DNA of 64,000 nucleotides. Origin: Cephalotus follicularis (Eukaryota; Streptophyta; Magnoliopsida; Oxalidales; Cephalotaceae). Positions 1 through 64,000 of this stretch are shown here, one piece after another. The DNA lies in NCBI GenBank assembly GCA_001972305.1, contig BDDD01002673.1, positions 1-64,000 on the forward strand. The letters are read 5' to 3'. A program made the position numbers and the translations under genes. How positions within the stretch are numbered: the stretch's first letter is position 1; every line of letters starts with the position of its first letter. The notes below the pieces were generated by a model. It searched no databases and had not been told where the DNA came from. It was given only the letters and a program-made list of their open reading frames with translations.

Positions 1-93
1 ATGGTCAAGGTTCAATGGCAGTTTCACAGACCAGATGAAGCAACTTGGGAGCGTGAGGAGGACATCCGAGAACGCTACCCGCACTTATTCTAG
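1..93 (+). pseudogene. C-terminal end of Ty3/gypsy polyprotein (chromodomain-like tail)
   Basis: The frame from base 1 reads VKVQWQFHRPDEATWERE and ends ...RYPHLF followed by TAG at 91-93. This is the usual last stretch of the integrase or chromodomain tail in plant chromovirus-type Ty3/gypsy pol proteins, which helps target integration in nuclear chromatin. The start lies left of the window, so the ATG at 1 is internal and not a real start. A polypurine tract and an L1 LTR follow directly, so this is the 3' end of an element. The visible 30 codons are intact, but the state of the rest cannot be judged. Assignment to Tekay/Del-like chromoviruses is inference from the motif. Confidence 0.85.
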
Positions 94-126
94 ATTGATT
101 TTAATTTTGAGGACGAAATTCCTTGA

Positions 127-138
127 AGGTGGGGTGGA
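127..138 (+). other. Polypurine tract
   Basis: The G-rich purine run AGGTGGGGTGGA (one T interruption each side) lies immediately before the LTR start TGTAACGCCC at 139, where the plus-strand primer of a gypsy element is expected. Confidence 0.75.
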
Positions 139-331
139 TGTAACGCCCGAGATTTTCTTGTATTGTAATTTCATGATGTATTTTGTACTTTGGAATTGTG
201 AAATTAATAAGGGATGAATTTTTCGGATATTATGGTGTTTTTCCAAACTCTAATGATGAAGGAATTTGGATCAAATTGTCAAGGGAATGTCTAATGTGTG
301 TTTTGGTAAAAATGACACAGTTTTAAGGTTA

Positions 332-435
332 AAGCGCCGACTCCTACACTTGGAGCATCGACGCTTAAGCCGTTAAAATGCGCGTTTAAATACAACACAT
401 AAGCGCCGACGCTTGCATGTGACTATCGACGCTTT
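332..435 (+). repeat. Palindrome array, L1 LTR cluster a (GCGYCGACGC type)
   Basis: About four copies of AAGCGYCGACGCTT-like imperfect palindromes are present, for example AAGCGCCGACGCTT at 401-414 and CTATCGACGCTT near 423-434. They lie 190-300 bp from the LTR start. Confidence 0.85.
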
Positions 436-1209
436 GCGACGTGTTCTGCACATTCTTGACAGCAGATGAACGTGTCGCAGGGGAGGTCTTAACGGCCTTT
501 TACCATGTGTTTTGGGCAGACAATTAGGGACGTGGCCTGCATGCAAATTGTTGCCAGGTATACCTGCAACAGCAGGGCATGGGGAAAGGAAAGAACCTCT
601 GTCTGCATGGCCTGTATGGAGGGAGAAAGCAACACCTGTTGCACTGGTCTGCATGAAAGGGAAGAGTTAGTTTGTTGGTGTTGACAGAAGAAGAAACAAG
701 ACGTTTTGGCTTAAAAACACCTACTCCTCTCACCCTCCTTCCTGTTACAAGAACTAGACACTTGTTGAGAGGCTCTGTGAGTGGTAAAAGAGAGCAAGAG
801 AGCTTGGGAGAGGAGACAACCACCATTGTTGAGCAAGGAAGCTTGGAGCTTGCACACCAACTGCTAGGACAAACCAGGGAGCTTCCAAGCCGTACCTGGG
901 GACTCAAGTGATTTCGGGGAATACTAAAAGAGGTGGACTTTCAGCTTCTAACTTGAGGCCAGAGGTAGGGGAAGCCATGATTGTAGTTTCATGTTCAATA
1001 TTTAATGTTGTTCAGTGATATTCTTGCATGAAATTCATGGTTTAATAATCCGTTTTTGGTCACTGAAATGATGCCACCTTATACTGGATGTGTAATATGT
1101 TATTGCATGTCGTTTTACTGGGCTTATTACCTGTTGGAATGCATGTATTATGCTTAGAAATGTCACTGGTTAGCCATGTCGAGAGGTAGAGGACGATAAC
1201 TGGTTTAAA

Positions 1210-1406
1210 CCATCGACGCCTAAGTAATGACCGTCGACACTTTGTACTGTGAACTGCGTTTTATATACTGAAATACGCTTGAACGTCGACTCTTGAATGT
1301 ATAGATATCGACGCCCTGACTCTTAAAGCGCTGACGCTAAGGGGCTAAACGGCGACGCTTAAGGCTTATAAGCGTCGACGCCTGAGGATTAAACGCCGAC
1401 GCTTTA
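1210..1406 (+). repeat. Palindrome array, L1 LTR cluster b
   Basis: Eight six-base cores of NYCGAC type start at 1212, 1233, 1285, 1307, 1330, 1351, 1374 and 1395. Spacings are 21, 52, 22, 23, 21, 23 and 21 bp. Flanks tend to GC on both sides, often followed by TT or CT, so each unit approximates AAGCGTCGACGCTT. Confidence 0.9.
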
Positions 1407-1799
1407 GAGCAATGTTTGGACAATCCCTACCGTTTTGATGCCTAACGATCCCGGTTTCGCTTAGGGTGGATTAGAGCATTTGTATGCATCGCATATGTAT
1501 TGTTTTACTGCCTGTTCTTGACTGTTTGAGATTTGTTTATGATTTCTAAGTTATTACTTTAGAAATGCATATAAACTTCTATGTTGAGTACGGGAATATG
1601 AAATAAATGTTACTATATTTTCGAACATATTGAGAGAGTAATTTCCCACCCACTGGACTGTTTCAAAAGAATATTTTCTACTGAAAACATCTATTTTCAA
1701 ATGTTGTCACTTTTGGAAACATTTTGGAAAACAACTGCCTGTCATTTATGCATTCATATCATGACATGCATTATGTTGATCCTGAATTACTGTTATGAC

Positions 1800-1824
1800 T
1801 TAGCCGAGTGAGGACAAAGGCTAA
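1800..1824 (+). other. Conserved short hairpin near LTR 3' end
   Basis: TTAGCC (1800-1805) and GGCTAA (1819-1824) form a 6-bp stem around the 13-base loop GAGTGAGGACAAA. The same block occurs in other L1 and L2 LTRs (10324-10348, 40896-40920, 44686-44710) and, partly decayed, on the minus strand at 47139-47163 and 5566-5590. It is followed by CCCC, then a pyrimidine stretch and ACAG. The role is unknown. Confidence 0.7.
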
Positions 1825-2219
1825 CCCCCTACTTTACAGATTGATGCAATGGACTGTTGGATCGGCATGGACGAAGATCAAGCTATCATATTCTTGATTT
1901 TGTTTATCATCCTATTTTGTATTAAACCCATGTGGATTATGGTTTTCGGATGTGCCATCATTATGATATTGTTTCTGAAGGAATTTTATATTGTACTGTA
2001 ATTTACGCTCTGTTTTATGGGCGATTAACCTTTATGACCTGTATTTGGGTAGCGTGCGGTATGGGACGCACGTTACGAGTTTACGACTTATGTTTTGATA
2101 TGCTTCCGCAACTGTTGTACTTGGAAAAGTTTTAATTTCATGGTTTTTGCATGAGCTGTATTTCATGTTAATTGCCTTTACCGCTTTAATGTTGCGTTCT
2201 CTATGATCGGGGTGTGACA

Positions 2220-4679
2220 GTGATACTGAGAAGACTACTTTTTGGACCATATATGGACACTATGAGTTCTTGATATTACCGTTTGGATTGGCGAATGCCC
2301 CTGCAGCATTCATGTGTTTAATAAACCGGGTATTTCAACCGTATATGGATCAGTTTGTGGTGGACTTTCTAGACTACATTCTGATATATTCGGGGAGATT
2401 GAGGAGCATATGCAGCACCTGAGGAAGTGTTGCAAACTCCACGGACGGAAAGGTTGTTTGCCAAATTCAGTAAATGTGAATTTTGGTTGGATCATGTGAC
2501 TTTCCTTGGTCACAATGTGTCGAGTGAAGGATTATAGGTGGATCCTTCAAAGATTGAGAGTATTGTGGATTGGCCACAATCAAAGAATGTTACTGAAGTT
2601 CGTAGCTTCTTGGGATTGGCTGGCTATTATCGAAAGTTTATTGAAGGAATTTCGAAGATTGTGTGCAGTTGACCCAGTTGACTCAGAAGAAGTCAATCTT
2701 TGATTGGGATGATGCTTGTGATGCAAGCTTTCAAGAGTTGAAGAGTCGGTTGATTTTGGCTCCAGTGTTGGCATTACCTGAGGGTAATAAGGATCTATCT
2801 ATCGTGATGCTTCTGGGAAAGGCTTGGGATGTGTTCTCATGCAACGTAGTCACATAATTGCATACGCATCGAAGAAGTTGAAACCGTATGAGGAGAATTA
2901 TCCTGTACATGATCTTGAATTGGCTGCCATAGTGTTCACATTACAGAAGTGGAGACATTATCTTTATGGTGCTCAATTAGAGATATTTACTGACCACGGG
3001 AGCTTGAGGTATTTGTTTTCTCAGAAGGAACTGAACATGAGACAGAGGAGGTGGGTTGAATTCTTCAATGATTACAACTGCAATATTCAATACCACCCCT
3101 GAAAGGTAAATGTTGTTGTGGATGCACTAAGTCGTAAGGCAATGATTGCTGGTGTTATGGTTTCACAGTGGAAGCTATTGGAGGATTTTCAGTGATGAAA
3201 TCCGTTCATGGTTTCCAAAGGAGTTATTGTTGCGAATCTTAGAGCCCAACCAGAGCTTCTTAATCGCATTCTGAATGCACAGTTCAGTGACACAGAGTTG
3301 TGGAACCTCCATGAGAATATAGATCCTGACTCTGAGTTCTCCATTCATTCTAACAGTATATTGAGGTTCCGAGGGAGAGTATGTGTTCCGAATGATGAAG
3401 GTTTAAGAGATGAGTTGTTACAACAAGCTCATAAATCACAGTACAATGTTCATCCTGGTAGCTCTAAGATGTGGCGTGATATGAAGAGAAACTACTGGTG
3501 GAGTGGCATGAAGAGGGATATCGCCGAGTATGTGGCAAGATGTTTGACTTGTCAGAGAGTGAAGGCAGAACATTAGAAACCTACCTGATTGTTACAGTCC
3601 CTACCAGTGGTTGAATGGAAGTGGGAACATGTGACCGTGGACTTTGTGTCGGGGTTGCCGAGGTCACAGAATCGTCATGAGGTAGTGTGGATTATCGTGG
3701 ACAGACTCACTAAGTCTGATCACTTTCTTATGATGAACATGACCTATTCCATCGAGAAGTTAGCTCAACTATACATTCGAGAGATTGTAAGGTTACATGG
3801 AGTGCCGGTCAGTATTGTCTGTGACCGTGATACAAGGTTTACTTCAAGGTTCCGGAGGAAGTTCCAAGCAGCAATGGGAACGACCTTAAATTTTAGTGCT
3901 GCATTTCATCCACAGACTGATGGACAGTCTAAGCGTACCATGAAAACTCTAGAAGATATGCTCCGGGCTTGTGTGATTGATTTTACTGGGAGTTGGGAGG
4001 ATCATATTCCGCTTATTGAATTCTTGTACAACAATAATTATCATTCTAGTATTGGGATGGCTCCTTATGAAGCCTTATTCGGAAGGAAATGTAGATCTCC
4101 TATATGCTGGGATTAAGTGGGTGAAATACAGGTATTGAGACCAGACCTTGTTCAAGAAACTACTGATAAGGTCATGATAGTGAGGAAAAGGTTACTTGCT
4201 GTACAAAGTCAGCAAAAGAGTTATGCTGATAAAAGGAGAAGGAAGTTAGAGTTTGAGAAGGGAGATCATATTTTTAGGAGAATCTTGCCTTTGAAAGGGA
4301 TACACATGTTTTTCCAGAAGGGGAACTTAGCTCCACGGTACATCAGACCATACGAGATACTGTAGAGAGTTAGGGAAGTAGCATATCAGATTGCACTACC
4401 ACGAAACTTATCTAATGTGCACAATGTATTTCATGTTTCCATGTTTCGAAAATATGTACCTGATCCTCCTCATGTATTGAGCTACGATCCTGGTTTTATC
4501 AGTCACAGTCTATCATATGAAGAATGACAACGCAGATTTTGGACAGAAAGGAGAAAGTACTGAGGAATAAGACTATTCCTATGGTGAAGGTACTGTGGCG
4601 GTTTAACGGATTTGAGGAAGCTACGTGGGAACGTGAAGCTGAAATGATGGAAACATTCCCTCATTTGTTCAGAATGTAA
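2220..4679 (+). pseudogene. Decayed Ty3/gypsy pol: RT, RNase H, integrase, C-terminal domain (L2 element)
   Basis: RT sequence starts mid-domain (2220-2700: [16 protein letters not shown], then a frameshift near 2390). The YxDD-type box reads FLDY at about 2366-2377, so the second catalytic Asp is lost. RNase H follows at about 2780-3150 (ending near [15 protein letters not shown]). An HHCC zinc-binding region (about 3440-3570, ending CLTCQRVK) and the integrase core (about 3610-4116: [24 protein letters not shown], the three acidic DDE residues all visible) come next. Stops lie after the HHCC region and at 4114-4116 and 4363-4365. The C-terminal tail ends EATWEREAEM...HLF. The 5' part (gag, protease) lies left of the L1 insertion and outside the window. 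Confidence 0.93.
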
Positions 4680-4707
4680 AGGCAAAATTCAAGGACGAAT
4701 TTTCTAT

Positions 4708-4719
4708 AAGGAGGGGGAA
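4708..4719 (+). other. Polypurine tract of the L2 element
   Basis: AAGGAGGGGGAA lies directly before the LTR start TGTAGTAACC at 4720. Confidence 0.85.
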
Positions 4720-4910
4720 TGTAGTAACCACAAATTCGATTTAATGTATAATGTACAATGATAAATAAATTATGCATTGAATTGAAATTTATGTTTAATT
4801 ATCCCTTGACTCTAACCAATTATTGTATTTGAATTAAAGGATTGAAAGACTAATTGAAATAATTTGGAAGTTATTTGAAATAACATAGGTGGCTAAAATC
4901 TGACGCATAG

Positions 4911-5164
4911 ACGTCGACGCCAACGAAAGACGTCGACGCCATAAACCAGACAGGTATTGGAGGTGCTTTGAGCGTCAACGCTAAGTAATAGAGTTGACGC
5001 CAAGAACAAAGGGGTCGCACTGAAGGCTCTTTACCTTAAGACATTTATGCCAAGTTATGAGGTCGATGCCATCTAAGGGAACTAAGACATAAACGTTAAC
5101 GTGGTTCGTGGAGCCTGTTAGCGCCAAGAAGGATGGTCAATGTGTCAACGCCTAAGGTTGACGT
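4911..5164 (+). repeat. Palindrome array, L2 LTR cluster a (left part)
   Basis: It contains GACGTCGACGCC twice (around 4911-4921 and 4929-4940), then decayed units such as GCGTCAACGC, GTTGACGCC and GTCGATGCC. It is cut at 5164 by the L3 solo LTR and resumes GACGTTGACGCC at 8587. Confidence 0.85.
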
Positions 5165-6698
5165 TGTCACACCCCGTTTCCATCAGACAACAATTGGGTC
5201 ATAGCAATCAACACATAAAACAACTTATGCAAATTTACGATAAAATTTAAACCTTTCAAAACATAATATCTTGCGGAAGCATATAAAACATAAGCTGAAA
5301 CAACACATATCATGCATCCCATACTACATGATACTAATTGTTCAATAACAATACCCAACATCACTGTCGATTGCCCTCAAACGGAGCATGAGATAAAATT
5401 CGATACAAAATACATAAATCCATTAATTACAATATTCCAAATTAGACATTTCTCAATACATTGTTCACTCTAACATTATTCAAAGGAATATAAATCCCAT
5501 CTTCTCTTCGGCCGTCCGCGCTCAAGCAGCATCAACTCACTGCATCAATCTGAAATTGTGGGGGGTTGGCCTTTGTCCTCACTTGGTTAACTATAAATAC
5601 AATTCGGTTTCAATGATAATGCATGTCATGTATGAATGCACAGTGCTGTAGTACAGTATATATGATGGTATATACACATAAAGTATGTATATTCTCACAA
5701 CAGGTGCAACTCGCTAGGGCTACACCCCACAATAACAGGAAGACGTATCCACGAGGGACTAGTCACAGTAAAAAAATACGTCACAAAGGACAACACTCCG
5801 GTACAACCACGTCACAAAGGACAACAATCCAATCAGTCTTTTCATGGCAGACAATCAATACACTCAATACAAACAATTGTCCACGTTACTGGCACGACGG
5901 CGAGTAACAACACTCGGAACACAATAACGATACAAGCACGGCGACAAGTACCAACACTACCCCGCTAACGGCAACACTCACGATACTAGCACGGCGGCTA
6001 AGTACCAACATTACCCCGCTAGCGGCAACACTCAATCACAATCACGGTCACAATAACAGTACAATCACAGTGCAATCACAACACAAACCCGATGCAATCA
6101 CAACACTATCACAATCCAGTTCAAGCAAATTATAAAACAATTACTCGATCAAAATACATTTGTTCAATGCATCACAGTTCATTTCCAAAACGTTTAAAAG
6201 TATAAACATTTGCAACATATATATATATATTTGTCAATATATATATAACAATATGTTTCCCAACTAAATTATGCTTCATAAGATACTTGCAACGATACAT
6301 TTTCTTCAATCCACTTCAAGTAATTTATAGATATAAATACTGGAAACACATATGTATGTACTACATATACAACAATCATTCACAATCATTTTTCAAGTAA
6401 TTTTGATGTATCATAAAATACATGAAAACAATAAATTTCAATGTAAAACAAGTCGTTCGAATCACATTTAAACACACGAAAATACTCATTTTCGTATAAC
6501 AATTTCTCAATGCCCTGAAAACCACTTTTGCCATCCTTTTGGAAAACATATATTTCCATATAGCAATCATTTTAGTAAACCATTTATACACTTCCAAAAT
6601 GAAGAACACTTTATAAATCAGGTGATAGCTCAAACCACAATTTAATTCACAAGCGTATGCAATGCAAACAAATGCTCAAAACACAAACAGACCCTTTT

Positions 6699-7086
6699 GG
6701 CGTCAACAACTAACTCTAGGCGTCAACGTGTACAGCACCTTGTGCTCCAAAACGTAATTCATCCCTGTTGGCTTCAATGTGTACTCTCTACACGTCAACG
6801 TTTATATCAGTTCTCTTAGGCATTAACGTCTACTCTAGGCATCAACGTTCAATCCAGTCACTTAAGCGTCGCTGCTTAACTCTTAACATCGATGCTTATA
6901 TCCTTAAGCGTCAACGCTTTACCCCATTCGCGTAAGCGCTCTAGACCAAAAGTTCTAGGCATCGACTTCTATCTCCTTGGCATCGACGCTTTAAGGTAGG
7001 AACCTTAAGCATCAACGTTTCAAGCGTCGTTCCCTCACGTGTAATAGTAAAAAGTGTCAACGCTTCTCCTTTAAGCGTTGGCGGTT
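6699..7086 (-). repeat. Palindrome array in the L3 solo LTR
   Basis: More than ten GCGTCRACGC-like units appear, such as AAGCGTCAACGCTT near 6905-6918, many with TG or CA replacing CG. They occupy the position of cluster b in minus-strand orientation. Confidence 0.85.
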
Positions 7087-8191
7087 AAAGAAGACTAAAA
7101 GATCGTCTTCTTCAACTTGTTTCAATACCAGGGAATCAACATGCATAGTTACACATGCAATTCGATCCATAATCATTTCAATCACAATATGCAAGTCAGG
7201 TTAGCTACTCATAGCAACCCTAACACTAGTCACACCATTCACACACCAAGGGAAAATCATCCCAAAAAATGCATGCAATTCAATCCAACAGTCCAATCAA
7301 TCCATAACAACCATGCAATTCATGCATTTCATTAATGACCATACATCATTTTTGAACTCAAATATGTATGTATAAGCTTCCCCTACATGGATATCCAAGG
7401 TAGGAATCGTAGTAGCAACGGCACAGGCGAGTCATAGGTTCAATCATCGAACCTTTCCCAATAACCGTTGAAACGAATCTGGTTGTTGTCGATTGATCAA
7501 ATCCTCTGTACCAAATCCCATTGCCACTCACACTGCACATATAACACATTTCCATTATGCTTGGCACACAAACATTGCCGTCACCGAAACGCTGACCGGA
7601 TTCTGACCAACTCACCCAACTTTTGAAACACCCTTAAACGGGTTCCACATTGAGCGGTCTACACAGAACCGCTCAAGACTCACCGTGAATCTGTATCGAA
7701 TGCCGCGCCACGGCCGGCAGCGAGTTGTGACTCACTGAGTTGACTCCCTGGACCTCAACAAGTCCGATCGCCACCCAAAAACGCCACACAACCACCAGTC
7801 TAACACTTCACTACCTTAAACCGGCCAAGACTCGGCGCTAAACGCGCGGTCAAAGGCGGCAGCGAGTTAGGTTCCCTAAGTCAACTCGACGGTTCAAATC
7901 CGGCCGATTTCGGCCGAATGGCGCCTCAAAAGTGGTCAAAACGGGTAGAGCTAGCCAACTAGATGAAGACCGGCACCATCTCCGATGCTAACCGGCGGCG
8001 AAACGCATGGCAGAGGAGAAAACATCAGGGAAAGAGAAGAGAACAAGAAGGAAAAGGGGGAAGAGGAAGGAGGAGTTACAGTTGGATGGAGGTCCTGGGC
8101 TGACCGTCGTGCTCTCCCGGTCAGGTGGCTGGCTCAGGTGTCGTCTCCGGCCCCCTCTCTCCCTTTCTCTCCCGCTGTCTCTCCCACTGCA

Positions 8192-8209
8192 TCTCTCTCT
8201 CTCTCTCTC
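8192..8209 (+). repeat. (TC)n tract in the L3 LTR
   Basis: A run of TC dinucleotides, (GA)n in the sense of the LTR, lies about 380 bp from the LTR start. Similar tracts occur in families L5, L6 and L7. The small reading frames across 7985-8450 come from this low-complexity stretch and are not credible genes. Confidence 0.85.
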
Positions 8210-9168
8210 GCGTATTTCTTTTGGATGGGGGCATCATGCGCCCGTGTCTCTCTTTCTCTCCCTTATCAATTTCTTTTCCTCTGTCTTTTAATTCTTTAAG
8301 CTTCCTTCTTAGCATTTTATCCCCAAATATTGAGGTTTGGGTCCCGATTATTCCACGAATTGCGATATTAATTAATCCGATTGCCACGAAAATAATCGTA
8401 ATAATAATGCGGACACTTGGCTTTACTATCGCGCATCAAAAATAGGCTTTATTTATTTTTTGGGGCAACATAATTACGGCTTCAATGCGTAATGCCCTTT
8501 TATCACTCTGGGCATCTATCGGTTTTATTACAATCATACACGCACCAATTTCATAATAATTATTTATGAAATTCTGGGGCGCTATAGACGTTGACGCCTA
8601 AACTGTTAGTACAATAACACAAAAGCACTGACAGAAGACGTGTGAAAGGCATTTTCGCCAGTTCCCCATGCGCGCAGTGACAGAGAGAATAGAGAAAGGG
8701 AGCATGTGCGCGTCAGAGGGCAGGGAGAAAGGAGAGAGAGAGAGAGACACACTATTCCATAAAGGACACCTCTCATCTTCTTCTTGTGCCGTCACCGAGA
8801 GAGGGAAAGAAGGATAAAGAAAACATAGAGGATAAGAGAGAAAACGGGAAAGGAAGGAGAAGGGAGAGACCGCCTTCTCCATACTTGAACCAAAAACTTG
8901 GAAGCTCGAACCATGAGTGGAACCGAGGTTGGATTAGAACTACCGGACCGGACCTGGGGGCTTGAAAAGCTACTGGTCAAAGACTTGAAGAGGTGGACTC
9001 CAATTACTAACTTGGAATCAGAGGTAGGGTTTATGACATGTATATGAAGATATATCATGTATATTGTGTCATGGTAGCTCATTTGTGCTTACATATTGAT
9101 GTTAATGTTGAATCCATGCTTGCTTGGGTTGATTATTGACTCTATATACCTGTTTGCATTTGATTTTC

Positions 9169-9451
9169 GCCGACGCCAAAATATACACGTTAACACCTTA
9201 CTGAGATGACCGATAGTTTACTTGTTTGAGTTTAATTCTCGTCGACGCCAAGGAAGGATAACGTTAACGCTTAAAGCTACTGTTTTAGAAAATGTTGACG
9301 CCCATAGTTAGAGTTGACGCATAAGGTTCCTACCTTAACACGTCGACGCTAAAGAAAAGTGTTCACACTTAAGGTTTCTACCTTAATGTGTTGACGCCTA
9401 AGTGTAATGTTGACGCATATATAGACGTCAACACCTAAAATACACGTTAAC
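9169..9451 (+). repeat. Palindrome array, L2 LTR cluster b
   Basis: Cores GYYRAC start at 9169, 9189, 9241, 9263, 9294, 9313, 9342, 9361, 9390, 9409, 9427 and 9446. Spacings are 20, 52, 22, 31, 19, 29, 19, 29, 19, 18 and 19 bp. Many cores read GTTAAC, GTTGAC or GTCAAC, consistent with CpG decay of GTCGAC. The start pattern 20-52 matches the L1 cluster b pattern 21-52. Confidence 0.88.
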
Positions 9452-10323
9452 GCCATCCTGAACAAGTGGATATTCTGCTTTTTTTATGCTTGATTATATT
9501 GCTTACTAAATCCTTGAACTGATAGTGTTACTGTTCTGCAATTATATATTGCTATTGTTACTGTTATGGATATTGTATATCTATCAAAGTGTTTCATAAA
9601 GAATATTGTTCTAAAGTGATTTCAATGATTTCAATTATCGAATGCTATATGCATAATTTATGGTTTTCAACTACTGTTTTAAAGAAAACCTAGTGTTATT
9701 GAACTGATTTCTCCGAGTGAAAATTATTGAAGTGTTTTATTGTTTCTTAAATGAAACACAGTGCAGTGTTATTGTTCTCTTAAAAGGGAACTTAGTGAAG
9801 TGTTTTATTGTTTTCTCGAAGTGAGATTTTTATCGAAGTGTTTTACATTTTCTCAAAAGGAAACTATTATTACATTACATATTATATATGTAATATTGCT
9901 ATATCAAGTGTACTGTTTGTCTCTGATAGTGGCCGATGGTCTAGTGATCGGAGTGTATCACTAATTGCGACAGTGAGCCTAGGTACCAGGAATTGGCTAG
10001 AGCTTATTCACCAAGCTTATCTGCAACGCAGATCATGAGTGATTGCCCGCCAAGTGCCGATAATAAGTGTTTACCTTTTCTATCAACATCGGAGCGCATG
10101 GTGATAGTTAGGTGGTGCGTAGTCGGTGCTAGGAGTTCGCGACATGTGACACCCACCCAGTGGAGTCAGTATTTGTACCCTTGTGCAGTATTTTTAATAA
10201 GTGATTGATTGTAGCATTTGACATTGTTGCTTATATATATTGAATATATATATATATACTGTTTTTAAATAAACTATCATGCATGATTGCATACATATAT
10301 TCATTCTCATGCATATTTCCTGC

Positions 10324-10348
10324 TTAGCTGAGTGAGGACAAAGGCTAA
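10324..10348 (+). other. Conserved short hairpin near L2 LTR 3' end
   Basis: TTAGCT, a 13-base GAGTGAGGACAAA loop and GGCTAA, as in L1, about 310 bp before the LTR end. Confidence 0.65.
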
Positions 10349-10995
10349 CCCCTACAATTACAGATTAACGAAGCAAGTTGAAACTTGTTGCTGAAGCTTC
10401 TCACTAAAGGCTTCTATCTTAAGGTTGTTATTATGTGTAATGTAATAAAGTCATACACTGTTATGTTATAATTACATTCCTTATATGTAATATATAACTA
10501 GCATTGTACTTGGTAAGCATGTAGTATGTGCTGCATGCGAATACTTTTAAATAATCCAGTATATTGAATGCTTCCACAAAAAGTTTTAAATTTCTTCTTA
10601 TTGGTAAATAATGGATTAACTGTTAATCATGTGTTAAACTAAAAAACGAGGTGTGACACTCTCCGAAGAGACCCTGGTCTGATCAAAGCTTGAAAAGAAA
10701 AATAACAAACACAGAAGAAGGATCCATTACCTAAAACGAAGGCTCCTCCCTTATAGAGCTCCCTCTACACCCTAGTTCTCTCCTTGCTATGCAGACTTCG
10801 ATTTCCAAGCTCCTAAGCTCGGATGCAACTTCTCTAAAAGATAATCAAAATGGTCTGACTCTCTCTCACTTTACCTACGTTCGGAACTTACAATCACTTG
10901 CTGTGAAAAACCTTGCTTGAACTTTGATGTTTCCAATTGGTCTAGAATGTAAGGAGAGTTCTGACTAAACGAAACATCAAGATATATAAAGGAAT

Positions 10996-12907
10996 TGTAA
11001 GGACCCAAATTTCCATTTAAGATATTTTATTATGGTAAATGATTGCTATTGTGTTATTGGCAGATATTTCAAGGGACCCGTAGTATGACCCTACGCTCGG
11101 GGAGTACGGGGGTTCCGCTCTGGTCGACGCTTAGGGCTAAAGAGTCGACGCTTTGGGTAACGGTCGACGCTTTAGATGTAAATGTCGACGCTTTAGGGTC
11201 AGGTAGGTCTGTTGACGTTGACGTTGACGTTGACGAAGACTTAAAAGCGGCGACGCTTTGTAATAAAGCGTCAGCGCTTTAGTCGGGATTGAGGTGAAAA
11301 ACTCGGGTAAAACCCTTAACCGCCGACGCTTAGAGAGAAACCGTCGACGCTTTGGCATTTTCTATAAATAACAGGGTTCAGTAGAAGAAAAATTTGAAGA
11401 AAAAATTTGAGAGAAATAAGAGAAGGAAGAGAGAAAGAGAGAAAGAAGAAAGAAGAGAAGGAAGAGAGGAAGAAAGAAAGAAGGAAAGAAGAGATAAGAG
11501 AATTTTGTTGGGATTTTAACATAGTAATTTCTTCAGTGTGGAGAAAAGAGAAAAGGAGATAAAGCAAAGTAAGGATCCCTAGTATTTCTCTAAAAATACT
11601 TTATGTTAATAATTCCTACTCATTCTTTTAAAGTATTTTATTTTAGTATTCAGCTCAATTTAATTTCACTTTCCCATCGATATGATCGGTATATCCGTCT
11701 GACCGAGTGGAGGAAGTTAATTTTTAATTTAATATTTCAATTAAGCAGTTCTATGCTCGTTGCAACTGTTTACTTTATCAACTCAATTTAATTTAACTTT
11801 CCCATCGATATGATCGGTATATCCATCTGACCGAGTGGAGGAAGTTAATTTTTAATTTAATATTTCAATTCAGCAAATTTATGCTCTATATTTAAATAAT
11901 TTATTTTTATATATCCTTTATAATTATTACGTTCCTGTATTTTAAATTTCTGCCAATATTCGTGGTAAAATGTCTATTTTAAATTTATGTAAATTCTTAA
12001 ATTTTACGTTGAATTGCTGCCAATTTCTTTACGAAAATTCTATACTGCTATTTTAAAATATTTCCATTTGAAATATAAACTCTAGAAAATGTTTTACAAA
12101 ATTGTTTATGGATGCTTTGAGCTGATCACTCGAAGTATCAAGAAATGATTATTTTTACAAATGAGAAAATGCAACATGCTGAGATGAACAACGACTGGAT
12201 TGCGATCCAGGGTGGATTAATCTAGTAAAAGATTAATGTGATTAATATGAGCGGAGAGTGCTCTCGGGCTTGCAATGCTTAGTAATGATAGTAATCGGGG
12301 AGTGCACAATGCCCCGGTGAAGCAAAGGTTCAACAGGGTTATTTACGTTTTTACAACCCCTAAGTATTTATGAAATGTTCTGATTCATGAGATATGATCA
12401 GAAAAGAAATGAATGAATGTGAAATATACTGGTTTTATAAAAATACCAGAAAATAAATTTCAACAATGTTTTATTACGATAATTCTTACTGAGCTATTTT
12501 GGTGCTCACTCCTTTCAATGTTTTTGTTTTCAACTAAAATTTTTCCAGGAAATGATTGAACGAGGAAAGTCGAGCTTTGGTAGGAGCTCATAAATGATAT
12601 TTCAAGAAGGAATTATGTTTCGAATATAGTTTGTGTAATAATTTATGACATTATAAACTAATATTTTTCCGCTGTATTATGTCCTTTAATAGATCCTGTG
12701 AAGATGTAACATGTTGACTATAATTATTATGATGTATGATGATTGAAATAAGAGTACAAAATTTTAAGGTTTAGTATATCAAGTTATTTATAGATAATAG
12801 CATTTAAGTAAGATTGTTAAAGGATTAGATGTTTCACCCCCACGTAACGTACCGGATCCCCGATGTTCGCTTTGAGCATAAAGTAGACTCGGATCGGGGG
12901 CATTACA
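10996..12907 (+). mobile_element. Solo LTR, family L4, target duplication GGAAT
   Basis: Starts TGTAAGGACCCAAATTTCC and ends GGGGGCATTACA (1912 bp). Perfect 5-bp repeats GGAAT flank it at 10991-10995 and 12908-12912. A second, 3'-truncated copy is at 60652-63133. Both share the early block CCTACGCTCGGGG and a GTCGACGC array. A local duplication of about 115-120 bp (two similar stretches at about 11640-11755 and 11780-11880, each with ATCGATATGATCGGTATATCC-like sequence) lies within. No coding sequence. Confidence 0.93.
11123..11348 (+). repeat. Palindrome array in the L4 solo LTR
   Basis: Cores start at 11123, 11144, 11163, 11184, 11211, then GTTGAC repeats head-to-tail at 11211, 11217, 11223 and 11229, then 11249, 11270, 11322 and 11343. 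Main spacings are 19-21 bp with one of 52. Flanks are GCGTCGACGCTT-like. The hexamer run (GTTGAC)4 is unique to this copy. Confidence 0.92.
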
Positions 12908-14658
12908 GGAATGTTATAGGATGCAATAGTCCTCCACCTATAATGACCAGAAGAGCGAGAGAAAATGTGTGTGTAGAGAAATCTGATTTTCGGAGCTCTT
13001 AGCTTTTTGTCTCTATTTCATTTCTCTAAAAACCAGAAAGAGAAACAGTTACAATATTGAAGAATGAAGGGCGCGTATATTTGAGAAGATAATTTGAGTC
13101 TCCAATACTCAACCTCTCTATTCTCACCTGACCAACCGCCATGCTTGATTTGACCAAAACATAAGCGTCATGACGTACACGCCTCCAAGCAAGCTTGCAT
13201 TAAATGCTTCATCATGCCTTCACTAGAAGACAAAAGGAAAGTCTTCCATATACATAGCAATATGGGCATTTCCCAATGTAAGTCTAACACACATTATATA
13301 TATATGGCCCAATATGTTTCTAACACATACTAAATATTTTCTCCAATTACATATCCAATATGTTACAATAACAACACTCAGCCCGAGCTATAGAATTTTG
13401 AGTATGATGCAGTTCTTAGCTAATCAAAATACTTTTCACTTGGTAATACCTCTAGGTACAATCCTTCACCTATCGACATATGCCTCACATATGTCATTCA
13501 CACCAGTGATCAGGCGGGACCCTAAAGCTCAGATTGAAATCCGATAACAACGATTAATTCCCAGAATATCCCTGAGTTTCGGTACGACTATTCCATTAGT
13601 CCCAGACTATCCAAATAGTCCCAAAAAATATCTAATATTTTTCTTTTCGGTTCTGTGGAGTTAATCTCTAAATTAAATTCCACGGTGATCATCCGAATTC
13701 CAATTAACCAATACTTTCTACTACTGTCAGCGTATGTGTAGTGTTTCCCTCAACATGCTTGGCTCCGATCGTGGTCTAGGGTATGCATAAGTGTCACCCT
13801 ATATGAAAGCCGCGATGACTATAAATCTCGTACCACATTACAACTATCGGTGGACCTCCCCAGAAATCTAGTTTCCAATCCACCGGCACCAGGCCAGGTT
13901 TTTCCAAGTCTACAATGGACACATAAAGTATAGAGCCGATCACCATGCCTACAAGTGTGATGATTCCATATTGCGCACTCGCTTACACTAGCACGCAGCT
14001 TCCACATGACCCAAAGACAAGCAGTTTGCCAGCTGACAGAGCTAGATAAGCCAAAAATCAAAGCCATGCAGTCACTACGCAGTGTCAAGCAGCCGCTCCG
14101 GTCTAAGGAATAGCACAGGTCAAGTCTACCTACTAGTCACCTAGTGACTCTACACTACAAAAACATATAGGAATCCTATTGACAGAGGTAGGACTATCCA
14201 TATAGGTTTCCTATGGTGGGTCAAGTTCAGTGAACATGCTCTAAGCATGCACCCCGTATTAGGCCCTTGGCTCTAGCAAAATAGCAATGAGATACTCCAT
14301 CCTCCATTGTTGGGATACGTGCCTAACTACAAAAAGTCTATCCGGTTCAACTATTGCCCAAAGATAGTGAACCTACGATTTGGAACATTTAGTCAAAAGG
14401 GAAAAAGTGAGTCATTCTCATAGCCTCTGTGGCACAACATCCAACCCTTTGACAGGGCACCGTGTGTGCTTATAGTTTATATGTAAATTAAACCGAGACA
14501 ATAAACATTGGTGGGGATACTCACACACAGCATGGCATAACTAAATTGAAATTACACAGGGTAACATTAAATGAATTAAAGATTGTATATATGCGGTGAA
14601 TTGCAATTACAATTAGCCACCTAGTGGCTTGCACGGTCACCCTATATCTAACACTCGG

Positions 14659-14970
14659 GGCACATATAAGCTCTCCTCAGCATCCTCTACCGAGGTAGTA
14701 GACCAGAGATGTTCCATAGCATTCAAAATCATCTTAGGACACATATAAACTCTCCTTGGCCTCCTCTGCTGAGGTAGCAGACCATAGATGTTCCATAGCA
14801 TTCAAAATCATCTTAGGACACATATAAACTCTCATCGACCTCCTCTGCCGAGGTAGCAGACTACAGACCTTCCATAACATTCAAAATCACTTTTGAATAC
14901 ATATGAGCTCTCCTCAGCCTCCTCGACTCAAGGGTGCAAACCACTTACATTTCACAATCATCCATAACCA
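14659..14970. repeat. Tandem repeat, 78-79 bp unit, about four copies
   Basis: Units start at 14659, 14737, 14816 and 14895. Each holds CACATATAARCTCTC, a CCTCnnCTGCCGAGGTAGCAGAC block and CCATARCATTCAAAATCA. The fourth is diverged and partial. A single related block is at about 51190-51260 in an L6 LTR, which hints at shared ancestry of L5 and L6. Confidence 0.9.
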
Positions 14971-15089
14971 TACTATACTGTTCATAGCCATAAAGCATGT
15001 GAAGGTAATACTTCAATCAGTCTGCGCACTCTTGGTGTCGCAGGCAGAGAAGCCGAGATGAAACTGGCCTGGTCATACTGGGCAGATGA

Positions 15090-15290
15090 GGTTATTCAAG
15101 GTCTGCCTGTTTAACCTTCACCTAAATGCTAGTATGTTTAAGACATAAGCAAACTGGGCAGACGAGGTTATTCGAGGTGACGAGGTTATTCGAGGTTTGC
15201 CTGTTTAACCTTCGCCTAAATGCTAGTTTGTTTAATACAAAGGCATGCTAGGCAGACGAGGTCAATCTAGGTAAAAAAGATAAGATAAAT
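15090..15290. repeat. Tandem repeat with GGGCAGACGAGGTTATTCGAGG core
   Basis: Two long units (about 15080-15160 and 15160-15240) repeat GCCTGTTTAACCTTCRCCTA and AAATGCTAGTWTGTTTAA, plus a short duplication of GACGAGGTTATTCGAGGT at about 15159-15197. Confidence 0.8.
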
Positions 15291-15369
15291 ATTAGCCTGG
15301 AGAACCCCCTCCCTTAATGCTCGTCTCCTTAGGACAGGGAATACTGGACAGACGAGGGTGATTAAGAGT

Positions 15370-15760
15370 CATACGGGGACCTCCTGGGCCATTCACAATC
15401 GGCATCCCTTATAGGTCCTTCCCTAAAGTGAGTCCTGTAGAGTTTACCTCCACATACTAGTCTCTTTTAAGACAGTATCCCATAGGTCCAATCAAAGTCG
15501 GTGTCCCTTATAGGTCCATCCCTAAAATGTGTCCCTTATGGCCATTACTCCGAAAATGTTCACGGGGACCTCCTAGGTCCATTCACAATTGGTGTCCATT
15601 TTAGGTCCATCCCTAAAGTGTGTCCCATATGGTTTACCTCTGTGACATTTGCCTCTTTAACACAGTTTCCCATAGGCCCATCACAATCAGTGTCCCTTGT
15701 AGGTCCATCCTTAAATTATGTCCCATATGGTATACATCTGTCAAATTAAGGCAACATGCC
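15370..15760. repeat. Tandem repeat, CATAGGTCCA-type units
   Basis: Repeated blocks hold ACGGGGACCTCCTRGG, TTATAGGTCCATCCCTAAA and TGTCCCATATGGTTTACC, in roughly 95-190 bp units. The same array appears in the right LTR at 19994-20180. Confidence 0.8.
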
Positions 15761-15904
15761 TAGCCTCCATGACTTAGTGGAGATTGGGAGGAGGCTATCT
15801 CGTCAAAGCTCAACAATGTTAAGCATGACCAGAGACCTTATAGGTCTTTAAATTATACAACCTTTAGAGGTCAGAGTATATGATGATTATTAAAGAATTG
15901 TCGC

Positions 15905-16260
15905 TACCTCCGAGGTCTGCCTTCAGACTTGATGTCTAACTTCGAGCTGTGAGCACTTATCTCTATTTCAGACCTTTACCTATGAAGTCTGCCCTCAAGC
16001 GTTGAGGTCAGACTTCAAGTGTTGAGCGCTGATGTCTGCCTCTGACCTCTACCTCAAAGGTTTGCCTTCAAGTACCGAGGTCTGCCTTCAAGTGCTGAGG
16101 TATGCCTTAAAGTACCAAGGTCTGGCTTCGAGTACCAAGGTTTGACATTGAGCATATGAGCTCTGAAGTCTGTCTCTGAGGTTTACCTTACCTTCGGAGC
16201 TCTACCTTCAACTGCTTGAGCTCCGCCTGAGCTTTTGAGCTTTGCCTTACATAGGCTTTG
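15905..16260. repeat. Short tandem repeat, ~20 bp GAGGTCTGCCTTCAAGTACC unit
   Basis: Many diverged 20-23 bp units are present. The right LTR counterpart at 20405-20530 has three near-perfect consecutive 20-bp units. Confidence 0.82.
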
Positions 16261-16934
16261 ATTTCACTCGCTATCTAGGACCAGCCTTTGTCCTCTGCAA
16301 TTGCAAACCACGTCTCATCCATAAACATAAACTCCTTAGACCCATATTTATGGATTCATAAGCGGGGGAGAGAAGAGATTAGGCCGTTATACCTTAAGTC
16401 TCCATTATCTCTTTGATTTGTGTTTTAATCCATCATCCATCAAGTCAATCACCCTAAGTCATGCATCTAGTCCCGATCTAGCAGTTGACGCCAGCACAAA
16501 CCAGCAGTTTATAACAGCATAATTCATCAGTTTATATTAGCAATTCCAACAGTTCATGATAGCAGAATCCAGCCATTCATATCAGCATAATAAGACAGTT
16601 CATCACAGTATAATATGGAAATTCATAGCAGCATAAATAAATCAAGGTAGTAATATATGCATGAGTTCAAAGCATATATGTAGAGCCTACCTTGATAATT
16701 GTCGAGTTACAGATCTGGAAGAACTTTGCTGCCAAAACTTTGATTCGATCCATCCTTCAGGTTCTACACACTGCTGCGAGTCCAAAGACCCCTTCTTGAC
16801 TTGATTCCACCCACTATCAATTTAACTCTCTTTCTATAGGAAGAGTTCTGTCGATGATGAGGACCCGCACACCTTCTCTTCTCGGTCGGACGCCTTGCGT
16901 CTTTGTTGTCTTCGACGCCTCACTACTGGTTCAA

Positions 16935-16935
16935 G

Positions 16936-16969
<34 letters not shown>

Positions 16970-16970
16970 A
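16935..16970 (+). repeat. (CT)n tract in the L5 LTR
   Basis: A CT run, GA in LTR sense, about 230-265 bp from the LTR start. The right copy has it at 24606-24622. Confidence 0.85.
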
Positions 16971-17200
16971 GAATTGAAGGAGTTGAATGAATGTGTGGAT
17001 TAAAAAAAAGCTGAACTGTTTATTTATGGATTTTCTTAGGAGGAGAAATCAAGAACTTGCCCGTGGTCACTTGAACCCACACACTATCCAGAAACTGCTA
17101 AAAGGCCAATATGACAATATCATATGCATGTCACACCATCATATGACACAGTACAATATTACATAGTACTAGCAGTTACATATAAAACTCATGACTTACA

Positions 17201-17214
17201 TCCTCCCCACCTTA
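17201..17214 (-). other. Polypurine tract of the L5 element
   Basis: On the minus strand AAGGTGGGGAGGA immediately precedes the LTR start at 17200. Confidence 0.8.
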
Positions 17215-17269
17215 GATAACTTTCGTCCCGAGATTCCTTAAGGTCAAAACAAATAAGGACACAACATTC

Positions 17270-19990
17270 TCACGTCTTCCTCACGCTCCCATGTAGCTTC
17301 TTCAAGTCCATGGTGCTACCATAATACTTTAACCAATGGAATGTTCTTGTTTCGTAACTTCTTGACTCACGATCAATAATCTGGATAGGTGTCTCTTCAA
17401 AGCTCATATCCGTCCTCAACTCCAATGGCTCAAACTGTAGCACGTGGGAAGGATATGCATGATACTTCCTTAGCATCGACACATGAAACACATTATGCAC
17501 ATCCGATAAGCTGGGCGGTAAGGCAAGCCTATACGTTACTACACGTACTCTCTCAAGGATTTTGAAAGGTCCTATATACCGAGGGGCTAACTTCCCCTTC
17601 TTGCCAAACCTCATGATTCCTTTGATTAGAGAAACTTGGAGGAATACATGATCTCCCACAGAGAACTCCAACTCTCACCGTCGATGATCGGCCTAGCTTT
17701 TTTGTCGACTTTGGTCTGTTATGAGCCTTTCCCTGATAACCTTTGCCTTCTCCATTGTCTGTTGCACAAGCATTTGCCCTATAAGACTCTATTCACCTAT
17801 CTTAAACCAAAAAATTGGGGTTCTGCATTTTTGATCATATAGATATTCGAATGGTGCAATTCTAATACTAGATCATTAACTTTTGTTGTATGAGAACTCT
17901 ACTAATGGCAGATATTCCCAATCCATCACACATGCATGAAGCATGTCCTCTAGAGTTTGGATGGTCTGCTTAGAGTGACCATCTGTCCGGGGATGAAAAG
18001 TTGTGCTGAAACTTAATTGAGTACCAAAAGCTACCTGCAATTTCTTCCTTAATCGTGATGTAAACGGGGGTCCCGGCCAGACACAACGCTGATTGGTACT
18101 CCATGGAGTCTAACAATCTCTGCCACATATAGGGATGCTAACCGTTCAAGAGAATAAGTCATCTTTATCGATAGAAAATGTGCAGATTTGGTAAAGCGAT
18201 AAATGATAACCCATATGGCGTCACGGTTACTGCTTGACCTTGACAACCCTGTGAAAAAATCCATCGTGATGTATTCCCATTTTCACTGTGTAACTGGCAA
18301 TGGCTGAAGCAATGCAGCTGGCCTGTGGTGTTCTACTTTGACTTGCTGACATGTCAAGTAGGAAGAAACGTACTCTCCTATCTCCCTTTTCATGTCATTC
18401 GACCAGTAATTGAGCTTCAAGTCTCTTTAGATCTTGGTACTCCCCAGATGTACTGAGAAACTGGAGCGATGGGCCTATGACAACAGCTCATTCTTCAGAT
18501 CCTTATTTTCAGGAACACAAATTCTGCCTTGGAACCTTATTAATCCATCAACAAGAATTGAGAACTCGAGTTTCAATCCTCCATGAAAATCTAATGCAAA
18601 CTTCAGCAATCCTGCATCAATACCCTGAGCCTCTATGATTCTATCCAATAACCATAGGCGTGCCCGGATCTAAGATATGGTAAAGTAGGCTAATCAGTGA
18701 CTTAAGGCGTCTGCAACCACATTATCCTTGCCTGGATGGTACTATATGTCAGAGTTATAATCATTAAGCAACTCCATTCATCTGTTTTGTCTCATATTCA
18801 GATCCGTTTAGGAGAAGAGATGCTTCAAACTTTTGTGATCTGTGAAAACGTAAAACTTTGTACCATACAGATAATGCCTTCATTTGCGTAGTACAAAGGC
18901 TATCGCTGCCAATTCTAGGTCATGGGTGGGATAATTCTCCTCACGAGGCTTTAATTTTCGTGAGGCATAGGTAATTGCCTTTCAATATGGCATCAAGACA
19001 CATCCCAAACCATTCTCCGATGCATCACTGTACATAACAAAACCTTAGTTGCCCTCAGCAAAGCCAATATCGGCGCATAAATCAATCGGTGTTCCAACTC
19101 CTGGAAAATCCGTTCACAACTACCGTCCCATATAAACATTGTCTTTTTTTGCATCACTCGGGTCAAAGGTGTGGCTATCCGTGAAAATCTCTTGACAAAA
19201 CGGCAGTAATACCCCGCTTATCCCAAGAAACTTCAGACTTCTGTCACGTTTGTCGGTCGTTTCCAGTCTCTCACTGCTTCTATCTTTGCTAGATCTACTA
19301 ATAAACTGGAACTGAAAATAATGTGGCCAAGACAAACCACATCTGACAACCAAAACTCACATTTGCTTAACTTGGAATCCAATCGGTGATCTCTCAAAAC
19401 CTGCAATGGCAAGTGCAAATGCTCTCCGTGCTCCTCCATAGACTTGGAGTAAACAAAGATATCATTGATAAAGACCACAATGAACTGGTCAAGATATGGA
19501 CTAAACACCCTGTTCAACAGGTTTATGAATGTGGAGGGGCATTGGTCACCCCAAACGGTATTACCACAAACTCATAGTGTCCATACCGTGACCTGAAGGT
19601 TGTATTTGGAATATCTTCTACTCAAACTCTGAGATGATGATACCCTGATCTCAAATACAACTTAGAGAATACCGAAGAACCCTTCAACTGATCAAATAAT
19701 TCATCGATATGTGACAACGGGTACTTATTCTTAACCCTATTAAGCTACCGATAATCGGTACACATCCGGAGGGATCCGTCCTTTTTCTTCACAAATAACA
19801 CAGGTGCTCCCCAAGGGGAAATACACGGTCTGATGAAACCTTTTTTGAACAACTCCTGTGGTCAAACCTTCAATTCTTTCAGTTCATGAGGGGCCATAAG
19901 ATAAGGAGTTCTTGATATAGGTGCTGTCCCTGGAAGCAGATCAATCACAAACTCTGTACCCCTCTCTGGAGGTAAGGATGTCAACTCCAA
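17270..19990 (-). pseudogene. Decayed Ty3/gypsy pol lacking gag and protease (L5 element)
   Basis: Reading down the minus strand: the RT begins abruptly near 19990 (FVIDLLPG, then [23 protein letters not shown]-like), with the catalytic box reading FIND instead of YxDD. RNase H is at about 19080-18700 ([35 protein letters not shown]). The HHCC region is at about 18520-18370 and the integrase core at about 18300-18000 ([15 protein letters not shown], so the second Asp context survives). The C-terminal GPYF-type domain is at 17671-17270 ([29 protein letters not shown]). Many stops and frameshifts occur. Gag and protease are missing: RT sequence runs straight into LTR tandem repeats at about 19985, an internal deletion. 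Confidence 0.92.
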
Positions 19991-20860
19991 GAATGTTCAC
20001 GGGGACCTCCTAGGTCCATTCACAATCAGTGCCCCTTGTAGGTCCATCCCTAAAGTTTGTCCTATAGGGTTTACATTCATGGCATTAGTCTCTTTGAGAC
20101 AGTGTCCCATAGGTCCATCACAATCGGTTTCCATTTTAGGTCCATCCTTAAAGTGTGTCCCATAGGGTATACATCTGTCAGACTAAGGCAACATCCATAA
20201 CCTCCACAACTTAGTGGAGATTGGGAGTAGGCTATCTCGTCAAAGCTCTACAATGTTAAGCACGATCAGAGACCTTATAGGTCTTTAAATTATACAACCT
20301 TTATAGGTTAGAGTATATGTGGATTATTAAAGCAGTGTCTCTACCTCCGAGGCCTGCCTTCATACTTGATGTCTAACTTCAAGCTTTGACCTCTTATCTC
20401 TATTTCAGACCTCTACCTCTGAGGTCTGCCTTCAAGTACCGAGGTCTACCTTCAAGTACCGAGGTCTAACTTCAAGTACCGAGGTTTGACTTCAAGCTTT
20501 TGAGCTCTGAAGTCTGACTCTGAGGTCTACCTTAACTTTAAAGCTCTGCTTTCAACTGCCAAAGCTCTGCCTTAGCTTCTAAGCTCTGCGTTACATAGGC
20601 TTCAATTTCTCTCACTATCTAGGACCACCCTTTGTCCTCTGTGATTTCAAACCAAGTCTCATCTATAAACTTAAAGTCCTTAGACCCATATTTATGGATT
20701 CATAAACAGCGGAGAGAAGAGATTATGTAATGCCCCGAATAACAATAAGAATAATAATAATAACTAAAAAAAAAAGAGAGCTTGGATGTTTTCTAGAAAT
20801 GCCTGGCTTTTAAGAAAAGAGAGGGTTGGGATGTGAGAGAGAGAGAGAAAACCAGAGAGT

Positions 20861-20861
<1 letters not shown>

Positions 20862-20901
<40 letters not shown>
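20862..20901 (+). repeat. (GA)n microsatellite in the L6 LTR
   Basis: A nearly pure 40-base GA run lies about 136-175 bp from the LTR start. The proline- or serine-rich open frames here are low-complexity artefacts. Confidence 0.95.
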
Positions 20902-20903
<2 letters not shown>

Positions 20904-22048
20904 AAAGAAGATGAAGGCACCAGAGAAGATGAAGGTGACAGACTAGAGAGAAAGGCGTGCGGGTCCTCCACCACCAACGGTAACCTCTCCTTCTCTTCTC
21001 TTTCTTCTTTTCTTTTTTTTCCTCCCCCTGTCGTTCTGTCATCTCTATCGTGAGTTTCCACCATCGGTAATCATCGCGGGTGGGGTCAGTCTTCGCCTAG
21101 AAGATCTTGTACACCTATTTTGATGATGGCTGGGGCCTATTTTGGCCAGAATCGGCCTGAATCAGTTACCAAGTCTACTAAATGAGTTTAGCTTGTTGTC
21201 ACCTATGGCTGGCATTTGGCGCCGAGTCATGGCGAGTTTCGGTCACCAATAGGTTGATTGAAGGTTTTTGAGGCCGGATATGGCGTGACAGGAGCTCGAG
21301 CGACCTGGTAAAAGCTCCGGCGAGGCGAACCCATGCTGATTCTTTGTAAGTCTCGGGTCTAGATGCCTAGAACCATAGGTTTTATGGCGTTTTTGTGAAG
21401 TGGCAAGAGTTGTTGAAGTCTGACGAGTCAACTCAGTGAGTTAGGCTCACTGCCGGTTGTGTCCATGCGATTCACGGCGAGTCTCCGGCAGCGTTGTGAG
21501 GTCGGCCAATTTGGAGCCTATTGGTGGTGCGGCCGGAGCCCCAGTGTGTTAGCCAGAATCTGGTCGAAGCTCCGGTGGCGACCGTGATTGATTCCTGTGT
21601 GTAGAGTGTAACGAAATTGTATTGTATACGCATGTGAAGAGATTGGCCAAGGATAGGAGGTTCCCAAGCTCAATTGTCACCTTAACAGGTAGGTTATACT
21701 ATTTTTCCTGCATTCATGCATTTTGAACAGATTGTATGGATTGATATGACAGTTAATTGATGATTGTGTCCTAATGGATATTACGGTTATGCATGATGGA
21801 TGATTTCATATCTTAAGGAACTGTGTACGGGTATACGGACGGGACGGAGAATTGAGAGAAGTTGAATTCTGCCTTCTCTTAATTCATGGGTTATGAAAAT
21901 GGATTTTAATGGTTTTTGAAATTGGTTTTGAGTTTCAATTTATGTTTGGAGTTTATAGCTTCTTTAGAACTGAATTGTAAACTGAGTTGAAGCTGATTTT
22001 CATATGGTTTCTTGAACCGCTAATGAACTATCCATTTGTTGACAAACT

Positions 22049-22203
22049 GTCGACGCCTTGGGAATGATCAGTTGACGCTTTGTGTTGATTAGTCAACGCT
22101 CGTGTCCAATTGATCGATGCTTATGCATTGTAAATGGTTATGCGTCGACGCTTAAGGCATAATGCCTTAACCGTCGACGCCTAGTGTAAAGACATCGACG
22201 CTT
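22049..22203 (+). repeat. Palindrome array in the L6 solo LTR
   Basis: About eight units such as CTGTCGACGCCTTG, CAGTTGACGCTTTG, GCGTCGACGCTTAAG and CCGTCGACGCCTAG, spaced about 20 bp in the first half. Confidence 0.88.
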
Positions 22204-22824
22204 AAGGCTCTGTTTAGCCAAACTTTACTGTTTTATATGATTTTCAATCTCATATGGTTTTATCTTCAAATCGATTCCATAGGAAGCCTCCCTAAGGCCT
22301 TGTAGCCTATGGAAATCCTTGTTTAACGCTTTTAGTCTCCAAAATTTACTTTCACATAAATCTTTAAACAAATTCAATAAAAGGGTTTTATAAACGTTCA
22401 AAGGGTTTTATGGAAGTGGATTTCAAAAATGGTTAGGATAGTTCCATTGTGACATCTGGACACGGATATTCTAGTTGGACTTCCTCTACATTGTTTTACA
22501 AACTCCGATAGGGACCAACAAAATGGTTTATGGTTATGGAAAACGGTTTTACAAACGGTTACGGAAATGGTTACGGAAAATGGTTTTATAAATGGTTTTG
22601 ATGGATGTGAATCCTATGTGATACTTTCTATTAGGTCCCTATCATTTCCACGGTAATACGGTTACGGGTTATGGTTATCTTACGGCTATGATTGATGGTT
22701 ACTATTGTTTGAGACCTACGAGATAACCCATTTATAATCTTCGTTTCCATCGTGAGGATTATAAGTGTTAGACCACATCACTGCAGGGTATGGACATATC
22801 TTTAGGGATGGACCAATGGCGCCT

Positions 22825-22970
22825 ACGGGTTATGACAATTTTTACGGCATAACATTATACTACGGGTTATGAGCGTTTTAAAGGAATAACATTATACTAC
22901 GGGTTATGACCATTTTTACGACATAACATTATAATTACGGGCTAGGACCATTTTTACGGCCTAGTATTGA
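22825..22970 (+). repeat. Local tandem repeat in the L6 LTR
   Basis: Three to four units of about 45-48 bp each contain ACGGGYTATGACCATTTTTACGRC followed by ATAACATTATA or a variant. Confidence 0.8.
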
Positions 22971-23239
22971 TGTGGTCAGCGTTATCTCTCCCCCACTCTG
23001 CTACGACTCCAAAAGGGTAGGTAGTCGGTTGCACTACTACCTCAGGCCGGAGGGGCAAAGTGGTACTCAGACCTACAGATAGATTGTCCCCATAGATGCT
23101 TATGGATTGTTCATAGATGTCTGCAGGCCTATGGCCTTTGATGTGTTTAGGACTAGCCAAGTATACCCCCGCTTAGGGACAATTGGTATATCGAAGCTGT
23201 CCGCAATTGGCATTCATGCATATAACATGCCATGCATAT

Positions 23240-23350
23240 ATATAAATATATATATTACATATACTGTTACATACATGACATACTATTATACTGATGCATA
23301 CATTGCATACTGTAATACTGATGCATACATTGCATACTGTTATACTGTTG
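23240..23350 (+). repeat. ATGCATACATTGCATACTG tandem repeat
   Basis: Two near-identical units of about 30 bp (ACTGATGCATACATTGCATACTGTnAT) and a diverged third follow an AT-rich stretch. Probably slippage within the LTR. Confidence 0.75.
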
Positions 23351-24854
23351 CATACATAGCATATAGTATACCTACCCGACTATATGTCATTGACCCATTT
23401 CATTGTAATGGAATGGGTCAGGCCCAGCTGATGAATTGTAGTGGATAAGATTGAGACAGACGGATTTTGGTGGCAGGTTATGGATGACAACAAGATCTTA
23501 TATATGGTTTTGTTTATGGATGCTTATATGAATTGTATAAGTTACTTACAGGGCCTTGTGTATATATAATTAAATTGTATGGATTTGTAATACTTCACAT
23601 GTGTAAGAGACAATACAGAGATATGTTTTATTTCAGCTTTCGACCTGTCGACATGTGGCTGTGCTTATGATGTGTGTTGATGCATTGGATATGGATGGCT
23701 TCATGACCTGAGATATTAGAATGATGTAATTATGAGTTAAGTTGTGGTTGCTGAGGGCTGAGCCCATTTATAACTTGTTGATTCCTCCTTCGTGAGTGTG
23801 GATATATATATTATGTTTTCTTTACAGGGGGCATAAGTCCAATAAATGGATACTACATGCCCGATTTTCGAGAAATTCTAAGAGTTGGAATATTTATGAA
23901 TTGATTATTCCGCTTGCATGACTTTGATTAAAAGTTTTAAATTTTATAGCACTTTTTGGAGAATGGTTATTATTATATGAATGGATTGAAGGGAAGGTAT
24001 ATCACGTGTCGAGTCATGGGGGTTTCCTCACGATCCGGGGCGTGACAGATTAGGCTAGTAGACCTTAAATCTCCATTATCTCTTTGATTTCCATTTTAAT
24101 CCATCATCCATCAAGTCAATAACCCTAACTCATGCATCTAGTCCTAATCTAGCAGTTCATGCCAGCACTGACCAGCAGTTTATAACAGCATAATTCATTA
24201 GTTTATATCAGCAATTCCAATAGTTCATAATAGCATAATCCAGCCGTTCTTATCAGAAGAATACGACAGTTCATCATAGTATAATATGGCAATACATAGT
24301 AACATAAATCAATTAAAGCCGTAATATATGCATGAGTTCAAAGCATATATGTAGAGCCTACCTTGATAATTGTCGAGTTGCAGATCTGGAAGAATTTTCC
24401 CCCCGAAACTTTGATTCGATCCTTCCGTCAGGTTCTACACACTGCTGCGAGTCCAAAGACCCCTTCTTTACTTGATTCCACCCACTGTCTCTTTATCTCT
24501 CTTTCTCTATGAAGAGTTTCGTCAGTGGTGAGGGCCCGCACGCCTTTTCTTCTCTCTTTGACGCCTTGCATCTTTGTTTTCTCCGGTGCCTTACTACTGG
24601 TTCGAGCTCTCTCTCTCTCTCTAGAACCGGAGGCGTTGAATGAATGTGTGGATAAAAAAAAAGCTAAACGGTTTATATATGGACTTGCTTGGGCGGAGGA
24701 ATCCAGAACTTGGTCGCGGTCACTTGAACCCATACACTATCCAGAAACTGATAAAAGGCCGATATGTTAATATCATATACATGCCACGCCATGATACGAC
24801 ACTGTACAATATTATATAAGTACAAGTAATTACGTACAAAACTCGAGGCCTACA

Positions 24855-26553
24855 ACCAAATCAACGATATCACAATAATGAGAAAATAAGTATCACAATC
24901 AAATACAGGACTCAAGTCCAAAATTAGATAATCAACATATCAAAAGGATACAAAAGGGAACATATCACCATCCAAGAAATTCCAAGAACGAGTAAGATAA
25001 GAAAAAGAGACTTTTTAGTCACAAGCACATAGCCACATAACAACAATTTCTATCAATAGATAGATATAATTCAAGATACCAACAATAGGGGTTCAAGTAT
25101 GAAGATACGGGAATGGAATGAATAAAGCAATAGCAAAGGAAAACACGCACACACACACACACACACAGATATATATATATCCTTGGGAGCCAAACGGATA
25201 TAACAACAGAAGGAGAAATGAATATACAAATAATAAACATCTCATATATATATATATGTGGGAGTTCAGTTGAGAGTACTCAATACAGCATTCCGAATAA
25301 ACAATTATGGAATCATCATGTAACAAGTCATATCACATGATGGAATCAAACAATAAGGGCTATCAACAAATCATAGGAATCGATAAACAGGCTATCAATA
25401 AGTCAGGCTTTCAACAAACATAGGAATAGATTTCAAATTAGGCTATCGACAAGACAGACTATCAACAAGTCATATCACAATAAAGAATAACAATAAGGAT
25501 ACATATCCATCATCAATGAATTTCAAGAAAAAATAAGATAAGGGAAGGAAGCATTTTACTAACAATACTAGTGCCAATTATTACCACATAATAGCCCCTC
25601 TAAGCAATGGATTAGTTATTGGATCCTCATCATCATTTGGAAACTCCCCCATCCTTAACCACCTCCTTCACACTGCATAAAAAAAATGTTTTAGTTACAT
25701 CCTACACACCGAAAGCAACAAACTATTGCCATCGGAGCTCCGGCCAGATTCCGGCAATGCCATCAACAACCCCTATATTGGCCGATCTACTCGCCTATGC
25801 TAGCAACTCGCCATGAATCGCCATAAAACGCACAGTAGCTACAAGCGTAGAAGAAAACTCACTGAGTTGACTTAGCGAGTTCCGGTCACAATGCCATGGT
25901 TTCGGTCAGACCATCACTGGCCCCCAAAATCACAGTTCTATGTATATTCACTGTGGACTCGCCATGAATCGCTCCGGCCTAGTTCCGGTGACCTTGCTGG
26001 ATCACTGCTCACGATGCTGCAAGCTCGCAAACCCACGGATATACACGTCTCCACCCGACACTCCCTTTGACTCGCCAAGAATCGACAGTCACAACAGGCG
26101 ATGAGTCCAGCTCGCTGAGTTGACTCAGTGGCAGAAAAACAAATGATTCATGCTGGAAAACACCTAAACTACCATCAAGATGGGCGTAGCTGATCTTAAT
26201 GATGAAAACCTGCTCCACCTGCGATGATGTCGGCGATTGAAGAGACACGATAGAGACGACAAAAACTCGGGGAGAAAAAAGAGAAAAAGAAAGAAGGACA
26301 GAAAGAGGAAGGTTACCATCAGTGGTGGAGGCTCTGACTGGCAAGCTCTCTCTTCCCGACACCGGGCCGATGCCTGCTGCTCCTTCTCTCTCTGTCTCTC
26401 TATTTTCTTCAATGGTGCCCTGGTGCTTTCTCCCTCTCTTTTTTCTTTATTAATTCGGTTTTTTTAACCGATAACTACTAAAATATACTACGACAATCAA
26501 TCATGACTTTACGAAATGCACTTTTCTATTCTAACTGGAACACGGGTGTTACA
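24855..26553 (-). mobile_element. 3' LTR of the L7 gypsy element (outer part missing)
   Basis: On the minus strand the LTR starts TGTAACACCCGTGTTCC at 26553, just after a polypurine tract. It matches the right-hand L7 LTR (37640-38672 plus 41269-41952) as far as 24855, where the L5 element interrupts it. The outer 1.7 kb (equivalent to 35901-37639) is not found left of L5 in the window and was probably deleted. It carries CA/TA microsatellites at 25144-25180, TGAGTTGACTCA modules at 25862-25880 and 26111-26130, and a short CT tract. Confidence 0.87.
25144..25180 (+). repeat. (CA)n(TA)n microsatellite
   Basis: A run of about 11 CA units is followed by TA units. The other L7 LTR lacks the CA run at the matching place (37930-37950), so it expanded in this copy or was lost there. 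Confidence 0.92.
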
Positions 26554-26567
26554 ATTCTCCCCCCCTT
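26554..26567 (-). other. Polypurine tract of the L7 element
   Basis: On the minus strand AAGGGGGGGAGAAT directly precedes the LTR start at 26553. Confidence 0.85.
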
Positions 26568-26589
26568 AAGAAATTTTGTCCCCAAAATT

Positions 26590-28087
26590 TACTCACATCA
26601 TATGTAAAGTGATCTGGGTATTGTCTTCTCATGGATCTATACTGATACTTCCTCAAATTTCTATTAGAGTGTCCAATACATGAGAGAGACTTTAAACGTA
26701 CTTCCTCAACACTGATACATGGAAGTTATCATAGATATATATATACCAGCTATAGAGATAAGTTGATTTGGTAGGATAATGCACCAATACATTGGGTGGT
26801 CTCGAACAGTCCAATGTCATTGGAACTAAGCTTTTCGTGGCTTTCTAACTTAATCACTCTTGTACAATGATGCATGCAGGAACACTTTTTTATCAAGCAA
26901 AAACTTCATATCCACGGGACGTCTAGCTGCATACTCTTCAACCTACTTTGAGCTATCGGTAGGCTCTTACGTATTGCTCTCACCAATGTTATCCTAACCT
27001 GAGTGTACCTTGTGTCGCCAACCCGATAGATACTATTTTAGGCAAACTCGATCAACACTAGGCAAAAATCCCAAGTATTCTTGAAGTCCATGACACGAGT
27101 TCTCAAAACGTCTTCCAACGTCTACACGCTGCTCTCTGCTTACTTTTGTCTAAGGAGGATAAGTTATCAATAACCCAAATCGATAGAAAATAAGTCAATT
27201 TATTGAGTCGATCATAATCATGTCTTTCCTGTGCCTGTGGAAGTCCTGTGACAAAGCTCAACTTAGTACTATTCTCACCCAAGCACGCCTACCTTCGAAG
27301 TTCTAATGGAATCCGGTGCATTTGTGCTGGTATGATCACACCTCAAAGTGGTCTAGATCATAGGTGAGCCAAATCGATAGAAGTGAGCCGTTTGTGTAGG
27401 TCATTCCAATATGACTTATATCAAATCGTACCTTAGCTGTGTCCATGTCGGCCATGTGACGAATTCCATCATGACATGCTGCCACTTCTGCTTGAGAATA
27501 TAGAGTAGCTATAATAGTTTTGAAAATTGTGGTTACTCGGCATTGATATGTTGAACATCTGGTTATCGAAGCTACGATATCTCTTTTCACGTTGTTATAC
27601 CAGATGTGCTCCCTCAAGTTATGATACACTTTGCATTACTAGGATGTATCGCGTAAGATGAGTTATGGCCTTCACAAAAACTTACGTTTGACGGCTTCAT
27701 TGTGAGACACACATAACCTGTCCCCATATATCAGCATTTCATTATCTCAAGTGAGTAGTCGATGTGCTTACGATCTTATCACTGTGCATCACTAATCCAG
27801 TCCTGCAATATCGGTCTCACTCGAAGAGTAGACAGTAGATTTTCATCGCCTGAGGCTGACAAGTTCACGTGCAAGGATCTAACCCCTCTAACAAAAAGAA
27901 TAACCCGTCCAAAGATAAGCAAAAGAAGTAGAAACTTCTTATTCAAGGCATATGTAGCCTTGTTTGCATATCCCTAAGGTATTCGTTGGTGTAATCGTAG
28001 TCCTTAATCATCTTAACTAATCTTCTCTGCTTGATGTTTAAATCTCTAACTCTGGAAATCAATGAAGATTCAACACTCTTCTTCAAA
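26590..28087 (-). pseudogene. Heavily decayed Ty3/gypsy integrase (L7 element)
   Basis: No long frame survives, but short landmarks are in order on the minus strand. An HHCC-like region is at about 27629-27530 (HIWYNNVKRDIVASITRCSTYQ). A catalytic-Glu box resembling WDFCLVLIEFA is at about 27085-27050. An FHVSVLRKYV C-terminal motif is at about 26735-26690. The relic is cut at 28088-28092 by insertion of an L8 element. Decay is much greater than in the nested L8 copy, which agrees with L7 being older. Confidence 0.72.
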
Positions 28088-28092
28088 CAGAT

Positions 28093-30170
28093 TGTAATAC
28101 CCTGTTCGTTCGTGAATGTATTTTTACGGGTTCGTAAATATATTTTTACGGATTTTATCCGTGTTTCAGGTTTTTAATTTTGTTTAATTTTAAAAGTCCG
28201 GTTGCCCTACGATTTGGGTTTATGTGAATTGTGCGGAATGATACCGGTCCGAAATTTGGGTATGTTATGCTATGTTGGGTTTTGTTTATTTTATTTTAAT
28301 CCAAAATTATTTTAATTAAAAACAAATTATTATTCTTTTATTTTAATATTCCTTATTTTCTTTTCATTATTAATTCATTTTATTATTAATTCTTTAATTT
28401 CCTTTTTTCCTATTTTACCAATTTCTTCTACTTTCCTCCCACCTTCTTCTTTCTTTCCAGCAGATTCCTTCTTCCCACTATCAATTCACATGTTAAAGCT
28501 TCTCGTTTTCCCATTTCAAAATCCAGAAAAGTTTCCTTTCTTCTCCCTTTTGTCAAATCATGTCTCCTCCTTTCTCCTTTATTGAGTGCCATTGCCATTT
28601 TATATGATACCTCCATCAGTCTTGCAAGACCACTACCGAATCTGCCCTATTATTGTGCAATAATTTGCTGTATGATTCATTCTTCAAAGTTCAAGAGGTA
28701 ATCTCAACCCTTGATTGTTTCTTTTGGGTTGAATTCACTTAGTTTGATATGTATGTCTAAATATGTTATGGTTTTGTATCCCTCTTTCTTTGTTTCTGTT
28801 CACAGCAGAATAGTGAGTGTGTGCTAGTGTTTCTTCTACTGTTTTTGTGTTCTGGGAATCACTACAGGTCAGTAAATTCATTCCCTTTAATTATAGTTTT
28901 GTTTCAATGGCTTACTTTGAGTTTTTATGCTCTTGGAGTCTTTGAGTCATTGATTCTTGCCTAAACATGTTATCAATGTGTTAGTGATATTGTAAACACG
29001 TTTTATACTCATATATGTGTCACAAACTTGTTTTATAACATCTGTAATCAATTAGAAACAGAATCTGGACATATACATCCATTGTCTTCTTGCTTCCTTT
29101 TTGCAAGTTAAATCACTATCAAGTTGTTTCTTTGTCAAATTTGTGTTTGTAAGTCACCTACAAGTCATATATGATCATATGTTTATGTCCATATGTGTCT
29201 AGTTTAATGTAGAAACCATTTGAACCATTTTCAGTAGCAAATCGTCGAATTTCCAACTGTTCTGTCGCCCAGAACAGTCGGCTGTCTCTGTGGACAGTCG
29301 GCTGGAATGGTTGTGTAGTCGACTGGAGGGAAGAACATAGTCGACTGCCTGCATTTAGGGTTGTGTAGTCGACTGGACCATATGAACAGTCGACTGCCTA
29401 GCCTCCCCAGTCAACTGGAGCCCTGTTTTAGTCGACTGTTTTGCCCTGGAATGTGCTGTTTTCAACTGTTTTGATTCGTTTGATCCCCGAATCGATCCGA
29501 ATCTTTTCCAAACACGGTTAAGAGTCTATTTAATACTTCTTGTGTGTTTTAGACTCTTACGCGTATGATTTTAAATGCCTTTTAGATTGTGTACTTGAAA
29601 GGAGAATTTGTTTTGATCACCTATTCGTAAGAACTTTGTAAGCGCATAAGGTACGGATTTTCTGTTCCTTGGCTATCTGACATTCAAACTGAAACTGTTT
29701 TGCTAAGCATCTTCGTTTATGAAATCAGTGATATTTCATGATTTTAATACGATTCGAATTTAAAAGTTGGTTTGACATTTTAATTGATTCCGACTTTATC
29801 AATACGATATGTTATGATATGATATGTTATAATACTGTTGTGAGCAGTTTTATAATATGTTGTGTGAAAACATATTTATGTGATTTAAGTTGATTTTGAT
29901 AAATCAATTATTTTAATTTAAATACTGAGTATTGTACCCACCTATGGGGCGTATCCATAGGCACGTCGTGGGCCTGGCACGGGGACGTGACACTTCCGTA
30001 GTAGTGTGATTAGACTACGGCGTCTCTGAGTGTATGAACGAATCCCATGAGGTGGATTTGTGGATCCGCTATGTATTATAGAGGCGTATGAATCGATTCT
30101 AGTTTATGTGATCTGAGGTGAATTCAGATATATGGTCCAAGGTGTGAATTGTTTAGTATTCAAACGAAAT
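28093..30170 (+). mobile_element. 5' LTR of the first L8 element
   Basis: Matches 54921-57030 of the second L8 element throughout: start TGTAATACCCTG, the 21-bp palindrome array, the block GTACCCACCTATGGGGCGT, and CATGAGGTGGATTTRTGGATCCGCTATG. Beyond about 30170 the two copies stop aligning, so the LTR end is either replaced or lost. Confidence 0.85.
29277..29436 (+). repeat. Palindrome array in L8 LTR, CAGTCGACTG type, 21-bp phased
   Basis: Six-base cores start at 29277, 29297, 29318, 29340, 29368, 29389, 29410 and 29431. Spacings are 20, 21, 22, 28, 21, 21 and 21 bp. Cores are GTCGAC, GTCGGC or GTCAAC in A/C-AGTCGACTG contexts. Confidence 0.95.
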
Positions 30171-30730
30171 AATTGGTTTTTGTCGGTTTTGCACCGTCAG
30201 AATAGAATTGTATTTTGAATTTTTAAATTGTATAATTCATCAACGCCTTTTGAGTTTTGTATTAAGTCAAGGTTAAATTTTGTATTTTGTACTTTTAGGT
30301 ACATAGTCTGGTGATTTGTATTGTATTCCTAGTGAGAGGATTCCTAGGTTGTGTGTCCCACCAGTAGTGAGTTAGTGTGAGAGGGGGCGACGAGGTCTTT
30401 TGGACGGCGTACCTTTGTTTTTGCGCCGACTCGTTTGGAGTCATGCCTATTCCCTTTATTTTGTCATTTGCCATTAAATTTTTGTAAATATAAGGTTACT
30501 ATTACATTGTCTTTAGAATTTGCCTATTTTGTCAAATTAGTATAAGTTTACTGTTAACGTATAGAAAGCTTTGTTAATGCTTTGTAGCTTTAGTATTAAC
30601 AAATTTTGTATGACTCGGTATATGTATAGTGTATAGTATTTAAAACCGTTCCCTCCGCGATTAAGGTGTACGGGTGATCTTAACTTCACATGCTGTGATG
30701 TGTTCAGTTAAGAGTGTATGTATATAGGCT
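30171..30730. other. Unassigned stretch before assembly gap
   Basis: AT-rich DNA with no credible gene. It does not match the other L8 LTR by eye. It may be the end of a further inserted LTR or a misjoined contig end, since it runs into the gap. Confidence 0.4.
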
Positions 30731-30755
30731 NNNNNNNNNNNNNNNNNNNNNNNNN
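30731..30755. other. Assembly gap (25 N)
   Basis: Twenty-five undetermined bases. The true distance is unknown. The PBS, the gag start and most of gag of the L8 element are missing at this point. Confidence 0.99.
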
Positions 30756-33621
30756 AAATTGATCAACACCAGGTTTGCTGATGTATCTGAAGTGGCTAAT
30801 GCGGCTAAGAACATTGAGCTGGAAAGGGTAGATTTCCAGGCTGCTCGACAGGAGTTTGACAGAAAGAGAAACAGAGGTGATTCTCAAGGGCAAGGTTCTG
30901 GTCAGAATAAGAATAGGAATGGTAAGCGAGGGAAGAGAAGTGATAACCGGGGACAGCAATATCCCGGTAATGACCCGAGGTAGACTCAGGGAGCTGCGGA
31001 TGTTCAGATTGCAAAGTGTGATGTGTGTGGTAGACAGCATCCGGTGGGAGTATGCTATAAGGCTATCGGGGCCTGTTTTATGTGTGGACAAAAAGGGCAT
31101 TTCGTGAAGGATTGTCCTGACCCTCTTGCAAAGGAAAGGAAGAGAAACATTGCAGATCATGGACAACGCAACGTGGGAGGTCGTGTATTTGCTATCACGA
31201 CTCAGCAGGCAGCTAAAGCACCAGGTACAGTTTCGGGCTTTATTTATGTTGGTAACCGTATGGCTTATGTTTTGTATGATACTGGATGGACCCACTCGGT
31301 TGTAGCGAGGTCTTTTGTTCGACATCTTGGGATGTCTTCCTAGTTGCTTGATCCAGCTTTGGTTCTTTCGACCCCTACGGGTTCTTCTGTTGTGATATCT
31401 GAGTGCTTTTATGCTTGTCCTCTTGTTTACGATGATCGGATTCGTGATGCGGATCTTTTTCCTATCGATATGTATGACTTCGATATGATTTTGGGAATGA
31501 ACTGGTTGGATCATCATCGGGCTACGATCGACTGCTATGCTCGGAGGGTTCTGTTTGGGGATGTGAATAGTCCTGAGTTTGTTTTTCAAGGTTCACAGCC
31601 TAGGAGAGAAGTGAAAGTTATATCCGCTTTGAAAGCTCGGAAGTTGGTAGCTAAGGGCGCTGAAGGTTTCTTAGCTATTGTGAAGGATGTCTCAAAGGTT
31701 GAGCCTCGCCTTGAAGACTATCCTGTGGTGTGAGTTTTTTCTGATATGTTTCCGGAGGAGTTACCGGGTTTGCCACCGCAACGGGAAGTGGAGTTTACCA
31801 TCGAACTCATTCCCGCAGCGGCACCTATATCTAAGGCACCTTACAGAATTGCACTGTTGGAATTGTAAGAGTTGAAGGAACAGTTGCAAGAGCTGTTAGA
31901 TCGGGGTTTCATTCGGCCTAGGGTTTCACCGTGGGTGCTCCGGTCCTTTTTGTGAAGAAGAAAGACGGGTCTATGAGGTTATGTATAGACTACAGAGAGT
32001 TGAACCGAATCACTGTTCGGAATAAATACACGCTACCTAGGATTGATGACTTGTTTGATCAACTCCAAGGTGCTCAGTATTTCTCGAAGATCGATTTGAG
32101 ATCAGGATATCATCAGCTTCGGATAAAGGATGAAGATGTGCCTCAAACTGCTTTCCATACTCGGTATGGGCATTATGAGTTTTTGGTGATGCCTTTCGGA
32201 CTCACTAACGCACCGGCAGTTTTCATGGATTTGATGAATAGGGTTTTTCATGAGTACTTGGATCAGTTTGTTATTGTGTTCATAGATGACATTCTTGTAT
32301 ATTCCAAGTCAAAGGAAGAGCATGAAGAACAGTTCCGCATTGTGTTGGGGATTCTGAGGAAGAATCAGTTGTACGCGAAGTTCTCGAAGTGTGAGTTCTG
32401 GTTGGATCAGGTGGCATTTTTGGGTCATGTGGTCACAGCTGAAGGTATTTGTGTGGATCCTGCTAAAGTTGAGGCTATTACGAAATGGCCGAGACCTACC
32501 ACAGTGACGGAGGTTAGGAGCTTCTTGGGTTTGGCTGGATATTATAGGCGGTTTGTGGAAGGCTTTTCCTCTATAGCCTTACCACTAACTCAGCTTATGA
32601 GGAAGGGAGCGAAGTTTGAATGGAATGAAGAGCGAGAAGCAAGCTTTGAGAAGTTGAAGAGTGGTCTTGTGTCAGCACCGATTCTTCGTTTACCATATGG
32701 GTCGGGTGGATACCAGATATACAGCGATGCTTCTAAGAAAGGTTTGGGGAGTGTTCTGATGCAGCACGGTCAAGTGATAGCTTATGCTTTGAGAGAGTTG
32801 AAGCCTTATGAGGTAAACTATCCTACACATGATCTCGAGTTGGCAGCGGTAGTGTTTGCGTTGAAGATTTGAAGGCACTACTTGTATGGAGAAACTTGTG
32901 ACGCTTTTACCGATCATAAGAGTCTCAAGTACATCTTTACGCAGAAAGAGTTGAATATGCGTCAAAGAAGATGGTTAGAACTTCTGAAAGACTATAATCT
33001 GAACATTCAGTACCATCCTGGTAAAGCAAATGTGGTAGCTGATGCTCTAAGTCGGAAGAGTTCTGGGAGTATAGTGGCTTTGCTTACTCAGTCGCAGTTG
33101 ATAGCTGATATGGAACGGATGGATTTGCATTTGTATGTTCGGGGTTCTGAAGGTCGTATTGCTGCGATGAATGTTGAGCCTACTCCTGTATCTCGGATTA
33201 AGACAGCTCAGAGTGACGATGGTGAGCTTTGGGCTTTAGTCTAGAATATTGAAAAAGGTAAGCAATCAGAGTTCCGTATGGATGAGCATGGTGTGATATG
33301 GATGGGTAATCGGTTGTGTGTTCCGTCAGATTCTTCTATCAGAGATGTTGTTTTGTCTGAGGCACACAGTTCTCCATTTTCTATACATCCGGGTTCTATG
33401 AAAATGTATAGGGACTTGAAGAAGAATTTCTGGTGGAATGGGATGAAAAAGGATGTGGCGGAGTACGTTGGGAAATGTTTGATCTGTCAGCAGGTAAAGA
33501 TTGAACACCAGCGTGCTAGTAGTTTGTTACAGCCCTTGGAGGTTCCGTTATGGAAATGGGAAAGTATATCGATGGACTTTGTTACGAGTTTGCCGAGAAC
33601 TTTCAGAAGGCATGATGCTAT
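30756..33621 (+). pseudogene. L8 gag end, protease, RT, RNase H and truncated integrase
   Basis: After the gap: the end of gag with a CCHC knuckle (CFMCGQKGHFVKDC, about 31075-31116). The aspartic protease (about 31180-31560) has its active site changed to DTGW (DTGS in the sister copy). RT follows (31931-32700: [28 protein letters not shown]) with an intact FIDD catalytic box. RNase H (about 32700-33060) has a stop at 32870-32872. HHCC integrase starts follow (about 33355-33500, CLICQQVK), then DFVTSLP. In-frame stops lie at 30981-30983, 31341-31343, 31731-31733, 31866-31868, 32870-32872 and 33241-33243, with a frameshift near 31930. Integrase ends at about 33617 in a fusion to LTR sequence, so two of the three DDE residues are missing. 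Confidence 0.93.
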
Positions 33622-33940
33622 GCAGGTTTTCTGGAGCAGCGGGGGAGAGTGTGATTGAGTGATGACCACCCTGTGTGTTGGATCCTTAGGAGAGTGATCC
33701 TTATGTTATGTTTAGTGGTCTGATACATGGATTTTCATGTTTTATGTTTTAAATTGGAACTGAATTATCTTTTGAGTTTTCCGCAACTACTTAATATGTT
33801 AAATTTTTAAGTTTTCTGTTAAGATATGACTGCCACGTTTTTTGCTGTTTTTGATTAATAAGTGATGTTTATGTTCAGATAAGTTAGTGTTATGCTATGA
33901 TATGACCCTGTGACGACTCCCGCCGTCCGGGGGTGTTACA
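33622..33940 (+). mobile_element. 3' LTR remnant of the first L8 element
   Basis: The last ~319 bp of the L8 LTR match 57350-57664 (GCAGGTT..., AGTGTGATCCTTATG, CCGTCCGGGGGTGTTACA). It is joined directly to integrase codons at a short shared 'ATGC', an illegitimate deletion junction. Confidence 0.88.
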
Positions 33941-33945
33941 CAGAT

Positions 33946-35884
33946 ACTATCTCCTAAAGACATAACTTGTAAGTTTAATTCTTCACCCAGATCCACTAAA
34001 CTTCCATCAAGTACTAGAACTCATCACTGTATATAATCTATGTAATTTCAACTCCTAGATTTCATCTTAAAGTTTATCATTTTCCTCCAAGTAGAATTTT
34101 AAGTCAACAAAAATCATTACATGTATTCTCCGAAACTTGCGCTTATACCACCTTTATTAATGCCAAATGATTTCTATGATTTCATCACTTTGATTACCTC
34201 GAATATCAATCTTATCATTCATTAAATCTATCAATCAATCATCTCCTCAAACACTTAGAGTATTCAAAATTTTTTCTAATAAACATTAGTAAATTAAAAT
34301 AATATAAATTTGATATCTTGGCATTGATTTTTAATTCCCGTCACTTTTATTCCAATTTCAAAGGACATCCAATTATGATTTTTATTCCTTCAAAATGCTA
34401 ACACATCCAACTATATTCATCTTCAATGTGACATATCGTACCATAAAAGATTTTTAGCAAACGTCCCCGAATAATACCGATTAACACATAAAAGATTCAA
34501 CCCTTTCAATATACCATTTGTAAACTTTCATCAAAGATAAATTCTAAACTCGTAAAAGAGATAGTAATAACAACATCAAAAGTTTAAAACTCTCAATATG
34601 TTAAACTCTACCTTTATAACCTTAAATCACCAGAATGAACCTTGCTGTAAATTAACAATCAAAACATTACATTCTGTCATCTTGTTTAATCATACGTTCA
34701 GTAAAAATTCCTCAAAATTTTCTATTCGAAACTTTTCATAACCTATCTATGAACTATGTCCACCATAACATTATCTTTCATCATTCAAACCTTAACTCAA
34801 ACTCATATAACTCATATGATTCATATCAATGATTATATAACAACCATTAATGCATTCACTTAATACACGTTACCCTATATAGTATAGTGGTATATATATA
34901 TTCCTCCACACTTATTACTTTCACATTCATATTATATCTATAAAATTTCATCTCTCTCAAAATGATTATTAAGAAGTATCTATAAATCATCAATTCTTGA
35001 CCTTCTAAGTAAGTGTATGATATCAAACGTACGTGGCCAAAAATATCTTGGCAGACTTAGTGCTTTGCTTTAAACTTTAGTTGCCCAAGGAATGATTAAA
35101 CTACTTCACCTTCTAAACAGGAACATATATCCAATCATTCCTTTGCATTTTTAAACAACTCAATAGAATCCTACCTAGATGCTCATAGCTAAGGCTAGGT
35201 ATCTAACCCACTATCTATCATCAGTGCTACGCAATCTCTTTCTATACGTTATTAGATTCATATCATATGATTTAATAATCAAAACCCATCAATATCCATC
35301 ATTAACCATTTACTTAAGGGTTTAAAGTGGCAAAAATTCCTGCAGAAAAATTGCAAGAGTTTCCCCTAAAACTGGACCCGTCCAGAAATTTTCCTGCAAT
35401 AGAAATCAACGATCCAACAATTCCACACTCCCGCAGGAGGAATCAGAACCATATGTATTCAAGGACTTGTTTCATCTCAAGCCGAGTAATAATCATCACC
35501 TCATGTAAATATATACATATCATTAAATGACACAAATCTCCAAATCTCCTATATGCAACAACCCAAATGTCCATTGAATGCATGCAAGGCTAGCAATGGC
35601 TGCCAGGATATGGTGTCAGTGCTCTACCTTCTAGACTCAATTCTCAGATTTTCTAACTCTATATCTAATCATGGTTCTGTATAAGCCGTCTATCTAGTGA
35701 CCCCATGGGTCGAAGAACTTATCTTACTGTGAGGGCCCGTCCCCCTGACCACAAGCCATGCTACCTGACACGTGCCTTTTAAATGAATGTCTATATGCAA
35801 TGCATGACATGCATGAGTTTCAAAATTCAAAAACCTTTTTGAAAAACATTTTTCTGTATAATTCTAGAGAATCTAAAACCAAAA
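33946..35884 (-). other. 5' internal region of L7 element, decayed, no readable gene
   Basis: AT-rich and full of stops in all frames. From its place between the L7 PBS and the L8 insertion it should hold the remains of leader, gag and protease, but I see no recognisable motif. Confidence 0.5.
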
Positions 35885-35896
35885 GTTCTGATACCA
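35885..35896 (-). other. Primer binding site of L7 element (initiator Met-tRNA type)
   Basis: On the minus strand TGGTATCAGAAC follows the LTR end with a four-base spacer. It resembles the TGGTATCAGAGC site complementary to initiator tRNA-Met and fixes the element orientation. Confidence 0.8.
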
Positions 35897-38821
35897 AAAT
35901 TGTCACACCCATCCCGACCGAAATGGAAGTGACAATAACGTGGCAAGCCTCTTTTCAAAAACCTCCACGTCATATGTTAAAACCCATTTGAAAACTATTT
36001 AAAACAATATAATCAAATTGAAAATCATACGTTGAACTTTCTAAAAACTTAAAAATAATTTTAACTCTTAAATTTTTACGAAAATCGGGCATGTAGTATC
36101 CGTTTATCAGACTATGCCCCCTATAAAGAAAAATACAGTTCATGAAATGGGCTCAGCCTTTAGCAGACAACAAGAAAAAAAATAGAAAATATACATGGGT
36201 TGGGCTCCGCCTCAACCATATTATCAAGCATGAATCATAAATAAGGCTCAGCGCTTCAAAACAAAACTATAAAAAAATTTGTATAAAAACATAAAAATGC
36301 ATAATTTAAATACTGATGTCGTGGATGATATGCACGTGTTGGAACTCTGGTAGGCATGCCCTCGTGGTCCAACATCGACTGAAATAGACTTAGCAACTTC
36401 TTGCCACTATCTGAAATAGATAAAAGGAGGGGGTTAGTCCAAATGACAAAGTGAGTAGAAACAAAACATCCCATGGTACATCCCTCAAATAATTGGGATG
36501 TGCTGAAATAAATAGAGCAATATCAATAACACAAGGTAAGGTAATTATAATCCACAGAAAGAAAGCTCATATCTCAACAAGTGGATCCACATAAATAAAG
36601 CTCAAAGTACAATAAAATGAAATCTATGGAAAAACAATCTCGATAGAATGAAATCTCAATCACAAGAAATGAGCTCCACAAATGAACAAGACCATAAACG
36701 TACACAAGACCACAAAGGACATGACGATCAAAAAAGGACATCAAGATTCACAAATGTAAACGGAATTCACAAATCTAAATGAGATTCACAATGTAAATGA
36801 GTACCCCAAATGTAAAAGAGATACACAAGTGTAAACGAAATCCAAGAAAGGAAATCTCGATACGCAACAAATGGGCTTCACAATTATAAACATGACTCAC
36901 AAATATGCCCACGTATGAATAAAATGTAAATCCATAGAAGCAATCCCATGTTCAAGGAAAGATCTCCACGAGTACAAATAAGGTGCAAAATGAAATCAAG
37001 GTACACAATATAATCAAGACTCGCAGATGTGATCAACAAATATAATCAAGATATGTGGCCACATAAAACACAATATCTGGAGATGCTGGTACAACTATAA
37101 TGTCATCATCATATAACAACTGCAGTAATAATAACAGGCCAGTAGGCTACAGTATGTGTACACCATACTTCATACACCGGTGCAGAGTGCCTATGGTAAG
37201 CGGCACGCACCACACCCCGAATGATGGGCCTGCGTGTAAACGACACGTACCCCTCCCCATACGATAGGCCTACGTGTAAGTGGATCGTACCCCACCCCAT
37301 ATGATGGGCCTACATGTAAGCGACATCTCACTCTCGTCTGACGAGCAGGCTACGGACACCCCGCTGCAATCTCGTAACACCCCATTATTGACCAATAGGG
37401 CTGCTATAGAATGTAGCTATGGAAACACTTTACAGTCCCATGTAACACCCCATCATAGACCAATGGGCCTACTATAGAGAATTGGGCATCAGACGTACAC
37501 ATCACCCTCGGAGCATAGGGTGTACCCAGCAACAGAGTACAAAGCACAATCTCACAATAAAGCACATAGAGAAAGGAGCACGTAAGCCTAGATACAGAAT
37601 GGAAGGTGACAATATAACCAGAACCAGAACTCATCATGACCAAATAAACGATATCACAATAATGAGAAAATGAGTATCACAATCAAATACAGGACTCAAG
37701 TCAAAAATTAGATAATCAAGATCTCGTATCAAAAGGATACAAAAGGGCACATATCACCATCAAGGAAATTCCAAGATAGAGTAAGATAAGAAAAAGAGAC
37801 TTTCTAGTCGCTAGCACATAGCCACATAACAACAATTTCTATCAATAGATAGATATAACTCAAGATACCAACAACAGGAGTTCAAGTATGAAGATACGAA
37901 AATAGAATGAATAAAGAAATAACAAAGGAAAACAAATATATATATATCCGTCGGAGCCAAATGATGTAACAGCAGAAGGAGAAATGAACATACAAATAAT
38001 GAACATCTCATATCAATATGGGAGTTCAATCGAGAATACTCAATACAGGATTCCGAATAAACAATGATGGAATCATCATGTAAGAAGTCATATGACATGA
38101 TGGAATCAAACAATAAGGGTAATCAACAAATCATAGGAATCGACAAACAGGTTATCAATAAGTCAGGCTATCAACAGACATAGGAATAGATTTCAAATCA
38201 GGCTATCGACAAGTCAGGCTATCGACAAGTCAGGCTATCAACAAGTCATATCACAATAAAGAATAACAATAAGGATACATATCCATCATCAAAGAATTTC
38301 AAGAATGAATAAGATAAGGGAAGGAGATGTTCTATTCATAATATCAGTGCCAATTATTATCACAGACAGGTCCCTCTAAGCTCTGGATTAGTTGTCGGAT
38401 CATCATCATCGTTTGGAAACTCCCCCATCCTTGGCCACCTCCTTCACACTACATAACAAGCACATTTCAGTTACATCCTACACAACGAAAGCAACACACT
38501 TGCGCTACTAGGGCTCTGGCCAGATTTTGGCAAACATACCAGAGCTTTGGCCATGCCATCGATAGCCCCCATATTGGCCGATATATGCATAGTAGTAGCT
38601 GGTGTCGATGAAAACTCAGTAAGTTGACTCAGTGAGTTCCAGTCACGACATCGTGGTTTCGGTCAGACCATCTGTAATAACAGCAAATTCAATTCGTGTA
38701 CATTGTAATATTGACGAATAAAATGTGCACTTACTTGAATCTAATGTCCAATCATTATACGATTGTGGTTGTTAGTTATTTGAGCAAATGGGCCAAAAAT
38801 AACTAAAAGCAGCCATCGACA

Positions 38822-38896
38822 GCCGACTGTCACACGGGGACAGTCGACTGTCTGATGAGTGGTATGACAGTCGACTGACTGTTGAAGACAGTCGAC
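38822..38896 (+). repeat. Palindrome array, cluster a of the L2 solo LTR (CAGTCGACTG)
   Basis: Cores start at 38822, 38843, 38870 and 38891; spacings are 21, 27 and 21 bp. Units read ACAGTCGACTGT or GCCGACTGT variants. Confidence 0.92.
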
Positions 38897-39967
38897 TGGA
38901 TCGGTACAGATTAGGTGTCTGTGCATGCCTGTGTGACTGAATGAAAAGGCATTGCATGAAGGGCAGGTGTCATGCGTGATAGTAGCTGCCAGAGCATGCA
39001 AAATGGAGTGCTTGCATGTTCTCTGCAGACCTGCAACCTGCAAAACAGAATGGAAAGAAGAGAAAGGTGAGAAAGAGATAGAAAGAAGAGAGAAAGAGAA
39101 GTGCATGTGATGAGAGAAGGCTGAGTTATGGTAATCTGGCAAATTCAAAGATCCCTAAGCCTTTATATCAACTGCTAGAACTGTGTGTGAGTGCTAGAAA
39201 ACACTGGAGATAGAGGAGAGTGGCCAAAATTAATGGAGCTTGCATGTTGATGGATTAGAGCTCAAAGAAAGAGAATTGAAGCTTGGATTTGCTTGGTAAG
39301 TTCTCAATCCAAACTCACTGCTAATGTGATGATAATGTAACTAGGAGGATGTTTAATATCTTCTATTAACATGGTTAAGGTTAACAACTTCTAGAATTGA
39401 AGTGGAAAGTGGTAAATGGTTCAAGTAAGGTGGAGATTATAACCTCTAAATTGGATTGTAGTTGTTGATTAGTTGTCATGGTATAAGCTTACTGATTCCC
39501 TTAAGTATATATATATATATATACACACACCTTCTGTCCACACGTTTAAGGTCAATGAATCTAGGATTGAAGTAGATTGACACAAGGTTCATAGAGATGT
39601 GGTAAAAAAGGATAATTATGAGGCTTGATGAATTATTGATGAACCACTGTTAGAACAGCAATTGTAGCTGGATAATCTAGTTAAACCTACTGATTAAGTG
39701 ACTGGACCTTCATAAATGCATGATATCGATTGATTCTGCTGGAATTGAAGGATTGGTTGGAGAAAAAGGCTTGGAAACTCAAAGAGAAAGATCAATTCCA
39801 ATTGATCTTGGGATAAGCAATTGAGGTAGGGGTAATGACATATTTTGGAAGATATGATCATGCATGTCATGTATGTTTATTTTCTTCTTTATTTCATGCA
39901 CTGATTGAATTGTATTAGACATTGGAATATACAAACCCGTTACTGCCTGCATTTATGGGCAGAAGCA

Positions 39968-40077
39968 GTCGACTGTTCTTCATGACAGTCGACTACTCAA
40001 CCCTATCCAGTCGACTGTTAAGACAAAACAGTCGACTGCTCAATTAAAACAGCCGACTGTTCTTGAGAACAGCCAAC
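39968..40077 (+). repeat. Palindrome array, cluster b of the L2 solo LTR (CAGTCGACTG)
   Basis: Six cores start at 39968, 39988, 40010, 40031, 40052 and 40072; spacings are 20, 22, 21, 21 and 20 bp. The last two are GCCGAC and GCCAAC; the first four are perfect GTCGAC. Confidence 0.95.
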
Positions 40078-40895
40078 TGTCCTGGGTTAAAGTTTTGATA
40101 TAGGACCTGTTTGGCCTTTATTTGAATTGCTACTGTTTTGCTATTGTTTCTGTATATGCTACTGTTAATTAGTATATACTAGTGACTGTTACAAACCCTA
40201 TTGATTCCATATTTACACAGATTGAACAAACTAAGTGATATATGCACAATTCATGATAATAACTATCATTTTCAAATGAAAGGTTATTGTTAAAAATAAC
40301 TACTGTTTTCCTCCTATGAGAGGTACCTACTGTTTTGTTTCCAATTGGGAACTACTACTGTATTGATATCGTTCTCCTCTTATGAGATGTACGATCACTG
40401 AATTGTTATATGTTTCTAAAGAAAGCACTTTGATATTGCATATTATATATATGTGTAATATTATTATTGAACAGAAATGATTGAATTGATTGTCTTTGTT
40501 ATTGCCGATTAGTCGAGTGATGGAAGATGTAACTGGCTAACGGAGGTGGTACTATGTGCCAGGAGTTGGCTAGAGTACACACCTAAAACTGTCTGCATTG
40601 CAGATCTTAATTGTTAAACTAACCGCTAATACCGGTAGTAAATGTTACCTGATCTATCATCTTCGGAGTGTAGGGTGATCGATAGGTGGTGCGCAGTTGG
40701 TGCTAGGAGTTAGCGACATGTGACACCCAAACCACAGTATGAATTAATTGTACCCTTGTGCGGTATTCTTGCATTGTATTGTCTATGGCCACTTGGAATG
40801 ATTGCTTATATATTGGCATACTTAAATGATATTTTAAATATAAACTGTCATACATGTTGCATCCATATATTCCTTAACATGCATTATCTTCCTAC

Positions 40896-40920
40896 TTAGC
40901 CAAGTGAGGACAACGGCTAA
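40896..40920 (+). other. Conserved short hairpin near LTR 3' end
   Basis: TTAGCC, a 13-base loop AAGTGAGGACAAC, GGCTAA. The stem is intact although the loop has changed. Confidence 0.65.
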
Positions 40921-41788
40921 CCCCTACAATTTCAGATTAAGCGAAGATTTCAGAGATTGCTGCTAAAGCTTGGAGAGCTTCTACTTTCGACTTAAGGTTG
41001 TTATTTTTTTGATGTTGTACTGTATTTTTAACGAACGGTTCATACCCCGTGTACTATTGTACTTCCTTATGATAGGATAATTTGTTGGATTGTACCTGTA
41101 CGTAGTATGGGCTACGTGTGGATGACTTGTATTTTATATTCCAGCTTTTGAATGCTTCCGCTTATTTATGAATTGTTGAATTGAATGCTGGAATATTATA
41201 TTTATTTCTGATATCACCATATATGCGTGTGCCTATTTGAAAATGGTAAGGCGGGGTGTGACACCATCACTAGTCCCGAAAATCATGGATTGATGTATAT
41301 CTGCTGTGGACTCACCATGACTCACCATGAACCGCTCTGGTCGAGTTTCGGCAACCTTACCGGATCAACGATCACGATGCCAAAAGCCCGCAAACCCCTG
41401 GATATACACGTCTCCACCCGAGACTCCCTGTGACTCACCAAGAATTAGCAATCAAAGCAGGTGGTGAGTCAAGCTCACTGAGTTGACTAGTGGCATAAAA
41501 ATGAATGATTTGTGTTGGAAAACCCATAAACTGCCATCAAGATGGTCGTAGATGATCTTCAAGATAAAAACCCGCTCCAACCACGATGATGTCGGTGATG
41601 GAAGAGACACGACTAAGATGGCAGAAATTGGGAAAGAAAAAAGTGAAAAAGAAAGAAGGGGAGGAAGAGGAAGGTTACCGCCTGTGGTGGAGGCTTTGAC
41701 CGGCGAGCTCTCTCTTCCTAACGCCGGCCCAGCACCCGCTTCTCGCCTCTCTCACTCTGTCTCTCCCTTTTCTTCGCTGGCACCCCGA

Positions 41789-41789
<1 letters not shown>

Positions 41790-41833
<44 letters not shown>
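41790..41833 (+). repeat. (CT)n microsatellite in the L7 5' LTR
   Basis: A 44-base CT run, (GA)n in LTR sense, about 120-160 bp from the LTR start. The other L7 LTR has only a short imperfect run at 26383-26403. Confidence 0.95.
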
Positions 41834-41836
<3 letters not shown>

Positions 41837-42407
41837 TATTTATTAAGGCCTCTTCGATTTTTTTTACCCACAACTACAAAAATATACTACGATAATCAAT
41901 CATGATTTTACGAAGTGCACTCTTCTACTCTAAGTGGAACACGGGTGTTACAGTGGAAACGACAAAAGCTTGAGATTCTTTGTCACTTTCATCGTTAGGA
42001 ATGTTTGCAAGTGCTTCTTGTGATTTTTTAATTTGTGCTTGAAGTTCTTGTTTGGTAGATGATGAGGCAATGGAGGTTTGTATTTGACTTTTTGTCAAAG
42101 TAAATTGTTGATCTTGTTGGGTCTTTTTTTGTAGTGAATGGAGAATGGTTTGGGATGTGCATTCGGACAAGTCACAATTATTCCACCATTTTGTCCAAAA
42201 TTTTCGGTGGAGAGTGGGTAAGGTATTGTAACGCCCGGGATTTTCAGTTATGTAATATTGTGATTCCCATTTGTAAATCATCATGAATTAATGAGAAATG
42301 GTGAATTACCCAATTAATAATGTTGATTTTGGAACGAGCAATATCAAAGGAATGTTGAGATATTTCATTGGGAGAAATTGGGCCAAAGCGTATACGCCAT
42401 AAGCCTA

Positions 42408-42536
42408 TGCGTCGGCACCATGAAAGCCAAAACACGCGTTTGACTAAAACGCTTAAACGTTGATACAATAAATAAGTGTCGACGCCAACAGAACAAACGC
42501 TATAAGCACTGACGCTTAAAGATAAGCATTGACCCT
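42408..42536 (+). repeat. Palindrome array, L1 solo LTR cluster a
   Basis: Decayed GCGTCGACGC-like units include GTGTCGACGCC near 42477-42487, CACTGACGCTT and GCATTGACCC. Confidence 0.75.
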
Positions 42537-43314
42537 TTGTGCTGAATGTTGGACACATTTTCATACTAACGGGAAAACGTGTTGCAAGGGGCAGATGGAG
42601 GCCACTTTCAGGCACCTTCACAGCACATTGAAATGTGTTGGACATGCTAGACATGACGACAGGCCTGACATGATAGAAGAGAAGAGAAGACATGACACTT
42701 TTGTATGCATGCATAGGAGAAATGGTAGAGAGAGACACCTAGCGCGCCATGCAACTAGGTGTGAATAAGCAGTGAGTTTTGCCTTACATGAAGAAAGTGA
42801 CAAAATTGCAACCTAGATAAAACACTCCTCTCTTCATCTCTACTGTTGACTTGCTGAAGAGAAGGAAACAAAAGAGAAAATAGAGAGAAAACATGAGAGA
42901 AAAGAGAGAGTTAGAGAGAGAAGCTAGAAAACCTCCATTGTTGGGCATGTGCAAGCTTGGTGTCACTAAACCAGCAGGATTGGTGCTACTGGCCAGACCT
43001 GGGAAGTTTGGAGAGCTACTGTTCGGACTTAAAGAGGTATGACTTTCAGATTCCTAACTTGGAACCAAAGGTAGGGAATTTATACTTGTAAACTTGAGTT
43101 CAATTATATTGAGTGGCCATTGGTGAATGCATGAATTACATGCCTTCGTTGAGTTGATTGGGTTCTTGGGTTGATGATTATGACATGCTTGATATGTAAA
43201 CAGTTGATGCATGTTGGTTCCTGGATGTGTATCAAACTAGATTGCGTGTATATTGAGATTGAACCCTACTGGCTTGTGTTGGAACAAAAGAGACAACATC
43301 CTAGGATTGTAACC

Positions 43315-43660
43315 GTCGACACCCACTTGATAGGTGTCGATGTTTTTTACTGTGATACGTGGGACTGGTACTGATTACGCGATAAACGTCGATGCTAGAG
43401 GAAAGCGTCGACGCCATGGTTCGTTTAGCATGAATATAGACGTGTTGCACATTGACGCTTAAGGTTCTTACCTTAAAGCATTGATGCCTAAAGTTAAGCG
43501 CTGGTGCTTAGGGTTCCACACCTTCAGCATCAACGCATAATGAGTTGAACATCGACGCCTTAAAACCACTGGGAAGCGTTGACGCTTAGGACTGAGCATC
43601 GACGCTTAGCGTCAATGCTTAGAGGACATAAGCGACTACGCCAAAGCGATAAACGTCAAC
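43315..43660 (+). repeat. Palindrome array, L1 solo LTR cluster b
   Basis: The first cores start at 43315, 43336, 43388 and 43407 (21, 52, 19 bp), the same opening pattern as the other L1 LTR. About ten more decayed units follow, such as AAGCGTTGACGCTTAGG and GCATCGACGCTTAGCG. Confidence 0.87.
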
Positions 43661-46105
43661 GCCTTAAAATTGAGCCTATATGCATTTGACCATATGTTTG
43701 CATTGCATACTAAACTATTATTTGAACTATGGACTGAAATGTGTTTGATTTCTAAAATAGTTTTATCATTTTAGAAATACCTGCATGATTTTGAACAATT
43801 CATTATCTAGTACAAGAATGTATATTTGACAAATGTATATTTTTGAAATGTTTGGGAAAATGATTCCCAAAGCTTGTGAGATTTTTTGTACAAAAATGTA
43901 TTGTTTTCAAGTATTTATAACCTATAAGTTACTTGAAAAACGGAACGGGTATTTTCAAGATTGATACATATTTTCTGAAAATATGTTATGACAAGTATTT
44001 CAATTCACATGAAGTACTTAAAAAGGATTGTCATATATTGGGAAAATATATGTTATAAAAGGACTGTTTTATATATCAATTATGACAAGTATTTCAGCGT
44101 TTGTGTATATGATTTCAGAAATTTATGAATATACAAATTATTCGAAAGATGATTGTTGATTGATTGTGATTGATGTCTTTCCCTACCTCTGGCCGGGTTG
44201 CCTACTCGCCTTGGACGAATAGCATCATTGGACGTGTCGAGGTTCTTCGCCTACATGCCGGTTAGCCTATGGGCTTTCCCCACCTTGGTCAGATAGCAAT
44301 TACATGGGGAAAGCTTCCCCACCCGTGTGGTGGATAGACTGTGAGACTTCCTCGCATCGGACGGTCGACGTCGCCTCGTAGGGTGTGTTTTGATTGGTCC
44401 TTTGGGACGTGGTTGGACTGATTGTCCCATTGGGGCATAACTGATTGTATTGACAGATCCCTTTCAAGGACATGCCTAATGCTTGTGTTAATGTAGCCCT
44501 AATGGGTTGCACCTGTAATGTGAATACATGCTTGTGTTGATGTAGCCCTAATGGGTTGCACCTATACTGTAAACATACATATACATATATATGTATATAC
44601 TGTTATATACCGTATTGCATCACAGTGCATTCATTACATGGAATTTACTATCATTGACCCCGATGTGCATTTATAACTTCTGTACTTAGCCGAGTGAGGA
44701 CAAAGGCTAACCCCCAACAATTTCAGATTGATGCAGTTGGGCGGATGTGGCACGAGTGGGGTGATTGAAGATAATGTATAAGTTGTGTTATCTGGAAGAC
44801 TGATATTCCGACCATTGTAATAATGTGAACTGATGGAATTGTATTTTCGTATTGAGCTTTATTAAACTGTTGTTGTAATCAGTAAAATAATGATACTGTT
44901 ATTGATGGATTTATGTATCGACTGGATTATTGATGGTGTAATGTTATGTACTGAGTGGATAATGTTTTATGATCATGCTCCGTTTGTGGGCAATTAACCA
45001 TGGAATGTTGTATCTTGGTTAAGTCTTGGGTAACATGCAGTATGGGTTGCATGTTACGTTTTATTTCGGCTTATGATTTTATGCTTCCGCAAACGATATA
45101 ATGTTTTGAGAAGTTTTAATTTTTCTGTAATTCGCATAATCTGAATATTTTATGTTAATTGTCGTGACCTATGTGTCGTCCTGAAAAATGGGGTGTGACA
45201 GGTATCATGGGCTTCTTCAATAGAATAGTCCCAATACATTATGCAGGATAATTTGTAGTAGGTGAAAAATGGTATCATGGTTGGGCAAAATGGAATTGGT
45301 TCAATGTTTTTGGCAAAGGTAATTATTGCTTCAACAATAGATGGAGGTAAAATGTCTTCAACTGGTCAGTAAAAATTCCACCAGTCTAGGAACCAGTATG
45401 GGATGATTTGTTTTGCATTAAATGTTTTGTCGAAGCAGAAAAATCAAGAATGTTTATTTTCAATGTTTTGAAATAAGAAGGCATGTTTCCATGTATCTGT
45501 GTAATCAAAATAATTATAAGTAGAGAGAATGAATGGGGATGAAAATTGTCTGGCATTTTGAGGGGCTTGTCTCCAATCGGATATGGTTAGAATTTTTTGA
45601 ATGAATATAGAGGTATGAGTGATTAAATTGGGGTTTTTTGGGTCAACTTTTGGACTGATTTTGATAGAATCAGTATCAACCAAAATGAATTCATAATAAA
45701 TTTGGGATATTTGGGGATGAGCATTGTAAAAATGCCAGTCTTTATAAAAGACTCTTTTTGCAATTTATCAAGGAGTCTGTCAATTTTTTCAAAATTCTAG
45801 TTCAATGAGAAAATAGCATTCAGGATAGGGATTTTTAATGTGTTTATTGGTGGGTCTATTGAATTTGTGAGTAGTAATGGCTTGAGAAGTGGTTGGACTT
45901 TGTCCTTTTACAATGTTTGAATAAATAGTAGTCAATGGTTTAGCGGGAATTGGAATGAGAGATTTCTCGTCTCCAATGTTTGTAATTGTTGGTGGTAACT
46001 GTCTTATGTTACCAAATGCCTGTGAGTAAGACTATTTTGTTCTAAAAGTATTTTATGGCTTGGAAGCCATAATTGTTTCCTGCAACATACATATAGTGTT
46101 ATCAT

Positions 46106-46250
46106 AATGTTTTCACACACATGGAATGGTTTTCACACAAGTTTGTTCCAGAATGTTTTCACAAACATAGAATGGTTTACACACAAAATTGTTCCAGAAT
46201 GTTTTCACACACATAATGGTTTGATACATAATGGTTCTTAGAATGTTTTA
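46106..46250. repeat. 46-bp tandem repeat, three copies
   Basis: Units 46106-46151, 46152-46197 and 46198-46241 share AATGTTTTCACAMACATRG and TTGTTCCAG, with a short fourth start. They lie just upstream (minus-strand sense) of the start of the gag- or coat-like frame, so they may be part of that element's leader or LTR. Confidence 0.9.
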
Positions 46251-48047
46251 TTCCCTGCAGAAATTCTCGGGTTAAATTGTAAGCCTTGAGTTATAGATGT
46301 CTGAAATTGTTTGTATTTATATGGTATTGTATGGTATCGTATTTATGGATGTCATGGAATGTATATGGTGTTATGATATTTTCACTTTTATGGTTGTTTA
46401 TGAGTTGTGTGGGTTCAATTGAGCCTAGGGAGCATTTCAGAGTTTTTCACCCATGGAGCCTATATACAGGTTTACTCCTTCTCTTCTTCTAATTTTTTTT
46501 CTTCTTCTCCTTTCGCTTCTAGAGAGTGAGTCAGAGAGTGAGTTAGAGTGTGAGTAGAATCGATCAAGGAAGGATTTGTGATAGAGTTTAGAACTTGGAG
46601 GAAGGATCAGAACAAGGATTCAACAAGGAATACCGCTTGTTCTTCATTCTCAACAGGTTTAGGTAGGTTATATATATATCTTTTGAACTTGCATATTGTA
46701 TTGATTTGCAAGATGGTATGGTTATGGATTGATATTGTCACACCCTGTTTTTCAAGAAGACATCATTAAAGCGGTAAAGGCAATTAACACATAAATTCAG
46801 CTCGTGCAATACCATAAAATTTAAACTTTTAAACAAGGTATCAATTGCGGAAGCATTAAACTCATAAGCTGAAAACTTGTAACGTGCATCCCATATTGCA
46901 CGCTACTCAAAACAAATCCGTCATTGTTAAGAGCCTACAAAACTAAGCGTGATCCATAATACAATATTAAAACCCATTGTTAAACAAAGCCTAAGTACGG
47001 TACATCAATAGTCCTTAAAACAAAACCAGGTTATTACAACTCAGAAGAACATAAAACAGACAACAATAACATAAAGGCTTGTTCTTCGTCCATGCTAGTC
47101 CAACACCGGTCCACTGCATCAATCTGTAAAGTAGGGGGTTAGCTTTTTTCCTCACTCGACTAAGTCATAAAAGTAGTTCGGGATCAAAATTAAATGCATG
47201 TCATGTGATGTATGCATAAATTATGCAATGCAAGAAATACCAGTTTATATATATATATATATATTAGCAGCACGGTAAAAATAACAGTGGGTACATAAAT
47301 ACGAAAATATATGTATGCAATAACAGTACAGTAGTAGTCCGGCCAGGACTACATCAACAGGCACAGAAATGTCCGAAAAGGACCAACAGGCAGTACAGTA
47401 AATCCGTAAAAGGACCACAACAGGCAGGCAATATGTGTAACGCCGCCAACTCCTGGCCCCACGCTACACTCCCACTTCGGTCCCTCCTCCAGGCAACCAA
47501 GGGAGACAACAGTACAGTACAGCGAGTTACCCAGCCAACTCCTGGCTCCTAGGTCAACCCTATCAGTAGCCGGCGTTGGCAGTCTCCGCCATGCAACCAG
47601 TGGCTCAAGCACAACCACATAGAAATTCACAGACCAAACAGTCTAGTCATTGTAACAAATACAGTAAACAGTACAAGGGAGATCGTTAGATCATCAACAG
47701 GAAGTTTATTTCAAATTATTTTCGAAAGTGATAACACTTGAAATATGCATTTCTAATGGATAGAAAATACTTTAAAATTTTAGTAGTGGAAATTGCTTTC
47801 CAGTCCGTTCGAAAATACGTTATTAACCCATATATTTTTTTTCATACTCAAAATAGCGCATTCCGAGTTCACATATGCATTTCTAAATATCATAACTTTA
47901 GAAATCATAAACAGTTTACAAACAGTAAACAAACAGGCAGTAAATAGTGTATATGCAATGCATACAAATGCTCAAATGCACCCTAACAGGAATCAGGATC
48001 GTTTAGCTTCGTTAAATAAGGGAAACTTCCAAACAGTACTGGAACAC

Positions 48048-48373
48048 GTCGATGTCTATCGAAAGGTGTCGATGTCTTTGTCCCTCAACGTCGATGTCCA
48101 AGTCCTTAGTGTCAGCGCATTCTACTGTTCAAGGACGTCGATGTCCATCTTCTTACGCATCGACGCTCAAGTTCTGGAACCTTAAACGTCAGTGTATTGC
48201 TTACGGCGTCGACGAGTTAAGGTAGGAACCTTAGGTATCGACGTGTTTCACGTCAATATCCAAGCAGATAACCCAAAGGAGTCGATGTTCTTAAAAGGCA
48301 TCGGCGTGATTCACGTCAGTAACCAAGCAGATAACCCAAAGGCGTCGATGTTATAAAAAGGCGTCGACGTGTT
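48048..48373 (-). repeat. Palindrome array, L1 minus-strand solo LTR cluster b
   Basis: Cores start at 48048, 48068, 48090, 48111, 48137, 48159, 48188 and 48208, mostly 20-22 bp apart with 26 and 29 bp steps. Several more follow to 48373, with AAAGGCGTCGAYGT-type units. A unit of about 60 bp holding GATAACCCAAAGGMGTCGATGTT occurs twice (48268-48291, 48329-48352). Confidence 0.88.
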
Positions 48374-49117
48374 TCGAGTACCAGTCGTCTTCTTCCTCAC
48401 GACGTGACAAACAGTGACCATTACAAACCATATACATGCAAAATAACATGTAATCAAGGCAAGAAACCAACATGTAGATACATATTACATATCCTAGCAT
48501 AACATGTCATTAATCCAGTGATTAAATCAGTTCAAGAATCATGCAATCTATTCACCAAAAACATAGCCCAAGCATGAACATTTATCTCAAGAATACAGTT
48601 ATGGCTTCCCCAACCTTTTGTTCCAAGTTAGGAACTAGAAAGTCCACCTCTTTGCATTCCAAACTGGTCACAGTAGCCTCCGGGTTCGTCCCCTTGCTGC
48701 AAGACACCAGCCCCAAGTTCCAAGCTCCAACCAAGTTCAACAATGGCGGAACCTCTCTCCTTCACTCTCTGTTTTCTTACACTGGTGTTTTAGCCGAACC
48801 AAGGGTGAAGAGAGGAGGCGTTTTATGCTGGTCACACATCTCTCTTCCTTCTCTGGCCCGTTGCATGCATCTCACAGGCTCCATTTCCCATTCTTCCCTC
48901 TTTCCCAGTTCTGCCTAATTTCTTTTGCAGGAGCAGGCAACAAAGGCTATCTCTCAGCCTGCATGCACACCCAAGTGTCATTCCATCCCTTCCCTTCTAG
49001 CACCTGCATGCCTGGTAACATGCCAGCATGCTCAACACGTATTGTCTGTGTTCCAAGATGTCTGCAAAAGGCCCTAAATTGTTCCCCTTTGCACGTATTG
49101 TCCGTGCCTGACATTCG

Positions 49118-49272
49118 ACGTTACGCATCGACGTCTTCTTCAAAGACATAGACATATTTTCCCTTTTCTTACGAGGGCGTCGATGTTCACGCCAGCATCG
49201 ACATGCATGTGCATGCAGTTACGTGCGTCTCTCAGTTCCAAAGGCGTCGATGCGTTCCAAAAGGCGTCGATG
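49118..49272 (-). repeat. Palindrome array, L1 minus-strand solo LTR cluster a
   Basis: Units include GCATCGACGTC, GGGCGTCGATGTT, GCATCGACATGC and the pair AAAGGCGTCGATGC at about 49240-49252 and 49259-49273. Confidence 0.82.
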
Positions 49273-49724
49273 CATTTTCCCCAAAACAGCGCCGTTTTAC
49301 ATCAATTTGCCTTTTTAACATTTCTTTAACATTTTTACTCTAAAATTAACATTATTAGAGTTTGGAAAACATCATCAAAGCCTTGGAAATCCATCACTTT
49401 ATTAATTCCACAATAAAAACACATTACATTGTGAAATTACAACAAAGGAAAATCTCGGGCGTTACAGATATACACCTACTAGATGGATGAGTTAGGGTGA
49501 TTATTATGGTAGATTACGGATTAGAATGGAAATCAGAGAGATATTAGTGTGTTTTGGGACATTTAGCCCCAATCTTCTTTCCCTCTCGATTATGGGTTTA
49601 TGGGTGTTGGTTTCAATGTTTTAAAGTTGTAATCGACCATTGGAGCTTACAGCTTCCTTTGGATAAAGTTTTAAACGATTTAAATGTGATTTGATTTGAT
49701 TTTTGGACTGTCAAATGAATCAGC

Positions 49725-49915
49725 ATCGATACTGCTACTTTTAACCATCGATGCTTTGTTAAACTATCGACACTTTTAAATTCATGCTTGAACCATCAGC
49801 AATTTTGGTCAAACTGTCGACGCTTTAGATTAAATCTCTAAACCGTCGACGTTTTAGTGTAAACTGTCAACGCTTTAACCCTTAAAACCATTGACGCTTT
49901 GCTTTAACTGTCGGC
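49725..49915 (+). repeat. Palindrome array in the old L6-like LTR
   Basis: Cores start at 49725, 49747, 49766, 49795, 49816, 49845, 49866, 49890 and 49910; spacings are 22, 19, 29, 21, 29, 21, 24 and 20 bp. Units approximate AAACYGTCGACGCTTT, and many cores are decayed. Confidence 0.9.
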
Positions 49916-51904
49916 GCTTTGTTGCCTTGTTTTATACAAATGTTATGTTTTATCTTCAAATGGCTTCTATATGAGGCTTCCCTAAGTCCGTGTAACCTAT
50001 GTGAATCACCATTTTAAACACAATTGATCTTTTACTAAGCTTCAAATATGAATTTCAATGAGGTTTTCAATAAATCGCTAGGTTCATTCATTTAGGATGT
50101 TTTGATGTGAATATCCTAGTTGGACCTCCTCTCCACCATTTTATTAACTATGATAGGGACCAAGAAATGGTTACGAATACGGTTATGGAAATAGTTATGG
50201 AAATGGTTTTGACAGATGGATCCCACGTTATCCTTTATGGTTAGGTCCCTATCCTTTAAATGCTTATATGGTTATGGTTTAATGGTTTGATATTGTTTGA
50301 GACTTGATGAGATAACCCATTCGTAATCTTCATTCCATCATGAAGGTTATGGGTGTTAGACCACATCGTATAAAAATTGGACCTATGTGTCACGCCCAGA
50401 ACCACGAAGGTGAACCCCCACGATCCGAAGTGTGAGATGCCATCCTTTCAGTCTGTTCATCATATGTCAACCTCCAAAAGTGCTATACATATATACAAAC
50501 TTTAAATCAAAGTCATATAAGTGGAAGAATCATTATATAACATCAGCGGAATAATCAAATCAAATAAAACTAACTCTTAAAATCTCCCGAAATTTTGGCA
50601 TGAAGTATTCGTTTATCGGACTATATCCCCCTGTAAAGAAAACACAATTTATATCTCGGGCTCAGCCCTCAACAACCACACTCCCGTAAGAGGAAAACAA
50701 CAATATATCACAATATATGGACCCATCCATTTCCTTTACATCAACACACATATAAATCAAGCGCTGCCACAAGCCGACAGGTCAATAGCTAAATATAAAA
50801 CATAACTCTAATATATCTTTAGATTTGTCTCTTATACAATAACCATAAATACAACCATTTTCAATATCTGTCCATTTACAATATCACATTTGTACAATGT
50901 AGGTCGGAGGAGAGGCAAATCCTTACCCTGCGATTTAACCTGGCTGGTCACCGCTGCGCGTCACCTGGACCTGAACCTGACCCATTACATTACAATACAA
51001 TGCAATGGGTCAGCAACCCGAAGGTTGTGTAGGATACACATATGCAAGGTACATATAGGAGTGCAGCAGATAAGTATGCCATATGAGATGTATGTACAAT
51101 ACGAGAGATGTGTGCATGACTATCGAAACAGACCAGGCTATGAAAGCTAGCATCTAGAAACTTGCCAGCATCCATATCATTCCAAAATCCTTTCAAGCGC
51201 ATATAGATTTTTCTCAGCCTTCTCTGCCGAGGTAACAGACTAGGCGCTCATAACGTCCTAGGCAGAAGTCTTTATTCCTCTGGAAAACTAGAGTAGCCTC
51301 TGTAAGTAGAACAGAGTAAAGAAGATGGACATTCTCTAACACTGGTCTCTCTAGCCACTGCCACCATCAATATCCATATACCATCACAATCTGTACCATT
51401 ACGATCCATAACGATACGATCCATAACCATATCGTATCCTTTTCGTAACCATTCCATAACCGCACGAACCGTAATCATTTAATCCATAACCGCAACCGTA
51501 CAATCCATATGGAGGAAAGCTATATGATATGTCATGTGATGCAACAGCATAACAGTATGTGAAGCATGTAACAGAGTAGCAGTATGTTGTGCATGTAACC
51601 AATGTAACCATAAGTTATGTGGTGAACAATATATGTATATGTGTATCAATATAACCATCAAATAATATGCCATGTAATGTCATGTATATGAATGACAATT
51701 GCGGACAGCTTCAATATACCAACCGTCCCCAAGCGGGGGTATACTTAGCTAATCCTAATCACATCAAAGGCCATAGGCCTGCAGACAATCCATATCAATC
51801 ACAGGGACAATCAATCCATAGGGTCCATCCCACCCTCGACGCACTTTTGGTGTCGTGGAGGAGTGAGGAATGAGATAACACTGACCACGTCATTTATTTC
51901 TTGA

Positions 51905-52010
51905 TTTGTATGGGTCCACCCAATGTGTGGGGTCCGCGCGACGTATATGGGTCCACCCAATATATGGGGGCCACGCAACGTATATGGGTCCACGCAATGT
52001 ATATGGTCTA
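51905..52010. repeat. Local tandem repeat in the L6 solo LTR
   Basis: About five units of roughly 22 bp contain ATATGGGTCCACSCAAtGT or GGGGtCCRCGCRACGT variants. Confidence 0.8.
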
Positions 52011-52578
52011 TCGTTCCTGACATTCACGACGGAAATGAAAGTCAGGAACGGGTTATCTCTATAGTCTCATACGACACAATCAACAATGTATCCCTTAGTT
52101 ATAACCCAAAATCATGTATGCTTTTAAATAATAGGGACCGTTTTGTAAAGGATCTCTTCGATCCACGTCCGTCAATCAAGTAAAGATCATTTCATAGTCA
52201 TAAATCATTTTTCATATTCAATGGCAATTTTCATTTCCATAATCCATTTTGTAATCAATTTTCATATAACATTTGATTGGTCCCTATCGAAGTTATAATG
52301 TATGGAAAGGAAGTCCAAATGGAACGGTCTGCGTCCAGATGTCCCAATAGAACTATCCTAACCATTTTTGAAAACCATTTATATAAAATTCCCTTTTTTT
52401 ATGAAACTTCCTTTAAAGATTCATTTTGCTGGTTGATCCGTAGTTTAAAAATGTCACAAGAGGATTTTCATAGGCTACAAGGCCTTAGGGAGGCTTCCTA
52501 TGAAATCCATTTGTATAGAAATCCATTTCGGATGAAACCATATAAAACGGTTGAGTTTAACTAAAACAGGGTACTAAG

Positions 52579-52728
52579 TGTCGATGCTTAGCCCTAGGCG
52601 TCGACAGTTTTAAAAAGCATAAGTATAAAGCATCAACGGTTTGTTTGAAAGTATAAGGCATCGACTGTTTGGTTTAGCACATAAAAGCGTCGACAGTTAA
52701 GAAGAAAGCGTCGACGGTTTTGGAAGAA
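52579..52728 (-). repeat. Palindrome array in the minus-strand L6 solo LTR
   Basis: About seven units, for example AGTGTCGATGCTT, GGCGTCGACAGTTTT, AAGCGTCGACAGTTAAG and AAGCGTCGACGGTTTT. Confidence 0.85.
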
Positions 52729-53413
52729 ATATTGTTTTGCAAAACAGATCGCAATTCGGTGAAAATCATCTCTAAAACAGTTCAAATCCCTTTTTAAGAC
52801 TCATCACATACCTCATGAATTGAGAGAAGGCAAGAACTCATCTCCTCTCAATTCAACATCTAAACCTTATACCATATGCAACATCAACATCCCTTTGTAT
52901 ACTCGTATGTCTATATATATGTACAACCATGCATTCATATAATTACAATACGTACACATATCAATCCATATAGCCATTTAGAATGTACGAATGCAATGCA
53001 AGTAGCATAACCTACTCTAGTGATCTACCATTCGTATACCACCATCCCATCCCGGCGTATGCGAATGGGATCAAGGCAACAGCCATCTGAGCACGTACCA
53101 TCGGAACATATGTATACCTACCTGTTAACGGTTGAGCTTGCGAGTCGGGAGGACTTGCAGTGGAATCGACAAACTGCCACCTCCTCTAAGCTCCACTTGC
53201 TGTCACGAGTACAGCTCCATCTTTTGTCAACGGAGTTCTCTTTCTCTCCTCGTATCACTGCCATAACCATCACACATTCTGTTACGACTTACACAAATGT
53301 AGCAAATACACATTGTCGTCACCGGAGTTCCGACCAATTTCTGGCCAACACATCGAGACTCCAGCCAGGCCATATACAGGCTCCAAATTGACCAATCTAT
53401 GCACTGGTAGCCG

Positions 53414-53762
53414 TGACTCGCCATGAATCGCATAGTCACAGCCGGTAGTGAGTCAACTCACTGAGTCAACTCACCGGTCAACCACAACTTTGGTCACCAC
53501 CCGAAATCGCCACACCATCATCAGGTTAACAAATCCCTGCCTTAAACTCACCGAGACTCGCCAAGGAACCGACGGTCACAGCAGGTAGCGAGTCAAACTC
53601 GCTGGGTTGACTCAGCCTTCACATTCCAGCCGATTCCAGCCAAACAACGCCTTGACCGAACTTAAAATCCTTCAATCAGTCCATTGGTGGCTATAACTCG
53701 TCGTGACTCGGAGCTAAACGCACGGTCAAATACGACAGCGAGTTGGCTCATTGAGTCAACTC
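53414..53762 (-). repeat. TGAGTYRACTCA palindrome module in the L6 LTR
   Basis: Blocks at 53449-53473, 53588-53615 and 53740-53762 combine GCGAGTNAACTC and TGAGTCAACTC palindromes, each with nearby GACTCGCCATGAATCG-like or GACTCGGAGCTAAACG-like sequence. The same module is at 7736-7890, 21425-21441, 25862-25880, 26111-26130, 38615-38638 and 41473-41491 in L3, L6 and L7 LTRs. Confidence 0.75.
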
Positions 53763-54207
53763 GTCAGTTTGAATCAGGCTGAATGGCGCCAAACCAGCCA
53801 CTGAAATAGGTGTAGCCGGCCTCCTAGGTGAAGACCTGACCTGACCTTCCCGCGACGCTAACCGGCGGTGGAACGCACGGCAGTGGCGACAGTGACGGGG
53901 AGAAGAAGGAAAAGAAAACAGAAGGGGAAGGAGGTTACCAGTCAGTGGTGGACGACCCGTGCCGCACCACCTCCTCCGGTGATGGCCGCTTGCTCGCCGG
54001 CTTCAAGCTCTCTCCCACTGGTTCTCTCTCTCGCACTCTCTCCCTTTCTTTTGACGCACCAGGCATTTTAACGCCTGGTGTCCTGTTTTTTTTTTTGGAT
54101 ATATATATATATTGGGGGCTTACACTATGGGAACACTGCATTAGGGGTGGACCTACGGGTACACTGTTAGATTAGGGGTGTCCTGCAAGCCACGAGGTGG
54201 CTACATG

Positions 54208-54232
54208 CATATATATATATATATATATATAA
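54208..54232. repeat. (AT)n microsatellite at a repeat junction
   Basis: A pure 25-base AT run lies exactly where the L6-like sequence gives way to another repeat. Confidence 0.92.
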
Positions 54233-54920
54233 GATGCACTCCTTCATTGGAGATATCTCCTAAAGTCAAAAGGCAACTACATATGTGTATATTACACTCT
54301 CCATTTCTACATTCTTTGTTCTACTTATGTTTTGTTGTGCATATTCCTGTAACAATGGCATCTACTGTATGTCTTTATCCCAACCATAAATATGGAATCA
54401 TATTGATTTACACGTCAACTGAATACAGATATAGCGCCCTGTCATTGAGGGGTTGGATCTTATGCCTGGGAGGTTATGAGAATCAGATCCTTACTTCCTC
54501 ATGACAAAATGTTCCAAGTCATAAGTTCACTTTCTTAGGGAAATTGATGAACCGTAAAGATCGACCATGTTATGCTTGCTCTTGGGTCATTTGGAGGATG
54601 GACCCTCTCAGTGCCATTTGGGTTTACCCTAAAGATGATGCAGAGCACATGCTGGGAAGCATATCAGTGAACTGACCCACCATAGGAAACCTATTTGGAT
54701 AGTTAATACCTTTTTCAATAGGATTCCTATAGTCTCGGCAGTGTGTAGTCGATGGAGACTAGTAGGCCATACGTGACCTGCATTGTGTCTTTAGACCTGA
54801 GTGGCTGGCATGCATTGTGTAGTAATCGCTTGGCTTTGATTTCTACCTTCCACAGCACCAGCCACGTTCTGGCAAAAAGGTTGTCTTTGGGCCTTGTGCG
54901 AGCTGCATTGAGATGTATGG
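54233..54920 (-). repeat. Second copy of the unclassified repeat seen at 12913-14570
   Basis: The reverse strand of 54650-54810 matches 14060-14240. No coding frame is convincing; the 108-residue frame at 54178-54504 starts in the AT run and has no known motif. The repeat ends where the second L8 element begins. Confidence 0.6.
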
Positions 54921-57664
54921 TGTAATACCCTGCTTGTTCGTATATGTGTTTTGCAGACTTATATATATATATGTGTGTGTGTTTGTTTTCGGGCTTTTTA
55001 AATTATTTTGTTTTAAAGTCCGGTTGCCCTGTGTTTTGGGCCTGTGTGATTTGGGTTGATTGATACCAGCTTGAATTTTTGGATATGTTAATGCAATGTT
55101 GGGTTGGGCCTATGTTATATATATATTTTTTATTCTATCAAAACTTTATTTTATTTTATAACTTTTAAAATTATTAAAACATTTCTCTTATTATAAAATT
55201 TATTTCATTTATTTTCTTTATTTTATTTTATTTTATTTATTTCTTTTTCCTTTTCTTTCTTCTTCCTTTCTTTCCTTTCTTCTCCTTTCTTCTCCCGAAA
55301 CTCTTTCCTCCCCTCATCAACCCCACGCACTTTCAATCTCACCTTTCCATATTAATCCGATTTTTGTCCCCCTTTATTCCTTATCTATCCCTTAATTCAC
55401 TCTATTCCTTCTTGTTTTAAGAATGCCAAGGCTTTGTGATAAGCCATTCGTTTCTCTTGCTCTCATTGCCAAGTTCTGCATTTTTTAGAAGGGTGTTTTC
55501 AGTTCTTCGATCAGTTGCTGCATCAAGTCAGGTTTGTTGTGTAATTTCAATACTTGTTGTTCAATAAAATTATGATGTTCTTTTGCTGGTTTAAGGCTGT
55601 TCATGTATTCTTTTGGTTTCTCTCTTTGGTCTCCTGTGTACAGCCAAGTGACATTATTGTGTGGTGATCTCTCTACTATTTTCTGTGTTCTTAATACCAT
55701 TACAGGTTAGTTATTTTGTTTCCTACTGTGATGGTTTAGCTACACTATTATAAATCCAATTTATGTCCTCTTGGCTATGAAGTTTTGAATTTCTACATAT
55801 ATATGTCCTGTCATTGTATTCCTAAGTCTGTCAGTATGTTTTAAACACCATGGACATGTTATAATCTGGTTTTAATGTCTGCAAGTGGTAGTGGACAGAA
55901 AATTGGAGTTATATGTATGCATATGTTTGAAAAGTTCTTTCTTTCTCTTGAAGTTAACCACTGCCAATATACTATTCCATGTCAATCCTATGTTTTTGTG
56001 TCATCTAAACATCATATAATGTCTCATGTATATGTTCATATGTCTTTGGTATGATGTCATTCATGTTTGGGCAGTTTTTGTATTGAAAATGTTGTGTTTC
56101 TGCTGTTCTGTCGACCAGAACAGTCAGCTGGTTTGGTTGAGCAGTTGGCTGCCATATGAAAGCAGTTGACTGTTTCTGTTGAGTAGTCAGCTGGCCCTGT
56201 TGGACAGTTGGCTGCCAAGCTTCCCCAGTCGACTGGAGCTCTGTGATAGTCGGCTGTTTTGCCTAGAAAATTTCTGTTTTCAACTATTTTGATCCGGTTG
56301 TTCTCTGAATCAATCCGGGTCTTTTCTAAACACTGTAATGAGTCTATTTAATGTCTCTAATGTTTCTTAGACCCTTATATGAATGGTTTTGGGTGTCTTT
56401 TAGATTGTTGTGTTCAAAAGGGGGGTTGAATTAACAATCTATCCGTAAGTGCTTTTGTGAACGCATAAGGTAAGAATTTCTATCGTTCTTTGGCTATCTG
56501 GTTTTATCGAACTGAAATCAGTTTTGTTCTATGCTTTGTTCCTTCGTTTTATGAATTTGATTATATCTTATAGTTCTGACATAATTCAGAAATAAAGTTG
56601 TTTTTTGACATTTTATGAATTTAAATGTTCCTGACTTTATTATTATGCTGTGATACGATATGTTGTGAAATGATAATCTCTTTATATCGAAAAATAAATG
56701 AGTTGCTATTTTGACTATGAAATGTAAGTTATGATATCGTCGTGGACGATTTCCAAATATGTTTTTTGAAAGAATATTTTATTTTTTTTATTGATTTTGA
56801 TAAATCGATGTTTTCAAAATGATTGAATACTGAGTATTGTACCCACCTATGGGGCGTACCATAGGCATGTCGTAGGCCTGGCACGGGGACATGACACTTC
56901 CGTAGCGGTGTGATTAGTCTACGGCGTCTCTGAATGTTATGAATAAATCCCATGAGGTGGATTTATGGATCCGCTATGTATGATAGAGGCGTATGAATCG
57001 ATTCTAGTTTATGGATATGTGATATGAAATGATATGTGAGAATTGACTTGTGTAGTGCCGTACACTTCAATTCTAATGGGCATTAGCGCGTCCCTTGTCA
57101 ATATATGTTATGAAATGTGATATTTATGTGACTCAGTATTACTATATCAATTATGAAGTGATATTTTTGAAATGTTTTGAAAGATATGAAAATTGGTATT
57201 TTATGGAAACTCGAATATGATTAAACTGTTTTAATTGCTTAAGATTTCTGTTATGAATTTTATTGAAATCTTACTACATTTAAACTTATCATTTACTGCT
57301 TTTTCTTTCCTTATCCGTACTGAGGTTTGCTCAGTCGCGTTTTGTTTTCCATGCGGCAGGTTATCGGGAGCAACGGGGGAATGTGAGAATGAGATATGAC
57401 CACCTTTATGTCCTGGATTCCTAGGAGTGTGATCCTTATGTGTCTTTGGTTTTAGTGGTCATGAACAATATGTTATTTGGTTTATGTTTTCGTATTTGAC
57501 TTATGACATATGTTAAGTTTTATGTTATGAATAATTTTTCAGTAATGCTATGACCGCCACGTTTTGGCTAATAAAGAAATGTTATGTTCAGTTAAAGTTA
57601 TGCCATGTTATGATAGGTTCTGTATTATGACCTGTGGAGACACCCGTCGTCCGGGGGTTTTACA
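54921..57664 (+). mobile_element. 5' LTR of the second L8 element
   Basis: Starts TGTAATACCCTG and ends CGTCCGGGGGTTTTACA (2744 bp), followed by a PBS. The preceding five bases TATGG should be the target duplication; the 3' end of the element is not in the window. It carries the most regular palindrome array of the window. Confidence 0.93.
56110..56254 (+). repeat. Palindrome array in L8 LTR, exact 21-bp period
   Basis: Cores start at 56123, 56144, 56165, 56186, 56207, 56228 and 56249, each exactly 21 bp apart. A further GTCGAC is at 56110. Cores are GTCAGC, GTTGGC, GTTGAC, GTCAGC, GTTGGC, GTCGAC and GTCGGC, flanked by CA/TA on the left and TG on the right. The period survives although most cores are mutated. 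Confidence 0.96.
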
Positions 57665-57669
57665 GATTG

Positions 57670-57681
57670 TGGTATCAGACA
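57670..57681 (+). other. Primer binding site of second L8 element (initiator Met-tRNA type)
   Basis: TGGTATCAGACA starts five bases after the LTR end. It matches the first ten bases of the usual TGGTATCAGAGC site. Confidence 0.85.
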
Positions 57682-57833
57682 ATAGGTTTTGTTTCCTTCG
57701 AAGACCTAACTAGGTTTGACCTATGAGATTGGGTAGACACTGGGTTAGGCTACTTCATTATGATCTTATGATATGTTTTCTGTTTCGGTTTTTGTTCTTT
57801 GCGTTGTTTCATGTTTTGAGTGCCTTTTCGTAG

Positions 57834-59037
57834 ATGGTACGTACAAGGAACGCAACTTAGAGGGCTGCACCCGTTGAGGCTCAGGAAGTCAGAAATGAGC
57901 CATCTATGGAAGAGTTAGTACGTCAGGCAGTTTCTCAAGAGGTACGAAGGGTGATGAGTCAGCAGAATCAGGAACAAAGCCGTAGGGAGCCAGTTGCTGA
58001 GGAGGATGCTCCGGCTGATGTTCAGTTGGGAAGAGAAGCTGGGGACAGGACTTACACACCTACTTATATCTGGCTTAAGTGGTTCCAGAAGCAGAGACCA
58101 CAGTCTTTCAGCTCAGCCGTGACTCCTGTGGAGGCTGAGCACTGGATTGCTCATATGGACAAGATCTTCGATGTGCTGGGTTGTAGTGATGAACAGAAGG
58201 TTAAGTTAGTTGCTTACAAGCTTGAGGGTGACGCTCATAAATGGTGGAAGGCTATGGGTTTGGCTAAGGGTTGTAACTATGCAGAGACTTTGACCTGGTC
58301 GGAGTTTTGCGAAGTCTTCTATCAGCAGTATTTTCCCGCTGCTGATAAGGAGGCGTATACCAGGGAGTTCATCAATACAATAAAGAAGGATGGAGAGTCG
58401 GTCACGGAGTTTCTGACCCGTTTCACTAGGCTTGCTGGTTTTGCTGGGTCCGCGGCAGGGACAGCACTAGAGCAGGCTGAGAAGTTCAAGTGGAAGTTAC
58501 ATTATCAGCTTAGGGGTAAGCTGATTAACACCAGGTTTGCTGATGTTTCTAAAGTGGCAAATGCAGCAAAGAATATAGAACTGGAGAGGCAAGATTTCCA
58601 AGTAGCTCGCTAGGAACGTGACAAGAAGAGAAACAGGGGAGACTCTCAGGGGGAAGGTTCTGGACAAAATAGTAAGAATAGAAATGGCAAGCAAGGAAGG
58701 AGGAATGATAACCGGGGATAGCAATAGCCCGGTAATGATCAGAGGCAGACACAGGGAGCTGCGGATGTCCATATTGCCAAGTGTGATGTTTGCGGTAGAC
58801 AACATCCAGTGGGAGTGTGCTATAACGCTATCGGGGCCTGATTTGTATGTGGTCAGAAGGGACATTTCGTTAAGGATTGTCCTGATCCTCGTGTGAAGGA
58901 AAGAATGGGGAATAATGCAGATTCCGGACAGCGCAATGTGGGAGACGTGTTTTCGCTATCACGACGCAGCAGGCTGCTAATGCACCAGGTACTGTTTCGG
59001 GCTTTATTTCTGTTGGTAACCGTAGGGCTTATGTTTT
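57834..59037 (+). pseudogene. Gag of the second L8 element (retrotransposon gag domain, CCHC knuckle)
   Basis: The likely start is ATG 57834 (MVRTRNAT, then a stop at 57858-57860). The frame is open again from 57906 to 58613. The retrotransposon gag domain spans about 58075-58500 (AEHWIAHMDKIFDVLGC, GDAHKWWKA, WSEFCEVFYQQYFP), which packages element RNA in the cytoplasmic particle. A basic Gly/Arg-rich linker follows, then a CCHC knuckle at about 58850-58880, whose first Cys codon is preceded by a stop. Further stops and small frameshifts occur at 58611-58613, 58718-58728 and 58840-58850. Close in sequence to the first L8 element, whose gag start is lost in a gap. Confidence 0.9.
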
Positions 59038-60651
59038 GTATGATACTGGATCGACCCACTCGGTTGTAGCAAGGTCTTTTGTTCTGCATCTTGGGATGTC
59101 TTCACAATTGCTTGATCCAGCTTTGGTTCTTTCAACCCCTACGAGTTCTTCTGTTGTGATATCTGAGTTTTTCTATGCTTGTCCTCTTGTTTTTAATGAT
59201 CAGATTCGTGATGTGGATCTTCTTCCTATCGATATGTATGACTTCGATATGATTCTAGGTATGAACTGGTTGGATCATCATCGGGCTACGATTGACTGCT
59301 ACGCTCGGAGGGTTCTGTTTGGGGATGTGAATAGACCTAATTTTATTTATCAAGGTTCACAGTCGAAAAAAGAAGTGAAGGTTATATCTTCTTTGAAGGC
59401 TCAGAAATTAGTGGCTAAGGGCGCTGAAGGCTTCTTAGCTGTTGTGAAGGATGTCTCATAGGTTGAGCCTCGCCTTGAAGACTATCCTGTGGTACGAGAG
59501 TTTGCAGATGTGTTTCCAGAGGAGTTACCGGGTTTGCCACCGCAAAGCGAAGTGGAGTTTACCATCGAACTCATTCCTGGAGCGGCAACTTTATCTAAGG
59601 CACCTTACAGGATGGCACCATTTGAACTGCAAGAGTTGAAGGAACAGTTGCAAGAGCTGTTAGAACGGGGTTTCATTCGGCCTAGTGTTTCGCAGTGGGG
59701 AGCTTCGGTTCTTTTTGTGAAGAAGAAAGACGGGTCTATGAGGATTTGCATAGACTACAGAGAGTTGAATCGGATTGATATTCTGAATAAATACCCTTTG
59801 CCTAGGATTGATGATTTGTTTGATCAACTCCAAGGTGCTCGGTATTTTTCTAAGATTGATTTAAGATCAGGATATCATCAGCTTCGTATAAAGGAGGAAG
59901 ATGTGCCTAAAACTGCTTTCCGTACTCGGTATGGCATTATGAGTTTTTGGTAATGCCTTTCGGACTCACTAATGCACCGACAGTTTTCATGGATCTGATG
60001 AATAGGGTGTTTCATGAGTACTTGGATCAGTTTGTGATTGTATTCATAGTTTACATCCTCGTGTATTCCAAGTCAAAGGAAGAACATAAAGAACATATTC
60101 GAATTATGTTGGGTATTCTGAGGAAGAATCAGTTATACGCAAAGTTTTCAAAGTGTGAGTTCTGGTTGGAACAGGTGGCATTTTTGGGTCATGTGGTTAC
60201 AGCTAAAGGTATCCGTGTGGATCCTGCTAAAGTTGAGGCTATTACTAAATGGCCGAGACCTACCATAGTGATGGAGGTAGGAAGTTTCTTGGGTTTGGCT
60301 AGATACTATAGGCGGTTTGTGGAAGGCTTTTCCTCTATAGCCTTACCACTAACTCAGCTTATGAGAAAGGGAGCTAAGTTTGAATAGAATGAAGAGTGAG
60401 AAACAAGCTTCGAGAAACTGAAGAATGGTCTTGTTTCAGCACCGATTCTTCGTTTACCATCTAGGTCGGGTGGATACCATATATACAGTGATGCTTCTAA
60501 GAAGGGTTTGGGGTGTGTTTTGATGCAGCACGGTCATGTGATAGCTTATGCTTCAAGACAGTTGAAGCCTTATGAAGTAAACTATCCTACACATGATCTC
60601 GAGTTGGCGGTAGTAGTGTTTGCGTTGAAGATCTGGAGGCACTACTTGTAC
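59036..60651 (+). pseudogene. Protease, RT and partial RNase H of the second L8 element
   Basis: The protease active site DTGS is intact (about 59040-59053), with DMILGMNWL downstream. A stop lies at 59459-59461. RT starts at about 59490 ([28 protein letters not shown]). A single-base deletion near 59935 (TATGGCATT versus TATGGGCATT in the sister copy) shifts frame. The catalytic box reads FIVY (about 60045-60056) where the sister has FIDD, so both metal-binding Asp are lost. A stop is at 60385-60387. RNase H (about 60470-60651: [21 protein letters not shown]) ends at HYLY, where an L4 LTR is inserted. Confidence 0.94.
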
Positions 60652-60892
60652 TGTAATGACCCGAATTTCCCCTAAAGATATTAATTATGGAAAGATGATT
60701 GCTGTTGTATAATTGGCAAATAGTTCAAGGGACCCATAGTATGACCCTACGCTCGGGGGGTTCGGGGGTTCCGCTCCCCAGTGAGCAGACAGGGGGTCCC
60801 GCTGCCCGGTCAGCAGGCAGGGGTTCGGGAGGCAGCGCCCCCGGAAGAAAATTTAATTTGTCTAAGTGATGAGAAGGAAAACTGTCTTAAGC

Positions 60893-61145
60893 GCCGACAG
60901 TTGCACTTAAAGCGTCGACGCTTGAGTAGTAACGGTCGACGCTTAGACCCCTCCTAATGGCGCTTTAAACCAGTGCAAGGGCAAATTGGACATATGCATC
61001 TAACCGACGACGCTTGGACGAAAGTGGCGACGCTTTGAAGTTAAGTTTCGGCGCTTCAAGTTTAACGGGCGACGCTTTGAAGATCGAGTATTGAAGTTGA
61101 CCTGGAGGAGACTTAAAGCGGCGATGCTTTAAGGAAAGAGTCGAC
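60893..61145 (+). repeat. Palindrome array in the truncated L4 LTR
   Basis: Cores start at 60893, 60914, 60935, 61006, 61026, 61047, 61068, 61120 and 61140; spacings are 21, 21, 71, 20, 21, 21, 52 and 20 bp. Units are AAGCGYCGACGCTT-like. Confidence 0.92.
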
Positions 61146-62039
61146 GCTTTGCCCTGTGTCAGGTGCAGAATTCTAGCTTTTTACCCCGTTTCGGAGGAAT
61201 TAAATGGATCGAGGGACAAGTGTCAAGCAAGGGATGGAAGACTTATTATATTTTGTTAAAAAGGGCAGGTGGCAATAGCTGAATGGATTTAATTTAGTCA
61301 CATGGAGGCAAGCTCACATGGGTGAGGTCATGGATGACACCATGCAAGCTTGGCCTCCAAGTTTCCCTTCTCTTTATATATGGGTGCATTCTCAGCTGAT
61401 GAAGGGCTGCTTTTCTGCTGAGATTAGAGAGGAGGATGCTTGGGAGAGATGAAGAGAAGGAGATCAAGTGAGGTAAGGAGATTCTATACCCATTTTATCA
61501 AAGTTATTCCTCGGTTTTACTTCCAAATTATGCAGCAGATAGTTTAATTCATATATTGCTGATTTCTTGATGAAATTTCAAATGGTTTAATGTTTTGAAA
61601 ACCTTAAGATGTCTACTTTAACTGTTATTTTTTATGCATCTCGAAATGCTGTCGAATTCTTGATGGAAAGCCATGTTTTCTTCTACTGCTCAAGTCCTAT
61701 TTTCAAAAGGAAACTGCAACTTTAAAAATTCATTGCAGCTTCGTTTCTCAATGGAATTTTATGATTTTTATCTCTATAGAATTATTGAGATGTCTACTTT
61801 GACTTTTATGTTTTAAGTTTTCTATGACAGTGATTATTTCTATATGAAATATCTATGTTAGAAAAGTTATGCAAAACTGTTTTCTAAAGGGTTTTGAGTT
61901 AATTATTCAAAGTGATGAGAAATGTTTTATGATTGTGAAATGAAATGAAATGAAGGTTTATACATGAGAAACTAGTTTTAGAAAGGCTTTACAATGATGT
62001 TTTATGAATGCTTTGGGCTGATCACTCAAGGTATTAAGG

Positions 62040-62150
62040 AAGATTTTATGAAATGATTTTATGAATGCATTTGAGCTAACTACTCAAATGAAGAGAAATG
62101 TTTTATGAATGCTTTGAGCTGGTCACTCAAAGTATAGAAATGTTTTATAA
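62040..62150 (+). repeat. Local tandem repeat around GAATGCTTTGAGCTGRTCACTCAAAG
   Basis: Units near 61900, 62010, 62060 and 62107 repeat TTTTATGAATGCWTTKRGCTnAnnACTCAARG and MRGAAATGTTTTATGA. The solo L4 has one copy at about 12100-12150. Confidence 0.75.
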
Positions 62151-63133
62151 AATGTTTTATGAAATGAATGAACAACTACTGGATTGCGATCCAGTGAGGA
62201 TTAATCTCGTAAAGATTAATGAATGAACCAAGAGAAAGAATCCGAGATGGATTAATGTTAATGGAGCGTACAGTGCTCGTGGACATGCATGTGATGTAAG
62301 GATAGTAATCGGGGAGTGCACAATGCCCCGATGAAGCGGTGTAAGAGGGTTCATTAGAGGTTCACGACCACCAAGTTTTATGAAATGTTAAATTTCATGA
62401 GATATGAACAGAAAAAGAGTTTTAAAGATGTTTTCTTTATGAATGTGAAGAAAATGATTTTACTGATGTTTTCAAGTATGGCTGTGATACAAGCCAAAAG
62501 AAGGTATTATTGGAAAACGTTTTTGATTGTTTTCAAGTATGCTGGTTATATATACCAGAAAATGTATGATTTTACAAATGTTCTGGTTTTATAAAACTAG
62601 AAGATGATTTTCAGTGATGTTTTGAAATGTATGATGTTGAAACGTTTTAATAAAGATTATCAAAAACAAAGGATTTCAATAACGTTTGATGACTATGATT
62701 CTTACTAAGCTCTTTAAAGCTCACTCCTTTCAATGTCTTGTTTTCAAACAAATCATTCAGGAAATGTTGAACGTGAAGTTGCGAGCTTTAGTGGAAGTTC
62801 GCGAAAGAAGAGTAAGGGAAGAAAGTATGATATTCTATGAAGTTATGTTTTAACGTCATGTGTTAATGTTTTTCGTTGTGTAATGTTTTATGATAGACGA
62901 TGTAGAGATGTTAAAGTAAGAAATCGAATGCTATAGGCTATGATGTTTTTACATAAGATGATAATGTCTTGGGAGTATGAGAAGTTAATGATAAAGGAAA
63001 GTATATGATTGTTTTATGATGAGATAAGTTTATGTTTTTCCGCTGTGTAAGGTTACATGTTAAGTGATGTATAAATGCAAAGATATTAGAAACGAATCAT
63101 GATAATGAAAATATGATATTTTGAAATTGATGT

Positions 63134-64000
63134 TTCAAAGACACGTGGAACACATTATGGACGTGTGCTAACTGCGGAGGCAAAGCTAACCAATATGCAA
63201 TTGCGCCCACCTTTTCCAGAACTTCAAAGGGTCCTATAAACCATGGACTCAACTTTCCCTTCAGTCCAAACCTTCAGACTCCTTTCCAAAGGGAAACTTT
63301 TAAGAACACATGTTCACCTACCTTGAGCTCCAAGTCCCTCCGATGTCTGTCCGCATAACTCTACTATCGAGATTGAGCTACCTTCAATCTCTCCCTTGCT
63401 ATAGACACTTTTTCAGTTTTGATCTGTTGTAGCTCGGGTCCCTCAATAACTCATTCTCCGACCTCATCCCAACACATCGGAGCCCTACACTTCCTCCCAT
63501 ATCAAGATTCAAAAGGATCCATAAGGATACTAGCATGCCAACTATTATTGTAGGCAAACTCCATCAAGCTCAAATACTCATCCCAGCTCCCAGTCCACTC
63601 CAAAGCATAAGACCTCAACATATCCTCAAAGGTTTGGATGGTTCTTTCAGTCTGCCCATCTGTCTGTGGTTGAAAATCTATACTGTAACTGAGCCTTGTA
63701 CCCAAGCCTTCTGGAACCCTTTTCCAAAACCGTGAAGTGAAATGGGGATCCATATCCGAAACAATGGATACAGGTGTCCCATGAAGTCTCACAATCTCCT
63801 GTCGGAAAACCTCCGCCAAACGGTCCACAGAGAAATCCTCTCGGATAGCCAAAAAGTGAGCCGATTTAGTCAATCGATCCAGTACTACCCCGATAGCATC
63901 GTTTCTCCTGAAAGTATTTGGCAAACCCGTAACAAAATCCATCGAAATGCTCTCCCATTTCCATACTGGAACCTCCAAGGGCTGTAGCAAACCACTAGCC
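63134..64000 (-). pseudogene. Ty3/gypsy integrase core and C-terminal domain (partial, enters from the right edge)
   Basis: On the minus strand the core spans 63990-63502: MDFVTGLP, VSDMDPHFTSRF (Arg to Met next to the second catalytic Asp), LMEFAYNNSWH with the catalytic Glu. All three DDE positions are present. The frame then breaks near 63500 (a stop or shift after DPFES) and continues as REDLEL-like, then [17 protein letters not shown] and [11 protein letters not shown], ending at about 63134 in a fusion with an L4 LTR. RT and RNase H should lie beyond the window. The sequence resembles L8 integrase (WKWESISMDFVT) but in opposite orientation, so it is a separate insertion. Confidence 0.92.

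Follow-up and report, generated by a model that had tools for sequence, protein, structure and literature searches.

Palindromes of 10 bp, set in rows at near-constant spacing, occur in the LTRs of several retrotransposon families in the genome of Cephalotus follicularis. The regularity of these arrays is real and large-scale, and by its sequence features it appears to be selected and cis-regulatory. The arrays are probably, though by no means certainly, enhancer modules of LTR retrotransposons, in which each row would serve as a series of sites for a single sequence-specific DNA-binding protein or for a few related proteins. The candidate site is the 10-bp core, which reads CAG(T/C)CGACTG along the element in most families. 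A protein would bind the array at cores placed 21 ± 1 bp or, less often, 28 ± 1 bp apart, so that neighbouring bound proteins could touch or cooperate. The linkers would be free to drift while the core spacing holds, and binding would drive transcription from the LTR.

Arrays in the window and spacing of the cores in the genome

The window, that is, the whole stretch of 64,000 nucleotides that was analysed, contains two copies of the Ty3/gypsy element L8 and a solo LTR of the BC family, with the following features:

28093–28102, forward strand: probable LTR start (5' end), first L8 copy (TGTAATACCC), where homology to the other copy starts
29275–29438, forward strand: palindrome array of eight cores in the LTR of the first L8 copy
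29527–29533, forward strand: TATA-like TATTTAA, 89 nt past the array, first L8 copy
31922–32869, forward strand: piece of L8 with reverse transcriptase and RNase H of Ty3/gypsy type (PF00078, PF17919, PF17917)
38673–41263, forward strand: solo LTR of the BC family with TG...CA ends, carrying arrays B and C
38820–38898, forward strand: array B, four cores with steps of 21, 27 and 21 bp, in the BC LTR
39966–40079, forward strand: array C, six cores with steps of 20, 22, 21, 21 and 20 bp, in the same BC LTR as array B
54921–54930, forward strand: probable LTR start (5' end), second L8 copy (TGTAATACCC)
56121–56256, forward strand: seven 10-bp cores forming the palindrome array in the LTR of L8 (Ty3/gypsy), second copy
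56345–56351, forward strand: TATA-like TATTTAA, 89 nt past the array, second L8 copy
57861–58610, forward strand: gag piece of the second L8 copy (PF03732; PF19259, Ty3_capsid, under its cut-off)
59462–59950, forward strand: reverse transcriptase piece (PF00078), second L8 copy

The cores of the second L8 copy start at 56121, 56142, 56163, 56184, 56205, 56226, and 56247, every step being 21 bp, while the steps in the first copy are 20, 21, 22, 28, 21, 21, and 21 bp. The coordinates and spacings of both arrays had been given correctly in the original prediction, whose series beginning at 56123 marks the starts of the inner hexamers of the 10-bp cores. Compared with the consensus, the seven cores at 56 kb include one exact copy, one with one mismatch, four with two and one with three mismatches; at 29 kb, one of the eight cores is exact and the other seven carry one mismatch each. 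Chance does not account for these arrays: the window contains 38 matches to the core at up to two mismatches vs. 16.5 ± 4.2 in shuffles, none of 100 of which reached 38.

Arrays B and C were not mentioned in the original prediction. Array B starts 147 bp into the BC LTR, and array C follows it at a distance of more than 1 kb within the same LTR. This LTR of ~2.6 kb was taken as a solo LTR because it is bounded by TG...CA, is flanked by a CCATC target duplication (38668–38672 and 41264–41268), and has an empty counterpart, a related repeat at about 25911–25915 in the window that lacks the BC insertion.

In the genome assembly of ~1.58 Gb (1.577 Gb in 9,746 contigs), the exact core, CAGTCGACTG, is present in 197,377 copies, compared with 939 copies of the control, the reversed CAGTCGACTG. 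Pairs of exact cores were counted over the whole genome in three spacing classes, and numbered 38,210 at 19–23 bp (control, 136), 7,802 at 27–29 bp (control, 13), and 844 at 30–39 bp (control, 7). This equals about 7,600, 2,600, and 84 pairs, respectively, per base pair of spacing. Random placement at the observed density would yield ~123 pairs at 19–23 bp and 74 pairs at 27–29 bp. Among the matches listed, most pairs of the 30–39 bp class represent a single linker type at 30–32 bp, mainly 31 bp.

Smaller samples gave the same two steps. An array was present in 8 of 20 systematically placed 10-kb stretches, one of which was short by 6,212 bases. The cores with at most one mismatch in this sample formed 36 consecutive spacings of up to 40 bp: 31 at 20–22 bp, four at 27–29 bp, and one at 39 bp. 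The first 100 exact cores listed for contig C1 yielded 43 consecutive distances of up to 40 bp, 37 of them at 19–22 bp and six at 27–28 bp. When cores with up to two mismatches were considered in all 40 arrays, 10 of which had been chosen for a 27–29 bp gap, 201 of 203 spacings below 40 bp fell at 19–23 or 26–29 bp, the other two being 7 and 31 bp. Loci L002 and L004, which overlap L003, were left out throughout. The spacing rule of the genome is 21 ± 1 and 28 ± 1 bp; the exact 21-bp phasing of the original prediction describes the 56-kb copy and does not extend to the genome. In other collections, 13 array stretches were found in prokaryote contigs and none in the collection of viral contigs.

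Two further features of the long gaps were considered and rejected. A second motif, CGTG/CACG, is centred in 24 of 40 distinct 28-bp-gap linkers (0.6 in shuffles), yet it is family-specific, since 8 of the 10 fetched examples belong to BC while the examples from L8 and D lack it. Degenerate in-register cores with at least six matches were seen at 11 of 39 places (9% in shuffles), but the mean number of matches, 4.49 vs. 4.26, was hardly raised.

Element families, possible module exchange and a second palindrome

Judged by flanks and protein domains, the array sits in one Ty1/copia Sirevirus family, designated A, and in three Ty3/gypsy-type families, L8, BC, and D, of which BC is less firmly assigned. 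None of the latter three belongs to the Ty1/copia Sireviruses. The presence of the array outside L8, in copia and other gypsy elements, had been missed in the original prediction. The four groups were assigned by hand from a flank comparison of 30 arrays and from domain searches; under single linkage alone, A, BC, and D fell into a single component. The L025 array at 2097 stood alone and was put in BC by its place, and the L015 array was left outside the four groups.

Family A (loci L001, L021, L027, and L029) has 12–18 cores per LTR array and a shorter array ahead of a third ORF. The Sirevirus PPT, AGGGGGAG followed by AT/TG at the 3' LTR, was found in L027, the one of the four loci that shows this junction (AGGGGGAGATTG at 3576, with further PPTs at 3238, 3269, and 3308). 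The Sirevirus PBS, TATCAGAGC after a CA/ATTGG junction, is exact in L029 (CAATTGGTATCAGAGC) and one base off in L021 (CAGTTGGTATCAGAGC); L001 has a PBS on the opposite strand only, probably that of another element, and L027 only an outside match. Copia-type gag/pol domains (Retrotran_gag_2, gag_pre-integrs, rve, and SH3_retrovirus) were identified in L021, the locus scanned. A TATA-like box lies 43–45 nt past the array in all four copia LTR arrays.

Further copia arrays lie directly 5' of the env-like third ORF (PF20167). The PF20167 match is above the cut-off in L027 and, at 39.4 bits, under the cut-off of 45 in L003; in L021, the array directly precedes a region homologous to this ORF. This location, and the fact that all 120 listed relatives of the third ORF, of 247 found, come from the single species Cephalotus follicularis, would suit an anti-silencing function, in which a protein encoded by the element or by the host binds the array and strips silencing marks, by analogy with VANC proteins and the tandem motifs of the VANDAL elements. 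Structure prediction for the third ORF gave no guidance in this respect (mean pLDDT, 41), and the motif is common to elements with differing coding content. We regard an anti-silencing role as distinctly unlikely.

L8 was identified as Ty3/gypsy by the Retrotrans_gag, RVT_1, and RT_RNaseH pieces downstream of its array in the window. Its TATA-like box was not found at 89 nt in L024, L016, and L025. According to the original prediction, L8 copies without the array would speak against it. This was borne out in part: LTR pieces in L009 and L005 correspond to no more than the downstream portion of the L8 LTR and have no such array nearby, while the other L8 copies compared had been found by their arrays and hence are no test of its absence. 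Group D is of Ty3/gypsy type by a Retrotrans_gag and Ty3_capsid piece after the LTR in L005, and its LTR starts with TGTAAC(A/G)CCC in both L005 and L006. The D LTR of L006 is nested inside a BC-like LTR, so that the protease and RNase H pieces of this locus are not attributable to D, whose assignment now rests on the L005 gag. For BC, an Integrase_H2C2 piece on the same strand precedes the LTR in L026, and rve was under its cut-off; its placement in the Ty3/gypsy type is less firm. The distance from the LTR start to the array is 144–147 bp in BC (window) and at the two D loci. The 420 nt following array B gave no TATA-like box in any of five copies.

The sharing of one array by two superfamilies could result from module exchange or from convergence, and the linkers favour some exchange. 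Linker words with at least 9 of 11 identical bases are shared by copia family A and gypsy family BC in 18 pairs (0.42 in column-permuted sets) and by A and L8 in six pairs (0.44). Cross-family alignments of arrays exceeded linker-shuffled controls at z > 3 in 7 of 24 pairs for A and L8 and in 16 of 28 pairs for A and B. Module exchange would be the simplest account of the sharing across superfamilies; a second conserved linker motif is the alternative, and could likewise explain the shared words. These data are also what can be said in favour of the arrays being recombination signals, i.e., exchange points that move U3 modules between families. The copia arrays ahead of the third ORF, however, show no excess of alignment (1 of 50 pairs at z > 3), and exchange accounts for the sharing but not for the conservation of single core bases and of the spacing. 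We regard a recombination signal as highly improbable as the function of the arrays.

A second type of palindrome, resembling AAAGCGTCGACGCTTT, shares the GTCGAC centre with CAGTCGACTG. Elsewhere in the window and sample, 285 such palindromes were detected at up to five mismatches, compared with 59 in one shuffled set; their consecutive spacings are mostly 19–22 bp (83) and 28–33 bp (25), and the exact paired form numbers 278 vs. 0 for the control. A BC-like LTR in L006 matches the window at 39667–39865 (74% identity) and 40399–40662 (75%). The segment enclosed by these flanks holds array C in BC but an array of the second palindrome in L006 (8461–8615), as would also be expected of exchange. 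In L005, the L8-like piece without the first palindrome is preceded by a second-palindrome array (5594–5737). It appears that one motif of the array can be replaced by another at the same LTR position, L006 being the one clear case, and such a switch seems to fit a changed binding specificity better than a neutral relic. One may speculate that GTCGAC palindromes at 21 bp, with a second step near 28–30 bp, form a common retrotransposon code, read by one host protein family and joined by unrelated copia and gypsy elements through exchange or renewed evolution of the array. Such a code would have at least two dialects, CAGTCGACTG and AAAGCGTCGACGCTTT, switchable at one LTR place. We offer this as a possible but doubtful extension of the enhancer reading.

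Conservation of the cores, strand polarity and a candidate binding protein

The cores are better conserved than their surroundings. As upper estimates (ordered pairs share sequences, the arrays were found via their cores, and alignment favours cores), the pooled within-group identities in pairwise alignments were 0.83 for cores, 0.61 for linkers, and 0.66 for flanks; core identity exceeded that of the linker in 90 of 90 ordered same-family pairs and that of the flank in 83 of 90 (25 of 30 arrays); and the core CpG was retained at 804 of 876 aligned sites, compared with 876 of 2,236 other CpGs in the same pieces, being the better kept in 179 of 184 ordered pairs (29 of 40 arrays). Since methylated CpG is expected to decay fastest, this CpG retention is the strongest sign of constraint. 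The conservation and polarity counts leave out the second L027 LTR and arrays L005_3286, L006_528, L011_2122, and L015_7766. Some of L030–L039 are also left out of the CpG and polarity counts, and the arrays ahead of the third ORF and L025_2097 out of the CpG count.

The most frequent mismatches in 206 non-redundant units were T to C at position 4 (57) and A to G at position 7 (36), followed by C to T at position 1 (19) and G to A at position 10 (18). Next to the core, T is avoided at –1 and A at +1. The 11-bp linkers are 34.5% identical within an array, 27.6% between arrays, and 26.6% after shuffling. Consequently, the regularity does not derive from a recent tandem duplication, an origin that the original prediction had named as grounds for its own rejection.

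The linkers also bear on neutral inheritance, by which an ancestral tandem array was amplified together with its elements and the regularity is a relic. Many copies are indeed related by descent, block duplications occur inside copia arrays (L027, 393–596 and 516–723, 76% identical), and some linker words recur between families. Nevertheless, linkers that are nearly unrelated within arrays keep their length constant to a base or so, and the core CpG is far better kept than other CpGs of the same pieces. A purely neutral origin of the regularity is very unlikely.

The cores are oriented. Among sense-oriented cores in which the other eight bases are exact (33 of 40 arrays), positions 4 and 7 read TA in 104, CA in 51, TG in five, and CG in three cases, so that 155 of 163 cores read CAG(T/C)CGACTG in the sense of the element. 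In terms of the CRT/DRE core, (A/G)(T/C)CGAC, the sequence G(T/C)CGAC is located on the sense strand in these 155 cores, on the other strand in five, and on neither in three. Position 7 is A at a frequency of 0.99 in both the copia family and BC, 0.93 in group D, and 0.77 in L8, and position 4 is T or C in groups A, BC, and D. The polarity is reversed in L8 (TG, 5; CA, 1). Counted by family, the polarity amounts to four groups vs. one, for which common descent could be responsible. Neither a perfectly symmetric dimer site nor a hairpin gives grounds for such polarity, while a directional G(T/C)CGAC element does; the symmetric dimer site, considered as a candidate, is weakened by it. In an unbiased test, the double variant CAGCCGGCTG was only weakly avoided (4 of 151 vs. 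7.9 expected; Fisher p = 0.10), and its genome count is 7,846 vs. 133 for the control.

The arrays might instead act as RNA, with paired palindromes of the transcript forming long hairpins that feed small RNAs, a model put forward for the palindromes of maize Sireviruses, or with a role in RNA packaging or dimerisation. Five array pieces gave folding z-scores of –4.87 to –9.05, and none of 200 shuffles was as good in each case. Palindrome clusters of maize Sireviruses are described as small-RNA hotspots in the available parts of PMC5311732 and PMC10760457. Good folding, however, comes with any palindrome array, and hairpins need no spacing of 20–22 or 27–29 bp. The common variant CAGCCGACTG produces C–A mismatches in the sense RNA. 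Across 148 neighbour pairs, no compensation was found between position 4 of a core and position 7 of the core that follows; if anything, there was a deficit of Watson–Crick pairs (outer, 88 observed vs. 95.7 ± 3.9; inner, 85 vs. 93.8 ± 4.1). Selection for hairpins was rejected on account of the absent compensatory change, though the arrays fold. Their folding is perhaps a cost that comes inevitably with such arrays, an idea put forward for Copia elements in the accessible text of PMC10760457. We consider a function at the RNA level unlikely.

The original prediction had offered same-face protein binding or a 21-nt RNA register as explanations. Given the lack of compensatory covariation and the strand polarity, protein binding appears to fit better than the register. 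Strict same-face phasing as the sole rule did not hold up, because the regular second step of 28 bp corresponds to 2.67 helical turns.

As to the protein that would bind the putative enhancer modules, the centre of the palindrome, G(T/C)CGAC, matches the core of the CRT/DRE (CBF/DREB) element. A host AP2/ERF factor of the CBF/DREB kind is for this reason a tentative candidate. AP2 proteins usually bind as monomers and would need neither a palindrome nor a fixed spacing, which counts against this candidate. The CAG and CTG on either side of the core centre are no less fixed than the centre itself and lie outside the CRT/DRE element. GTCGAC corresponds to the PLACE element CRTDREHVCBF2, the HvCBF2 low-temperature element, in a table citing Xue (2003) in the part of PMC4553201 that was available.

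Several observations count against the enhancer reading. The link to a TATA-like box is not general across the array families, the polarity is reversed in L8, array C is situated more than 1 kb past array B, and L8-related LTRs occur without the array. If the enhancer reading is right, one protein family could control many retrotransposons in both LTR superfamilies through ~197,000 exact sites. The arrays would then make it possible to test directly whether unrelated elements pass LTR enhancers to one another, and would provide a natural data set on site spacing and decay in cooperative binding. They could also help to explain the palindromes of Sireviruses, whose role is left open in the consulted text of PMC2829016.

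Comparison with known systems

The original prediction held that no plant LTR array of this kind had been described. This was mistaken: RM boxes, high-copy palindromes upstream of the LTR TATA box, are known from Sireviruses (Bousios et al., 2010; PMC2829016, available in part). Like the arrays described here, these palindromes are numerous and mostly contain CpG; they occupy the upstream half of the Sirevirus LTR, ahead of its TATA box, and recur 5' of the env-like gene. Family A shows the same placement, upstream of a TATA-like box and of an env-like ORF. The RM motif of Vitis, CGGTCGACCG, is two bases apart from CAGTCGACTG. RM boxes mostly have a CGG–CCG signature, while the signature here is CAG–CTG, so that family A departs from them in this trait; the Tnd-1 motif in the same paper likewise lacks CGG–CCG. 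In the parts of that paper at hand, RM boxes were reported to be Sirevirus-specific after a comparison of Ty1/copia elements, and the words 'spaced' and 'periodic' do not occur. Unlike RM boxes as described there, the present array also occurs in Ty3/gypsy-type families and displays the 21/28-bp spacing rule and strand polarity.

The LTR palindromes of maize Sireviruses are likewise clustered in the cis-region of the LTR and have strong predicted RNA structure, according to the accessible portions of PMC5311732 and PMC10760457. Their core, CACCGGAC...GTCCGGTG, is unlike the one found here, and small-RNA data exist for maize, while the present array is described from its sequence.

VANDALs, in contrast to the carriers of the array, are DNA transposons. 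In the VANC/VANDAL system of Arabidopsis, the motif, YAGTATTAY, lacks palindromic symmetry and the protein that binds it is known, unlike in the arrays examined here; the words 'spacing' and 'periodic' are absent from the available text (PMC5735166). Among the stress elements known from LTR promoters, those of Rider are sites for host transcription factors, with DRE and ABRE motifs, and resemble the arrays in their DRE-like element; the heat-responsive ONSEN elements and the activation of Tto1 by MYB are named in the same source (PMC6762207, in part). Each of these cases concerns one element family, and the portion of PMC6762207 available mentions no fixed phase. A literature search with the CAGTCGACTG string gave no titles on plant elements among the matches listed.

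Within the searches made, the new features are the variant of the motif, its occurrence in Ty3/gypsy-type families of the same genome, the spacing in two steps, the retention of the core CpG, the strand polarity, and the motif switch. By their motifs and placement, the arrays are of the same kind as the RM boxes of Sireviruses, but cross the borders between superfamilies.

Arrays of a second palindrome

A second palindrome, AAAGCGTCGACGCTTT-like and also centred on GTCGAC, was found in arrays in the window and in the genome sample. The step between its units was mostly 19-22 and 28-33 bp, and 13 flank groups were distinguished among the 30 arrays from window and sample.

Second-palindrome arrays, window positions
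331-435
1207-1405
6863-7087
11139-11353
22044-22204
43331-43665
48063-48373
49122-49298
49742-49920
52575-52720
60888-61150

In the sampled stretch L006, a BC-like LTR (8153-9131) carries this palindrome (8461-8615), not the 10-bp CAGTCGACTG cores, at the place of array C. This stretch also has a group-D LTR (384 to about 3340) that sits nested inside a BC-like LTR; the end of the group-D LTR, as placed by a short match, may lie at about 3340. Sampled stretch L008 contains two second-palindrome arrays of almost identical layout (1538-1933 and 9374-9770), 7.8 kb apart; these are probably both LTRs of a single element.

L8-like LTR pieces and the third ORF of the copia family

Two LTR pieces resemble the L8 LTR in its downstream part, at 86% (L009 9472-9711) and 75% (L005 4960-5185), and no CAGTCGACTG array was present within 1.3 kb of either.

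The third, env-like ORF (PF20167) of the copia family lies directly 3' of an internal array at two sampled loci:

L027 1683-2930, third ORF
L003 2024-2758, third ORF

All 120 listed relatives of this ORF, of 247, were Cephalotus proteins, several of them groups of many members.

Linker sequences and 28-bp gaps

Genome-wide, a single family has a 30-32-bp step (for example, G000:C9:394736-394776), and the linker TTCTGGG...GCATGCA recurs in it.

Inside the 28-bp gap of the BC family, a centred CGTG or CACG was frequent (L026, L030, L031, L033, L037, L038, and L039); it was absent from the gaps of L025, L032, and L034. Among the matches listed, 24 of 40 distinct 28-bp gap sequences contained this centred motif, an ABRE- or NAC-like core.
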